From Tetmemena sp. SeJ-2015 (Eukaryota > Ciliophora > Spirotrichea > Sporadotrichida > Oxytrichidae), in assembly GCA_027382625.1 (NCBI GenBank), contig JAJKFJ010022323.1, forward strand, positions 38,444-102,443: a stretch of 64,000 nucleotides of DNA, read 5' to 3'. The position numbers and the translations under genes are program-made. The notes below the pieces were generated by a model. It was given only the letters and a program-made list of their open reading frames with translations. It searched no databases and was not told where the DNA came from. This document shows, piece after piece, positions 1 through 64,000 of the stretch (positions are counted from its first letter, which is position 1; each line of letters starts with the position of its first letter).

Positions 1-1
1 C

Positions 2-1292
2 ACTCAAAATACTGAGGAGTTAAGTGCAGAATAGGAAAATTATCCCTAAGAAATCTTTTAACATTAGGAGCAATACAAGCCTCAGATCATTTAAGATTTG
101 TCAATTCTTGATATGATCCAATCTTTTATAATTTGCAAACCTTTGTCTATTAATCTAGAAATACTGGAAGTAATTCTCTCAATAGGCCTACTGGAAAGCA
201 ATTTCGGATTTAAAAAAGTAGCTATGGACCTCTGTAGCAAGCTAGAAATCTTCTTAACATAGCAAATTCAATCTAAAAAAGGAACCTTTATAATTGAAAT
301 CTATTTTTATAAGGAGCAGCTCAAGTTAGTAGCAAAGAGGGAAAAGAGCAGGCCCTCATAATAACCCTTATTAGAATGATGAAGAGGTTCATATCATGGT
401 CAAGCAAAGGCTAAATGCTAAATTCAATAAGACTTAAGTCTTTAGAAACTCCTTCTTTAAAAATGATGATGAAAATAAATATCTCATAAATATAGAGTGA
501 TTATTGTAGATGATGACCAGATATATTAAAAGTTATAACAGATAATTGGGCAGGAGACAGCTGAGGATCTTGACTATGTTTAATGCAGATAAGATTCCCT
601 CAGCTAGATTAAAGAAAGAATGGACATGATAAAGACAGACTTTGTTAAAGGTAAAATTGCCCAGAGAAATATTCATTCCTCTATGGAGAGTAGTCGCAAA
701 AGATCTCATTTTTAGAATTTCCAATCACAAAACACTTTGTTTCTTATTTAGATATGGAATGTAGATATATTCTCAAATTAATTTATATTGTAAGGAACAG
801 TAACTACATCAAACAAGATGGAGCCTATGTACCCTCACCTACTCAATAACTCCTCCTCTTTTTCAAGATAAGAGCGACTAAAATTCTTAGAAAAGCAAAA
901 GCAAAGAGAGAATTTAGAGGCTGTGCATGGCTATGGTCACACAGGCTCCCCATTTGATCACCCCTACTATAGCTGGATGGATGGACTGAGAAAGAGCAGC
1001 TAGCTTGACAGAGAAAAAGAAGTTGTGGATTTGAAGAAAGCTCAGAATGAATTGCAATACCACAAGTCAAATAATTTCATCTAAATATTTCATTCTCTCT
1101 CTTTTATTTAAGTATCTGAGTGAAGTAAATTCCCTAAATTTAGTAAAGGAATTCCTAGCGGACAATAAGGACAAAATATCAAAGAAACACAAATAGAAGC
1201 TAATAACTAAAATTATTGAAGAGCAGCAGAGACTTAAGAGAGTTGAAAAGACTATCAAAAAGATGAATAACTCAGCCTCTGAGTAACTATGA
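2..1292 (+). CDS. Unidentified protein, 5' end outside window
   Basis: Read with TAA/TAG as Gln, coding segments run from the window edge to a TGA at about 1290. The frame changes near 370 and near 500. After the second change comes a hydrophobic strand ending in three aspartates (RVIIVDDD), which resembles the start of a response-regulator receiver domain, but no further receiver motif could be confirmed. The last third is Lys/Glu-rich and helical, ending NSASEQL. A 55-nt GT..AG intron at 1066-1120 restores frame between the last two segments. The two earlier breaks could be small IESs or base errors. Function unknown. Confidence 0.45.
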
Positions 1293-2057
1293 AATGAATT
1301 ATGTCTTTATTAAACGAGATATTTCAGTAAATTTAATTTCCAATTGAGGACTTAAATGGCAAATAAAAATAAAATGTAAAAATGAATAAGGAGGATTATA
1401 TTTCTGTGGTGATCTAATATTATTCAAATTTATCTCTCCTCAGATTTATAAATTTGCATGCAATTAATATTTTTAACTTGTATTAAAAGACTTTCTTAAT
1501 TTAGCTCTTTTTAGGAGATATTAAGGTTTTTTATTTTAAAAAAATCTGATATCAATATTTTTTAAATCAATTAGCACTTGAGAAATTACAAGTAATTATT
1601 ACTTACTTGACGACATGTGAATTAAAAATAATAATTTTAACTTATCTCAACTTTAAATATATACTTCTTCAATAGAAAGAAATAAGTTTATGTATATTTT
1701 GAGCTTTAAATTATTTATTCTCTATAAAAATAATATTAGTTGATAACAAGTTAAAATAGCAAGCATTTTCATTCCTCAGCAAATTTAAAACTTACACATT
1801 TATGATTCAGAATAAACCCTTCCTGCTTTCTGAAGGACTCCAACAAAGATAATTAAATTAAAGTTATAAACAATACATTCCTTTATAATAGATAATTATA
1901 AATTACTAAGTTGGCCATTTTTGATAATTTTAGTTCAAATAAATCTCCTTTATTAATTATAATAAAAACTTATATGGAAAGAGAATTAAAAATATTATTA
2001 TTTAAATTGAATTATTTAAAGCGAGTCTTAACTTAAAGGCCTGAATTGAAAAGTGAA
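1293..2057. other. AT-rich non-coding stretch
   Basis: Very AT-rich, with stops in all frames even when only TGA is counted for any length. It separates the upstream gene from the carboxypeptidase gene, so it may contain both somatic-chromosome ends plus germline-only DNA. An ATG at 1978 opens a short frame that could be the carboxypeptidase 5' end. Confidence 0.5.
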
Positions 2058-5000
2058 CCACGCAGATGAATAAATTTTGAACATCAATAAGAAAATATAG
2101 CAAAGGGAAGAAAAAAGTCAGTTTCGAGAAAATGAAAGCGTACATCAAAATGTGGATTAAGAAAACGTAGAAAAAGAGGAATAAATTAACATCAGTTATT
2201 AAGGGACTCAAGAAGATAATGGCGAAGAGAGTTAGAGTGAAGAAGATGAGAATCTATCTCGCTTAGATCTAAATGCAACAAGTAAGTCGCAATTTAATTA
2301 ATTAAGCTTTTAATTGGGGCAGACAGCTAAATCTATCAAGGGAGAAGATTTGGGCGTGAGTTCTATGATTCCTGCAGCTCTTCCACTTTATAATCTTAGA
2401 ACTTAGGGAAACGTTCTAGAGCCAGAGATTAAGTAAGCTTTAAAAATATGAGTTAATCTTTTTTTAATATCACATAATTACGATTTGAGAATCCTGAGTT
2501 TAATTTTATTCCCATTTTAGGTATAAGGTAAACAGGATGAATAAGAATAAGAGGAATGACGCAGTTCAAGGAGATGATAGCAACCTACTAAAGAGAAACG
2601 CATGTAAACATGCAAAAGTGAAAGACTATTAATGTCAGGAGTGTTTTAATTACATCCCGATGTTCAAGAGTATATTCGATACGGTAACGTACAATTAACT
2701 TTTAAATTTAAATCTAAATGTACTGACCTATCTCAACATAAAATACATCAATGAGTTTTAAGACCAAGTATCTTTAAAATAATAAGGTATTGATTTAAAA
2801 ATTTATCTAACAATAATATGGGATCGCTTAAGGGAAAGGCAATTTTGATTTATGAAAATTACAAGCCAAAAAATACTTAAGAGATGAGAGAGTATATCCT
2901 CTATACGATCGATAAATCCTTAAAGCAGTATAAAAAGCAAGGATTTCAGAATTAAATTAAACCTTTTAATTTTAGGACTTTTAACTAAGCCTCTATAGAG
3001 GCTGATGGGGTAAATCGGTAATTATAAGCATCTCAGCTCAGAATTGAAGAATTATCTTTATGTTAGAAAGCAAAGAGAGTATAATGTACTTAGCAACGAC
3101 AGTCAAAATAGCCAGAATGACGTAACTGAATCTCAAAAATAAGAGAACCAGTTTATAATTAACATATTTTACCCAAATTTAAAGAATATTATAACTCTGT
3201 AGGTCCACACTGTCTTCTCTTCGATTCTTTTTTCGAATGTGGAAATCTGGAGAAAGCTGAATATGTATCTCCAACTGAATACAACTTATACTTAAACGTG
3301 GATACCAACACAAAGGGTCATCAGTAATGGTTTTATTTCAAGGTGAAGAATACTTTCAAAGATAAGAAGTACACTTTTAACATCAGAAATTTTACGAAAC
3401 CCTTTACTCTTTACCGATCTGGTATGAAGATTATGATGAAATCTAAAAAGCATTAAGAGGAATCAGAGGGAGGCGATGCAAATGATGAGGAGCGAACTAG
3501 AGATAAAGGTTTCTTAAAATCTAACGATGGATGGGTTCCAGCAGGAGAGGAAATTTAGTATTGGAAAACTGATATTTAGAGAAGTGGCTGGAGGATACCA
3601 GGCCCAATAAATATGGATGATGAGGAAGATGATGATCAAATATTAGATGACATTAATGGGATAGATGGAGGAGCGGGATTGCAAGCGGCAAATAACCCTC
3701 AAGATAGTGTCAAGAAAAGGGTAAGCAAAATAAGCGCATAGCTAAACTAGGCAGGCAATAATTAGAACTAGTCAAATTAAAAGAGAAGAAAGCGATATTT
3801 CTATTGCCTCACTTTCCAGGTTGAATTTGATTACGATGATGATGTTGTATACTTTGCTTATTCCACTCCATACTCATATTCACGAATCTATCTAGAGCTT
3901 TTGAATTTCGAGCAATATCTTATTGAGAGCGATTCAAAAAATGGGAAGGAAGATTAAAGCAAAGTTGTTGAGTCTAATGATCTATTTGAAAGATCAATTC
4001 TTACTAAAGACGTTTTATACGAGAGAAATCTTCTGTGTAGATCGATTAGTGGACTCCCAATTCCAAAAATATCAATAACTGCTAGAAAAAGTAAGGGTAT
4101 AGAATTTAAAAAGAGGCAAGCTGTAGCAATAACGGCTAGAGTACATCCTGGAGAAACAAATTCCAACTTTGTCTTCGATGGGTTCCTTAATTTCTTGACT
4201 ACTTAGGAAGGGATGAATCAACTTTTGGAGAATTATTTATTCAAGGTTGTGCCTTGCTTGAACCCAGATGGGAACGTTTGCGGAAATTATCGTTCATCCT
4301 TGGCAGGTGTAGACTTGAATAGATAGTGGATATTACCTAACAAAGATTTGCATCCTTCAGTATTTCATTTCAAAGAAATCCTAAGCTAAGTTTCCAGAGA
4401 CAGATAAATCCTTGTTTACTGCGACCTATTTAAATATCTATGAAAAGTTACTTTTTTAATCCTTTATAACCTTCATTGCCACTCAAAGAAAAAGAATTCT
4501 TTATATATGGATGTAACACAGCGGCAAATGGAGGATTTACAAGTTGGACAAAAGTTAGGCTTTTACCTCGAATTTTAGCAAGATAGACAGCTTTATTCAA
4601 TCTGAAAGACTGCAGATTTAGAATTGACCCAAGTAAGCTAGGTACAGCTAGAGTGATTGTTTGGAAGGAATTCGCAGTTACAAACTCTTTTACTCTGGAA
4701 AATTCTTTTTACGGTTATAGTTTTGGGGTTTAGAAAGAAACTCACCTTTTCAAGCCTTCTGATTATATGATGATTGGTGAAAGTCTGGGGCGATCGATTA
4801 TTCAATATAAGATCTTACTGAAGCAAATTGAAAAGGAGCTTGCACTAACTAATGGTTGGCTTAAACCTAAACTGCTTTTAGAAGTTACTGGAACCCCTGC
4901 TGCTGAGAAGATTCAAGGAAATCAATTTTTTCCTTCTTAGCTTATTATAGATTGCCAATGAATAGGCAAAAAAATTGAAGGAGGAAAAGAGGAATAGACA

Positions 5001-8000
5001 AATAGAGGAGTATCGCAAAAATCTAGGTCTTGAAGATTTCAACAACCTGCAATAAAACCAGGCCTCGATCATTTCTCAAAATACTTTCCTCCAATAGAAC
5101 AACGATGCTTCTCCTTTAATTCACACTAATAAGGCTTCAGAAGAGAAAACTAGAAATGTTAACAGAGCTCATACTATGGGACTTTAAACTATGACTAATA
5201 AAGCTTAGACACAAGAACAAGAATATTTTAAAAAGCAACTTACCAACAATAGCGAAAACAACATCGAGCCATTGTACTAGGGAAAGAGAAAAATTGAAAG
5301 CAAAGACGGTATCCTGAAGAAAGCAAGGGATGAGGATAATTTTGAAAACTCATCTGTAAATGAGACAGCACTTAAAATTAATGCCAGATTAAACTAGTAG
5401 GATAACTAGCTTAAACAAATATAAGGTAAAACTAAATTATCACGGGAAGAGAAAATTGAAAAACTTTCTGCTTTCATTAAAAACTGTGCAAGTCATTTAT
5501 ATGCGTATTAATCAACTTATTGTGTCAATCTAAGGAAGGAAATTAGCTAGAGTCAAAAGAAGAAAGCAGTATAGTATTCCCAGAAATAATGCTAAGAACA
5601 TAAACCGTCTAGATTAACTAAATATCTAAGACTGTGGCTTAAATCACTCCTTAGAGATCACCTAGTGGTAATTTCGTGCAAAATGCTCATCTAAATTTTT
5701 CTTTTATTTGAACAACCTCAGAGAGTCTTCACCTGACTCAATTATGTCTATTTTTTTAAACTTCGGCACTAGGAAGAGGAAGGTCAAAATCTATGATGGT
5801 TGAAGATTGGAGATAGCTCTTTAACAAAACGGAGCTTGACTAAGTATTTGACCAGATTTAGCAAGGTCAAGATCCGAATGAAGGTGAGAAGCAATTATCA
5901 GATGCAGACAATGGGTCAGAGTCTAATCTAATTAAATATGACTTTGAATCTTTATACCTTAATGTCTTTTATTAAATGCTAGTGAGGATAATTTAGACAT
6001 AAGAGAACTCTATAGAGAAATTTATATGAGAGAGCATGTGATGGAAAAAGAAATCTTTTAGTTGCAAAAAGCTGAGAACATAGCCATCTATATAATAATT
6101 ATTACTATTTTTATCAAGGAATTGAAAAAGCTACTATAGGAGGGCGAATAAATGCAGAAGACTGAAAAATAAATGCCAAATGAAATAAAAATATCCTGAC
6201 TAGAAAGAAGAACAAAAAGAGATTCAGTGTCTAGATTTTTTAAAATTTTCTAGCATTTAATTCATTAAAATAAAAAAAGTGTACTAGCAAACCTATTTCA
6301 AATACAGAGCCTTAGAAAAAATCTTAAGATAAAAATTGGAAAGGTCAAGGAGATTAACTTTTCTATAAAAAATGGTAAAATAACTCAATTATAAACTTCT
6401 AAATAAGTTATTGTCAAGGTTTATCGAAACCAAGTTTATTTTTAAAGATGAGATATTTTAAATAATAAAGTCAAACCTTTAAAAACTCGGATAGATGCAT
6501 TTGAAAAATTCCAGATAAAGTGTAGCTAAGTAAATAACCTAAGAAGATTCTTTAAGTTTGGCGATAGGAAAATAACCCTAGCCAACCTAGAAAGGGATAA
6601 TTTTCTAGGGAGGGATAAGTAACTCTATCAGGCCATCATCTCAAATTAATATAGTGGGTAACTGTCCTCCAGAATTTATTAGTCTTATTGTTTGAATTGA
6701 GCAATGATAATTATTTACCTACCGTAGCAAATGATGAAGCAAAGACAGAATAGTATACATTTATCAACTCTCATACTTAGCAATAAAGACATAGTAAGAG
6801 GCAAGAGGGTAAATAATAAGACATTAGCAATCAGCTCTAAAGTAAGGCCGCTTACTTTCCACAAAAATATCCTCATTTTATTACTAGTTTGAGATTCAGC
6901 AACCCTCGAGACAGAACAAATCAGTGCTCTATTCTTCTTCAACCACTTCGAATTAAATCTAAGGAGACAAGTCAACTCAGAGTGGATTCTAGTAGTATAT
7001 CTAAAAGAACTTGAGATACGAGGATCCTAAGGTCTAACAAGTCTATCAAAAGATAAAAACTGGCCAAGCAACTTCTCACGCTTAAAACTCTAAGCTCAGC
7101 TAAAACTCATCCCTCTTTTCTTCTCAGTCTAATAAGCAAAAGAAGGTATAAGCGTAGAAAAACAAACCTGCCTGGCCAAATTCCATTTTTAATAAGGCAG
7201 AAGATACTGACATGTTTGAAAGAGGAGAAGTAAGCTTGATGAGTGGTCCTTAAAACTATGGCGGCAAAGCAGGATCAAATTACGACAACAATGACTAGCT
7301 CCCTCGATAAAAAGAGGGAAGTTTCAAAGGCTAGAGACTTGCCAACTAGGTATCACGTAGTAACAACTTAACTGGCTAAGAAGAATACAAGTACTATAAT
7401 CATTTATCAACAACAACGTAGAACTATTACTCTTCTTAAGGATATAACAACCAGCTGCCTTTGCCGCAGATAAGCTCTCAAATGAAAGCAAACATCCATT
7501 CAAACAACAGCAAACACAAGCTGAAGCAGGAGCAAGAATAATAATACTTCACCTCAAACGCTTTAGATTTATCATAAAACGCATTTAGTGCAAAATAAAG
7601 TGTAGGGGGAATTCAGAGTAGTAGTTTTCATTCAGACGCTGTAAGACTGCAAAGAAACTTGATCCAAGCACAGTAGATTTAGTAAACTGAGAAGAAACCT
7701 TTAAGAAATTAAAGTTACCATCAGCCAGCATCACTCTCAAACAAGAGCTTGAAATTTAATTAATACTTCTTACATATTAAGCTTTGTTTTGATTCCTTAA
7801 CAGCAGAAAACTTTAAGTAACTTTAGATTGAATCTGCCAGATCCATATCTGTAAAACCAGAAGTCATAAAATATCTATAAGCCACATCATTAGGCTATTG
7901 AAATTGGAAAAGATGCTAATTTCATCTAGCATGGGCAAGTATCTGAATCATAGATTCCAAGAAGTTTAGGAGCATATCAGCAAAACTCTTTGATTGTGAA

Positions 8001-9297
8001 TAATTTGGAAACTAGTATTTTTTAGTATAGCTTTCTATATAATTTTAGTAAGGGATAGGATTTGAATATGTATTAAACTAGCTATAATAACAAGTATAGC
8101 TAACTTAACCAGAAGAGAGACTCGCTTTTGGCTTACTAGTAGAACATCGTAGCTAATTCCTAAGCGTCTTAGAACACTGTCAGAAACAAATTTAGTAAAT
8201 ATGCTAACTCTGCCTCGGCCTATAACTCAGCTGGACCTACAACATAGATGGGAACAAATCGGAATAACTCCTTAAAATCTGACTCTAATGAAACAAACCA
8301 ATATATCTATCCTACTTAAAATTCTATGTTGGCGCCTGGGAATAACTTTGGATTCGGACTGGACCTTAATTCTTATAGCTAAAGTATGGGCTTGAAAAAT
8401 AATCAGAACCAAGTGCAGGGACCTGGGACAAGCAGCTCATTTCTTTCATCATTATTTCTCTTCTACTTTTGAATTTAATTTTTATCAGTCACTCAGAAAA
8501 AGTAAGATTCTGCAAGTCTGAATACGAGAGATAGCAGAGGAAATAATTCTCTTTAGCTTCCTAATTTGAAAGGAGCTGAAAATAGTCGAGGAATGATTCA
8601 GGCCTAAACGTAATCTCCACTACAGCAACTTCAAACCCAAATTCAAAACTAAACTCTCATTCCCACCTAGAACCTAGCATTCCTCACGTAATAACAGTAG
8701 CAAGAATTTAGCAAAAGAGTGATATAAAAAACTTATAACACTCATGCAAAACATTTCCTTTATTTCTTGTTTTAAGTGAGTATTCTTCTGGACTAGCAGA
8801 ATGAAAAAATAAAGAGTGATTTATTAGGCTTTGGAATTCAGATTCTAAATCAAAACAATTTAAGCAAGAATGAGTAGTCAGGAGTGTAAGAAATGAATCA
8901 ACACACTAATAGAGGATCAAAGCAACCCTCATTTAGGAGGAATAAACAAAATCAGTCTTAAATGAATAGGAATTAGAATCAATGAGGAGGAAAATCAAAG
9001 AATTTTTTATATCTCTTTATTCCTGGAACTCAGAGAAACAAAAATAAAAGTGTAGCCATGGGAAATATGAACAAAGAAGAAATTAACAATCAATAGAATG
9101 CTAATTGCCAACCTAATTTATTATCAATTAAAAAAATTATAAATTTGTGTGCTTTTTAATTTGTCTAGCCAATAAAACCATTAAGGAAATCAAATGGCAG
9201 GAATGGTAAGCAACATAACTACTGGAAATATAATAATTAATAACACCATCAACATTAATATAACTCCTCCTTAGTAGTCTCATAGTAACACAGATGA
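2058..9297 (+). CDS. Cytosolic carboxypeptidase (M14 family, AGBL/CCP-like), tubulin deglutamylase type
   Basis: Zinc carboxypeptidase of the CCP family, which removes glutamates from tubulin tails. Seen: the family N-terminal domain ([19 protein letters not shown] at 3210-3270, then QWFYFKV), zinc ligands HPGE at about 4145, NPDG at about 4265, DLNRQW at about 4315, and the third zinc histidine in LHCHSK at about 4475, followed by [11 protein letters not shown]. That histidine joins the domain only after a 45-bp IES is removed. The catalytic core is followed by a very long Gln/Asn/Ser-rich tail (about 5000-9297), unusual for the family. An acidic N-terminal region starts near 2060 without a clear ATG. 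The frame breaks several times: an intron at 2433-2520, IESs, and a one-base loss near 4497. The 3' end is the first TGA after the tail; the tail could belong to a second gene. Confidence 0.85.
2433..2520 (+). other. GT..AG intron in carboxypeptidase gene
   Basis: Begins GTAAGC and ends CCATTTTAG. It contains an in-frame TGA, and its removal joins two open segments in frame. It has true splice ends, unlike the IESs. Confidence 0.6.
4428..4472 (+). other. IES, 45 bp, pointer ACCT
   Basis: ACCT occurs at 4424-4427 and 4469-4472. Removing the insert joins YCD to LHCHSKKKN, giving the family's conserved His motif. There is no GT..AG boundary, and the insert carries an in-frame TGA. Confidence 0.85.
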
Positions 9298-9436
9298 ATG
9301 ATGATCTATATTACTTTATTTTATTAATCTTTGTTATAGTAATTTAAATAATTTAAAGAAAATTAATTATGAAATAAATTCTTGAACTCAAACATACTAA
9401 AATTTGATTCTGTGAAATGATTTTGCAGATGTTTAT

Positions 9437-12400
9437 TCATGCTACATCAGTAGGGTTGAGCTTTCTAACGATAGTCTGAGCCATTAATTCAGCTTAAGTA
9501 TCCCAAAAATCAACTATGCAGTCTACTTTGGTTTAGAAAGAAACTAACCTCTCATGATCTTTCTCCTCATCTGTAGCCACATAATTTGGATTGAAGGATT
9601 CAGGCATTTTCACTCTTAACTTGGCTGATATCTTATCCAAAATGATTTAATAATAAAGCTTAAATTCAAAAGAAGGTTAAAGTCTTCTATCTCCTTAAGT
9701 ATCTCAGCTTAAGTTACCTTCTTCTTTGTTGAGGGAGCTTGAGGTGTTTGTAATGGCTGAACAGTAGATTGAATCTCCTATTTCACAGTAGAGTTATTCA
9801 GAGAGGTCTGAGCAGTTTAATCATTTGAAGCTTCTTCAGTAGGATTAACAACCTGAGATTGAACTTGCACACTATTTGAAATACTTTGGTTTTCTGCAAC
9901 TTAAGAAACATTCTTCTCCTTCTGATTAGAAATATCAACTTATGCAGATTTTTGCGAAACTTAAGCATCGACTTCAGATTCTTTTAACTCTTCAGACTCT
10001 GCCATTTAAACGTCCTCTTATTGAAGAACTTCCTAAACTGGCTCACTCTAGGCAGATATTTGATTTTATGAGACTTCGGACCAAAGTTGGATTAAATCAT
10101 TGATTCTAGGCTAAGTTTTATCTAGACTCAAATTATTCTCCTTGAACTCATCAATGTCAAATCCTTCAAAGTCTGAGTCAGAAAGAAGTCTAATTTTCTT
10201 GAAGAAGTTGAGCTTTTTGAAAAATGCCTTTCTCTCCGGCTTAATTTCAAGTTAAGCTTATTTGCTATCTTCTGAGTTTTACTGCTGCGATAATACTGGA
10301 GTTGACATCTCAGGATTTTGAGTAGGTATGAGTGTGATAAATTAAACTAGATGGTAGGATTTGAAGTTGATGAATTGAGATTGGAATTTAGAACATGAAT
10401 CTTTTTCTCCTCACTTGACTTAACTCTTTTTCTGCTGTCTAATTCGCGATCTTCAGCTTCAACCTGGCCAGAGGAAAGAGTAGATGAAAATCCTTGCACC
10501 TGATTTAGATCTGAAGACTTAGCGGTTCCAGATGACTCATTCACAGGAGTAGAATTGACCTCTGGAGTCTTTCGCTTTCCTAACTTTACATCTGCATTTT
10601 CCTCTATCACCTCTCTTGCTTGTGTCTCTTCCACCTGCATATCGACATCTTGTGCATTCTGAGCCACTATTAGATTTTCTTCTAAAGGCTTCTGAGATAA
10701 ATTTGCTTCTTCTACTTAAGGGTTTTCTTCTATCATCCCTTGATTTTAAATTACTTATCTTGGTGCCTCTTTTGCTAATTCGAATAGAGGTTTCGAAGAA
10801 GTTTCAGGAACAAAATCTTAAACCTTGGTAACTTGCTGAAGGGCAAGAAGTTTCTTTTACTATAGAGCTGCTTCTTTTTCTCTTTTCTCTTTCTATAGCT
10901 GCATAATACTATGAAAACGTAATTAAATTCCTAAAGTAAAAGATATTAAAGCATTTTTAGTCGAGGTAATTAAATAAGGAAGAAAAAGAAAGGTTTATAA
11001 ATGAATAAATTGACACTATCTTTTAAACTATATTCTATTTTGAATTAAAATTCATTTGAATTATAAAATATTCAAGAGAGCACTTTTTGCAGATGGTTTT
11101 CCCTATGGTGCAGGTTTAAGCTAAGTAGTTGCAGTTTAAGAACCCAGCATGAGTTCTTATTCAAGTGCAGAAACACTTACTTGTTCAACCTTTCTCTGAG
11201 GCTATAAATTTTCTGAGGTTTGCTAAGGCTTTTATTGAACTACTGCAGCCTTCTTTCCTTTTTATTTGCCTGTCTGTTTGTTAGTCTGCATTTGTTTCTG
11301 CAAAGACTAAAGATGAGAGAAGCTCATTCCGTTGATGTTGAACACTTATGGAGGAACAAGTGGTGCTGCTTAACTTTGAGCTGTTGCAGCCACAGGTGGT
11401 GGTGCTGTTGTTTCATTCTACTGAGGTTTAGTATCTATTTCTTTCTAGGCTCGATAGAAGCTTCTGGAGCTTTTGCTTGTTGAATTTGCTGCTAAGCCAT
11501 CAATTTCTTTTATTCGAGAGCTTTCTTTTTCAGATCTTCAATCGAGTTTTAGGAAGCAGATTAATTTTGAGAAGGGTTGACATTTACTTGGATGGAGTAT
11601 TTGCAGTTTAGGATGATGAACCAAATGCTGCTGTGGAAGTAGGATGAGTGAATTGATTAGTAGCACCTGTCCCAAATCCGCCAAAAGATCCCACTTTGCT
11701 GCCACCTGAGAAAATACCAGCAGTTTGAGAAATTGCAGCTTATCCAAATATTCCTGTCCCTTATGCAGCAGCAGAAGCAGTGTTACCAAATTTAAAATTC
11801 AATATATTAAAATGGAGATACAGCTCCTTACCCAAAGATTCCTGTTCCCATATTCTTCTAAGGAATTTGTGCTTGCTCCTTATTCACAGGCTATTCAACG
11901 GGTTTGCTTTGACCGAATAAGCCGCTTCCAGAAGTAAAAGCATTCGAACCTGGAAGATTGAAAGATTATGATACTCCTGCTCCAATAAAAAAATTCAAAT
12001 TTTGCCTATAATCACAAAAGAAATTGTATAATACTCCAAACTGATTAGAACCCGCACTTCCAAAAGTTGAAGTTGCATTCTAACCAAAAAGAGAAGAATT
12101 TGGTTAAGGAGTCTTCTCTGGGAAGGAATTCGATTGTTTTGAAGGATTTGCAAAAGAAGTTATTAGTTAGAAGTTGCACCAAATGCATTCACTGAGCCAA
12201 ATAAAGATGGAGTTGTGACTTGCTTCTCAGTACTATAAAATATTTTAGGAAAAAGTATGAATTTACCTCTTCTATAGGCCTTGAGCAGCTCCTGTAGAAT
12301 GTCTGAACTCGCAGGCATCTCCTTTCGTGCACTTGTTCTCCTTAAAGAAAAAGCAGTCTTGATCCTTCTTGCTTCATTAAAAAAAATTTAAAAGCTTCCT

Positions 12401-12654
12401 CCAAAAGGAGAAGCTTATTGTCCAAATAATCCTGAACCACCGCCAAAACCTGTAGCTCCTGTTTTGAATCCCTAGACACCTCCGAACAAGCCACCCGTAG
12501 TGACTCCTCCGAAAGATTATCCAAATGGACTTTGGAAACTGTTGCCTCCTTGCTTAGCCTCTTATCCTCCAGATGGATGAGTGAAAGGGCAACTTGCTCC
12601 TTTTGTGCAATTTGGGAAAAATCTACAAACTTCGTCAGTCAGCTTCTTGCTCAT
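9437..12654 (-). CDS. CCCH zinc-finger and FG-repeat protein (NUP42-like nucleoporin or mRNA-export factor)
   Basis: The start ATG is at 12654 (MSKKLTDEVCRFFPNC). Two CCCH zinc fingers are visible: C-x5-C-x5-C-x3-H at residues about 10-26, and C-x7-C-x5-C-x3-H at 12300-12370. Between and after them lie phenylalanine-glycine repeats (GLFGG, GFGGGSGLFG, SFGGFGTG, GIFGQG) down to about 11540. The C-terminal half is Gln/Glu/Ser-rich, ending NPTDVA before TGA at 9437. A CCCH finger plus FG repeats is the layout of NUP42, which docks mRNA-export machinery at the nuclear pore; two fingers are more than the usual one. The frame shifts several times (for example near 12000-12240), so IESs or base errors are present. 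A generic CCCH RNA-binding protein is the main alternative. Confidence 0.6.
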
Positions 12655-12826
12655 CTTTTAGTAAGTAATTAATTATTTACAACCTCGCAAATATATTAAA
12701 TATAGCTCATACCAACCGATTTATGAGCTATAAGATAATTACTTAATTGTTCTATCAAAATAAAATTTAGATTTAGATCATGCTTAAAAGGAATGATTAG
12801 GCAAATTGGTGCTAAAATTAGATCAT

Positions 12827-15800
12827 TCATTTTTTCAACTTTCCAAAAAATCCCTTCATTTTTCCAGTTGTAGTTTGCTTCTTTTTACCACCATCATCTT
12901 GATCTAAATAAAAAATATCGCCACTGCTTTTATTAACTTTGGAATTTGATGGCATTGTGTTTTAACTGTTAGAAGAGTTACTCTCTATATCGCTATCATG
13001 ACTGCCGTTAACTCAATGAATATAAAAACTTAATAGAGTTGTGGCCTGTATAAGCTCTCGAACTTTGCCCTAGACCCTCCTTGAACGTCATATTGTTTTC
13101 AATTTAGGACATTAACTCTCTATCAGCCGCAGTTTATTCATACTCATAAACTGCATTAAGTGCTTCTCCCAAATCCTACTTAGATCTTACAAGCTCAGTT
13201 TCTAGCATAGTAACTTACTGGCTCAATTTCTTCAAGAGTCGTTCTTTTTGTTAATTTTAACGCTAAGATCATCATTCTCCAAATCTAACTCAGCTGCTTG
13301 CATCTTTGATCTTACTAACTGATCCTCCATGGTTTGATTGAGTTTTGCCAATTCTATCAACTCATTATGCTATTAAACATTTTCCTCTCTGAGTTCTTTG
13401 ATCTTTTGTTTAAGTGTATGGTTTCATCTCCTTAAGTAGCTCCATCTCTTCTTGATTTAGACTTAAAAAAGCAAATTGAGTTATAAAGATGACTACTTTT
13501 TGGAATCTGCAGAAGGTTCTGCCGTGATATCACTTCCACTAGTTTTTTAAAGTTCTTCAATCTGCTTTCTAAGCACTTCATTTTCCACACTCAGCTTTGC
13601 TAGCTCCCTGTCACTTTAGGGATTATTCTTTTAGCTTGCTGAGTTGATATCCTTCACTTGTCTTTATAAGCCTTGATACTTCTTACTTAAGGTTCGAAAT
13701 TGTGATATAACTTTCTTCTTCCTTTTGAGCAAGCAAGCCTTGGAGCTCTTTATTTTGCCTCAACATCTCTTACTGCTCTTCTCTCTCTTTACTTCCATTA
13801 TCTCTGCTATTTTCCTTAGTAAGAGTTGCTCCCCTTTACATTGAATTACCTCTTGGGGCTCGTCTGTTGTTTTGACTATTATTGCTATCAGAAAATGTCA
13901 CCTATCCTATTCTAACTACCAGCTCTCACTGGCGATTTGCTCTGCTGGTTAGCTCTGTTTTGACTGAGAGCATTTTAAAGTTACTTCTCAAGTTCTTCAT
14001 TTCTGTCTTGTGCCTCTTTAAGTTGCTTCTTTTAACTCTCATACTTTTCTGTCTGCTCCTAAACTCTCTTCTTCAATTCTATCATCTATAGCTCAAGCAT
14101 GTTCTTTTAAGACTCAGCCTACTCCTGGTACTCATTATATTGAGCTATCTTCTCTTATTCAATGTCTGCCATTCTATCCTCTAGTTTCTTTATCTTCCTC
14201 TCTTTCTCTTTTACAAGCTTTTAAGATTAGGAGCGCTCTAATTCTAACTGCTCAAGCTGCCTTTTCAACTCATCTATCTCTTGCTGGGAATTCAAGTTTG
14301 CTTGTTTGAGCTCTATCTTAATGTTCTCAATTTACCTTGAGAGGTCTTTCTCAGAAAATAATAAAACTCCTTTTCTAAGGACTTCTTGAGCTATTCAGAG
14401 AGTTTAACCTTCTCTCCATCCACACGATCTCTCTCTTCTTTTATCTGAATGCCTAACTCTTTCACCTCTTGATGCTTCTATTACCACTCGTCAACTAGAG
14501 TTTATCTCTGTCTCAGTTCTTTCCTCAGATCGTCGGACTCTCTTTCAAGGGCAGCAATTTTTTCCTTGAGTGACTACTCCATCTAAGTTGAGGTCTAGTT
14601 TGCCACTATTTAGTCTCTACAAGTTATTGCCTTGATTTCTCTAAGTTTGTATTCACACATAAATTATTTGAAATCCAATTAATCTATTCAACGTGTCTAT
14701 GTCAGTTTGCTGCTATTTAATGAGCTTCTCCTTGTCCTTGAGTCTATTTTAAGCCTCTTGTAAATCCTTTTCAGTGTGCTCAATCTTCAGTGTTAGAGTC
14801 CTCAACTTCTGCTGATTATTCTAAGATTCCTCTTACTGTAGCTTTGCATTAGTATTGCTCGCCTCTTGAAGTTATCTTTGCAGATCTTTACTCTCTTACT
14901 CCAAGTCTTCAAGCTTATTTTTCATTTTAGCTACCTAATTTTCTCCCTACTAGCACTTAAGAGTCAGTCTATCTTTCTCTGCCTCTGCCCTGTGGACTTC
15001 ATTTTCTAGTTTGTTTATCTATTTAGCGTGTTCATCTTTGTCCTTTATAATCTGCTGAATCTATTTTTAGTAGTCCTCTATTAATCTAAGCTTTTCTTGC
15101 TCTAGTTACTCTACTTTCTTCTATAAGCCTTGCTGCTAAAACGCTTGAGCGAGGGCATTATGACTACGATAATAAGGATATAGAAAATGACATTTAATTG
15201 ACTGGCTAATGAATTTAGGCCTTGGGTTTATCGCTCTAGGATAAATTGGTCTAAGATGCTGTCTAAGAGAGTGTATCGTCTTGGTTTCTACTAGATTAGG
15301 CTAGCTTAGCATTTTAGAAAGCTAAGCTAGAAACACCTGGGCCTCCTTTATTCCCAAGAGTAATCTTTTCAAGATTAATGTCATTAAGTTAACTCAGATT
15401 GTTCGCAGCTGAAGAATTATTTTTGTCTCTTAGCTTATCTGCTTTCTCCTCCTCAATCACTTTAAAACTTTAAAAACAACTTCAAGATCCTTGTTTGTAG
15501 GAGGTCTGTTGAGACGAACCTTAGAGATGGTTCTTTTCTTGACTAAATCTGAGGCACTCATCCTTTAAGATCCTGGCTGTCTTAATCTTCCTATTTTATC
15601 GATCTTTAAGACTCTAATGCTTAATCATTATTACTTCTTTAATATAAACTTAACTATATCTATCGGTTTTTTAGTCATCAGTTCCACTTAATGAGAGTGG
15701 CTGCTTCTTAAACCAGAGGCTCGGAGCATTTTGATTTTGTTACTCAAGCTCTCTGACACCCCACTAGCACTCTTACCTCCATCATCACCATTGCTGCTTT

Positions 15801-16948
15801 GTTTGCTCAGCTGACTTTAGAGCTATTATCTACTCTAGTTGCTTGAGTCAATCAGCCTCTAGGGATCAAATCCGCCTGCAGTTTCTTTGCCATCAGCGCC
15901 AATTGGAACTGCTTTTCCTATCATGAGAGGAGGCTTAGTTGGATCATTACTGTTCTTTATGTAGTTTTTATTGTCACTGGTTTGCGGCCTCTGCGGAGTC
16001 CTCCTCCCTTAGCCTCTTCTTCAAATTCCTCAATATCTTATATGCAATAATTCCAAACTATTAGCATTATAATATCGAACTCAGAGTCAACACCACTATC
16101 TACGGAGAGCACATCTGACATTTAAGAAAGTGAGTCTCCATTTCCTCCTCCCACATAAGTTGACTTGAGGGAGAATTCAAGCATCCCATTATACTCTGGC
16201 TTGCATTTATCTATTTTCACTCGTTTTTTCAAAGGCTCAGGCAAATCCACTGCCTCTCCTAAGTTGATTTTAACTATGCCCACATTTTTGGATGCCTCTC
16301 CTTTTATAAACTGAATATACAGGCTTGCCTAAAATTAATCATGAGCATTACTTTGACTTGGAATAAATTTTAATATTGGCTTAAGACTATTCCTCTTCTT
16401 TTGCATGCTTTTACTTACATTTTTCTCTACAAAGGACCCATTTCTGGGATTTTTGTTGATAGTTGAGACCATTGAGAGCGTCTCATTGAATTCAAATTGC
16501 TTTACTTCTTAACCCATTAGTGGCTTTAGTTTGGATTCTAGTCTCTTAGGTCCTATACAAATAAGTTTTAGATTTATGCAAAAAAAGGATTTAGAAAGAG
16601 AAGACTTCATAAATCATCAAAAATGGCACGATAGGAAAATTTCTCACAAGATTTTAAAAGTCTACAAAGAAAATAGAAAGTTTTAAAAACTGGTTTCACC
16701 AGAATTACTCAGTCTAAATGACAATAATTGAGCATTGTTAATCCATTTTTGTAATGACTCGCATAAATACATACCTTTCTTGAAGATCAAGTTTACATTT
16801 ATCGTATAAGGAAGGTCTAGCTCCACCTTATTATTTATTTGAAATAAATTGAATTATATTTCTATGAAATAACTTAACTAATAATTATAGTGAGTTCAAA
16901 GAGGTATCTCATGGCTACTGTGCCAATCTTTTTTCTAAACTGTGCCAT
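12827..16948 (-). CDS. Long coiled-coil protein with NT-C2-like N terminus
   Basis: The start ATG is at 16948 (MAQFRKKIGTVAMRYLFEL); the next coding piece reads ELDLPYTINVNLIFKKG and continues across a 222-nt intron into PKRLESKLKPLMGQEV, ending that region with FSLKSTYVGGG. Length and strand pattern fit the NT-C2 membrane-binding domain found at the front of some coiled-coil adaptors. About 1000 residues of Lys/Glu/Leu/Gln heptad-like sequence follow (15500-13300), typical of a rod. The C terminus is basic, KMKGFFGKLKK, then TGA at 12827-12829. Several frame breaks remain unexplained. Which cellular tether or cytoskeletal role it has cannot be told from the sequence. Confidence 0.6.
16553..16774 (-). 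other. GT..AG intron, 222 nt
   Basis: On the minus strand it starts GTATGT and ends TTTGTATAG. Splicing joins NLIFKKG to PKRLESK in frame inside the C2-like domain. Confidence 0.75.
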
Positions 16949-17226
16949 TTTTAAAAATAGTCTACACTGATTAATCTTCTACTAATTTTTGCAAATTATT
17001 GCTAAAATAATGCTCTCTATTCTCTCATTAGTTGAATTTCATATAAAAACAAAGTTAACTTCATGCAAGTAAATTTCATTCTGTGGAATTAATTCTGACA
17101 ATATTTATAATAATTGTATAACTAGCAAATGCTCCTACGATGAAAATTGCTAAAGTTGCTCACTGATGAAAATTTAATTTAAGTTAAGTACTTTACTGCT
17201 ATTGAATCATGCTTCTCATATTTAAA
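16949..17226. other. AT-rich non-coding stretch
   Basis: No open frame of note on either strand. It lies between the coiled-coil gene start and the last inverted segment of the scrambled phosphatase. Confidence 0.5.
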
Positions 17227-17733
17227 TGTGGATCCAGTTGTGAATTAGTGAAGTCAATAAATTGAGAAAGAATTCTTCTTACTTGGTTGAAGGGGTAGTT
17301 TGCATACTCTAGAGTGTGCTCATGTCCGTTGAGGTAAGTTTCAAGCTTACTATATACTCTTTCATGTGGTAAGTCCAAACTATTGAAGTGTCGTTGTCCC
17401 AAGCATTCATTGTATCTACCATCCACTCGAACATTACGTTTCCAAGTGCAGTAATCTTAGGGTCACCGCAGGTAACATCCATCAGTCTTTTCTTACAAAA
17501 TAAGCACCTGTTCCATTTGGATAGGAGTAGTTTGCGCAAAGAGCAATCATATTAAAATTTCACTTCATTTACTTTCCATTGCCGATGTCAAACTTCTAGG
17601 AGTAGTATTGATTGGGCATATATATTTCCAAATGTTTTAAAGCTAATTTCATCTAACCGCATAGATAGTTTTGTTTTTCAATCTTCGCAAAAAAGAAGTC
17701 GATCTGATTTCTAGGATCAGTCTTATTGCTGAT
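17227..17733 (-). other. Inverted even-numbered MDSs (2-14) of phosphatase copy 1
   Basis: Seven gene segments on the minus strand, in order from right to left: MDS2 17695-17733, MDS4 17652-17674, MDS6 17572-17621, MDS8 17505-17546, MDS10 17374-17491, MDS12 17281-17336, MDS14 17227-17253. Pointers linking them to the plus-strand pieces: 1/2 ATCAGCAATA, 2/3 GACTTC, 3/4 ACAAA, 4/5 TTAGA, 5/6 ATATGCCCAA, 6/7 CAATGGAAAG, 7/8 TTGCTCTTTG, 8/9 GAACAGGTG, 9/10 AAAAGACT, 10/11 ATAGTTTGGA, 11/12 TACCTCAA, 12/13 AACCAAGT, 13/14 CTTCA, 14/15 AACTGGATCCACA. MDS4 is only 23 bp including both pointers. Read alone, this stretch looks like a broken phosphatase on the wrong strand. Confidence 0.94.
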
Positions 17734-18978
17734 TAAACTAAAATTTATTTGAATAAAGTGTTGAATTCTGGATATGAACTATAATTTTTATTAGTATTGA
17801 TCTATCTAATAAAGAAAATGAATATTTCTAAGCTTCAAAGCCTAACGCTAGCTTCGGTATTGAGCGTAGTTGGAATCGCATCACTAGCTAAAGCAGATAA
17901 AGTAGGAATAGATTTCTTCATGGTTGGTGACTATGGGTGGGTGCAAGATCTCTCTGACTCAGTAGTGACTTTCAACAAAATGAATGACATCATCAGCAAT
18001 ATAATGAATATGATGAGGATTTAGACTTCATGATGACTATGGGAGACAATCTCTATCCAAAGGATTCCAAAAATCCTACTGACGAAGAGTTTGATCAAAT
18101 GATGGGTCTCTTTAACACCAGAGACAATTTGAAAGACAAATTTACATTAGAGGAAACCACGACTGCTACTTTGATATAAACAAGGAGGTTGAGCTCGGCA
18201 AGAGATATCCTAATTGGAATATGCCCAACTTAACAATGGAAAGAAATTTGGAGTCCTTTTTGTTGACTCATGCCTTGCTCTTTGATGTTTAGTAAGAACA
18301 GGTGGCCACTTGTTGATGTCATCAGAATTCGCTTCTCCTGAGGTTAAAAGACTATTGACACAGATATAAGAAAGCTTTAACTATTATAACTCTATAGTTT
18401 GGAAGGCAACTGTGCAGCATCATCCCCTCTTTGGAAAATGGTACCAAGACTATCAGACATCTCGTGACTGACTATCTACCTCTAATGCTTCAACACAAAT
18501 TTGACTTCTACCTCAAACGAAATTAAAAACCAAGTGTCTTTGATGAACTAAACTATGGAAAAGCATGAACCTAAGGGCAGGCTTCAAGATTATCAGTGCC
18601 TTGGTAACTAAGAGCTTTTGTATGGATCTACCTCTAGATACTCTGAGTATCAGAAGGGATTCGGCCTTCATAATTTAAAGAACTGGATCCACAGGATATG
18701 ATCTGTATAAAATTTGCCCAGCCCTTCCCTCAATCAATAGATTGTATTCTCTGAGTTAAATTAGCATAGTAATTGATTGAATGGGCAGATATAAATACGC
18801 TTAAAACGTGTACCATGGCTTCTCGCAAGTCCATGTTGACGAGCATGAGTTCACTGTGAAGATGCTTGGAGTAAATGAGACATCAAATGAGCTTCTTGAG
18901 CTTTACAAGGTGACTGTGCTCAATCCTGCTACTAAGGATTAACAACTCAAGAATCACACCCTTCCTGTCTATGAATGA
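17227..18978 (+). CDS. Scrambled metallophosphatase (purple/tartrate-resistant acid phosphatase type), copy 1
   Basis: Secreted or lysosomal-type acid phosphatase. It has a signal peptide (residues 1 to about 27) and all five metal-binding blocks of the purple acid phosphatase fold: FMVGDYG, MGDNLYP, RGNHDCYF, VQHHPLFGKW and NGHEHTL. In the germline it is in pieces. Odd-numbered MDSs lie in order on the plus strand: 1 17818-18001, 3 18024-18140, 5 18147-18228, 7 18234-18284, 9 18296-18353, 11 18394-18516, 13 18528-18670, 15 18681-18734, 16 18780-18978. Even MDSs 2-14 lie inverted at 17227-17733. Each junction has an identical pointer of 5-13 bp (3 bp at 15/16). Joined lengths sum to 1246 nt; one extra A near 18457 (CAGACATC where copy 2 has CAGCATC) explains the remainder and leaves 414 codons plus TGA. 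The GHEH block is encoded entirely in an inverted segment. Confidence 0.95.
18735..18782 (+). other. IES 15/16 of phosphatase copy 1, pointer AAT
   Basis: AAT at 18732-18734 and 18780-18782. Removal joins CPALPS to MGRYKYAQN, matching copy 2, which has an IES with the same pointer at the same place. Confidence 0.85.
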
Positions 18979-19011
18979 GTAAAAGCTCTTAACTTTAAAC
19001 CTATATCGAAA

Positions 19012-19450
19012 TTATTTGTCATTTTTATTCCTCAAATAAATAAAGGTATCTATCTTCCATCTTGGAGGTAAGTAAGTTTCTATCAGGAAGAGGCTTGTTA
19101 TTCTGTTCAGATTAAATATAAACCATATAAAGGCAGTCCACAAAATAAGGGTTAATAATTTGATAAAATTGCAACTAAAATTATGAACGGAAGAAATAAT
19201 AACGTTATCGATGTCTATATTGGGCCTTACGAGCTTTACCAAGAGAGAGCTAAAAGCAAATTCCCTCACAATAGATATTCAATAGATATTTCTTCTTCTC
19301 TCTATTATAGAGTTACATTAGCTTTGATGGATGATGGGGTCGTGCAAGTAAGATACTATGAAGACAGCAGATTCCTCTCTCAATAAAAATTAAAGCCCAT
19401 GGGCAATAAATTCAATTAAACTAATCGAGTATGCTAAATTTTTACATGAT
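19012..19450 (+). CDS. Unidentified open segment
   Basis: A continuous TGA-only frame from about 19030 to TGA near 19450, containing SVQIKYKPYKGSPQNKG, VIDVYIGPYELYQ and YYRVTLALMDDGVVQVRYY. Alternating hydrophobic and polar residues suggest a beta-rich domain. No upstream ATG is obvious before 19183. It sits between phosphatase copy 1 and ligase copy 1 on the same strand and could be a separate small gene or an extra 5' segment of the ligase gene. Not recognised. Confidence 0.35.
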
Positions 19451-19470
19451 TAAATAGTGGTGTTCCTGAG

Positions 19471-20844
19471 ATGGCTGATTTAGAAAAAGCTCTAAAAGAT
19501 TTTAGAACCGAGGGCTTTGTAGACAAGTAAGAATTAGAAGAAAGAAAATAGGAGTAGAAATAAAAAAGAGAGGCCGCTAAATAGCTGAAGAACGTCTAAG
19601 TAGGGCAAAAGAGATCAGCTGCTAATAGAGATTCCTCAGTTTCTAGTCAGTAGTCTGATTAGGACCTCAAGAAGAGAAAGGCTTCTGACCTTGGGAACAT
19701 TTTAAAGTATGCTCTTTAAATTTTAAACGGCAAGTCTGATCAGAAAAATATTTCAGCATCAGCCAGCTAGAGCTAGGCAGCAAGTGGAAAGTCAACTGCA
19801 GATAAGTCTCAAGAAGAGGAAAAGAAGTGAAGAAGAGAGAGGTGAAAGAAGAAGAAAAGAAGCAACTCTATTTAGAGCCCAGAAGATCAGAGAGAAATGT
19901 AGGCAAAGATTAGATAGACTATGACATTGATAAGATCTTAGATGCAGCTGATGCTACTCTCGGAAATTAGTTGCTTTATTAAATGGCGATCCAATGGAAG
20001 ATGACAAAGCTGGAGGAGGATGTATCAACGTAATGTTGGCTTAGACTTATGATCCTGAGAAGCATAATCCTGCAGGCTGGTTAATGTCTGAGAAGTTAGA
20101 TGGAGTTCGCTGCTACTGGAATGGCTCTGCCATGTATACTCGCAACAAGCATATCTTTTACCCTCCCGATTGGTTCAAGAAGCAGCTTCCTAGCAATCTT
20201 TGTCTAGATGGAGAGCTGTGGACAAAAAGAGGTGACTTCTAAAAGATTGTGAGTATTGTAAGGAGACAGGATAAGAATGAAGAATGGAAGAGCATAAAGT
20301 ACATGGTCTATGATGCTCCTAAGGTAAAGGGCTCTTTATAATTATATTGCACATTTAAGCAGAGACTAAAGAAAATGCATGATGTGATTGATAAGCTTAA
20401 CTCGCAGCATGTTATGGTGCATCCTCATCACGAATGTAAAGACTTCGAACACTTAACTTAGGAACTTGATAAAGTCACAGCTGACGGTGGCGAAGGAATG
20501 ATGATCAAAGATCCTAATTCTCTCTACGAAGGGAGAAGATCTGAGTTTCTTCTTAAAGTTAAGAAATTCGATGATGCAGAAGTTAGATATTATTTTTTGA
20601 CTGTATTTCAGAGGCGACAGTTACTGGACACAAAAAGGGTACTGGAAGGTGCAGCGGGATGATGGGAGCAATATTTGTAACTGATGATAATGGTATTGAA
20701 TTTAAAATTGGATCAGGATTTAACGATGCTCAGAGAATGAAGCCACCCAAGATTGGGAGCAGAGTTACTTTCAAATATATGGGCAAAAGTAATTCAGGCA
20801 AACCTCGTTTCCCAATTTTTATGAGAGTGCATCCAGGCATGTGA
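19471..20844 (+). CDS. ATP-dependent DNA ligase, minimal type, copy 1
   Basis: Seals nicks using an enzyme-AMP intermediate. After a Lys/Glu/Gln/Ser-rich N-terminal extension (19471-19960) come the nucleotidyltransferase motifs: catalytic lysine in SEKLDGVRCYW, LDGELWTKRGDF (motif III), IKYMVYDAPK (IIIa), DGGEGMMIKDP (IV), FLLKVKKF (V). The OB-fold domain ends the protein (IGSGFND, PPKIGSRVTFKYMGKSN, PRFPIFMRVHPGM). This is the compact ligase plan without DNA-binding or BRCT domains. Start is the ATG at 19471; end is TGA at 20842. One IES is certain (20581-20612) and two are likely. Frame slips near 19830 and 19970 in the linker are unresolved. It has a paralogue at 24104-25156. Confidence 0.85.
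19707..19727 (+). other. Probable IES, 21 bp, pointer ATTTTAAA
   Basis: ATTTTAAA at 19699-19706 and 19720-19727. Removal gives DLGNILNGKSDQ in frame. The insert has no stop and is a multiple of three, so it could also be coding. Confidence 0.5.
20333..20350 (+). other. Possible IES, 18 bp, pointer GC
   Basis: GC at 20331-20332 and 20349-20350. Removal gives DAPKVKGTFKQRLKKM, close to the spacing in ligase copy 2. The pointer is only 2 bp and the insert is in frame, so support is limited. Confidence 0.4.
20581..20612 (+). other. IES, 32 bp, pointer CAGA
   Basis: CAGA at 20577-20580 and 20609-20612. Removal restores KKFDDAEATVTGHKKG; ligase copy 2 reads KKFEDAEATIIAHEPG with no insert. The insert looks like GTTAG..TTTCAG, but splicing there leaves an extra base and breaks the frame, whereas pointer excision does not. 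Confidence 0.87.
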
Positions 20845-21367
20845 TTGTAAATATAAAAAAATTAGAGTAAAGAAACTAGCTTAATTATAAATATAACTCA
20901 CCAAATTACTTATCTAAAAGAGATCATCAACATAAAATACATGCAATATACTATAAAAATACAATTTTTGATTTACTTAGTATAAATAAGCTTTTTTTCT
21001 TGATAAAAATTGTTATAATTTTAAAACTCAAAATTTATCTTTTTTTAAAAACCCCATATTTTTAAAATTTTAAAAAAATTTTTGGGGTTCTTATTTTAAC
21101 TTATAAAAAATTTAATAAAATTTAATTTTTTTTTTTAATTTAAAAAAATTTTGAAAAAGGGTTTAAATTTTTTTAATATAAATCCCTTTTAAAAATACTT
21201 TTATTTATAATAAATTTAAAAAATTTTTTTATAAAATTTAAAAGTTGAATGAAAAGCTTAAATAAATTGAAATATACTTATAGATGATAAATACTTTAGT
21301 TACCAAGCTTATGCTTATATTACTCATTATATTTATATACTATAGCGCATGTGTGATATGTATATTT
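20845..21367. other. AT-rich non-coding stretch with telomere-like inverted patch
   Basis: Downstream of ligase copy 1. Around 21045-21095 AACCCC and GGGGTT face each other across an A/T tract. Long A and T runs to 21250 look like weakly determined sequence. No gene seen. Confidence 0.4.
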
Positions 21368-21870
21368 TCAAGCTGCGATGAGCACTTAAGCTCTCTGAGG
21401 ACTTGCAGGAGCAGATTATTATTTTTATCTGAGGAGAATCATTGACTTTCCTACAAATCTACTCTTATTTCTTAAACTGATGGGCGAGAGTGGTTCTGAA
21501 GCCTGAGCTTTAGAGAGCGATTTAGGAGAAGCAATCTTAAGACTCTTTACTCTGCTCTTGAGAATATTGGTAGCATTTCTGGTTGATTTAAATCTTCTGT
21601 CCTTAATTAAATTAAAAAGTGAATTAATTTAATCTGGGTCTTTGCTTGCAAAAGGAGGATATCTAGTTTGTCCAATATTCCCTTGCTTAAGATTAGAGTC
21701 TTCTTGCTTCGTAATGAGGGGAGGCCTAATGTTTTAATGGTCTTCTCTAATTTGGAAGTTCTTGGTTGCTTAAATTTATTGATAGTCCTGCTCCTCAAGC
21801 TGAGCATCACTCTTCTTAGAGGAGCTCCGTAGGTAATGGATGATTAGGTTTAGGCATTCATGTTCTTCAT
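21368..21870 (-). CDS. Unidentified small Ser/Lys/Gln-rich protein
   Basis: On the minus strand an ATG at 21870 starts MKNMNAQTQSSITYGAPLRR. One frame change near 21795 then gives a TGA-only open frame (SDAQLEEQDYQQIQATKNF .. SLKIASPKSLSKAQASEPL .. SAPASPQRAQ) ending at TGA 21368-21370. Serine-proline pairs and basic residues suggest a disordered phosphoprotein. No counterpart is seen beside phosphatase copy 1. Not recognised. Confidence 0.4.
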
Positions 21871-22163
21871 GTTTTGAGTTGGAGTATAGTGTTGTGTGTG
21901 TGAGATCAGAAACTATTGTTTGATTAATTTAAAATTATAAGCAGACTTGGGTTTATATAGTCAAATTAAAATCTGATCAATATACTGGTCTCCAACAACT
22001 TATTTCTAATTCCCTAATCTATCATATTTATCCAAACTACCATGAATTTCTTAATGTCAAATCTTAGAATTTAACATTACTGCTTTTATAAAGGAAATAA
22101 TTACAGATTGTTTAAGCCAGTTGAGCCACTTGTGAATTGATGAATTACTTATATTATAGTATA

Positions 22164-22518
22164 GGTAGTTTGCATACTCGAGAGTGCATTATATTATGTG
22201 ATAGCCTTCCAAACTATTTTGGGATCAGCTTCCCATGCGATCATAGTTTAGTTAATCCAATCAAACATAGCGTTCCCTTGAGCTGTCACCACAGGGTCTC
22301 CGCAAGTAACATCTTTAAGTCATCATATTATCATTATAGTTGACCGCCAGTGCCATTTGCATAAGAAAAGTTTGAGCAGAGAGCTAGGCATGAACAAATT
22401 CTTACTTTTTGTTTACTCCAATTTCAAATAGCCAACTATATAATACTACAAAACTCTGACAGCGTAAATTGTCTTGCTAATAAAAGAGCAAATCTATGTT
22501 ATTCCTAGGGTCACTCTG
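22164..22518 (-). other. Inverted even-numbered MDSs (2-12) of phosphatase copy 2
   Basis: Minus-strand segments, right to left: MDS2 22490-22518, MDS4 22454-22478, MDS6 22407-22432, MDS8 22338-22390, MDS10 22204-22321, MDS12 22164-22186. Pointers: 1/2 CAGAGTGACC, 2/3 ATAGATTT, 3/4 AGCAAGA, 4/5 TCAGAG, 5/6 GCTATTTGAA, 6/7 CAAAA, 7/8 TGCCT, 8/9 GTCAACT, 9/10 GACTTA, 10/11 GGAAGGC, 11/12 CACTCT, 12/13 AACTACC. Segment boundaries fall at nearly the same protein positions as in copy 1, but none of the pointer sequences is the same. Confidence 0.94.
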
Positions 22519-23871
22519 AATTAGATATAGCCGATAATAAGATAGATATATCCATATTTAATAAAAATAATAATTTTAGAGAGTTAAATGAGACTAAATA
22601 GCACAAGGCAAACTCTTTTGGTACTTTCTTTGATAGGAATTGTAGCAAGTGCCGAATCTGCTCCTAAAGATAAGAAAGTAGGAATAGATTTCTTCATGGT
22701 TGGAGATTATGGGTATATTGGCGACATGTCACCTGCTTACTTGACTTTTAACAAGATGGACGATATTATTGATGACCAGAGTGACCAAAGGAGCCATAAA
22801 TAATTTATAGATTTCATGATGACTATGGGAGATAATTTATATCCCTTTTCAGACTCAAAGAATCCATCAGACGCTGAATTCGATGTGATGATGAGTCTCT
22901 TTACTCAAAGGGATAACCTCAAGAGCAAGATATAATCTTTCTTATTCAGAGGAAATCATGACTGCTATTTTGATCAGCAAAAGGAAATAGATCTTGGAAA
23001 AAGATACAGCAACTGGAACATGCCCAGTCTCTACTATTCGAAGCTATTTGAATATCTTTTTAACTTTTTATCAAAACGTTTGGTGTGCTCTTCATAGATT
23101 CCTGCCTCCGTTATTTAATGAAACATTTTAATAGGAAACGAAAGTCAACTTTTGTCTGGGCATTTCGCCTCTTCAGAAATGAAAAGACTTAGAGATCACA
23201 TGATTTTAGAGAGTTGAGGAAGGCCACAGTTTAACATCATCCTCTTTTTGGAAAATGGTATCAGGATTATCAGCATCTTGTCACTGACTATCTTCCTTTG
23301 CATTTATTAATAAGTTATCTTAAAATTGCTCTTGCAACATAAATTTGACTTTTACTTGAATGGTCATGAACACACTCTTTAACTACCCATACGACTAAGT
23401 AAATTCATTATAAGAAGACATGGAGATCTTTACTCCCAAGGGTAAACTTTAGGATTATCAGTGCCTGCAAGGTCAGGAGCTGATGTATGGAAACTCTTCA
23501 AGGTTCCAATAATTCAACAAAGGAGAGGCTATTCATCAATTCACTATCCAAGGTATTCATCTTTATCTTTATTCAACTGGCTATGATCTTTATTCCATCT
23601 GCCCAGCTCTACCCTCAATCATTATATTTGAATTATCTTATTCTTTCTAATTAAAGTAGCTTAAATGGGAAGATACTACTATGCGTAGAATCAGTATCAC
23701 GGGTTCTCTCAAGTGCATGTGGATGAGAATGAGTTCACAGTTAAAATGCTTGGAGTAAATCAGACCACTAATGAGTTGATTGAACTCTACAAAGTTACAC
23801 TTATTAATCCTACAACCCCTCCTCCTCCTACTCCTCCTCCTACTCCTCCTCCCACAGAGGTTAAGGAATGA
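22164..23871 (+). CDS. Scrambled metallophosphatase, copy 2
   Basis: Paralogue of the phosphatase at 17227-18978 with the same five metal-binding blocks and a signal peptide (MRLNSTRQTLLVLSLIGIVA). It ends in a TPPP repeat tail absent from copy 1. Plus-strand MDSs: 1 22588-22786, 3 22807-22930, 5 22946-23052, 7 23072-23107, 9 23144-23191, 11 23218-23378 (with an IES inside), 13 23381-23871 (with an IES inside). Even MDSs 2-12 are inverted at 22164-22518. Joining by pointers and removing the two IESs gives 1281 nt, exactly 426 codons plus TGA, with no base corrected. GHEH is here on a plus-strand segment. A further 33-nt in-frame piece near 23546 (between two ACT) may be another IES. Confidence 0.95.
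23302..23329 (+). other. IES, 28 bp, pointer TTGC
   Basis: TTGC at 23298-23301 and 23326-23329. Removal gives TDYLPLLLQHKFDFYL; copy 1 reads DYLPLMLQHKFDFYL with no insert. Confidence 0.9.
23620..23666 (+). other. IES, 47 bp, pointer AAT
   Basis: AAT at 23617-23619 and 23664-23666. Removal joins CPALPS to MGRYYYAQNQYHGFS. Same position and same pointer as the last IES of copy 1. Confidence 0.87.
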
Positions 23872-24103
23872 AAGTAAATCATTTTATTCAACAAGAGATC
23901 ATATATTGACTTAAAATCATTCTTAACAAAGCTCTTCAATTATTTAATACTCCTAAAATATCCAAATTTTTGGAATTCAAAGTTATTTACTGGTTAAATA
24001 TGCATTCATTTTCTATTAAAATTATCAATAAATATTCGAGTAGTGTATAAAGTTGTCTCTAACAAATCTGAATGCAATTTAATTCAAAATATAGCATCTG
24101 AAA

Positions 24104-25156
24104 ATGAGCAAAAAGGAAAATAAAAAGTTAAATTTCGATGAAGATGAGAAATAAGAAAACGAATCCAGCCTTTCAATATCCTAAAATTCTAAGAAAATAA
24201 AAAAGGACAAAAAAGAAAAGAATTCATCTCAGAAAATTGAAATTGCTTCAACAGTATCTTCAAATTCAGTTTCTGCAAATACAACTCCTGCCAAAGAGAA
24301 GAAATAAAAAAAAGTTAATGCAAGTGCAAAGAAAAAGAATGACAAGCCAAAAGTAGAAAAACAAGAATCCATCAAGCTAACTGTGATGCTTGCTAATACA
24401 TACGATCCAGAAACACTTCCAGATCCTATAGGCTGGTTTTTATCTGAGAAATTAGATGGAGTCCGCTGCTATTGGGATGGAAAAGGGCATTTATACTCAA
24501 GGAATGGAAAATGCTTCTATCCACCCAAGTATTTCATAAAAGACTTTCCCCAAGGTTTTGAGTTAGATGGAGAACTTTGGACAAAGAGAGATGATTTTCA
24601 GAAATGCGTGAGTATTGTAAAAAGGCAAGATGAAAATGATGAATGGAAAGGACTTAAATATATGATATTTGATGCACCAGGTATGTAAGATCATGGTTTT
24701 AGGGAGAGATACTTAAAAATTAGGTATATCGTTGAGAAGTGCCAAAGTGAGTATCTAGTGCCTCTTGATCATAGAATTTGCAAAGGTAGAGAGCACTTAA
24801 TGGGTGAAATGGAAAAGGTTATCGCAGAGGGAGGAGAAGGAGTCATGCTGAGAGAGCCGAATAGTAAGTACGAGCGGAAGAGAAGCAACAATCTTCTCAA
24901 GGTGAAAAAATTTGAAGATGCCGAGGCAACAATTATCGCTCATGAGCCAGGTGAGGGAAGATTAGTGGGGCTTCTTGGAGCTATCAGAGTAAGAGAAGAT
25001 GATGGCAAGGAATTTAAAATTGGCAGTGGTTTTAATGATAAGCAAAGAGCTGATCCTCCAAAAATTGGGGCAAGAGTGACTTTTAAATTTATGGGTAGAA
25101 GCAACAAAGGTATTCCAAGGTTTCCTATTTACGTGAGAGAGCATCCCGGATTATGA
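24104..25156 (+). CDS. ATP-dependent DNA ligase, minimal type, copy 2
   Basis: A single uninterrupted frame of 350 residues plus TGA (25154-25156), from the ATG at 24104. Residues 1-90 are a Lys/Ser-rich disordered extension, probably nuclear-targeting. The catalytic domain follows with SEKLDGVRCYWDG (adenylated lysine), ELDGELWTKRDDF, LKYMIFDAPG, EGGEGVMLREP and LLKVKKF, then the OB fold (FKIGSGFND, PPKIGARVTFKFMGRSN, PRFPIYVREHPGL). Several TAA and TAG codons fall at ordinary positions and must be sense, which makes this the best proof of the genetic code in the window. It lacks all IESs seen or suspected in copy 1. Confidence 0.93.
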
Positions 25157-25467
25157 TGAAAATTCAATTCTTATATTCTTCTTTTTATTTTCAAGAAAAT
25201 TTAAAATAAACTAAAGTATTTAGTAATATAAGATCAAGACAATTCGATAGACATTAAGGAAAATTTATCTTTAAAGGGGTTTTTGAAGGAATTTTTTTTT
25301 ACATAACATTTTAAAATTTAAAAAAGGGTTTTTAAATTTTTTGGGGTTTAAAATTTTTATTTAGGAAAAAAAATTTCAAAGGAGGTACCCGAATTCAATA
25401 AGCCAATTTAAACCCCAAAAAGAACATAACGTTTTTCCAGAATAGTTGTCTAAACATATTGGTATAG
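25157..25467. repeat. Non-coding stretch with telomere-like inverted repeat; first exon of TM1 hidden or lost here
   Basis: TTTTTTGGGGTTTAAA near 25337 faces TTTAAACCCCAAAAAG near 25411, about 55 nt apart. Homopolymer runs dominate 25260-25400. By comparison with TM2 and TM3, a short first exon and an intron ending TATAG at 25467 should lie here, but the exon is not recognisable. Confidence 0.45.
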
Positions 25468-28400
25468 AAATTAACGAATGAGAAACCGAGAAAGAGCAAA
25501 TGTGAGGGAATGGGAGATCAATTTAAGAGTTTGGACTGGTTTGGTCAAACAGTACAGCTTACTTACAAAGGAGAAGATCAGTACAAGACTATAAATTATT
25601 TTTAGTTAATGACCTTAATAAATAGACTTTGATTGGCGCTGCTGTCTCAATTGTTCTAATCCTAATTCTATTTGGATTCGGAATCTTCAAAGCTTACTAC
25701 CTCTTCAGCAGATTTAATCCAGAAGTAGCTAAAGTCTCTTTGATGAGAGATATGTCAGACTTTTACAAATTAAAAAGTGCATTAATTTGCCATAAATATA
25801 GAGACGGCACTATATTTTAGCCATAATAAACCGGCTTTGACTTTGCGTTTGGCCTAAATTCCCAATTGGACCCTTCTTATGGATAGTTATTTAATTTTAA
25901 GAATGGCTTCTTCACAGTAAGATAGCTAGGAAGATATGAAACTGACAGGAGAGATTCTACTGGTAAAGCTATCTTCGACAAGACCACAAAGGATATTCCT
26001 TTTTAGAAGTGTGGAACTGATCTGTTCAATTACCCAGATTCAGCAGAAGTATAAAGTGTAGGTATATCAAACTATAACTGCATCACTTCATTTTTTCACT
26101 ATGATCGAATAATTGTTTAACAATCACTAATGATGACTACTAATTCCAAGGAAACTACTATCAAGAAAAATTTGAATATCTCGAACTTAAGTTTATACCT
26201 TATCATAATTATCAAAGATCTTATATAAGCTCTATAAATGCAAGAACATTACTAATGGAACTACAAATTCAGGAGCCAAGTGTCTAGATAAGGCCACTAT
26301 TGACGCCTATTTTGAGAAGGAGACATTCAACTTCGCATTTGTGAATAACTTCTTAGATCTTACGGAATTCGATGATGGAAAATAGATCAAGCCCTTTATA
26401 GATGATTAAATAAATGTCCATTTAATTCTAAATTTTTGCTGTTTTTAACCAAAACCAAATTTAAAAAAAGAAGGAAACTTTTAATAAGGTTAAAAACCCT
26501 AAACATTTGTTTATTTGGGGAAAATATTTTTTCCCTTTACAAACAAAAGGGTATGATGACGGTTACACCGAGACAGATGGTTATATAGCTGCCATTTATA
26601 TGCGCTTTGATAATAGATATGATAGCTTTAAAGTCAATTATAGTATTTATCTTTACTTAATGATCAGTACTCCCGCAAAGTGTACTCAATTCTAGAAAAT
26701 TTTTGTTTTTTTTGGGGGATTTATTTTTTATAAAGGGGGTATTGAATTTGATTTTTATTTAATCCAAACCGTTTGTTAAATGTTTTGATGGTAAGGTTAA
26801 AAAAACAAAAAACCCCAATCATTTCTTTAAATTAAAATTCTGAGGCGGGGATTTATTTAAACCGTCACGGTATTGGAAATCCCAAAGACGCCCCAGGTCC
26901 TTTTGCGGGATCTTCCCCCAAAATGTTCAAAGCAAGCCCCAGCGACCCTCAGTCTCAGGATGAAGGACTTGGGGTCCGCGATTAGCTCAAGTCTTCGTAT
27001 AGGACCACAGGGGGCATGAAAGTAAGAATGCAACAGCCAACCCCTCTACAGCAAGCCCCCCGGGTATCCCCGCTTCGCCATTTTCCCTACTCCGAAGCCT
27101 CGCGGGTATCTTGCTCCCTCCCCAGCTGCGAGGGCCCCCCAAACATACTCAATCCCCCACTGTGGTCTACCCGCAGTCCCCTTCGAGCAGCTCCCCCTCC
27201 ACCCTTCACTTCTAGACTATCCTCGAGGGCGACTTAACTATCAACGCTTTTTTCAGTCCCCGGGCCCCTCATAGTCGCTAAATTGGGAAAGGCCCCGCCC
27301 GGGTGGGGTTTTAAATGTCCCCAAAGGGAAAGGGGCTCCCTCTCTTGATTTGGGGGGCCTATGGAATCTGGGAAAATCGATGATCTGATTGTAACAGGGG
27401 GGATGCTCGACCCCTGATAGCTCGGAATTTTCCAGGCCCGGGTGGCACCCGAACCTCCCTTTTGCCCCACCCCTTCTATGGCGAAATCGAACGCTCCTAG
27501 ACGCCCATAGCTTTATCTCGTCAGCACGATGCAGCGTCCCCTTTCCACACAAGCCCTGCCCTCCTATGGCCTGGCCCCAATAACGAACGAGGGGAATGCT
27601 CTTTTTCAAGACATCCCCAGAGCTTTAAAAGACCCCAAAAGGGGAGTGAAGGGGGATCAAGCAGGCTCAACCTTATGTTTTCTCAAAGGGACTTGAAGAT
27701 GGGGAGACTGTTCCTTGCCGAGGACACCCGTACTTCTACCCCCGCGAGGGAAGTCAAGAAGAAGGGCCCCTGAGGGAAGGTTCTAAATTGTATACGGCAG
27801 TCATCGATGGCGTAGGGGTACCAGGGGTACGTGCACTCCATGTCAGCACCAGATGTCCGGCCTGCCGGGGGGGGGCCGACCGCCTTTTCCCATTGGATGC
27901 TGATGGCTGCTTCAAAAGCCTGAAAGAGGTGATCTAAAGAAATAAGGAAGGACTCAAGGACTCTCTCAACGATGATGCAGGGCGCATCCAGCTGCTTCTT
28001 TCATCGATTACACACAAAGTGAGAGACATCATAAGGTACCGCAGGAGGCAATTCTGCTTGACTATGCTAACCCATTACGCCAGAGGCTACGAACCGCGCC
28101 GCCGCTATGTCTTTGACCTCGGCGATGTCTTGGGGGGAGTTGATCTTATAGACATACCTGCAAGGCAGCGAATATTCAAGGTCACTATTAAGGAGGGAGG
28201 TGTGGTTGATAACGACCAGGCCAAGAGAGAGAGGCAAGCGCTCTATGAAGGTATCAATCTCTCTCATCGCACTGTGGACACTATTTCTCGATTCGTGCAT
28301 CTCTTGTGGGTGGCGAGCTAACGAGCATCTCTAAAACAGTATCGGGTGGAAGCGCTCCTGTATGTGGTGGACAACCTCGTAAGCTAATTAGAGGAGACAG

Positions 28401-31400
28401 CCAAGCCGTCTAGGAACAATAAGTTTATCTACCGCCTCATTGATGGCAGAAGGAGGAGGATGCGCAACGTCCACTTTGACAGCGTGTAGCCAGCACGTAA
28501 TCCCGAGAAGGTATCGTAGAGACTCTAAGTCATCCGAGATGGGATGGAGTGGATTGACTTTGTAACTAGGAGCACGAGGATAGTAAGGTGCTCCTTGGAG
28601 TAAAGCATTTACCACATCTGGAGCAACGCCCTCTACCAGCGCATACTAGCGAGGGATCAAGCCTCATAGAGCAATTTCAGCTTAGTGAGAAGGATAGGTA
28701 TAGATCAAGGACTTGAGATGATGTGCGCAGTTGTATACGTCGGTAATGATGCTCGACTCTTGGAGGGTTTATAACTTGGGATCTGAATATTCAGGAAAGA
28801 CTCGTTTGTGATAGACTACTATAAATCTTTCGTTGAGAGACGTTTGTAATTAATTTTCTATTTCTACATCTTGCGAATGATTGTGTATTACAACTTTGCT
28901 CCCGCCTTCGAAGACTAGGATAATTGATTGTTCAACTCATATATATTATGATGTCAGCTTGTGCCGTCTAGGTTCGGGATAAGGACAGCTACTTCGAGAT
29001 GTACTTACTCTAAATCAGGATGAGCAGGAGGGGAATATTATTTGGAGCCCTTCGATGACATAAGACATTGATTTCTTTGAGAAGGCTTCGAGAGGAGTAT
29101 ATGCTGCTTATTCAAAGTAGTCACTGGAGCTGCTACTAATCTGAAGGACCTGTGTCGGTCCATTTTACATAATCACAACAACAAGCTCACGAGTTGGCAC
29201 AGCCAGAATAATGAAACTAGCAGTCTACTATGGGCAGATTAACCCAATCGGCAGGGTGAAGGTGCGTATCCTTGCTCAGCAATGCGCATCTCGGGTGACT
29301 TCAGATGAAAGAGGGCAACCATAGTGACGACGAGTTGAGAGAGCAGTTGTTACTGAGTATGCTGGCCGCGGCACGATAAGAACGAGCGGTGCAAGGGCAA
29401 GGCTCCAACAGAGGAGAAGACAGTCATCCGCATCTTGAGATATACGATAAAAATTGGCGTGAGCTCGAAGATATTCACGAAGAATGAGCTCGAATAAGAC
29501 TCCGCGAAAGGAAGTTGAGCCACTGAATGTTGCGTTCTCGTATGGTCAAGTCCTCTCCATAAAGATCGTTTAAGGATCTGAGATTTACATGGCGCCGAAT
29601 GAACTGGCGCAGCATGGGCCTTTTCAATAAAGACTTTCCAATTGAGGGTAGTTTGTGAAGCGTTCGCTTTTAGTGTTCTGCCTACAATCTCGTGCTTGGA
29701 GAGAGAGTAGAGTCAGAGGTCCTCGTGATCAAGATATATTGACAGTGATTCTATCTACTGCTTTTGAAACGAGGTAGGTGCTGGACTGTTCTTTGGATCT
29801 TACTTTTTAAAGCAGTATTTATAAATGCGAGTGGATGCTGAATGACAAGAGATTCCGATTAGAACCAATCAGGTGCGCCCTCAGTAGTTGACTCGTCGAG
29901 TAAAGCGATAAGAGAAAGTATCTTGGAGAAGCAGAAATATACCTTTGAGGGTAAATGGATGAAATGCAGATTGAAATATTATATCTATTAGCATACTTAA
30001 TATAAATTGCATCCTACAGTTTTAATATAATTAAATATTCTCAGCCTTCCTCGGGGTTCTAATTATTATTTCCCCTTCTATTAATTTCTTATCTACTTGC
30101 TATGAAGAGTAATTCCTTTTAGAACAGGTGAGTACTTTCATCAAGAACAAGCAGGAGCTATATGAAGCCACACAGAGGAATGGCTTCTTCCTTCCAAAGG
30201 CCAAGAGTAAGGCGGTGACGGAGGAGTACTTGCTCAACGTGATCAGCGGCAAGGTGTGGTGTGCCAAGTATGAAGAGATAAGGTTACTGCCTAGTCCTCG
30301 CCCACCATCACTCGATGTTCTATTCGCGAAGCTAAGGGAGGTCAGCGTGCGCGATAAGAAGAACCTTGGCATAGACGAGCAGCACTTGCCAGATAGAGCG
30401 TGGAGCCTTGCGATGCTCTCCAATTCAAGCCAGCGGATCGAGATCTTCAGAAAGGCTAACGAGCCGCTGAGCAAGGGTTCAGGTCTGGACCGGCTACATA
30501 AGACCTGTGGGATCTTGCAGTGGTAGCTTACCCTCGAGGGTCTGCCCGTCTCCCAAGGCTAAGTCGAAATCTACAGAGGTCTCCTTCCTGACTCGAGCAA
30601 GCAGGTCGCTCATGTAAGCTTACCTACCGCCTCAAGGTTCAGAGGAGCGATAGATTTGAACACTAGGCTGATTGATAGTCGGAGAAGATAGGCTATGGAG
30701 GGAACCGGCGGAAGTAAGAAGCAGCAGCGTGGTCCGGCGGGCTGGTTCACTTCATGGGCGTATTTGCGGCAGGTCGGAAGGTCAACGATTGCGCGGCACG
30801 AGAGTAGAGAGCAAGTCCCCCCTCAAAGAGTGACTCCAGACACCGAGGTGGCCGCGAGGCGTGAATGAGTGACTTGGATTGTTGTGAGTTTAAGCGAGTT
30901 TTTAATCTTTATCTTTTAGCGTCATATCTTAATAACTGCGATGAGCCTTCTAAAGTGACCTAGGACGAGTGCGTGCTTGATCCAGAGATGGAGTTGATCC
31001 ACGAGAGACACGCGGCGGCTGCCACTCCTGCTTCTATGGCTCGCCCAAAGCCGCTCGATATCTTCGGGGTTGAAGGGTTGTCATACTGTTTTAGGGGGGT
31101 ATGATAGAGTGCTAGGTCTGCTCGCTCCGATGTGAAGAGGTCCTTTTACCTTTGGGCTCTTTTTGTGGACCAAAAGGGTTGTCCATATACGAAATGTGAT
31201 GCAGTCTGGTAGACGAGTGATTTCGAGAAGCTGTCGCATGAAGAGAATGAAGTGGCCAAGGTTGTTGTTGATTCCTGGAATAACGAGGTGGTGGGCCAGG
31301 CCACGTTGCGAACTGATGGTCTCCGAAATGACTGTGGCGGATGCGGTACTCGACTGTTTGGAATAGGCGACTGCCATTGGAGCGTTTTGAGCCAGGAACT

Positions 31401-34035
31401 TCCTCATGTCTGCCACCATAGTAGGGGAGACTCTCGTCACGATTGTATTAATTATAAGCAATCTCGCGGGCCTGCGTGCATTCTATTCTTCTGTGATTAA
31501 CTACAATGATAGTGCTACAATGCTGCTTTGTCTTGGAGCTCTGTGCGCTCATCTTCTGGCCCTTGTGGATGTAAGTGTATGAGCTGGATCGGTGTAGTAA
31601 ACCTCGTTGCGACGGAAGAGCTTGGCCAGCGTGGCCGGGCAGACAAGAGGGGCCCCAAAGTGCTCGTGGTAGTAGTGAGTCCGCTCCCTCAAGCTCATGT
31701 GGGCGGTCTCGCTGAGATGCTTCGCCGCGGTGATGCGCTCCTCGATCACTGTAGGGATTCTTCCCTCTGGCCTCTTGCATTTCTACTACTACGACTATAG
31801 ATATAAACGTTGCGGCGCCACCGGCTGGACTTCGATCATGGCGCACCGTGCTCGATTTTGATTCCCGTGGTCTCTTTGGCAACCTTGGTTTAAGATAGCT
31901 CATAAGGATTCGCGATCGTCGTCCCTGCTTCAATAAGTAGCCCAGTATCGGAGCTCAAGAATGGCAAGAAAAGGTTTGCTGGTCTGTTGATTAGCGTGTT
32001 GACCCTGGTCCTGAAGTTTGGGCCGAATAGTTTCTTGCATCTCTGGATAAGAGGTGCCTCATCAGCAAGCTCTCCATGTAATAGGAATGTAGGTTTTGGA
32101 GATTCGGACATAATGTACTGGTGGAGATGGCCTCCGAACAAATGCATTGCAGGGTCCAAGTCATCCTGAAGATATTCGTGGAGCTTCCTCTTGCGTTTTC
32201 TTGGAACCGTCTCCTCCATTTGTAACTTTATAAGTATCGAGACTGAATTAATTCACACTTATGATTACTTACTCAATACTCCTATAAATGAGCTATTAGG
32301 TGGTCTTTAGGGATCCCTTCTTGCAATTGGGTTTGTGTTTGTCGGCTTCATCTCTAGTCGTCTCTTTTACTTTACACTAAATGGATTATAATGATGAGTT
32401 TACTCAGATCTGATGCACAAAATATACCAAGTCAGAAAGTATGTGATGGAGCCTCTCAGCAAAGATTAGAAGAAGCTCCAAGAGCAATACGACAGGCAAA
32501 ATCATGATCTTGATTAGGGACCAGATGATGAAGGTAACGGCTCCGGAAAATTAAAGAAGAGGAATTTCAAAGAAGACGGCCCTGGTACTAATCTCAAATA
32601 AGACTCAAAAAGCAGCCACTAGAGAATGAACTCACTATCTGAGAGAAATTTTAAGTACATTTTTGTAATTAGAAAGATGCTAGGAACTAAGCTCTCACCG
32701 CCTCTTTAGGGAGACAACGAAAAGTACTCACTCAATCCTGATGAAATTCATGCTGAGTTTGAAGGAGCCACTCCTCCTAAAATGATAGCTGAAGAACAAG
32801 ATAGACAAGAAACTTAAGCTCTTCCGATCGAAGAAGATTAAAGTGTAATAAATTTTAAAGATATCAGACAGAGGGAGTACGCGCAGTCTTAAATATTCAA
32901 AACAAAGAAGAGAGTTAATGATTAAGATGCTGACAATCTACTACTGTCGTTTGTGTCTAGAATAATACAAATGCTTCAGTTGATAATTAAATAATGATGA
33001 ATGAGATTCAACTATGACGCTAGAGCTATTTGTTAGTACGTGAGTCAGTGTCTATGTGTAAGAAATCTAAGCAGCAAGCGCAACCTAAGGTACTACAAGA
33101 AGCATTATCTCTATCAAAAAGGAGAGGAAAAACTCAACCAAGAGCTTGATGTGATTTAGTTGGTTAAGACTTTGAGAAAATTCAAACTACTTGCTTAAGC
33201 CATGCTTTCATAGAACAATAAACCTCACCCTTTAAAATGCAAACCTCTTCTTCTTTATTGAAAAGTTTAGAATGCTGCTGAGATTTTAACGTCAGAACTT
33301 GCTTGAAACTGCCTCCGAATCTTCTGACTCCGATGACAACAACCTTGACACTATGAACTTAATGGAGAATCCCAACCCTCTAATTAGACTGGTTATTTAT
33401 GGAAAGCTTAAAAAGATGATGAAAGGTTTCGAAAGGAAGAAGTTAAAGTTTATCGAGCGTAATCTGATGAGAGGTGTTTTTCAGAGAAAGCTCAAAGATT
33501 TCTAAGAAGAGTAGCTAGACTAAGCCGAAAACAAGAGTCTTTTAGATCGCCTCAAAGCTTAGATGATTGAGAGCCATCAGCATTAAGAGCAGCAGTTAGA
33601 ATAAGATAACATGAAAATTTAATATATAATGATATGGTAGGAAATAAATGCATGTAAAGAAAGATTGGTATGGGTGATTCTTCCTCATAATTAATTTATC
33701 TCTAGCTAAATATTTCCAATGAAACTATTGAAGAAGGAGATATGAACGAATTCTAGACTACTAAACACTTGCAGTACAGCCCTAAAGGCTAGAAGGGTCA
33801 GAATTCTTAACTGATTGCATATGGACCTTAAATTCATGAATTCAATCCCTAGGAAAGAGAAGGGTCATACAAATAAAAAGGAATTACTCAAAGCGACTCA
33901 ATAGATCAGAGAGAAGAGAATAACTTGCCTAAGAAAGCGGCTTATGATTCAGAGAGGAGAAAGGCGTTTGATTTTAGCAACACTGATATTAAGCAAAATA
34001 GCAACACTCAAGTATTTTCTGAGAAAAATAACTGA
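25468..34035 (+). CDS. Membrane protein TM1 (ciliate two-helix family), split by a 5.6-kb element
   Basis: Largest of three paralogues. Exon 2 starts at 25468 (KLTNEKPRKSKCEGMG); a hydrophobic helix follows (IGAAVSIVLILILFGFGIF), then RFNPEVAKVS, GFDFAFGLNSQLDP, FFTVRQLGRYETD, a large Cys-containing extracytoplasmic region (DYQFQGNYYQEKFEYLELK), FVNNFLDLTEFDDGKQIKPF, and a second membrane segment encoded after the big insert (SLLAIGFVFVGFISSRLFY). The cytoplasmic tail (MHKIYQVRKYVMEP .. NPLIRLVIYGKLKKMM .. ERNLMRGVFQRKLKDF) ends at TGA 34033. At least ten IESs plus a 5587-bp insert at the codon pair SI/L must be removed. About 60 residues present in TM2 and TM3 (after KPFIDD) are missing or unreadable at 26406-26545. 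Biochemical function unknown. Confidence 0.8.
25591..25628 (+). other. IES, 38 bp, pointer AGACT (TM1)
   Basis: AGACT at 25586-25590 and 25624-25628. Removal gives DQYKTLIGAAVSIV. TM2 and TM3 carry IESs at the same spot. Confidence 0.9.
25761..25805 (+). other. IES, 45 bp, pointer AGAC (TM1)
   Basis: AGAC at 25757-25760 and 25802-25805. Removal gives RDMSDGTIFQPQQTGFDFAF; TM2 and TM3 are uninterrupted here. Confidence 0.9.
25883..25906 (+). other. IES, 24 bp, pointer ATGG (TM1)
   Basis: ATGG at 25879-25882 and 25903-25906. Removal gives LDPSYGFFTVRQ. The same position holds IESs in TM2 and TM3. Confidence 0.82.
26088..26128 (+). other. IES, 41 bp, pointer ATCACT (TM1)
   Basis: ATCACT at 26082-26087 and 26123-26128. 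Removal gives NYNCITNDDYQFQGNYY, matching TM2. Confidence 0.9.
26192..26229 (+). other. IES, 38 bp, pointer TAAG (TM1)
   Basis: TAAG at 26188-26191 and 26226-26229. Removal gives YLELKLYKCKNIT; TM2 and TM3 read YLELKLWKC. Confidence 0.9.
26406..26545 (+). other. Anomalous stretch replacing a conserved part of TM1
   Basis: Between KPFIDD and YDDGYTETDGY, where TM2 and TM3 encode about 60 residues (SLFFxLES .. KKANFY .. FHQV). Here there are A/T runs with CCAAAACC and TTTGGGGAAAA. A KKEGNF stretch near 26473 faintly echoes KKANFY. Either the segment lies elsewhere in the germline, or the sequence is poorly determined. Confidence 0.45.
26624..26664 (+). other. IES, 41 bp, pointer ATGAT (TM1)
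   Basis: ATGAT at 26619-26623 and 26660-26664. Removal gives RFDNRYDQYSRKVYSIL. Confidence 0.87.
27648..28786 (+). CDS. Transposon-borne ORF of unknown function, 379 codons
   Basis: Open from just after a TGA at 27645-27647 to TGA 28784-28786 when TAA/TAG are Gln. Arg- and Leu-rich, with a CPAC pair near residue 80 that could be half of a zinc ribbon, and stretches such as RYRRRQFCLTMLTHYARG and GGVDLIDIPARQRIFKV. Unlike the host genes it uses many G/C-ending codons. Upstream (27000-27640) is also open in places but compositionally odd. It could correspond to the largest ORF of a TBE-type element; no kinase or C2H2 motif was seen. Confidence 0.5.
28787..30100 (+). pseudogene. Broken open frames in the transposon middle
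   Basis: Short frames in changing phase (for example IFRKDSFVIDYYKSF, VRDKDSYFEMYLLQIRM, MKLAVYYGQINPIGRVKV), each closed by TGA. It looks like the continuation of the upstream ORF after frameshifts, from mutation or base errors. Confidence 0.35.
30128..30868 (+). CDS. Transposon-borne ORF, about 247 codons (possible TBE 22-kDa-type protein)
   Basis: Open from at least 30128 to TGA 30866-30868, using in-frame TAG and TAA as Gln. Contains FIKNKQELYEATQRNGFFLP, GKVWCAKYEEIRLLPSPRPP and DKKNLGIDEQHLPDRAW. A small ORF lying convergent to the transposase fits the three-gene plan of TBE elements, but the assignment rests on context. No ATG directly upstream; an intron or frameshift may hide the start. 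Confidence 0.45.
30922..32219 (-). CDS. Tc1/mariner-type (IS630 superfamily) transposase, frameshifted
   Basis: The start ATG is at 32219 (MEETVPRKRKRKLHEY). The N-terminal part ends in a likely helix-turn-helix (NPYELSQTKVAKETTGI). A second DNA-binding stretch follows (EERITAAKHLSETAHMSLRE, CPATLAKLFRRNEV). The DDE region shows VISETISSQRGLAHHLVIPG, FILFMRQLLE, then YMDNP and VHKKSPKVKG in adjacent frames, which fits the second Asp motif, and finally NPEDIERLWA with conserved spacing from the end (stop at 30922). At least three frame changes are needed, so the gene is decayed or the sequence has indels. Catalytic residues could not all be confirmed. Confidence 0.6.
32286..32296 (+). other. 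Very short IES, 11 bp, pointer CTAT (TM1)
   Basis: CTAT at 32282-32285 and 32293-32296. Removal gives SILLLGGLQGSLLAIG; without it the frame is lost. Confidence 0.7.
32371..32403 (+). other. IES, 33 bp, pointer TTTAC (TM1)
   Basis: TTTAC at 32366-32370 and 32399-32403. Removal gives SSRLFYSDLMHKIYQVRKY, identical to TM3 around the joint. TM2 has an IES at the same site with pointer GTCTC. Confidence 0.92.
32964..33002 (+). other. IES, 39 bp, pointer GAAT (TM1)
   Basis: GAAT at 32960-32963 and 32999-33002. Removal gives LLSFVSRMRFNYDARAI; TM2 and TM3 have no insert here. Confidence 0.9.
33620..33666 (+). other. IES, 47 bp, pointer ATT (TM1)
   Basis: ATT at 33617-33619 and 33664-33666. Removal joins DNMKI to GMGDSSSQ and continues open to the stop at 34033. 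Confidence 0.7.
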
Positions 34036-34152
34036 AGAAATTAAGCTTAAATTTTAAATGGAAGAGCAATAAGTTTGTCTTTAATTTGAAAATTCTTTGC
34101 ATTTCTTAATTCTCTATGAGCTTTATAATTAGAATAAATAAAGAAATAACTT

Positions 34153-37100
34153 TCAATAGTCTGAATCTGAATCGACATTTATATCTGCTCCATTATTGAT
34201 AGTGTTGCTTTGGTTTTAAGCCCCTGCAGTGCTGTTTAAATTTTACTTTTTAGAGGCAGAAGTTCCATTATTCATATCGCTTTAAGAATAAATAGAGCCT
34301 TATTTCTCAGAATTTATAAGAAATTGGGTCAATAAACTTTTCAATGATGTCATCCCAATCTATTGGAATAGTCACTCTTACTCTTTGAGTCTGGAGATTT
34401 TCTTCAAACTACTTGTTCATGGCTCCATCTGCTTGCTATGCATTCATTCTTTTTGCAAAGCTAAACTAGCCGCTGCCTTTTTGCTCTGGAGCCTTTTTTA
34501 AGTTGGAGCTCGAATGAATAGACTTGCTTAAAATAAAATGCCACCTGATTTATTCATATCTAGGTTATTCGACTATCTCTTTGATAGAGCTTCATCCTCA
34601 CTCTCATTTTATATTAATGAGATCATCAGAATGAAATATTATTTGAGCTAGCTTCGCTTTGGCTGCCGTTCTGATGCTTATTTATGAGATGGTCTTCAAT
34701 AATCATCAATTTAGATTGATTAATTAACATAAAATTCAGAGTTGATACTATCGTTTATATTGGGATAGACCTTAGATTAAGAAGTTTGGTCAAAAAGATT
34801 GTTAAAATTCGTGCCTAACTCACTTGCTCCAGTCAAGTTCTTCACATTGAAAAATCTCCCTTCTTTAATTTTGGAAAATAATTTACATTGATTGGAGTTT
34901 CGCTGCCCATATAATCCTAGCTCACATCTTGGTTCAATATTTTTGTTGTGGCTTTGCGAGCAAATTTATTGACAGAACCTTAAGCCTAATCTTTTCTATC
35001 ATCTACCAGAGTTTATCTGTAGATGTATGGCTGATAGTAGTTATTCTTGTAGTACTTAGGCATGTTTTCCTCATTAGAAGGCCGGGGTTTGTTTCTCGCT
35101 CCAACAAAGAACTTAGAGAAATGAAACCAATATTTAATGAAAGAACTTGTAGAAGATTTTTAGCAGCTCTTAAATTTCATCCATACTTTCCAAACTTTCA
35201 TACTAAGCTCCTTAAAGTCTTTGCTTCAAGGGCTTCTTCTTAGAGCTGTTTCTTGACCTGCTTAAAAGAGAGTGACTCAATTAGCTTCCCTGGTGACCCA
35301 CACTATTATCATTACTTCCCTTCAAAGTATTGAACCTTGCTTCATTTTTCATCATTAAACACACTCACTATTCGATCAAACTACATTAGCATAAATTAAT
35401 CATAGTGAATCTCTGCTACTTTATTGAATTAAAGTCAGTGGTACTTCTTCTACTTTCAGAGTGAGCTTGCTCTAGTCTGAGCATCTTCTTTGTCTTTTCA
35501 AAAATTGGTTCATTTTCTATCACTGAGAGCACTTTCTCTCTTCCTTCCCTACCTGTTGCCTATTTAATGATCTCAGTGATTCTAGTGAGTTGCCTAATAG
35601 GATGAGTTATCTTTCTAGTGAAGCGAAGTATTAGCACCCAGATAGCAAGGAAAAGCAGAATGGAACAGCCGAAAACGATGTAGAGTAGGTTTCTAAACTG
35701 TGAATTTATCTCATCTAGCAATTCTTAAGAATAGGTAGAGGTAGTTGGAATTGATTGTGTCATAATTATCACAAAAAGGGGATCTGAAGTTCCTCCGTAG
35801 GCTCTGTACATAGTGGCATATATCCTGTGCATTTAATCATCTCTAAAAGAAGTATTACTCAAACCTTAATCTTACAAATAACCGAGATTTAAATAGGAGG
35901 AGCTTGAGGGAAGCGCGTTGGTTACGTTAGTCAGCAATTATGCGGGTGGAGTGATACTGGCAGGAAGATTAGAAGTTATTAACTGCGCATCTGATAAGCT
36001 AATAACTTTAGTTCCACTTGATGATACTGAGTTGATAGCCTAATACAGCATATAATATGTGCCAGGATCTTGCTGAACCAACTAAAGCGGATAAGATTAC
36101 TCATTATAATTGTCTTACAGGATCGATAAGTTTGTTAAAAATTTAAATCTAAAACTGGGCACCTATGATTCCAATTGGAGTGTGGTTGACTTTCCTTAGG
36201 TGTAAATGATTTTAGTAAAAGTGATAACGTCTCCGTAGTATCCCACTCCAAAGGGGTCTCTTTACTTTTGGAAGAATGTAAAATTGTTTCTGTTCAAAGT
36301 AGTTGACCAGAAGCCACCAAATTAATCCATTTAAGATTGAATAATATTAGTAAATAATTGCTTAATTTAAGAGGTGCATCCTCCTAATGAGCTCTGGTTG
36401 CCCATGCAAATAATTATAAAGCATGCTTATAAATTGATAGATGCTAACATATTGTTATGCTGGATAGAGAAATAAAAGATTCTTGCAAGTTTGAGTAGTT
36501 CCACTTGTTTAATTTGCTTGCAGCATAATGAAAAATCTTGCAACATTTATGTCCGAATCTTTTCCAAGTCTTGTTAAAATAACTCTCTTCCAAAATTTAA
36601 ATTAAATGCATAGATTGAATGTTGCTATTAAATGCATTAAGTGTGAAGGTAGATTGAACGTATTATTAACCTAGAGAGCCGAGCTACGCATAAGCATCCT
36701 CAGAGTAATAAACAAGCTAATCCGTGGAAACTCCTCCAGAGTTGAAAGTCACATTTTTCTCAGTATATATTTTAGATGCACTTATGTTGAGGGGATAAGG
36801 TGAAAAGTTTACAGGATCTACAATTAGAAGTCATGGAAGTTTGATAGAATTTAGTTCTTACTTATAGCTTCCTAGAGCATCATTCTAGATTTATCTAGGA
36901 GTTGATCTGCCACTTAACTCAACAAATCTATTGAGAGGGACGACTCACTATAAAGTTAATTATCTTTTGATATTTCATACGTTCCCAGGTCTGCTAAATT
37001 ATTGTTGTAAATAGTCATTATCTACTCATCCAGTTTCTCATAGGTTGACTCAACTAGGAAGTTTAAGTTCACCTATTCAGAAAATATTAGACCACAATAA

Positions 37101-37266
37101 TTTTCACGCAACCATTGAGCTAAAACTTACAGCAATTACAGCTATCAGTATCACAAGAACGCAAAACAAAGCGCAACTAACTGAGCAAAATATTTGCCAA
37201 CGTAGCGTCCATTTTGCAAAACCTAGCTTCTGCTTTATTTTGTCCCAAACCCAAGGACCGATTCAT
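34153..37266 (-). CDS. Sensor-like membrane protein with extracellular domain, two membrane helices and HAMP-like linker
   Basis: Near the start (ATG at 37266) a one-base slip leads to WDKIKQKLGFAKWTLRW and a hydrophobic helix (SCALFCVLVILIAVIAVS). A long outside region follows (about 36900-35740, with YEKLDEQIMTIYNNNL and RIYATMYRAYGGTSDPLF). The second helix, LLYIVFGCSILLFLAIWVLI at about 35690, leads into RFTRKITHPIRQLTRITEII, which has the pattern of a HAMP linker. This is the layout of Cache/HAMP receptors. The C-terminal 1.3 kb is Ser/Asn-rich and ends VDSDSDY before TGA at 34153. No kinase, cyclase or other output domain was recognised. Many frame changes remain to be resolved into IESs. 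Confidence 0.55.
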
Positions 37267-37539
37267 TAAAATTAAGCATACATTTCAAACTTTAAAATAC
37301 ATTCCACAGGTTATTATTTGAAAGATCTTCTTAAAGAAACCCATTTTAAATTACAAATAGTTTCATTAGATTGAGTTAATCCGAATACAATAATAAAAGA
37401 TGTTGTTTGAACTTAGAATTTAAGGATTTTATTAAATGAATGAGTTAAGAAATATACTTGTCAAATTATTCCAAAAATAGATTTTATAGCTGGCTGTTCT
37501 TAATATGTGTTATTATATAATGGATTGGCTTCTTAATGT
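37267..37539. other. Intergenic AT-rich DNA
   Basis: Between the 5' end of the sensor-like gene and the 3' end of TM2. No feature seen. Confidence 0.5.
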
Positions 37540-40500
37540 TCATTTTAAATAATCTATATTAAATTTGGTTAAATTTGCCTGAGCTGTAGTCAGAGTCATT
37601 ATAATTATGGAGTTGCGGGCGTTTAAATAAATAACCCAAACTAATAATAATTTCAGGTAGTCTTTTTGAATATCTTTCTCCTGATAGTTGAAACTTTCAA
37701 GTATGTCTCCAAAAAACAAATTTCTACTTTAAAGATTGTAACTCCTTTCAATCTCTAGAGCAAAGACTTATTTTGATAAAATGAAAAATTAGGAATATTG
37801 CTTATTCTGCTGTTTATCTGTGATCTCTTCTTAGAAGTCCTTAAGCTTTCGCTGGAAGACTCCTCTCATGAGGTTGCGTTCCATGTATTTCAGTCGCTTG
37901 CCCTAATAATTTAGCATCATCTTCTTCAACTTTCCATACACAGTCAGTCTTATAAGAGGATTAGGATTCTTATTAAAAATAAACCATGATTTTAAATAAT
38001 TTGAAAGATTCTCCATGAGGTTCATAGTGTCAAGGTAATAAAATAAAGGTTGTTGTCATCTGAATCTGAGGACTCTGACTCAGTCTCAAGAAGATTCTAT
38101 CTCTGGAAACGAAGCAGCATCCTAAATGCAAATCCATATGTGTGATCTTATGTTTAATTGGATCAAGATTTATTATTTTGAGAAAGTAGAGCTTATGTTA
38201 GTAGCTTGAACTTTCTTAAAAGCTTGACCAGCTGCACAACGTCCAATTAAAAAATGAAGAGTGATAAATTCTTTCTTAAGCATCTCGTCTCCCTTCTCAA
38301 ATAGATAGTGCTTTTTATAGAAACGTTAGTCGCGTCTGCTCTTCACATCTCTGATGCACAAGCAATGGAGTACGTACTGCATTATTGATTTCAAGTCGTA
38401 GTTGAATCTCATTCTGCCAATGAAAGATGTCAATAGGTTGTAGGCGTCATCGTGTGTTGGTATCTACTTATATCTGAACTCTTTAGACATAGCGTATTCC
38501 TTCAGCCTTGTTTAATAAAGAAGTAAAAAAATGAGATATACTAATTTCTTCTTCAATACTTAAGACTTCTCTTGGCTCTCCGATGATTGGTTAGGGAGTA
38601 AGATCTTACTATGCATGAATTGTATAAAACTTAGACTGGGTTCCATTCGGCTTAGTTAATTATAACTGGTTTAAGCGAGTATTCGTCATTTTCGCAATTC
38701 GCCGGAATACTAAGAGTTTTAAGCTGATGCGTCATGGCTGTATTGCTTGTGTGCTTGATCTAAGGAGCCTCTTTGAGTATCGAACTTTCCATTTTAAGGA
38801 GTAGATCCATTTATAAGCTTTGCTAATTTCACCATCGATGGAGAAGTTCTTGTGGTGGGTTGAAGTTTTATCAGTGCTGTTTTTCCATTGGTCTTAAGTT
38901 CCTTGTTTGGGATCATTTAAGATAGTTTGACTATCTTTGCCAAAATATTCTAGATCTTCAATAATATCTCTTGGCCCAGCCTGCTTAGAAATGTTGATTG
39001 ACGGCTCGTAATTAGGACTCTGCAAATGCTTTGCATCTTCTGAATAGTTCTTATTGGTAAATGGATTGCCCCTCGCTTCAGTTAGTTTGCGAGTGGTCGA
39101 CAATTGAATATAAGAACATTCATTATAAGAGACATGGGATCGATAGCTACTTTGTGCGACTTGAAAAACGTTTTGGGAGGCTTTTCCTCGGGCTCCATTA
39201 CGTACTTTCTCACTTAGTATATCTTGTGCAACATGTCGGAGACTTATCAAATAATTATCCATATATGAGACAAACAAGCGAGAAGAGAAGAAGCCGACAA
39301 ACACCATTCCTATTCCTAATAGGGAGCCTTAAAGACCACCAAGGTCTCCAAGCAAGTCTAGGATTGAATAGACCTGTCTTGAGTAGATGTCGTATCTGTT
39401 GTCAAATCTCATGTAAACAGCTGCGATGTAGCCATCAGTGTCCACATAAGCCGTATCGTAGTACCTTATTTAATTAACCTGATGGAAACTATTAATTTAT
39501 CTATAAGACAATTAGAAAGAGAGGGACTCCGACTGGCCAAATTGTATCAGATCATCTGCCAGGTCTGCTTCATTCGAGCCAATATAAGATCAATAAATAT
39601 ATGGTTTTAAGAATATAGAAGTTGGCTTTCTTTTCTCTGGCAGATTCAAGTTGGAAGAAGAGTGAATCGTCAATGAAAGGCTTGATTTGTTGTCCCTCTT
39701 TGAAATCAGTCAGATCAAAATAGGTATTAACGAACGCAATTAATATATTAAGAGAGTTGTGTAAATGCAAAACTAAAGCTCTTTGTGTTGAAGTAGGAAT
39801 CAATGACCGACTGAGACTTGCATCGCCTTAAAAATTACTATATATATCAGATAAATAAAGATTTGAAGGTAAAATATGTATCTGAACTAAGATAATTAAA
39901 TAAAAGCATCTAAGAGTTGAGTTTGCATTTATCAGAGTAGCATTACTTAATAAATTATAGACTTCAAGTAATTTTAAATTGAGATTGAATGAATTGCACT
40001 TCCATAGCTTAAGTTCTAGATACTCGAAGCTTTGAACATAGTAGTTGCCTTAGAATTGATAGTCATAGGTGTTAATGCATTAAAGTTGGGAAATACCAGT
40101 CAAAATAACCTCTTCTTAAGTTGGGGTAATCAAACCCAATCTCCGAGCACTTCCCAAAAGGAATGTCCCTCTTGGTAACTGATATCTTGGCCTGACCATT
40201 CGCATCGGTCTCATTCGTCTGGTACCTTCCTAATTATCTGATTGTGTAATGTCCAAATTGTGCATAATAATTTCATAATATTCATATCCAATAGTAGGGT
40301 CTAGTATCTCATTTTAAATTCCAAAAGCGAAGTCAAATCCAGAGTCTTGAGGCCTAAATGTGGTCCCGTCCCCCATTTCTCTAATCAGAGAAATTTTAGT
40401 CACCACAGGATTCACTCTGTTGAACAGCATAAAGCAGAGGTACACCCCGTAAGCTGCCAAAATGAAAATCAGAACCAGCGAGACTATCGCTCCTAACATC

Positions 40501-40825
40501 GTAAATATAAGTAAGTCCTAATTTTAAAGCCGTTTTGTACTGATCTTCTCCCTTATAAGTGAGTTAGACTGTTTGCCCGAACCAATCGAGTCCCTTAAAT
40601 TGATCATTCATAGAAATCAAACTAATTATATATTCATGCCTTCGCACTTTGTCTTTTGAGGTTTTTCATTCGTTAATTTCTAAGAAAAGGTTAATCTCAA
40701 ACTTAAACTTTTAAGTGCGACTTAGACGCAAGTAGTATGCTTTGTGATTTTTAATTACTAACCTTTGGTTTCTCAGGGGGTTTCAAATAGTTCATTGCTG
40801 CAGAAGTCTTATTGTTTTCCTTCAT
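37540..40825 (-). CDS. Membrane protein TM2 (paralogue of TM1 and TM3)
   Basis: Exon 1 starts at ATG 40825 (MKENNKTSAAMNYLKPPEKP) and is followed by an 83-nt intron, then KLTNEKPQKTKCEGMN. First helix LGAIVSLVLIFILAAYGVYL; then GFDFAFGI, LDPTIGHYTIRQLGRYQTN, DYQFQGNYYVQSFEYLELKLWKC, FVNTYFDLTDFKEGQQIKPF, DDSLFFQLES, KKANFYIGSNEADLADDLIQ, DGYIAAVYMRFDNRYD, second helix GSLLGIGMVFVGFFSSRLF, then the tail IYQVRKYVMEP .. NPLIRLTVYGKLKKMM .. ERNLMRGVFQRKLKDF. The stop used is TGA at 37540. Nearly full-length after removing at least ten IESs. Role unknown; the two helices imply that both ends are cytoplasmic. Confidence 0.8.
37971..38012 (-). other. IES, 42 bp, pointer AGAAT (TM2)
   Basis: The pointer (ATTCT on the plus strand) is at 37966-37970 and 38008-38012. 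Removal gives NLMENPNPLIRL, as in TM1 without insert. Confidence 0.92.
38037..38050 (-). other. Short IES, 14 bp, pointer ACCTT (TM2)
   Basis: AAGGT on the plus strand at 38032-38036 and 38046-38050. Removal gives SDDNNLDTMNLMEN, identical to uninterrupted TM1. TM3 has an IES at the same codon. Confidence 0.92.
39244..39271 (-). other. IES, 28 bp, pointer GTCTC (TM2)
   Basis: GAGAC on the plus strand at 39239-39243 and 39267-39271. Removal gives RLFVSDMLHKIYQVRKYVM. Confidence 0.92.
39587..39617 (-). other. IES, 31 bp, pointer TATATT (TM2)
   Basis: AATATA on the plus strand at 39581-39586 and 39612-39617. Removal gives KKANFYIGSNEADLADDLIQ. Confidence 0.9.
39825..39910 (-). other. IES, 86 bp, pointer GATGC (TM2)
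   Basis: GCATC on the plus strand at 39820-39824 and 39906-39910. Removal gives STLRCKSQSVIDSYF, matching TM3 (SVKCKDRSTIDAYF). Confidence 0.88.
39928..39998 (-). other. IES, about 71 bp, pointer near TGCAA (TM2)
   Basis: TTGCA on the plus strand at 39923-39927 and 39994-39998. Joining WKCN to STLRC needs one A fewer than the plain TGCAA join, so either the pointer is only AA or an A run is miscounted. Confidence 0.65.
40257..40291 (-). other. IES, 35 bp, pointer TTGGA (TM2)
   Basis: TCCAA on the plus strand at 40252-40256 and 40287-40291. Removal gives LDPTIGHYTIRQLGRY. Same site as IESs in TM1 and TM3. Confidence 0.92.
40503..40533 (-). other. IES, 31 bp, pointer ACG (TM2)
   Basis: CGT on the plus strand at 40500-40502 and 40531-40533. 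Removal gives DQYKTMLGAIVSLVL. Same site as in TM1 and TM3. Confidence 0.88.
40612..40637 (-). other. IES, 26 bp, pointer ATGAAT (TM2)
   Basis: ATTCAT on the plus strand at 40606-40611 and 40632-40637. Removal gives KCEGMNDQFKGLDWFG. TM3 has an IES here with pointer AATG; TM1 has none. Confidence 0.9.
40680..40762 (-). other. GT..AG intron, 83 nt (TM2)
   Basis: Minus strand starts GTTAGT and ends TTTCTTAG. Joins PPEKPK to KLTNEKP in frame; exon 2 begins with the same KLTNEKP as TM1. Confidence 0.8.
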
Positions 40826-41237
40826 TCTTATGCAAATTTGAGTTTCTGTTGTTGTTTTAAGAATTTTAAGGGTTGCTCTGAATTAGTTTAATTGTTTTGG
40901 GTTAATTGTGTGGTGGAACAAGCAAAACTATATATAATTGAAAGTATTTTATTTGTCCTTTTATATAAGATTTAAGTGGGAGTTATAAAAAATAGTACTT
41001 GTCCCGACAAAGTGGCCTGACGTTGGAAAACATAGGACGCACTTTTATGAATTTCTTCTTTCTCAAGAAATTTCTTATCATGAAGGAGTAAAAATTATTG
41101 CAGTCAACAAACTATATACCAGAAAATAGCAATAAAATTTGAGTATATTCTCAATAACTTTAAGATTAACTTCATGAATAATTCACTTTAGAGAAAACTC
41201 TTATAGAGAGACATCTGAAATATCACGTTTTTAGTTT
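40826..41237. other. Intergenic DNA upstream of TM2 and beyond the FAM21-like pointer
   Basis: AT-rich, with no open frame. It holds the TM2 promoter side and germline DNA following the scrambled junction at 41238-41250. Confidence 0.45.
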
Positions 41238-44200
41238 AAAATGCTGTTAAGTTTTGACTTGTTAGTGGTTTATGCAGGAGGTTCGTCTTCCTTAAGTGCA
41301 TTACCTCCAAAAAGTCCTCCTTAGACAACAGGGGCATTGCCTCTAGGGGCTTTGGTTTCTTCAACAAAGCTTGGCTCGTCATCTCCTCCAAATATGGCAT
41401 TCTTTTTCCTTGCGTCTCTCCAGCCAGTTTAGGACTTGAACAGATTTGCTGAACCATAGATGTCATCGTCCTCAGGAGGTGCCTATCTTTACTATGGAGG
41501 AGGCGGCATCATGTTTGGTGGAGGTGGCATTCCTGGAGGAGGAATAGCACCACCTGGTGGTGGAGGATTAGTTGATGCATCTCCAGGAGCTTTGTTGCCA
41601 AGAAGGTAAGAAAACAAAGAGGGAGCGAAGTCTCTGCTTTGAGAAGGATCTACCTTACGTCCCTCTATCGCTTCGTTAGCCATGGATGGGGAAGGATCAG
41701 TTCTAAGACTGATGTTTTAGGTTGGCATAGGAGGTGGTGGCGGAATAAATCCAGGAGGAGGAACTCCAACGCCTGGAGGAGGTGGTATACCCCCAGGTGG
41801 TGGAGGTATATTCATTGGTGGAGGTGGGATCCCACCTGGAGGTGCTACGGGAGGCTTCATACCAGGAGGTGGTGGAATATTCATGGGAGGTGGAGGTATA
41901 CCACCGCCCGGAGGAGGCGGTATTCCCATTCCAGGAGGGGGAGGTGGTGGAGGAGGAATGTTTCCAAACATAGGTGGTGCAGGAGGAGCATTTTAGTTTA
42001 CCTGCATTTATGCATAGTATGCATCTTGAGCCTGTCTCATTTCCTCTAACTTGGCTTGCTCCTCAGCATTCTTCTATATGGCAACTTACTCTTGCATCTT
42101 ATCTTGCTATAGCTGTTCCATCTCTTCCTTGTGTAAGTCTATTTACTCGATATCATCTCCGAGGTTTCCAAGATACACTATTCCGGCGTAGGGGTGTCTG
42201 TTGTACTCTGGAGTTCCGATCACATAAGGAAGCTTGATCATAGCATGAGTCCCGAGATAACCTTTCTTTCTGATGTCTTTGGTTTGGGTTTCAGCTAGGG
42301 CAGTTTCTTCGTCCTTGCCTTCAGACTTGTCCTTAGAGATCTCGTTGAATGCGATATCGAGTGCGAAAGCAAGTTTTTCATCTTCCCCTCTCAGATCTCC
42401 AAACATGTTATATCATAATTCAAAGATAGAGAGACAGATAAAGATTAATGTTTCTCTCTGGTTTGTCATCTTCCTGAGGCTGTTGAGGCATTTCTGAAGC
42501 ATCTTCAACGACCTAAAAATATACTTAGTATATGATGAGATAATTATAACATAATATTCTAGTTGAAAGCGCTCACAGGCATTAGTTGAGTTTAAGATTT
42601 GTATTTAGTAAGAGTGTGAACTTACATTTTCAATGAACTTGTTAAAGTTAATGGCATTGAAGGCATTGATAGAGTTGTAGAGCGTAGTATGAGCAGCATT
42701 GATGGCTCTATTCAACTCATTCATGGAGTTATGAATCAGGTGAGCACTCCCTACTACATTTTCTTGCATGAACTTGAGTTTGTCGAAAAGCTTCTCGTCA
42801 GTGGCGAGATTCCAATTCGACTTGTCTCCCTAAAGCTCAATGAAGTTTGACATTTATTACTCCCCAAATAAATTTCAAATTAAAGGAAAATTTAGAAATA
42901 TGTGATAAGATTGAGCAATATATTATAGAATCTTAATAAAGATAGGTATTAGGAAGTCGTCAGTGCGAGCAGTATCCAAATAAGATGATTAATTTAATAA
43001 GATAGCTCTCTATCATCTATCTTACTAAAGTAAAAGTGCTTTAAGATTGAGTAATAAAAAACCTTAACATTGAGTAGGAAAGAAATAAATTTAATGCTGA
43101 TGAGATTGAATGAGAACTTTATCTATTGCTATCAATAATCTTCTTCATCATCATCGTCTCCAAACAATTTGCTGAATTTGGCTTTGGTATTAGGAGCAGC
43201 TTGGGTTGGAGCAGGTCCTCCGAAGCTTGGCTATTTGACTGATGCTTAGGCTAGAGCGGCTCCTCCAAGAGCTGGTAGGGGCTTCTTAAAGTTGAAAGAG
43301 GTATCTGCATCATCGTCATCGTCATCACCTCCAAACATAGCCATCTTTTTCTAGGTGAGAGGTTGGGAAGGAGGCATACCGTCCTATCTCTGAGTAAAGG
43401 TTGGAAGAGATGGAGGCATCTACCTATTCTATGCGGGAGGTGCCATCACGGGTTAAGCCATTTTGGCAACTGGCTTTACCGGCTCATCACTGTCATCACT
43501 AGACTCATTGTCATCATCTGAGGAATCAAACTGTATCATATTTATTTTTGACAATTATTTATTCGGGAAATCAAACTTGCTCTTCATTTTCTTCTTTTTC
43601 TTGGCTTCGATTTCTTAGCTCCAAAATTCATAGGAGGAGGTAGAGTCTGTTGAACTAGAGGAGCATTATAAACTGGCTCAGGCTATTACTAGTAAGTCTA
43701 CTCTTAGTAGTTGTTATATCCATACTAATTTAATAATCTTTGAAAAGCACTAATAAATATACTGATCATTGGAAGTAGCTTGATAATCTTGGTTATAAGC
43801 TTGATTATAGTTTTAAGCCTGATAAGCAGGTTGTTAGGTTTAAGTTTAGTAGGCGGGGTTACTTGGCTGCTACTGTTGTTTTCTTGCTCTTCATCAGAAT
43901 CCCCAAAGAATGCGACTGACTTCTAGGGAGCCTTTTTCTTCATTACTGGCTTGTTCATCATATCCGCATTATTGAAGCCAGAAGATTAAACTGGTTGCTC
44001 ACTTTAGCTTTGAGTAATATGAAGAATTAAGATCTCTAAAAATGTTTTAAGTCTATTCCTAGATCTAAGCTTGACTCTATGCAATGGATCTTTATCGCTG
44101 CTCTTTTTCTTCATTTCTCTTTTACTCGAGTCTCTCGTATTCCTCTTCTTCTTCCCTGCGTCTTCTTTCAATATCATCCTACTCCTTCTGTCTTTTAGCA

Positions 44201-46252
44201 GCTAGCATTTGCTCTCTTGATTAGCCCAAAAAGGCACCAAAGTTTAAGTTCTTAGCCAACTCTTATACTTTAGAACCAGTGGCAGTTGTCGATCTGTCTA
44301 CATCATCTGCAACTACAGCTTAGACTACTGGATTCTCGATCTACTACTATTCATAGGCAGGAGCATTTTTATTAGCCTCAGACATTCTGGCTTCAGGATA
44401 TGTCTCCTAGTTATAGTTTGCGGCTGCTGTGTCTGGACTATGAACACCATACTCACTCTATCTAGCATAACCTTCTTGAGTAAATATCCTAATCACAACT
44501 TGATGAATCAATAGATTGATTGTTTGAGAATAGCCTTGATTCTTATTATACATGCTTTCGCCCTTTTGATAGTTGCTCTATCTGGCTTGATCATTTTGCT
44601 GATTGTAATCATTTCCATAGCCCTCGTAGTTATTGTACTGCTACTGTTATTGATTGTAGTCATAGTTGTTGTTGTTGTAGTCATAATTATTGTAACCCTA
44701 ATTGTCGTACCCCTAATTGTTATAGCCCTAGTTATTGTACTAGTCATACCCATACTGATTGTTTTCTCCTCCGTAATAGTTTACATAATCTACGTCCATA
44801 AATCATCATTATAATGATAAAGAATAGTTCTGATTATTGTAGTCGTAATTGTTGTAGTTCTGGTTGTTGTAATCATAATTATTTCCGTAGTCTTGGTTGT
44901 AATCATAGTTGTTGTTATACTATGGGTCCTGCTGAGTTCCATCTTTATTGAACTAACTTTGGCCTCTGTTGTACTGGCTATTACCTCCAGCTCTGTTGTA
45001 CTCACTTGGATTCTTTTAGTATTCATTACATAGGATAATAACTGATTTTCTAATTCAGTACGATAAGTGCTGTTTTAAGAAATTGATTATTAATTATATT
45101 CCTAAAATTTTACTTTACTTTACTTTACTTTTAGTATTCAGAAGGTGCTTTCTAGTATTCAGAGGGTGCCTTTTAGTACTCTGATGGTTGTTTTTAGTAC
45201 TCAGAGGGAGCTTTCTGATAAGTAGAGTTACCTTTTTGGTACTCTGAGGGTTACTTCTGATATTCACTTGGAGCTCTCATGCTTGGTCTATTGACAGGTT
45301 GTATTGACTCTCTAGGCTATGGCTCCTTTTTTTATAAAATGCTATTCGACTTAAGGAGGAGCCTATGAAACAGGAGGTAGAGGGGGTGGGAGGATGTTAA
45401 AAGGTGGGTTCTTCTGTGAGAAACTAGGCTTTGGGATATCATCTTCCACTTGAGAGACATCAAGCACTGAATCTTCAAATAAGTTGGTCGGTGGCTTCTT
45501 CTAAGCAGCAGGCAGAGGAGGAGGTAACTACTAAGTTTGTGGTAGACTCACTGGTGGAGGTGGAAGAGTCTTTTACTAAATCATAGGAGCCTTTGGCTTG
45601 AAGTCAAAATCGTCATCATCTTCTTCATCATCATCTCCAAATAATTTAGCTTTGGCTGCAGGAGGCTTCATTGTTTATTGAGGAGCGATTACAGGAGGAG
45701 GTGGAAGGGTTGTCTTTTAACCAGCTTTTGGCTTCAAAAAATCTTCATCTTCATCCTCATCATCACCATCATTCTAGCTTTTAACTAAAAGTAGAGTTTA
45801 AAAGTTTGCATTCCAAAGTGTGGCTTTTTTAACCGGGGGTTTGACCTGTGGTAGTGGAGGTGGAAGACTCTACTTGATAACAGGAAGTGGAGGAGGGAGA
45901 TTATTGGTAGGTGGAAGAGTAGGAGGTTGAATGACTGGGGGTTTTATAGTAGTCTGAGGCTTAATAATTGGCTTGAAATCATCATCCTCTTCATCATCGT
46001 CTAGGAATACAGGTTTCTTCTGTTGTGCAATAGGAGCCTAGAAAGGAGGTGGTTGTTTTTTAGCAGCTACAAGGAAACTATTATCATCCTCATCTTCGTC
46101 AATGCTGAAGAGACCGCCTTATTTGCCCTTGGGAGGAGGGGGCTTAATGAAAGAGTCTTGGCTGTCAAATTACTGCATATTAGAAGAGGACATTTGCATC
46201 TGTGGCTGTTTCTTTTCCTCATCAGAGTCCTCATAATCGAAAATGCTGTTAA
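41238..46252 (-). CDS. FAM21/WASHC2-like WASH-complex subunit, scrambled in two blocks
   Basis: FAM21 tethers the actin-nucleating WASH complex to endosomes. The head (from ATG 42853) contains NWNLATDEKLFDKLKFMQEN .. LYNSINAFNAINFNKFIEN, the family's N-terminal helical domain, then KLAFALDIAFNEI and MIKLPYVIGTPEYNRHPYAG. A long PPPPG/IPPPPMN region follows, which vertebrate FAM21 lacks, then FGGDDEP and LFGGN. The tail consists of repeated acidic LF-D-D/E motifs (GGLFSIDEDEDD, FLDDDEEDDDF, KLFGDDDEEDDDDF, LFGDDDDEEDY), as in FAM21, with Tyr/Asn/Gln-rich SEYQK repeats between. In the germline the tail block (43132-46252) lies 5' of the head block (41238-42853) on the minus strand. The order is restored by a shared 13-bp pointer, TTAACAGCATTTT, giving SKLNSIFDYEDSDEE in frame. 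An intron and at least seven IESs interrupt it. Confidence 0.85.
41717..41971 (-). repeat. Polyproline repeat region of FAM21-like gene
   Basis: Coding for repeated GIPPPPMNIPPPPGG-type units, visible on the plus strand as GGAGGTGG runs. Such tracts bind profilin or SH3/WW domains in actin regulators. Confidence 0.75.
42389..42452 (-). other. IES, 64 bp, pointer GAGA (FAM21-like)
   Basis: TCTC on the plus strand at 42389-42392 and 42453-42456. Removal gives DDKPERGEDEKLAFALD. Confidence 0.82.
42513..42625 (-). other. GT..AG intron, 113 nt (FAM21-like)
   Basis: Minus strand GTAAGTTC .. ATTTTTAG. Joins FNKFIEN to VVEDASEMPQQPQ, the same place where the human protein reads FIENRVYDE. Confidence 0.85.
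42854..43131. other. Gap between 3' end of tail block and 5' end of head block
   Basis: Only 278 bp separate the gene's stop codon from its start codon. If the somatic chromosome carries this gene alone, both telomere-addition sites should lie in or near this gap. AT-rich, no open frame. Confidence 0.5.
43533..43577 (-). other. IES, 45 bp, pointer AGTTTGATT (FAM21-like)
   Basis: AATCAAACT on the plus strand at 43524-43532 and 43569-43577. Removal gives MKSKFDSSDDDNESSDD. Confidence 0.92.
43727..43763 (-). other. IES, 37 bp, pointer AGTAT (FAM21-like)
   Basis: ATACT on the plus strand at 43722-43726 and 43759-43763. Removal gives SNDQYGYNNYQEQTYQQQPE. Confidence 0.88.
44481..44528 (-). other. 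IES, 48 bp, pointer CTCAA (FAM21-like)
   Basis: TTGAG on the plus strand at 44476-44480 and 44524-44528. Removal gives NKNQGYSQEGYARQSEYG. The insert is in frame without a stop but changes composition sharply. Confidence 0.65.
44782..44829 (-). other. IES, 48 bp, pointer AACTATT (FAM21-like)
   Basis: AATAGTT on the plus strand at 44775-44781 and 44823-44829. Removal gives NNQNYYGGENNQYGYDQYN; the insert contains a TGA. Confidence 0.88.
45026..45140 (-). other. IES, 115 bp, pointer TGAATACTAAAAG (FAM21-like)
   Basis: The 13-bp pointer (CTTTTAGTATTCA on the plus strand) is at 45013-45025 and 45128-45140, inside a run of near-identical SEYQK repeats. Removal gives APSEYQKNPSEYNRAGG. Confidence 0.9.
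45130..45285 (-). repeat. Tandem SEYQK-coding repeats
   Basis: About six copies of an approximately 30-nt unit coding K-A/Q-P-S-E-Y-Q in the FAM21-like tail. The repeat unit itself serves as the IES pointer next to it. Confidence 0.75.
45775..45813 (-). other. Probable IES, 39 bp, pointer GAATG (FAM21-like)
   Basis: CATTC on the plus strand at 45770-45774 and 45809-45813. Removal gives KATLWNDGDDEDEDEDFLKP. The insert is in frame without a stop, so coding is possible. Confidence 0.6.
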
Positions 46253-46343
46253 TCAATCAAGTCAATTAACATCATAATCAAGAATTAAGATGCAAAATTA
46301 ATCTTAGTTCGGAATACAAATTTAAATTTAAATCCATAAAATA

Positions 46344-49300
46344 ATGTCAATCTTTTAGACTTTGCTAGACAATTTTTACCCAAGGTATATTTCCTTATTT
46401 TATCTCAGCAATAATTATATTGACTTTTAGAGGTGAAGATAGGAGAGAATTGAGTCCTCCTTTTCAAAGAAGTTAGAAGACCGTCAATTCAGCGAAGTAT
46501 CAGCAGCATTTAGCAAGATATCGTTACTAGCAGACAAAAGTGAAGTAGAATGAACTAAGTGAAAGAGTCACAGTGCCTGACTTTGAAATTAGAAGGGCCA
46601 TCCCTAAGCGTCTAGTTATGCCTGAACTAGATAAAAAAGAAGAGTAAAAGAAGAATTTGGATGGCTTACAAAGAGCACAGAGAGACTAAGCAAATACCAA
46701 TTTCAATTGCTTTACTGTCGCCATCCTCGGAGAGACTAATGTCCTAGGAAGTCTCTAACCTAAAAATAAGCCATACAGCAATCTATCTCATTTAGATGCA
46801 TTAAAATTAATCAATCATGCTAGATCAAGGTACTATCTGCAAATTATCTCAACTGCGCAGGATATCTCACTCAATCGCCAACCTTCTATAAGCACAGGCA
46901 CTTAAACTAGAGAAGAGCTAATCCAAGAGCAATAAAGGATCGCTTATTTTTCTCAGTCTGTCTAACTTAAGGACTTAAGGCCAATAGTCCTTTTCAGGAG
47001 GCTTGAGGATGCGATGAGGAGAGACAATCCAAAGATCAACGAGATTCTCGCTTAGCAAATTTCAATTAAGCTGTACTCATTTTGAATATAGCTTAAACAG
47101 TTTATCATGAAAAGTAGTATGAGCAAACTAAGAGGAGATAACTCAGACATTAAAAGAGCTATTACGAAATGCTAAAAGAAGCAAGCCCTATGAAGTGGTT
47201 GCTAATCTATTTTTTAATACTGCAGTAAAAGCTGCTAACTCTTAACTCCATAGACTATGATCCAACAGATTTCATCATAAACTATGACTTGCAGTTCGAC
47301 CATTCACTAGCTTTAAAGTAAATAAATTAGCAGATCTGGATAGGTAATGGCTATTTTGGGTTACAACTACTCATTATACTTTTATAATATGAGATTAGAC
47401 ACGCTCACAGGAAGCAGGTTTTTCAACAGAAGGCAGGAAAATGCCAGAGGAGTGATTTTCAACCCTGTGATGAGCAACATAATTGCTGTGTATGGTCCAA
47501 AAGGTTTAGTGGTCTGGAACTTACTAAATGCAGAATACTATTTCACCACACCATACCAATTCCACTCTTGATATGATTGTTTCTGAGATGCCAAGAGAAT
47601 TGGTCCCTTTAAAATTTAAAAGCTCTATTTAAATGAAAAGAGTCAGTCTTGGCGTTTTAAGTTTCAAGAACCTTCTCAGATCCATTTTATAATGGAGTTG
47701 TGATGAGTCCTTCATCCTTTTGAGAGTTTCAAACTTAAAATTATTTAATTCCTAGAATAAATGATATATGTATAGATACATGATCTGTATTGCAACTAGC
47801 CAAGAGAGATAGGTTTTAATAGAAGAATAAGTACAAAAATAACTAGAACCTGAAAAGAGAATCTCACACTTAGAAATCTATGACTTATTCAGACTGAAAT
47901 CACCTATAATTTTGCAATTCTAAAGCTCTACGACTTCATAAATGAAAAAATAATAGAAAGATAACAGTATCTCAGATGATAATCGACGCAATTTGGAGTT
48001 GCTATAAAAATCAAGAGGCTTTTGAGGCTTCTCAAAAATTAATAAATTATAGAGTGCATTCACTAGTTAGAGATTGTTCTATCAGCAAACCTCCTATAGA
48101 AAGTATAATTATTGTCACCACACCCTACTCTGACAAGTCAAAGGAAATAAGCCATCAATATTAGTTGGTTATCAGTAATGATCACTAAGATTATCTCTCA
48201 GTTACTTTCTCAGACTCTGGTAGATAAACCAGCAATTAAATCAACTATAACCTTTATTTCAATTTCATTTTAGTTATGCCTCATTTCAGATACACTTGGC
48301 ATTAGATTTGAGTTTACATGACTCTATATTATTCAGACTCTAGGATGTAAACAAGCCAGCTACTCTTAGTATGTTAAGCCCTCTTTAGCCTGGCTTAGTG
48401 AAATTCAGTCCTAACGAGAAACTTTTGCTTGTTTTTTTGCCATTATATAAAGAGAAGGAGGCAACATTCTAAAGCTCTCTCTCTCAATAATAAATAGGTA
48501 ATTAATATATAGTTTCAAACAGCAATGAAATGCATGTGCTTTACAAGAGATAAACTGAGCCAAAAAATCAAGCACTTATTAATTCTAAGCTTCTCAATAA
48601 ATTTCATTGTTTGCTCCTTTCTACAAAGTCCTAACAAGAATTATGCCATCACTAGAAGAGGATGCTTTTGAGAAACTACCTTTGGTGTATTTACTAGACA
48701 TACTTGATCCCAATTACAAAATAGTGAAGTTGCTGCCTTACGACTAAGGCAAAAGATTCGTAGCACTTTATGAATATCAATCTCCAGAGTATACCCAAAA
48801 GTTTCATTAGATAAATTTATTAAAGATTAGGGCCTAAGAGGAATTCTCAGAGGAGCAACACAGGAGACTCAAAATTAAGTTTCCGAGAAACTAGATTGAC
48901 AAAAGGCGCAAGCAGCAATCTCCTCAAATTGATAGGGAAATGGCTTCTATAAGAAATTTGTATTATATATCTATCTACTTCCACTATCTCAAAGATAAAG
49001 TTTTTAATTAATTAAGAGCATGAGAGTGATTGGAGTTTTCAAAGTAGAGACAGACGCATCTAGAAAGGATATCATAGTGAATATGATAGCTAAAATAGAA
49101 CTGAGAAATGACTGTATACCCAAATGTCTACATATCCAATCTAATCGGCTGGTGAGGAAAACTTTGGATTCAGATCGCTATGGGCTTACAGGCTTGCCAA
49201 GAGATAATGATTTAAGAAGAAAGGAGGAACTAATAGAAAATAAGAAAAGACCACAGGCTAAACAATTTTAGCTCAGCTTCATTTAATTGCTCATAAATAT

Positions 49301-49354
49301 ATATTCATTGATGACTTCAGAGATGATCTACAAGTTATCTTTCTTCAAAACTGA
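46344..49354 (+). CDS. Unidentified large protein, possibly WD40-like
   Basis: The ATG at 46344 (MSIFQTLLDNFYPR) is followed by a 46-nt intron and a long open segment (GEDRRELSPPFQRSQ .. RRLEDAMRRDNPKINEILAQQ) to about 47100. Later segments include LGYNYSLYFYNMRLDTLTG and GVIFNPVMSNIIAVYGPKGL-VVWNLLN, which has the strand pattern of a WD40 blade, and GLVKFSPNEKLLLVFLP. The C-terminal part (MRVIGVFKVETDASRKDI .. LPRDNDLRRKEEL) ends near TGA 49352. There are numerous frame changes, presumably IESs. The overall order, a helical N terminus and scattered WD-like strands, does not allow a firm family call. Confidence 0.45.
46385..46430 (+). other. GT..AG intron, 46 nt
   Basis: GTATAT .. GACTTTTAG. 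Splicing joins NFYPR to GEDRREL in frame, and an open segment of over 200 codons follows. Confidence 0.7.
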
Positions 49355-49855
49355 GGCTCGAACATTTGATTGCTAAATCTATTCAAAGAAATATAATTTA
49401 AAAGTCTAAATTCTTTATTTTAGTTGTATATTGAATCTTAACATCTAGATTTAATTTAATATAATAAAAATCTATCTTAGCTTTAATTTGAATTCCTTAA
49501 TAAATGAAAATAGATTTATTTAAATAGAACATCCTAAAAATATTAAATCTAATAGATAATTTTTTATTCTCAATTTTAAGCTTATTATAATTCATTCATA
49601 TGATAAATTTTCATATTTAAAATTTTCTGAATAGGCTTTAAACTGAGCAAATATATACTTTAAAATATATTATGGGATAATTAATTATTTTTTTTGAACA
49701 AATTATATAAAGAGAAAAGGTTTAGAATTCACTAAATTCAATTTTGATAAGAAAAGACTTTATTTTTATTCATTTAGATTATTTCTTCTCTTAAAAAGAA
49801 ATACTGCTTGTTCTATGCCTAATGTAAGTTACTCTAAGCGGTTGCCACTGCTTAC
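49355..49855. other. Intergenic AT-rich DNA
   Basis: Convergent 3' ends of the WD40-like gene and TM3. Almost pure A/T with no open frame. Confidence 0.5.
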
Positions 49856-52800
49856 TCAATAGTTCACTTGGGCTATCTTTAAATAAAACTAAGTGTTGTT
49901 GATAGCCTCGACACTTTCATCCTTCCTGGTTGGTTTGCGTTGGAATTCTAGTTTTAAATTCTTGATGGGATTATTTTTAGGAGTTGCTAAATGAGCAATA
50001 TACTTTACAGCATTGAACTCTTCAATATCGTCAGGGCCAAAATTGCTACTTCTCTAGGAGTCCAAAAATATGTTCTTCATAAAAACATTTTAAACTACAA
50101 TCTTTGCTATTTTGCCCTTTGAATCTCCCACCAAGCCAACGGTATACCATCTGCAGCCCCAGTGCTGATCTTTGTATTCCCATCAGCTGAGCCAAGCAGT
50201 CCCACTTTCGCTGCGAGTTTAAGCTTTGCTAGATTCCCATTACTGATAATGAACTAGTCCTTAAGTCTAGAGAGGAGAGTTTTATTCTAAGACACATCGA
50301 TGCTTTCTTCTTAGAAATCCTTCAGCTTCCTCTGGAACACTCCTCTCATGAGATTGCGTTCTATAAATTTAAGCTTCTTTCCTTCATAGTCTTTCATCAT
50401 CTTCTTTAGTTTGCCGTACACTACCAGCCTAATTAAAGGGTTTTAGCTTTCCATCAAATTCATTGTATCTAAGTTGATAAACAAATACGCACATAGAGTA
50501 AAAAAGCACATTTACAAGTTGTTATCATCAGAATCTGAACTCTCTGAGCAGGTTTCCAGTAAGTTTTGCCGTTAGAATCTCAAAAGCATCCTAACCTTAG
50601 TAAAATGTGTAAGTGATTCATTTATAGATAGCAAGGTTTATTGTTCTAAGAAAGCATTGCTTGCGCTAGTAGCTTGAACTTTCTCATAGTTTTGATGAGT
50701 TGAATGACATCTAACTCTTCATCTAGCTTCTCCTCTCCCTTTTAGTATAGGTAGTGCTTTTTGAAGAATCTTTGAGTCTTCTTGCGTTTGAGATTGCGCA
50801 TGCACATGCACCTGAACAAGTACTGGAAAATGGCATTCACATCATACTTAAATCGCATTCTTGAAGTAAAGGAAAGTAGCAGGTTGCTCACATCATCATC
50901 ATTTACAAATGACTTGTGCTTGAAAATTTTCTATTGCGCGTACTCTCTCTGAATAATTTCTTCCTCAACTAATCAAAATTATAAATGTCTAACTGTGAGA
51001 GGTCTTCCTTTGTCAGTTTAAGTCTTGTCAAGGGAGGAACTATTGTTCAAGGGATCTATCTGATTCTCAGCATCAAACCCTAAATTTATTTCTTCGTGAT
51101 TTTTAAAAGTTTACTAAACATAATTTATCGATTTGCTTCATGCACTTGCTACTTCTTAAATTAAATAAGACAAGCTAAATTTCTAGTATATTTTTAAAAT
51201 ATATGTATTGCATATTTAAATACTGCAGATACTTTGAAGTTTCTCCAAAATCTAGCATCTTCCTTCGGTCCCCTATAAAAATAACCATCGAAATAGTTTT
51301 GCTGTGTCTGAGTCTTCCAGTATCTTCTAAGAACAGCTTATCTCTGTTTGAAACTTTCTTTTTCTGTGGGCTTATTTATCCTTTCTCATCGCCAGAGTTG
51401 CTTCCTCCTCCACCTGGCCCTTTCTTTTTATTTTGCTATTTGTCTTTTTCTTCATCCTCAAGCACGTATTTAATTACAAAGTAGAATTAAAGCTGAGTTT
51501 GTTTGTTGTATTTCCTGACTTGGTAAATCTTGTGCATGAGGTCGGAGTAGAAAAGCCTTGTAGAAATTGCGCTGACAAAGAATATTCCTATGCCGAGGAG
51601 TGCTTCCTTCAGACCTCCCAAATCTCCAAGCAACTCCAAAATTGAATACACTTTTCTAGAATAGGAATCGTACCTATTCTTTTAATAAATATATTGTCAA
51701 ACCGCATATAAACAGATACAATATAACCATCTGCATCTGAATACCCGTCATCGTAAGTCCAGATATTGCTTACTTGGTGGAACTCAATTACTGTCGATTG
51801 TCCAAACTAGATTCATGAATGAATATACTCGCATTAATTTGAAGATGAAATCGTCTTCAAGCTCTGCTTCTTGGCTTTGCAAATAAAAGTTGGCTTTCTT
51901 AATCCTATTAGACTCTAGCTCGAAGAACAAAGAGTCATCTATATAGGGTTGGATTTGTTTTAACAATTACATTAGAATTTTGATATTTATACGTTTGCCA
52001 TCTTCAAACTCTGAGAGATCGAAGTAGGTATTGACAAATGCAAAGCTGAATGTCTTGGTCTCGAAATAAGCATCGATGGTGCTCCGGTCCTTGCATTTGA
52101 CGCTTGATGGCTGGGTTGAGTTCTAGCATTTCCACAGCTTCAACTCCAAGTAGTCAAATTAGGAAGAGTAATAGTTTATTAAATATACACACATCCCATT
52201 AATAATTTTAGTTGCCTTGAAATTGATAGTCTACGGTTGATAGGCAGTAAAAGTTAGTCAGTCCAAAAGCTTTCACTTGATCTTTATCTGGGAAAACAAA
52301 TAAATAATAGTGTCTAGGAAATTAAATTTGTTATCTCCACATACTTCAAATGGCAGGTCCCTTTTTGTTTTATTTAGTATAGCGGAATAATTAATCTACT
52401 CAAACTTATGCGAGTATCAAAGAAATAATTAAAAATTTTCACTTTAGAATTTGAGAATATTACTTTGCCTGAGGAGTCTGTCTAATTAGTTTCAATTCTG
52501 CTTAGTTGTCTAACAGTGAAGTAGCCTATTTAAAAAATATTGATGGGTCAATAGGAGCACCTAACCCAAATGCGAAATCAAATCCATACTCTTGATCTTG
52601 TGGTCTGAAGTTGAAGCCATCATTCATGTCTCTTTTAAAGGAGACTTTGTATATTTCTGGATTAAACCGATTGAACAAGTAGAAGGCTTTGAAGATTCCG
52701 AATCCTATAAGCACCATCACTAGTAGGTAAGACATCGAAGCTCCAACGAGTTTATGCAATTAAAATAATTCAAATAAAATTAACGATAGTCTTATACTCT

Positions 52801-53099
52801 TCCTCTCCCTTGTATCTGAGGTTAATGACCTAGCCAAACCAGTCGAAGCTTTTAAAGGAATCGCTCATTTACAAAAATCATAAAAGAATACTACCTCATT
52901 CCCTCGCATTTGCTTTTCTTTGGCTTCTCATTCATTTTTTTCTATCCTTAAATTTATTTATTGAAAATATGGATTGAAGAAAAGTTGATCTGCTTTATTA
53001 TAATCTTACTTTGGGCCTCTTTGGAGGTTTCATATAGATTCTGTTTTAGATTTGCGAGCTCATTAGATTTGAATCCTTCTGAATAGGACGAGGAGGCAT
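49856..53099 (-). CDS. Membrane protein TM3 (paralogue of TM1 and TM2)
   Basis: Exon 1 from ATG 53099 (MPPRPIQKDSNLMSSQIQNR) is joined through a 64-nt intron to NEKPKKSKCEGMS. First helix LVGASMSYLLVMVLIGFGIF; then RFNPEIYKVSFKRDM, GFDFAFGLGAPIDPSI, GYFTVRQLSRIETNQTD, DYQFQGNYYSSQFDYLELK, STIDAYFETKTFSFAFVN, DGKQIQPYIDDSLFFELES, RIKKANFYLQSQEAELEDDF, FHQVSNIWTYDDG, FDNRYDSYSRKVYSILELLG, second helix ALLGIGIFFVSAISTRLFY, and a tail with NAIFQYLFRCMCMRN, LIRLVVYGKLKKMMKDY, FIERNLMRGVFQRKLKDF, ending at TGA 49856. After IES removal it is complete, though an A is missing in the run at exon 2 (52935-52941). Confidence 0.8.
50477..50521 (-). other. IES, 45 bp, pointer CAACTT (TM3)
   Basis: AAGTTG on the plus strand at 50471-50476 and 50516-50521. 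Removal gives SDDNNLDTMNLMES. Same codon as the 14-bp IES of TM2; TM1 is uninterrupted. Confidence 0.92.
51679..51695 (-). other. Short IES, 17 bp, pointer AAT (TM3)
   Basis: ATT on the plus strand at 51676-51678 and 51693-51695. Removal gives MRFDNRYDSYSRKVYS. Confidence 0.88.
51813..51846 (-). other. IES, 34 bp, pointer ATCT (TM3)
   Basis: AGAT on the plus strand at 51809-51812 and 51843-51846. Removal gives EDDFIQFGQSTVIEFHQV, matching TM2 (DDLIQFGQSES). Confidence 0.9.
51961..51996 (-). other. IES, 36 bp, pointer AAAC (TM3)
   Basis: GTTT on the plus strand at 51957-51960 and 51993-51996. Removal gives FEDGKQIQPYIDDSLFF. Confidence 0.9.
52177..52213 (-). other. IES, 37 bp, pointer AACTA (TM3)
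   Basis: TAGTT on the plus strand at 52172-52176 and 52209-52213. Removal gives FQGNYYSSQFDYLELKLWKC. Confidence 0.92.
52530..52540 (-). other. Very short IES, 11 bp, pointer ATA (TM3)
   Basis: TAT on the plus strand at 52527-52529 and 52538-52540. Removal gives IDPSIGYFTVRQLSR. Same site as IESs of 24 bp (TM1) and 35 bp (TM2). Confidence 0.85.
52756..52795 (-). other. IES, 40 bp, pointer ATAA (TM3)
   Basis: TTAT on the plus strand at 52752-52755 and 52792-52795. Removal gives GEEEYKLVGASMSYLL. Same site as in TM1 and TM2. Confidence 0.82.
52870..52900 (-). other. IES, 31 bp, pointer AATG (TM3)
   Basis: CATT on the plus strand at 52866-52869 and 52897-52900. Removal gives KCEGMSDSFKSFDWFG. 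Confidence 0.88.
52947..53010 (-). other. GT..AG intron, 64 nt (TM3)
   Basis: Minus strand GTAAGATT .. ATTTAAG, at the same place as the TM2 intron between the short first exon and the NEKP motif. Confidence 0.65.
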
Positions 53100-54319
53100 T
53101 AGAGTATACTTGATTGATATTAGCTGTTGATTAAAATATAAGTTTAATTATAATTTTAATATTATCTCAATCTTATCACATGCTCAACCCACTACTAGCT
53201 TCAAATTTTTATCAATGAATATTACTTTGAAGGATTAGAAATTTGTAATGCAAATTAACAAATAAACGGTGTTGTAAAACATGCCAAAAATAAAAAAAAT
53301 TCTAGAATTTGCAAATATTAACACTCTTATGCTGACAGATTTGTGATCTTTATATTTATAAATATAATTTTTAATATTATAATAGTAAATAAATACATTA
53401 TTTATGAAATCGCATTTCTTAATTTAATATAATAGAATCAATTAATCAAGAGAGAGCCATATTCATCTTATTTATTTTTATAATCTATTAAATATATAGA
53501 TCTTAAGAGTTTTCTTGAACTTCATTATTCAAATAAAAAAATAAATTTATTGCTAATAACTGCAGAGTCAAAACTATTTTATAACTTACATTTGCTTCTA
53601 AAATTGAAAAACCCATCTTAAGTCAAATCAAATATATTTATTTTATGTTTAAATTTAAATATTTATCTATACATACATTTAAATAATTTTAGTTTTACTA
53701 ATCCTTTTGAATTTATTGTTGAATTTAGAGCTTTAAATATTTTAAAGAAAAGACATTTAAAATGTAATTTTTATATAAATTGTTTATCATTTAAATAAGT
53801 CTGTTTAATTTTTAGAGTTTGAAATGTGTTTGACAATTAATAATTGTTTCCAATTATTTACGAAATTAAACTCATATATTTTGTATTAATTTCCTCAATT
53901 AAGAAACAATAAATTCACTAAAATAAGCTAAAATTTCCATATATTTTTTATGGAGATTACTATAATTTATTGGTTAATATCAATTTGCAATAAATTTATT
54001 TGATATTTAATGTTTATTCTTTATAGAGCAATATAAATATTAATTCGTAGTCAAAGCCAGCAATTAAAAGCGCATACCACCAGACTAAGACCCCTTTTTA
54101 ACATAAAAACTTAAACGATATCCAAATTATTATATTATTTAAATGCTTTTCAACTGTTAATGTCTCAACTTGCCCATCTTCAAATTCTACTCAGCTAAAG
54201 ATACTCTCTAAATTATTATATTACAAATATAATTAATTAATACTCCTTATTCAAATCTGAGTTAGATGGAGGTGGCTAAAATGATAACAGTATATTTATA
54301 AGAATGTGATTTATATTAA
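53100..54319. other. 1.2 kb of very AT-rich DNA without a gene
   Basis: Long A/T tracts, stops in every frame, no repeats or motifs recognised. It lies between the divergent starts of TM3 and kinase 1, so promoters and somatic-chromosome ends should be here, possibly with germline-only spacer. Confidence 0.5.
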
Positions 54320-57300
54320 ATGGGTAGGTTTTAGGTGGGGGCGACGAGAGAGAAAATAGAAAGCTACGAAGAGGCCACAGAGTTACTCAATGACGCATCT
54401 GAAAAGTGGAGTTTGGGGTTCCTCACTGAAGAGGGAGTGCTGTTGAAGCTTGCTGAAAATAAATAATCCCTCATGGCTTCTTTTGAAGAGGCTTATCACT
54501 CCCGCCACCATCCTCTCCCCTCACACCACAACTAAGATTAACTTATCGCTGAAGCATATGTGTGATTATATAATAAATTAGTATTTGAAGCTTTCCTTGA
54601 CACCAAGTTTAGCTACATGAGTGTGCTGCATCTTGGAAATTAAATCCAACAAGATGAGAAGACAAGAGCTGCCCAAACAAAATAAACTACCAAGCACATC
54701 CTCCTCCAAAGAAATGGATTCTCTTTTATCAATATTGCTCAAAATATTATAGTGCTTATTTATCATAGGTAACTTAGAGAATTAAGAGCTAAAACAGCTA
54801 GTCAAACACTTTAATAGGTTTCTAATCTTTTACAGAATTTTAAGTTTGTGGTGAGGACCGACAACCCTACTAAATATTAAAACATAGCCCTGATAGGCGA
54901 AGGGTCTAACTCCCAAGTGTACAAAATTAGAAAATGCATCACTCCAAAAAAATCGGACTCATTTGAGGATTATAGCCTCAATTAAGAAGTTAATAAAAAA
55001 GTCACCTCAAATTATTCTCTAATTTTTATTCATCTAAAGCAATGAATTTCGTATATTTTTAGAAATATTATGCCTTAAAAGTATTTGACAAGTCGAAGTA
55101 TATCAGCAGCCCAAGCAATTTAAAAATATTGGCAGACGAGATCGTCGTTCATAGGTCTCTAAACCTTATATTTATATCTATTGGAAGGTCTCTTGAGCTT
55201 TGCCAGAATCTTATATATTTTAAAATGTGATGAAATTGCATAGGGTTTATGAAAGTAAAACCTGATTAATTTATAATGCTTTATTGTTTTAACGAGACTT
55301 TACATGATCTTGGATTACCAAGAGGGAGGGACACTCTCAGAAACTCTCGATAAAGGCGCTTTATCTGAAAAAGATTAATAAATTATCCTCGCTCAGCTAC
55401 TGCTAGGCCTTAACTTTATCCACTCTAAAAATATTATTCATCCACTCTCAAATGTAATAATACATTTTTATTCATCGTGACCTTAAGCCAGATATTATAA
55501 GCATACTTTAATTTCTCTTGAATGCTACAGTAATTTAAGTTGTGTATAACATATTATTGAGCTCCAAGGAAAAAGGAAACTTAGAAATAAGAATTGCTGA
55601 CTTTGGTCTAGCAACTTAAATGAAATAAGGAGAAAAACTGACGCATAAATGCGGAACACCCTCCTAAATAAATATGGTCTATAATCAAACTAAATTTAAC
55701 AACTTTTGGTTTACATTGCACCAGAAGTATTAACAGAAGAGGGATACGGGCTTAAAGCTGATATTTTTAGCTTGGGATCTATTTTCTACAACATGGTAAC
55801 TGGCACTTTTCTTTTTCCAACAACAAATTCCCTGACACTCTTCAAATAAGCATTTTTATTATTCCTCTTCATCTTGAACAAGATATCATTTTTCATCATA
55901 TATTTGAATTCTTAAGATGTGCAACCTCTCTCATGTGAAAGATAAGATAAAGCACCTTTCCCGCGAAGGCTAAGATTTAATGATGAAGATGCTAGATCCT
56001 AACCCCGCTACTAGATTTGACAGCTAGCAGGCTCTAACCCACCCGTGGTTTAGCCAAGATCAGGAAGCGGTTCTAGAAAGCTTAAACCTAGGTGATACAT
56101 TTTTTGTAAGAGTAAATAAGTTTAGCTCTTTAGCCATAAATTAGGCTTTTACGAAGGACTTATAGAAGTTAAAAATTTACTAAGGGTCTTGGGACTTATA
56201 AGAAGACGAGAAGCCAGCTAGTATCTATGATGCCACCACCCCTCAAAACTAGAAACTAAATATTTCATTATTCAACGACTCGGCTTCTCCAATAATTAAT
56301 TATTCTACTTCTTCTTCATATATTCTTTATTTGCTTCCCCTTCATTCAAAGTAACGCCCAAGTAGCAGAGGATTTAATTTCTCTCTCTTCTATAATTGTG
56401 TGATTTTTTCACCTGCTAGATCTGGCAACTCCAAGGAAAGTGTAAATTACTACCGCATATTCGACGAGCACCGAAGAAACTCAGCCTCGGTCGACCCTAC
56501 CAAAAAGAAATCAACATTCAGTTTTTTCGCCTCAAAAAGTACATTTTCATTTATTAAGGGAGGGGTCGGTCCAAAGTAGGAATATTGAACTTTTAAGGGA
56601 CTAACAGAGAGCCTTGAAAGGGCAATGGCTAAATGGGGAGAGTGAACATTTTTTGAGTGTCAAAAAGAGTGAGAATAATAAGAATAAACTAATCATATAA
56701 AATTGCAAAGACCAAAACGCGACTAACTAATTCCTTAGACCGCACTCTTAATCAACTAAGAATCTCCTTCTTCAAAAAGTAAATTTTTTAATCGTCTTAG
56801 GGGAAAAAGTTAAGGTCTTGGGATGGCCGATTTTAAAAATAATTTTCTAAGGGCGAAGCAAACTACAGGTATCGAGTCGCAGCACCTTTCAGTTCCTCGA
56901 ATATTAGTTGAATCTTCAATTAAGCGGGAAGAACTTAAGGAAGAAGATTCTATTGAGGGCGAGCTATCTCGTAGAGACTGCTATAATGACCCAATACTAA
57001 ACTTATTTAAATTGCTCAAGTCTATTAGTGATATAGCTTTATTTAGAGATTTCTAGTTTAGGGGGAGTGATTCTATTTTCCTATACTATATAAAATGATA
57101 TTAAGGACAATAAGCTTATTCCTACAGATGAGGACGAGCAAATTATTCATTTAAATTTAAATTAATAACTCAAGTATTTCAGAACAAATATAAAATCATT
57201 CTACTCAAGTTCATTCTAATCAAAGCATTTAAGTTTAAATTTGTATTTTTGGACTAAATTCCTCTACTAAACAACTTAAAGGAAGAGTTTTTAAAATCAT

Positions 57301-57416
57301 AATTTGAATTTAAGTTTTCTGTTGACGAACTATCTTGGGACCTCCTTGCATATATAAACTGTGAGGACCCATGGCTGATTCTTTAATAAGAGGCTGGTTT
57401 ATATTATTCAGTCTGA
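54320..57416 (+). CDS. Serine/threonine protein kinase 1 with helical N-terminal region
   Basis: From ATG 54320 a helical region (YEEATELLNDASEKWSLGFL .. MASFEEAYHSRHHPL, then VFEAFLDTKFSYMSVLHLG) leads to the kinase domain: glycine loop ALIGEGSNSQVYKI, VAIK-type lysine in YALKVFDK, YMILDYQEGGTLSETL, LNFIHSKNIIHRDLKPDN (catalytic loop), RIADFGLAT (DFG), YIAPEVLTEEGYGLKADIFS (APE), and LMMKMLDPNPATRF near the end. All catalytic residues are present. The C-terminal region (56100-57400) is Ser/Lys-rich and unidentified. The kinase core is interrupted by an intron (54989-55062) and several IESs, one of them splitting HRDLKPDN. Substrate unknown. Confidence 0.82.
54989..55062 (+). other. GT..AG intron, 74 nt (kinase 1)
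   Basis: GTTAATAAA .. TTTTTAG just before KYYALKVFDK. Kinase 2 has an intron at the same place. Confidence 0.7.
55161..55193 (+). other. IES, 33 bp, pointer AGGTCTCT (kinase 1)
   Basis: AGGTCTCT at 55153-55160 and 55186-55193. Removal gives EIVVHRSLELCQN. Confidence 0.88.
55210..55226 (+). other. Short IES, 17 bp, pointer AAT (kinase 1)
   Basis: AAT at 55207-55209 and 55224-55226. Removal gives LCQNVMKLHRVYESK, the usual kinase spacing before the hinge. Confidence 0.82.
55262..55293 (+). other. IES, 32 bp, pointer AAC (kinase 1)
   Basis: AAC at 55259-55261 and 55291-55293. Removal gives VYESKTRLYMILDYQEGG. Confidence 0.88.
55443..55476 (+). other. IES, 34 bp, pointer TTATTCATC (kinase 1)
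   Basis: TTATTCATC at 55434-55442 and 55468-55476. Removal restores the catalytic loop NIIHRDLKPD. Confidence 0.93.
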
Positions 57417-57779
57417 TATATTAGCAATATTGTAGAAGATATTTCCCATTTTAAGATAATTACCTAATTTATTCTTTCTTTCGTGAAAAACTGCGCACTT
57501 TTAATAATGTGAATCCCTTTAAAACAAATATCAATATTTTTTTTAAATAAAAACCCTCCAATTTTTATTTATAGATTCTAATTGGTGAATAATAAACTTC
57601 TATATACATATAAAACTCTATCTTAAGACATTGATTACTCTTAAAGCTTATTATCATTATTCACCTTTTTATTTCCAATAATATCTATGAAACCTCTTCC
57701 AATATCAGAATTTCTTGATAGCAGTTAATTTTTTGAATAAATTTTAATCTGAATTATTTATTAAATTTTCCAGATAACT
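57417..57779. other. Intergenic AT-rich DNA
   Basis: No open frame; separates kinase 1 from the next plus-strand locus. Confidence 0.5.
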
Positions 57780-60700
57780 ATGTCAGATTTCGAGAGAGGA
57801 TCCACAGATCTCAGATAATTTAGGAATTTTATTAAGTTCATCACTCAAAATGTAAGCTTAAGAAATTTAAAATTCCTTTTTCAAAGTTTAAAGTTAATGA
57901 AATAATACTGTCTTAAAGGTTTTAACATACTTATCCTCATGGTTGTATTTTTATTGAACAAAGACTAATTTGTTTTTATAATGTAGGAATACATAGACAA
58001 GAAAAGCAGTGCATTTATAAAAGTTCTTTCAAACTTTGACTACTAAAATCACATCAAACTCAGAGATACCCAATCATAAGATGTATTATACAAATTTTAA
58101 ATGAGAACGAAGAGGAATTGATGAAGATTTTCATGAGCTGTTTCCTTAAATAAATGGAAGAAAAAGATTGCTAGTACCTGGCTAACAAATTAATAGCACT
58201 TTTCACAAATAGCAACTTGCACCATCAAGATAAAATCTATAAGCATTAAAATGATGAGGTGCCAGTCACTAACTCAATTCATACTTTTCACTCTTCTCCA
58301 GTCGCTATAAATAAATAGAGACATTCTCATCTCATTCAAATACAAGAAAAGAATAGCAATCATTCAACTTTAGAAAAAGACCTTACAAAACCTAACATTA
58401 TTTTTTATTTTAGTAGTTTTAAGATAATTTAAACCTTTCTAAAAAAGCTAAAAATTCCTTAATTTACAGGAAATGGTTTCTTAAAATTAAATTTCTTCAA
58501 AGGAATCCTGAAATTTGCTTTCGCATAGCTCTGAATATAAAATAAATTATAGATCTACTCCACAGCTTTTTGAAATAAACTCACTTTAAAGCCAATATAA
58601 TCCTGTACTAGCTATTTATTATATATTAAGCAAGTGATTCTTCTAAATTATTGAATGCCCATTTAGTGTCATTTGAGTTGGAGGAAGAGTTATCTGAGAA
58701 TAGGATAATGCAAAATAAGATGGCCTTAGGGAAAATATTAATCAAGGTCCAGCAATAACAAAAGATGGATGTGTTCAATAAACTGTACTCATAGAATGTT
58801 CGATTGAGAGATAAACTTAAGCTTAAGCAGTCAGAGCATATATTAAAAAGAACTAAGCACTTGCACCTTTAAACCCACTACTAATAAACTTAGAAGCATA
58901 AAAATATTAAATATTGTAGCTTATACATAAAAGTTTTACTAATCCAGAACATCTATCAGAGAAGGCTAAACTTAAAAGGATTAACAAGGTCTTTCTCAAG
59001 TCAATAGCTTTTAAATTACAGTCAAAAATATTTAATAACAATAATCATACTTCTGGAGGAAATAAATTTTTTTTATAAATGATTTAGATATTTCATCAAA
59101 CTATACTCCATAGAAAGACGAAGAAATTTGATCAAATCCAATATAATTTTAAGAAATTAATTAAATACTCCAAATTTTTTATTTAAAGTAGGATAAAATT
59201 TATGTTTTATTCTCTACGATTTTTAATGACCTCATTAAAATTGAATGATTTTAAAAATATAAGAAGTAAAATCGGAATCGTCTTCAGATTTGGCTCTAGT
59301 AAATGTGAATAAAGAGAGGAGTGTTTCAACTTCAAGGCACGAATTACTGTATTCTGTAAGTTAAATATAATCGATAAAAAACTTGTAGGCATCTAAGCAG
59401 AGAGCACAGAGATTAGCTGATGCAAAAGAAAAGTAAGAGTAAAAGGAATTAAAAGAGTGCTCGTTTTAACCTCAGAGGTAAACTAAGAAGTACGAGTAAA
59501 AACTAGGACTCCTTTAAAGCATGGACTCATTTGAAAGAGTCTATAAGTTTCAAGTGTAAGTAAAAACACCATTCCTTCTAAATACATTATAGGGATTCTG
59601 TTCTTAAGAAATACTCGCACCAAGCTGATCTATCATCCACTTAAGACCAATCTTTTGGGCAATTTTAAGCCACGAGCATTCAGAAGAATAAGTGTCCTTA
59701 GCAATCTGTTCTGATAACTGCTCAGTAAAAAGTTCAAAAGCTCAAGCAACTAGAAGTCAGAGATCAAATTCAGAGCAGCAAGTAGAATTTGTTATAATAT
59801 TATTATGATTTAGTAACTTTCAAAAGATGCATCAGTAGAGAGGATGTCCAAGCTTTTGAATGAGTTAGAGACGCATCAAAAGATTATTCAGTCATAGAGA
59901 ATAATGAGCAGCTAGAAATCTTTAAAGACAATAAAGTCATCCAACAAAGAGAATAATCAAAGTTCCTCTAAAAAAGCTGATGTAAGATCAACTAGTCGTA
60001 AATCTGCGCTTATTACAAGATCTTAAACTGAAATTAATATCAGCAATAAAGAGGCATCAATCAATAGGGTGGATGAGCTGTAGCATTATTTGAAGAATAA
60101 TTTTGAGTCATAGTAGAGCAACATAAAGCAAGTTAATAAAAAATACCAACAGATGATAAGTGAAAATGTTAGCACTATTTTGAAGGCGCAAAGATTCTAA
60201 AGCGCTGAAAAGGATTAATTCCATAGACTCAAATAAATGAGGAGAAACCATAGCAATCAAAATATGAAAGATTTATATTTAAGTGATTTAATGATTTAAT
60301 TAGAATATTTTTTGAAAAGAAAAAAAATTATGATAATTGTCTATTTACAAAATTTTCAAGAAAATATCAAAGAGATATTAATATTTTTAATCCTTTAAAA
60401 ATCAATTTATTTCAGAATTTAAGGATTAAGATTTTTCATTAAATTAATTTCTTGATTTATTTTCTCTCTATATTTTAGGTAGATAAAATGAAGCATCTAC
60501 AAGAAGTATACAATCCAATAAAAACATGCTCATTCAGGAATATGATGACAAAATTTTAGACTTAAGCTGCACTGGGCAATGAATTATATGAAATCTCACT
60601 TTTCGATAGAGATTGCCAATAGAAAAATATATTGAAGGGAACCTTTTTTATTGTAATATCTGAAATTCAATCAATCTAATTAGAATTGAAGTAACAAATT

Positions 60701-62116
60701 TTATTTCTCATAAATTTGTTAGAAATTTAAAATACAATTACGATTTTAATGTATAACTTAAAGGTAAACCATTCATTTGATATAAACCAAGTAAAGGATC
60801 CAAAGTTTTTGGTATTAGGTGCAAGCTCTCATTTAGCTTATCATGTCATAAAGTAAAATTTTATTGTTCATTTACATTCAGAAAGCTGAATGTGCAATAC
60901 TCTGCTAGAAATGTGCTAGGTTTTGATATTAAAGAACCAAGGAGAGAACTAGGATGTGAGTTTTAAAAGATAGATGCACTTACTATTCTTAATTCAGAAG
61001 CATATTTGAGAATTCTAGAGGAATTAAAAGAAAATAACTAATAAATTTAACCCATTTCTAACACACAGCTTTTCTAAAACTATGTTGATAAGATTTCGAA
61101 TTCCCGTTAATATTCTCAGCTCAACTCTTTTGATCCTAAAGTTCTGAATCAGATTTAAAAATGGAAGCCCACTCATGTTCTAAACTTTATTAGAGATAAA
61201 TAGTTGCATTTTCTAAAGCAGAATGAGGATTTTACTCATTAAGGAAGTATGGCAAGTATGAGCTTTACAAAGGACTTTACTAAGTCAAAAATGTTTTAGA
61301 CGAATATTCTAACTTTGCTTGGTATAATAGACCTATCTAGATCTTTAAATGCTTAGTAAGGATAAGTTAAAATTAATTCCAATGTAGACTTTTCCTTTCA
61401 ACCAGTGTGATAAATCAGCATAAATATTTTAAAAAGGCTCTTGCTTATTCAGAGCTCTCCAAATACTAAGAATAAATCGCAAGCACAGCTAATAAAGCAT
61501 TGAATATGGATATCAGGGTTTTGAGGCTGCCTTTTGTAGTAGATTATGTACCAACCTAAGATTATGAAATGCCTTCAGACATTCTAAGATGTAAGAACTT
61601 ACTTTTACTGATAAGCGATCCTCTTTAGAAATGTTTTAGAACTTCTACAAGAAATTCTTTTACTAAGTTTATCTGAACAAGCAACAGAAGCTACCATTTT
61701 GCAGCATAAACTCCGTTACAGACTCAATCGTAATATTCTTCTTCTCCTATTTATTAAACAAATCTTAGATAAAATTCGTAGAAGCGGACAGGTCTTAGCT
61801 AACTTAACCATTATACTAGCTTCCTGAAGACATAAGCATGTCTACTGAAGAAATATTGAAACAACTCAATAAGTAAAATAAATGTATCTCAAACTTATGT
61901 AGAATCAATCCAAGGATAAGATGCGAATATGTAGATCCAGGCGCACTAACAGGAAGAGAAAAGATCATCAGATCCTATATTAACACCTTACCAGAGTCTT
62001 GTGAACCTGAGTCAATTATTTTAGCATAAAATGATTGGGGATATAAAAAGCCTGAATTCAAAAAGCCCTTGGCTTATTTTGAAAATATTTATGAGAAACT
62101 GGTTGAGTATAAGTGA
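57780..62116 (+). CDS. Unidentified Lys/Gln/Ser-rich coiled-coil locus (one or two genes)
   Basis: The ATG at 57780 (MSDFERGSTDLRQFRNFIKF) is followed by a 135-nt intron (57852-57986) and EYIDKKSSAFIKVLSNFDYQ. Middle segments are helical and basic (NEEELMKIFMSCFLKQMEEK, QRLADAKEKQEQKELKECSFQPQ). That last stretch resembles the CTF-x-P element seen in many ciliary and basal-body coiled-coil proteins. The locus continues to about 60300, then from ATG 60488 (MKHLQEVYNPIKTCSFRN) through VLGFDIKEPRRELG, QKWKPTHVLNFIRDKQLHF and PLAYFENIYEKLVEYK to TGA 62114. Whether 60488 begins a second gene is unclear: the 190-bp AT-rich break before it ends TATATTTTAG and could be an intron or IES. Many frame changes. 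Not assigned to a family. Confidence 0.45.
57852..57986 (+). other. GT..AG intron, 135 nt
   Basis: GTAAGC .. TAATGTAG. Splicing joins KFITQN to EYIDKKSSAF in frame. Confidence 0.7.
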
Positions 62117-63638
62117 TTATTATTATTTTATTCAATTGAATTATTGAGTATATTCTTTTTTTGATGAGTCTTTTACTTAAGCTAATTTATTGATGCGATA
62201 TTACAGTATTAATAATAAATCTCATGCAGATGAGACACTTTAGGATTAAGCTTATCCTATAGTTAGTGAATTCTATACGCTTGAAAGTTAAAATCAATCC
62301 ATAATAATTATTAAAGAGTAAGTTATAAGCAATAATACAATTTACTATTAAGAGGAGGATTATAACTTTAATAGCTTCTGCATTTAATAAAAGTACACCT
62401 AAAACTAAATTACTTGTAATAATAAACTAAAGAGCCGAAAATCTAGAATGATTTTTAACCGCCTGAATTCTGACTAGCCAAAGTTCAAACTTAATCCTGC
62501 TAAAGATATTTTTAGGGTCCTTTTCTGTGTTTAACAATATTTTATTTATCTATCTTATAATAAATGTAAGTAATTTTCTCCTAATTTCGATGTTTTGTTT
62601 TAATTTAGTTATATCTTATATATAAACTTAAAATAAATTTCATTACAGGGAAAAATTTCATTAACTCTATCATTTTCATAAATTTAAGTAATTAAGGATA
62701 CTCTCGCAAGATCAGATCTCAAGAGTATCCCATTTAACATTTAAAAAAAAATAATAGGAAAATACATTTTCTTTAGAAGTCTCATTACAAGTTCAAATGC
62801 AAGATCAATTATAATTAAGGAATTAATAATAATATGATAGGAAAAAACTTATATTCCAAAAAAATACCTTGGATATAAAATCTAGACTGCCAATTTGGAA
62901 TTTAAGATCTAAAATGGGATAAAAATAATAACTTTATTTAAAAATAAAAAATAAATTTACTACAAAAAAGAAACTTCCCCATATAATTTGGATATTTTTT
63001 ATTTGATAGTGACTATGAGGGAATCAATATAGAAGAGAAATCAAATTTAAAAATTGAGTTAAATTTAAAGAGTGCTAAATCTTTGAGAGGTGTCATTTCA
63101 TTAGCGCTAAAGTTGGTGTTCAAAATACGGATTAGGCTTATGAAATACTTAAGAGCAATAATGGGGAAAAGAGGTATCTAGCACTCTTGAAGGAAATTTA
63201 AATTATTATTTAAGGACTAAGGAATACTTGTCAAATTCAAAATTACTCTTCTCATTTTAAATTCTCGGAGAAGAAGCTATACTCTACTATGGAAAGTACC
63301 CCTCAGAGCCAAAAGAGAATTTTTGATTAAGACTAAAGGATTCAATACCTTCCCTCTCAATATTATAAGTACTTTTATACTTTCATTTATTTTGATATAA
63401 ATACATCGACTTGAACTTCTGCTATGCGAATGTATTGAAGTTTCCAGAGGTAGGCACCAGCAAAGTTCCAAGAAGGACATAAAATGAAAAATAAAAAAGC
63501 AGAGAACTGTCGCACATAGTCCTGACCCGAAATGATTTTACCATTATCGTCTCAAATTTAATGTTTTAATTTAGAAGAGTCAAGTCTAAAATAATGGATA
63601 GTTAATTTTTAACAATACAAATTACACTATTTTGAAGA
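62117..63638. other. Mostly non-coding AT-rich DNA, with one possible small coding stretch
   Basis: About 62190-62600 is open in a TGA-only frame (IVSEFYTLES .. NRLNSDQPKFKLNPAKDIF) and may be a short terminal exon or small gene. The remainder, 62600-63638, has no convincing frame. Confidence 0.35.
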
Positions 63639-64000
63639 TGGATGCGGGTACTATATATGCTGACTGTGAGCACTGATCAGCCTAGTAAATACAAGACTCT
63701 CTCTGTGATTGGAGAGGGAGCTAATTCCTAAGTATTTAAAATTGTCAAGGAGCCAAAATAAAAAACTGAACTACCCATTTCAAACTTTAAAGACGTAATT
63801 GATAAAAAAGGTTGCGTCGAAAAGACGTATAGACTATTAATTAATTTAAAAGAATTTCAAGGATATCTATAGTTTATATTTTTCACAGAATATATTTGAT
63901 AAGATTTAATTTATACGAGAAATTTATCTTTAGAAATATTACGCATTGAAAGTTTTTGACAAGACCCGTTATTTGGAAGAAGATTATGCACTAAATTTAT
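63639..64000 (+). CDS. Serine/threonine protein kinase 2, truncated by window end
   Basis: Close paralogue of kinase 1: VSTDQPSKYKTLSVIGEGAN-SQVFKIVK (compare VRTDNPTKYQNIALIGEGSN), then after an intron KYYALKVFDKTRYLEEDYAL, which has the ATP-binding lysine. The start is uncertain: an ATG at 63639 is in a frame closed by TGA 36 nt later, so a small IES or an upstream start is likely. The gene runs on past 64000. Confidence 0.75.
63795..63933 (+). other. GT..AG intron, 139 nt (kinase 2)
   Basis: GTAATTGAT .. TATCTTTAG, directly before KYYALKVFDK, at the same site as the kinase 1 intron but nearly twice as long. An IES could be nested in it. Confidence 0.65.

Follow-up and report, generated by a model that had tools for sequence, protein, structure and literature searches.

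Thousands of scrambled genes are known from hypotrich ciliates, so one more is unsurprising. Oxytricha has 5285 scrambled chromosomes, 29.2% of its chromosomes, according to the available part of one study (PMC10901763). The accessible text of another, on Oxytricha trifallax and Tetmemena (Feng et al. 2022, PMC9797194), gives the scrambled share of Tetmemena gene loci as 13.6%. There, odd and even segments lie in separate blocks, pointers are typically 2-20 bp, and junction positions are conserved in relatives while most pointer sequences differ. Odd/even patterns, inversions and kept junction positions with changed pointers are already published for orthologues in the same source, which also describes segment joining in Oxytricha as programmed by RNA templates, with a single pointer copy retained per junction. 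The locus described here, which we call copy 1, resembles these genes closely and belongs to a known kind, being a typical odd/even scrambled gene of hypotrichs with its even segments inverted.

Copy 1 is a purple acid phosphatase-like gene of 16 coding segments within positions 17227-18978 of the window (the whole stretch of DNA analysed, 64,000 nucleotides). Its odd segments ascend on the plus strand, and the even segments 2-14 follow in order on the minus strand, just upstream; at each scrambled junction an identical pointer ends segment n and starts segment n+1. The first-pass annotation had proposed these coordinates, the 16 segments and the inverted even block, and re-joining the raw sequence bore this out. 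We re-derived the segments in three ways, by a homology-free search, by a search guided by a Stylonychia lemnae protein and by direct re-joining, with both strands translated with TAA and TAG as glutamine. The homology-free search used codon usage and shared repeats only and was given which two blocks to use and their directions; the guided search compared the S. lemnae protein with both strands, leaving the order unconstrained. The segments (MDS), with the evidence for each, are as follows.

17818..18001, plus strand: MDS 1, ATG and GDYGW motif; 3' pointer ATCAGCAATA (homology-free and guided searches, re-joining)
17695..17733, minus strand: MDS 2, pointers ATCAGCAATA and GACTTC (homology-free and guided searches, re-joining)
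18024..18140, plus strand: MDS 3, GDNLY motif; pointers GACTTC and ACAAA or TTGAAA (guided search, re-joining; TTGAAA from the homology-free search)
17652..17674, minus strand: MDS 4, pointers ACAAA and TTAGA (guided search, re-joining)
18147..18228, plus strand: MDS 5, GNHD motif; pointers TTAGA and ATATGCCCAA (homology-free and guided searches, re-joining)
17572..17621, minus strand: MDS 6, pointers ATATGCCCAA and CAATGGAAAG (homology-free and guided searches, re-joining)
18234..18284, plus strand: MDS 7, pointers CAATGGAAAG and TTGCTCTTTG (homology-free and guided searches, re-joining)
17505..17546, minus strand: MDS 8, pointers TTGCTCTTTG and GAACAGGTG (homology-free search, re-joining)
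18296..18353, plus strand: MDS 9, pointers GAACAGGTG and AAAAGACT (homology-free search, re-joining)
17374..17491, minus strand: MDS 10, pointers AAAAGACT and ATAGTTTGGA (start from the homology-free search, end from the guided search, join by re-joining)
18394..18516, plus strand: MDS 11, QHHPLF motif, extra base near 18457; pointers ATAGTTTGGA and TACCTCAA (guided search, re-joining)
17281..17336, minus strand: MDS 12, GHEH motif; pointers TACCTCAA and AACCAAGT (homology-free and guided searches, re-joining)
18528..18670, plus strand: MDS 13, pointers AACCAAGT and CTTCA (guided search, re-joining)
17227..17253, minus strand: MDS 14, pointers CTTCA and AACTGGATCCACA (guided search, re-joining)
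18681..18734, plus strand: MDS 15, pointer AACTGGATCCACA, then the unscrambled AAT (guided search, re-joining; end by fit to S. lemnae)
18780..18978, plus strand: MDS 16, ends at the TGA stop; unscrambled join at a 3-bp AAT repeat (re-joining; start by fit to S. lemnae)

Re-joining confirmed an exact pointer of 5-13 bp at all 14 scrambled junctions, as had been claimed; in order, the repeats are 10, 6, 5, 5, 10, 10, 10, 9, 8, 10, 8, 8, 5 and 13 bp. Pointer 3 is the one ambiguous scrambled pointer that we encountered, since TTGAAA (homology-free search) and ACAAA (guided search) each keep the frame, and ACAAA is preferred by one S. lemnae residue. The join of MDS 15 to MDS 16 is an ordinary unscrambled one, for which AAT was picked by eye, since joining there gives PALPSMGRY as in the S. 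lemnae protein. The claim that the joins are in frame and continue the protein held for 14/14 scrambled junctions, with the reservation that after MDS 11 it does so only if one extra base (18457 or a neighbour) is skipped. The joined frame, with in-frame TAA and TAG read as glutamine, has 414 codons plus the stop (the 415 codons first reported include the stop) and a single break, which lies inside MDS 11 and at no junction.

This anatomy also bears on whether the segments might be joined not in DNA but at the RNA level, with two antisense transcripts being trans-spliced. The segments do lie on opposite strands, as such joining would have it. But exact repeats of 5-14 bases, one copy of which fits the frame, are characteristic of DNA pointers, and each scrambled junction has a repeat of its own; a constant splice signal was not seen. 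To our knowledge, no two antisense transcripts are joined at the RNA level in this manner, and we consider this explanation scarcely credible.

Neither search recovered the map in full. The homology-free search chained 18 joins and recovered 11/14 copy 1 pointers; 7 joins were absent from the final map. At junctions 3 and 13 it chose a different repeat, at junction 10 it used the repeat in reverse, and it made four further joins that we dropped, probably because an end in one frame was forced despite the extra base. The guided search recovered 12/14 pointers in copy 1 and 13/14 in a second copy described below, with plus segments ascending and minus segments descending. Not recovered were pointers 8 and 9 in copy 1 and pointer 8 in copy 2, and the search jumped wrongly where the S. 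lemnae guide diverges, in the guide's first ~40 residues and in the stretch after ALCANYSY. Pointers 8 and 9 of copy 1 therefore rest on the homology-free search, and pointer 8 of copy 2 comes from other than the guided search. As a control, we substituted for the minus block 18 blocks of equal length taken elsewhere in the window. The guided score of copy 1 was 1355.9 with the true minus block versus a mean of 1048.5 with the controls (sd 9.1, maximum 1065.5); for copy 2 it was 1289.4 versus 1126.1 (sd 7.4, maximum 1147.8). A random pair of plus and minus positions fell inside a shared run of at least 5 bases in 0.72% of 20,000 draws, compared with 14/14 junctions in copy 1. A chance origin of the copy 1 map is excluded.

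The joined product is likely a purple acid phosphatase, or calcineurin-like phosphoesterase, as predicted from its sequence. GDYG, GDNLY, GNHD, HHP and GHEH, which we take to be the five metal-binding motifs of purple acid phosphatase, are all present in the joined protein; GHEH was seen on the minus side only, in agreement with the initial claim that it is restricted to the inverted segments. A hand-joined draft of the protein matched the calcineurin-like phosphoesterase domain PF00149 at 2.7e-10 and six sequences of solved structure, all purple or tartrate-resistant acid phosphatases (best 5.2e-13). Among these, mammalian tartrate-resistant acid phosphatase (PDB 7ov8, 1ute) was matched by the draft at E 5e-13, with metal-binding motifs kept. 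There were 13 relatives among 2026 candidates from a collection of 5.8 billion proteins, and the best was the S. lemnae acid phosphatase P0001 (6e-162), which is encoded on a 1,569-base contig and was compared here as protein. Joined copy 1 is 62.4% identical to it (256/410) and joined copy 2 59.8% (247/413), figures that are not fully independent evidence because the S. lemnae protein guided the map. By eye, the N-terminus looks like a putative secretion signal.

Copy 2 is a tandem paralogue at 22115-23871, with the inverted block upstream of the plus block as in copy 1. It has 17 segments, with 14 scrambled joins at exact pointers of 5-14 bp and two unscrambled joins, and compared with copy 1 it carries an extra unscrambled spacer of 24 nt at 23302-23325. 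Its joined frame is unbroken for 419 codons after 16 joins.

22588-22786, 22807-22930, 22946-23052, 23072-23107 and 23144-23191, plus strand: copy 2 plus-side segments, within 22588..23871
23218-23301, 23326-23378, 23381-23544, 23573-23619 and 23664-23871, plus strand: copy 2 plus-side segments, continued, within 22588..23871
22518-22490, 22478-22454, 22432-22407, 22390-22338, 22321-22204, 22186-22164 and 22145-22115, minus strand: copy 2 inverted segments, within 22115..22518

After each phosphatase comes an open frame whose product has an ATP-dependent DNA ligase domain (19994-20590 and 24077-25153), so that 17227-25156 reads as a two-gene unit duplicated in tandem, phosphatase then ligase, twice. 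The best relative of the ligase is a EukProt entry (69%). The first ligase frame breaks at about 20590-20625; by eye, some 30 nt there have GT...AG ends and may represent either a small intron or an eliminated segment. Elsewhere in the window, an open plus-strand frame at 3298-4440 has a zinc carboxypeptidase (M14) domain. GC is raised (0.44-0.51) at 26000-32000, where neither of two reading frames tried matched Pfam; within it, 27800-29300 matches the assembly 25 times, counting itself, at 65-100% identity and so resembles a dispersed element. Both strands carry pieces of one protein family, recognised by the words YMRFDNRYD or MHKIYQVRKY (26372-26788 and 32413-32997 on plus, 38686-39511 and 51073-51651 on minus) and may be further multi-copy, possibly scrambled genes. 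No Rfam family matched within the window at gathering thresholds.

The two joined phosphatases are 69.7% identical (288/413), and all 14 scrambled junctions of copy 1 have in-order counterparts in copy 2. The 15 shared junctions are displaced between the copies by 7.0 nt on average and by 25 nt at most; random placement gives a mean of 37.6 nt, and the lowest of 20,000 draws was 9.4. When the copies are aligned, the pointers overlap at 11 of the 15 shared junctions, including 10 of the 14 scrambled ones. Not one of the 14 scrambled pointers is identical in sequence between the copies; the shared unscrambled AAT is. A false inversion of reads during assembly, for which the fragmentation of the assembly into 5213 contigs might speak, is extremely improbable as the source of the layout: the same 14 junctions recur in a paralogue that differs in sequence and in pointers, and breakpoints made in error would not be expected to fall at in-frame repeats and leave segments whose lengths, for copy 1 MDS 2-15, run from 23 to 143 bases.

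Could an inverted gene duplication have decayed into this layout, leaving two complementary halves of a pseudogene that are joined no more? We looked at how the copies have diverged. Between them, pS is 0.813, which puts silent sites near saturation, and pN is 0.208. Differences by codon position are in excess at third positions on both sides, with 86, 56 and 181 in 307 plus-side codons and 17, 16 and 53 in 96 minus-side codons (403/413 codons were used, the 10 that straddle a segment border being left out). The segments of both strands are thus shown to diverge as coding sequence does. Such divergence speaks against decay, as does copy 2, open for all 419 codons, and exact pointers and a kept frame at 14/14 junctions are not what decay would leave behind. 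What speaks for decay is the frame-breaking extra base in copy 1 and two further signals. The flanks past the pointers are slightly more alike than random (3.39 versus 2.94 matches of 11, reached in 1.3% of 5000 draws), and the lengths of even segments and of plus-strand gaps correlate in copy 2 (Spearman 0.89, n=7, p=0.007; in copy 1 0.47, n=7, p=0.29). On the minus side, the correlation of segment and gap lengths is 0.49 in copy 1 and 0.35 in copy 2, neither significant at n=6 each. The likeness of the flanks and the length correlation in copy 2 fit an origin by duplication, but the signals that scrambling arose from duplicated, decayed segments are weak, and we judge present-day decay very improbable. 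The spacers are AT-rich, with GC of 0.23 and 0.21 versus 0.41 and 0.40 for the segments. We set aside alignments of each spacer with its counterpart in the other copy, because they permit gaps in AT-rich pieces that differ in length.

The extra base near 18457 raises a narrower question, whether copy 1 has recently died and copy 2 is the working gene. Its joined frame does break there, whereas copy 2 stays open and the S. lemnae protein can be aligned over the site without a gap. However, pN is 0.209 before the break and 0.205 after it, and since the two are equal, the break is either very recent or a sequencing error. A recently dead copy 1 is an appreciable possibility, though we would sooner expect a living gene.

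We then searched the assembly (146 Mb, 5213 contigs) for the separate intact locus that the first-pass annotation had named as evidence against scrambling, and found none. No intact or somatic copy turned up in the assembly: the joined DNA matched only its own contig, at this locus and its paralogue, in pieces, and so did the S. lemnae protein. There were 44 matches to the broad phosphoesterase family at other loci in the assembly, and the S. lemnae protein matched none of these. Among the 67 listed matches to the C4A4 telomere repeat, C4A4C4A4C4 stands at base 1 of nine contigs, and a few somatic gene-sized chromosomes may contaminate the germline assembly; the C4A4 pattern is identical when reversed, so a reversed control is uninformative.

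Odd/even interleaving, exact pointers, in-frame joins, TAA and TAG as glutamine, AT-rich spacers and C4A4 repeats in the assembly all support the first reading of the locus as hypotrich germline scrambling. We are nearly certain that copy 1 is a germline (micronuclear) hypotrich purple acid phosphatase gene in 16 segments, with the even segments 2-14 inverted upstream, which is predicted to be unscrambled through paired 5-13 bp pointers in the developing somatic nucleus. Recombination between the paired pointers would unscramble it while the new somatic nucleus develops. By analogy with Oxytricha and relatives, template RNAs from the old nucleus would guide the joining, one copy of each pointer would be kept at the junctions, and telomere addition would yield a gene-sized chromosome. 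An odd/even inverted map of this kind can be read from germline DNA with just a relative's protein as guide.

The likeliest history of the pair is that a phosphatase-ligase unit, scrambled already, was duplicated in tandem; each copy then retained the map as its pointers slid and changed. This suggests, as a tentative idea that we would hold to be rather doubtful, that duplication can pass on a scrambling map as a unit and that such a map can outlive all of its scrambled pointers: the same 14 cuts would have been kept since before silent sites saturated, sliding by no more than 25 nt, and the changed pointers would serve as private address labels that stop cross-assembly of precursors about 70% identical. 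A pair with one map and no common scrambled pointer is a compact natural test of whether the information for rearrangement lies in position and template or in the pointer. As a tandem pair in one nucleus, it also tests how close paralogues avoid mixing.

Among the open-access papers listed, genome-wide tables of scrambled genes aside, we found no earlier account of a scrambled acid phosphatase; the only match concerned Tetrahymena genome evolution (PMC6564038, as far as its available text goes). Even so, the case for the locus being remarkable as a newly scrambled gene, made at first pass, is weak, given the scrambled share of Tetmemena loci cited at the outset and a calcineurin-like phosphoesterase of Oxytricha already drawn in 4 segments. 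That gene, compared across four ciliates in the accessible part of PMC10901763, shares with ours a broad domain name and germline fragmentation (4 segments in O. trifallax, 6 in Halteria); it is described as single-copy and less fragmented, and would count as no more than a possible orthologue. The actin I gene of S. lemnae (PMC2394655, available text) likewise combines inverted segments and pointers in a hypotrich germline and needs both inversion and translocation. But of its 10 segments only 1 and 2 are inverted, and three of its junctions are scrambled, whereas here the even segments 2-14 are all inverted. Among the orthologues of PMC9797194, 38.3% of Oxytricha and 30.9% of Tetmemena pointer positions are conserved by that study's own position test, as given in its accessible text; between the paralogues described here, matched by order, 14/14 are, 10 of them overlapping. 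What is new is that the pattern extends to paralogues in one genome, with all scrambled junctions kept.
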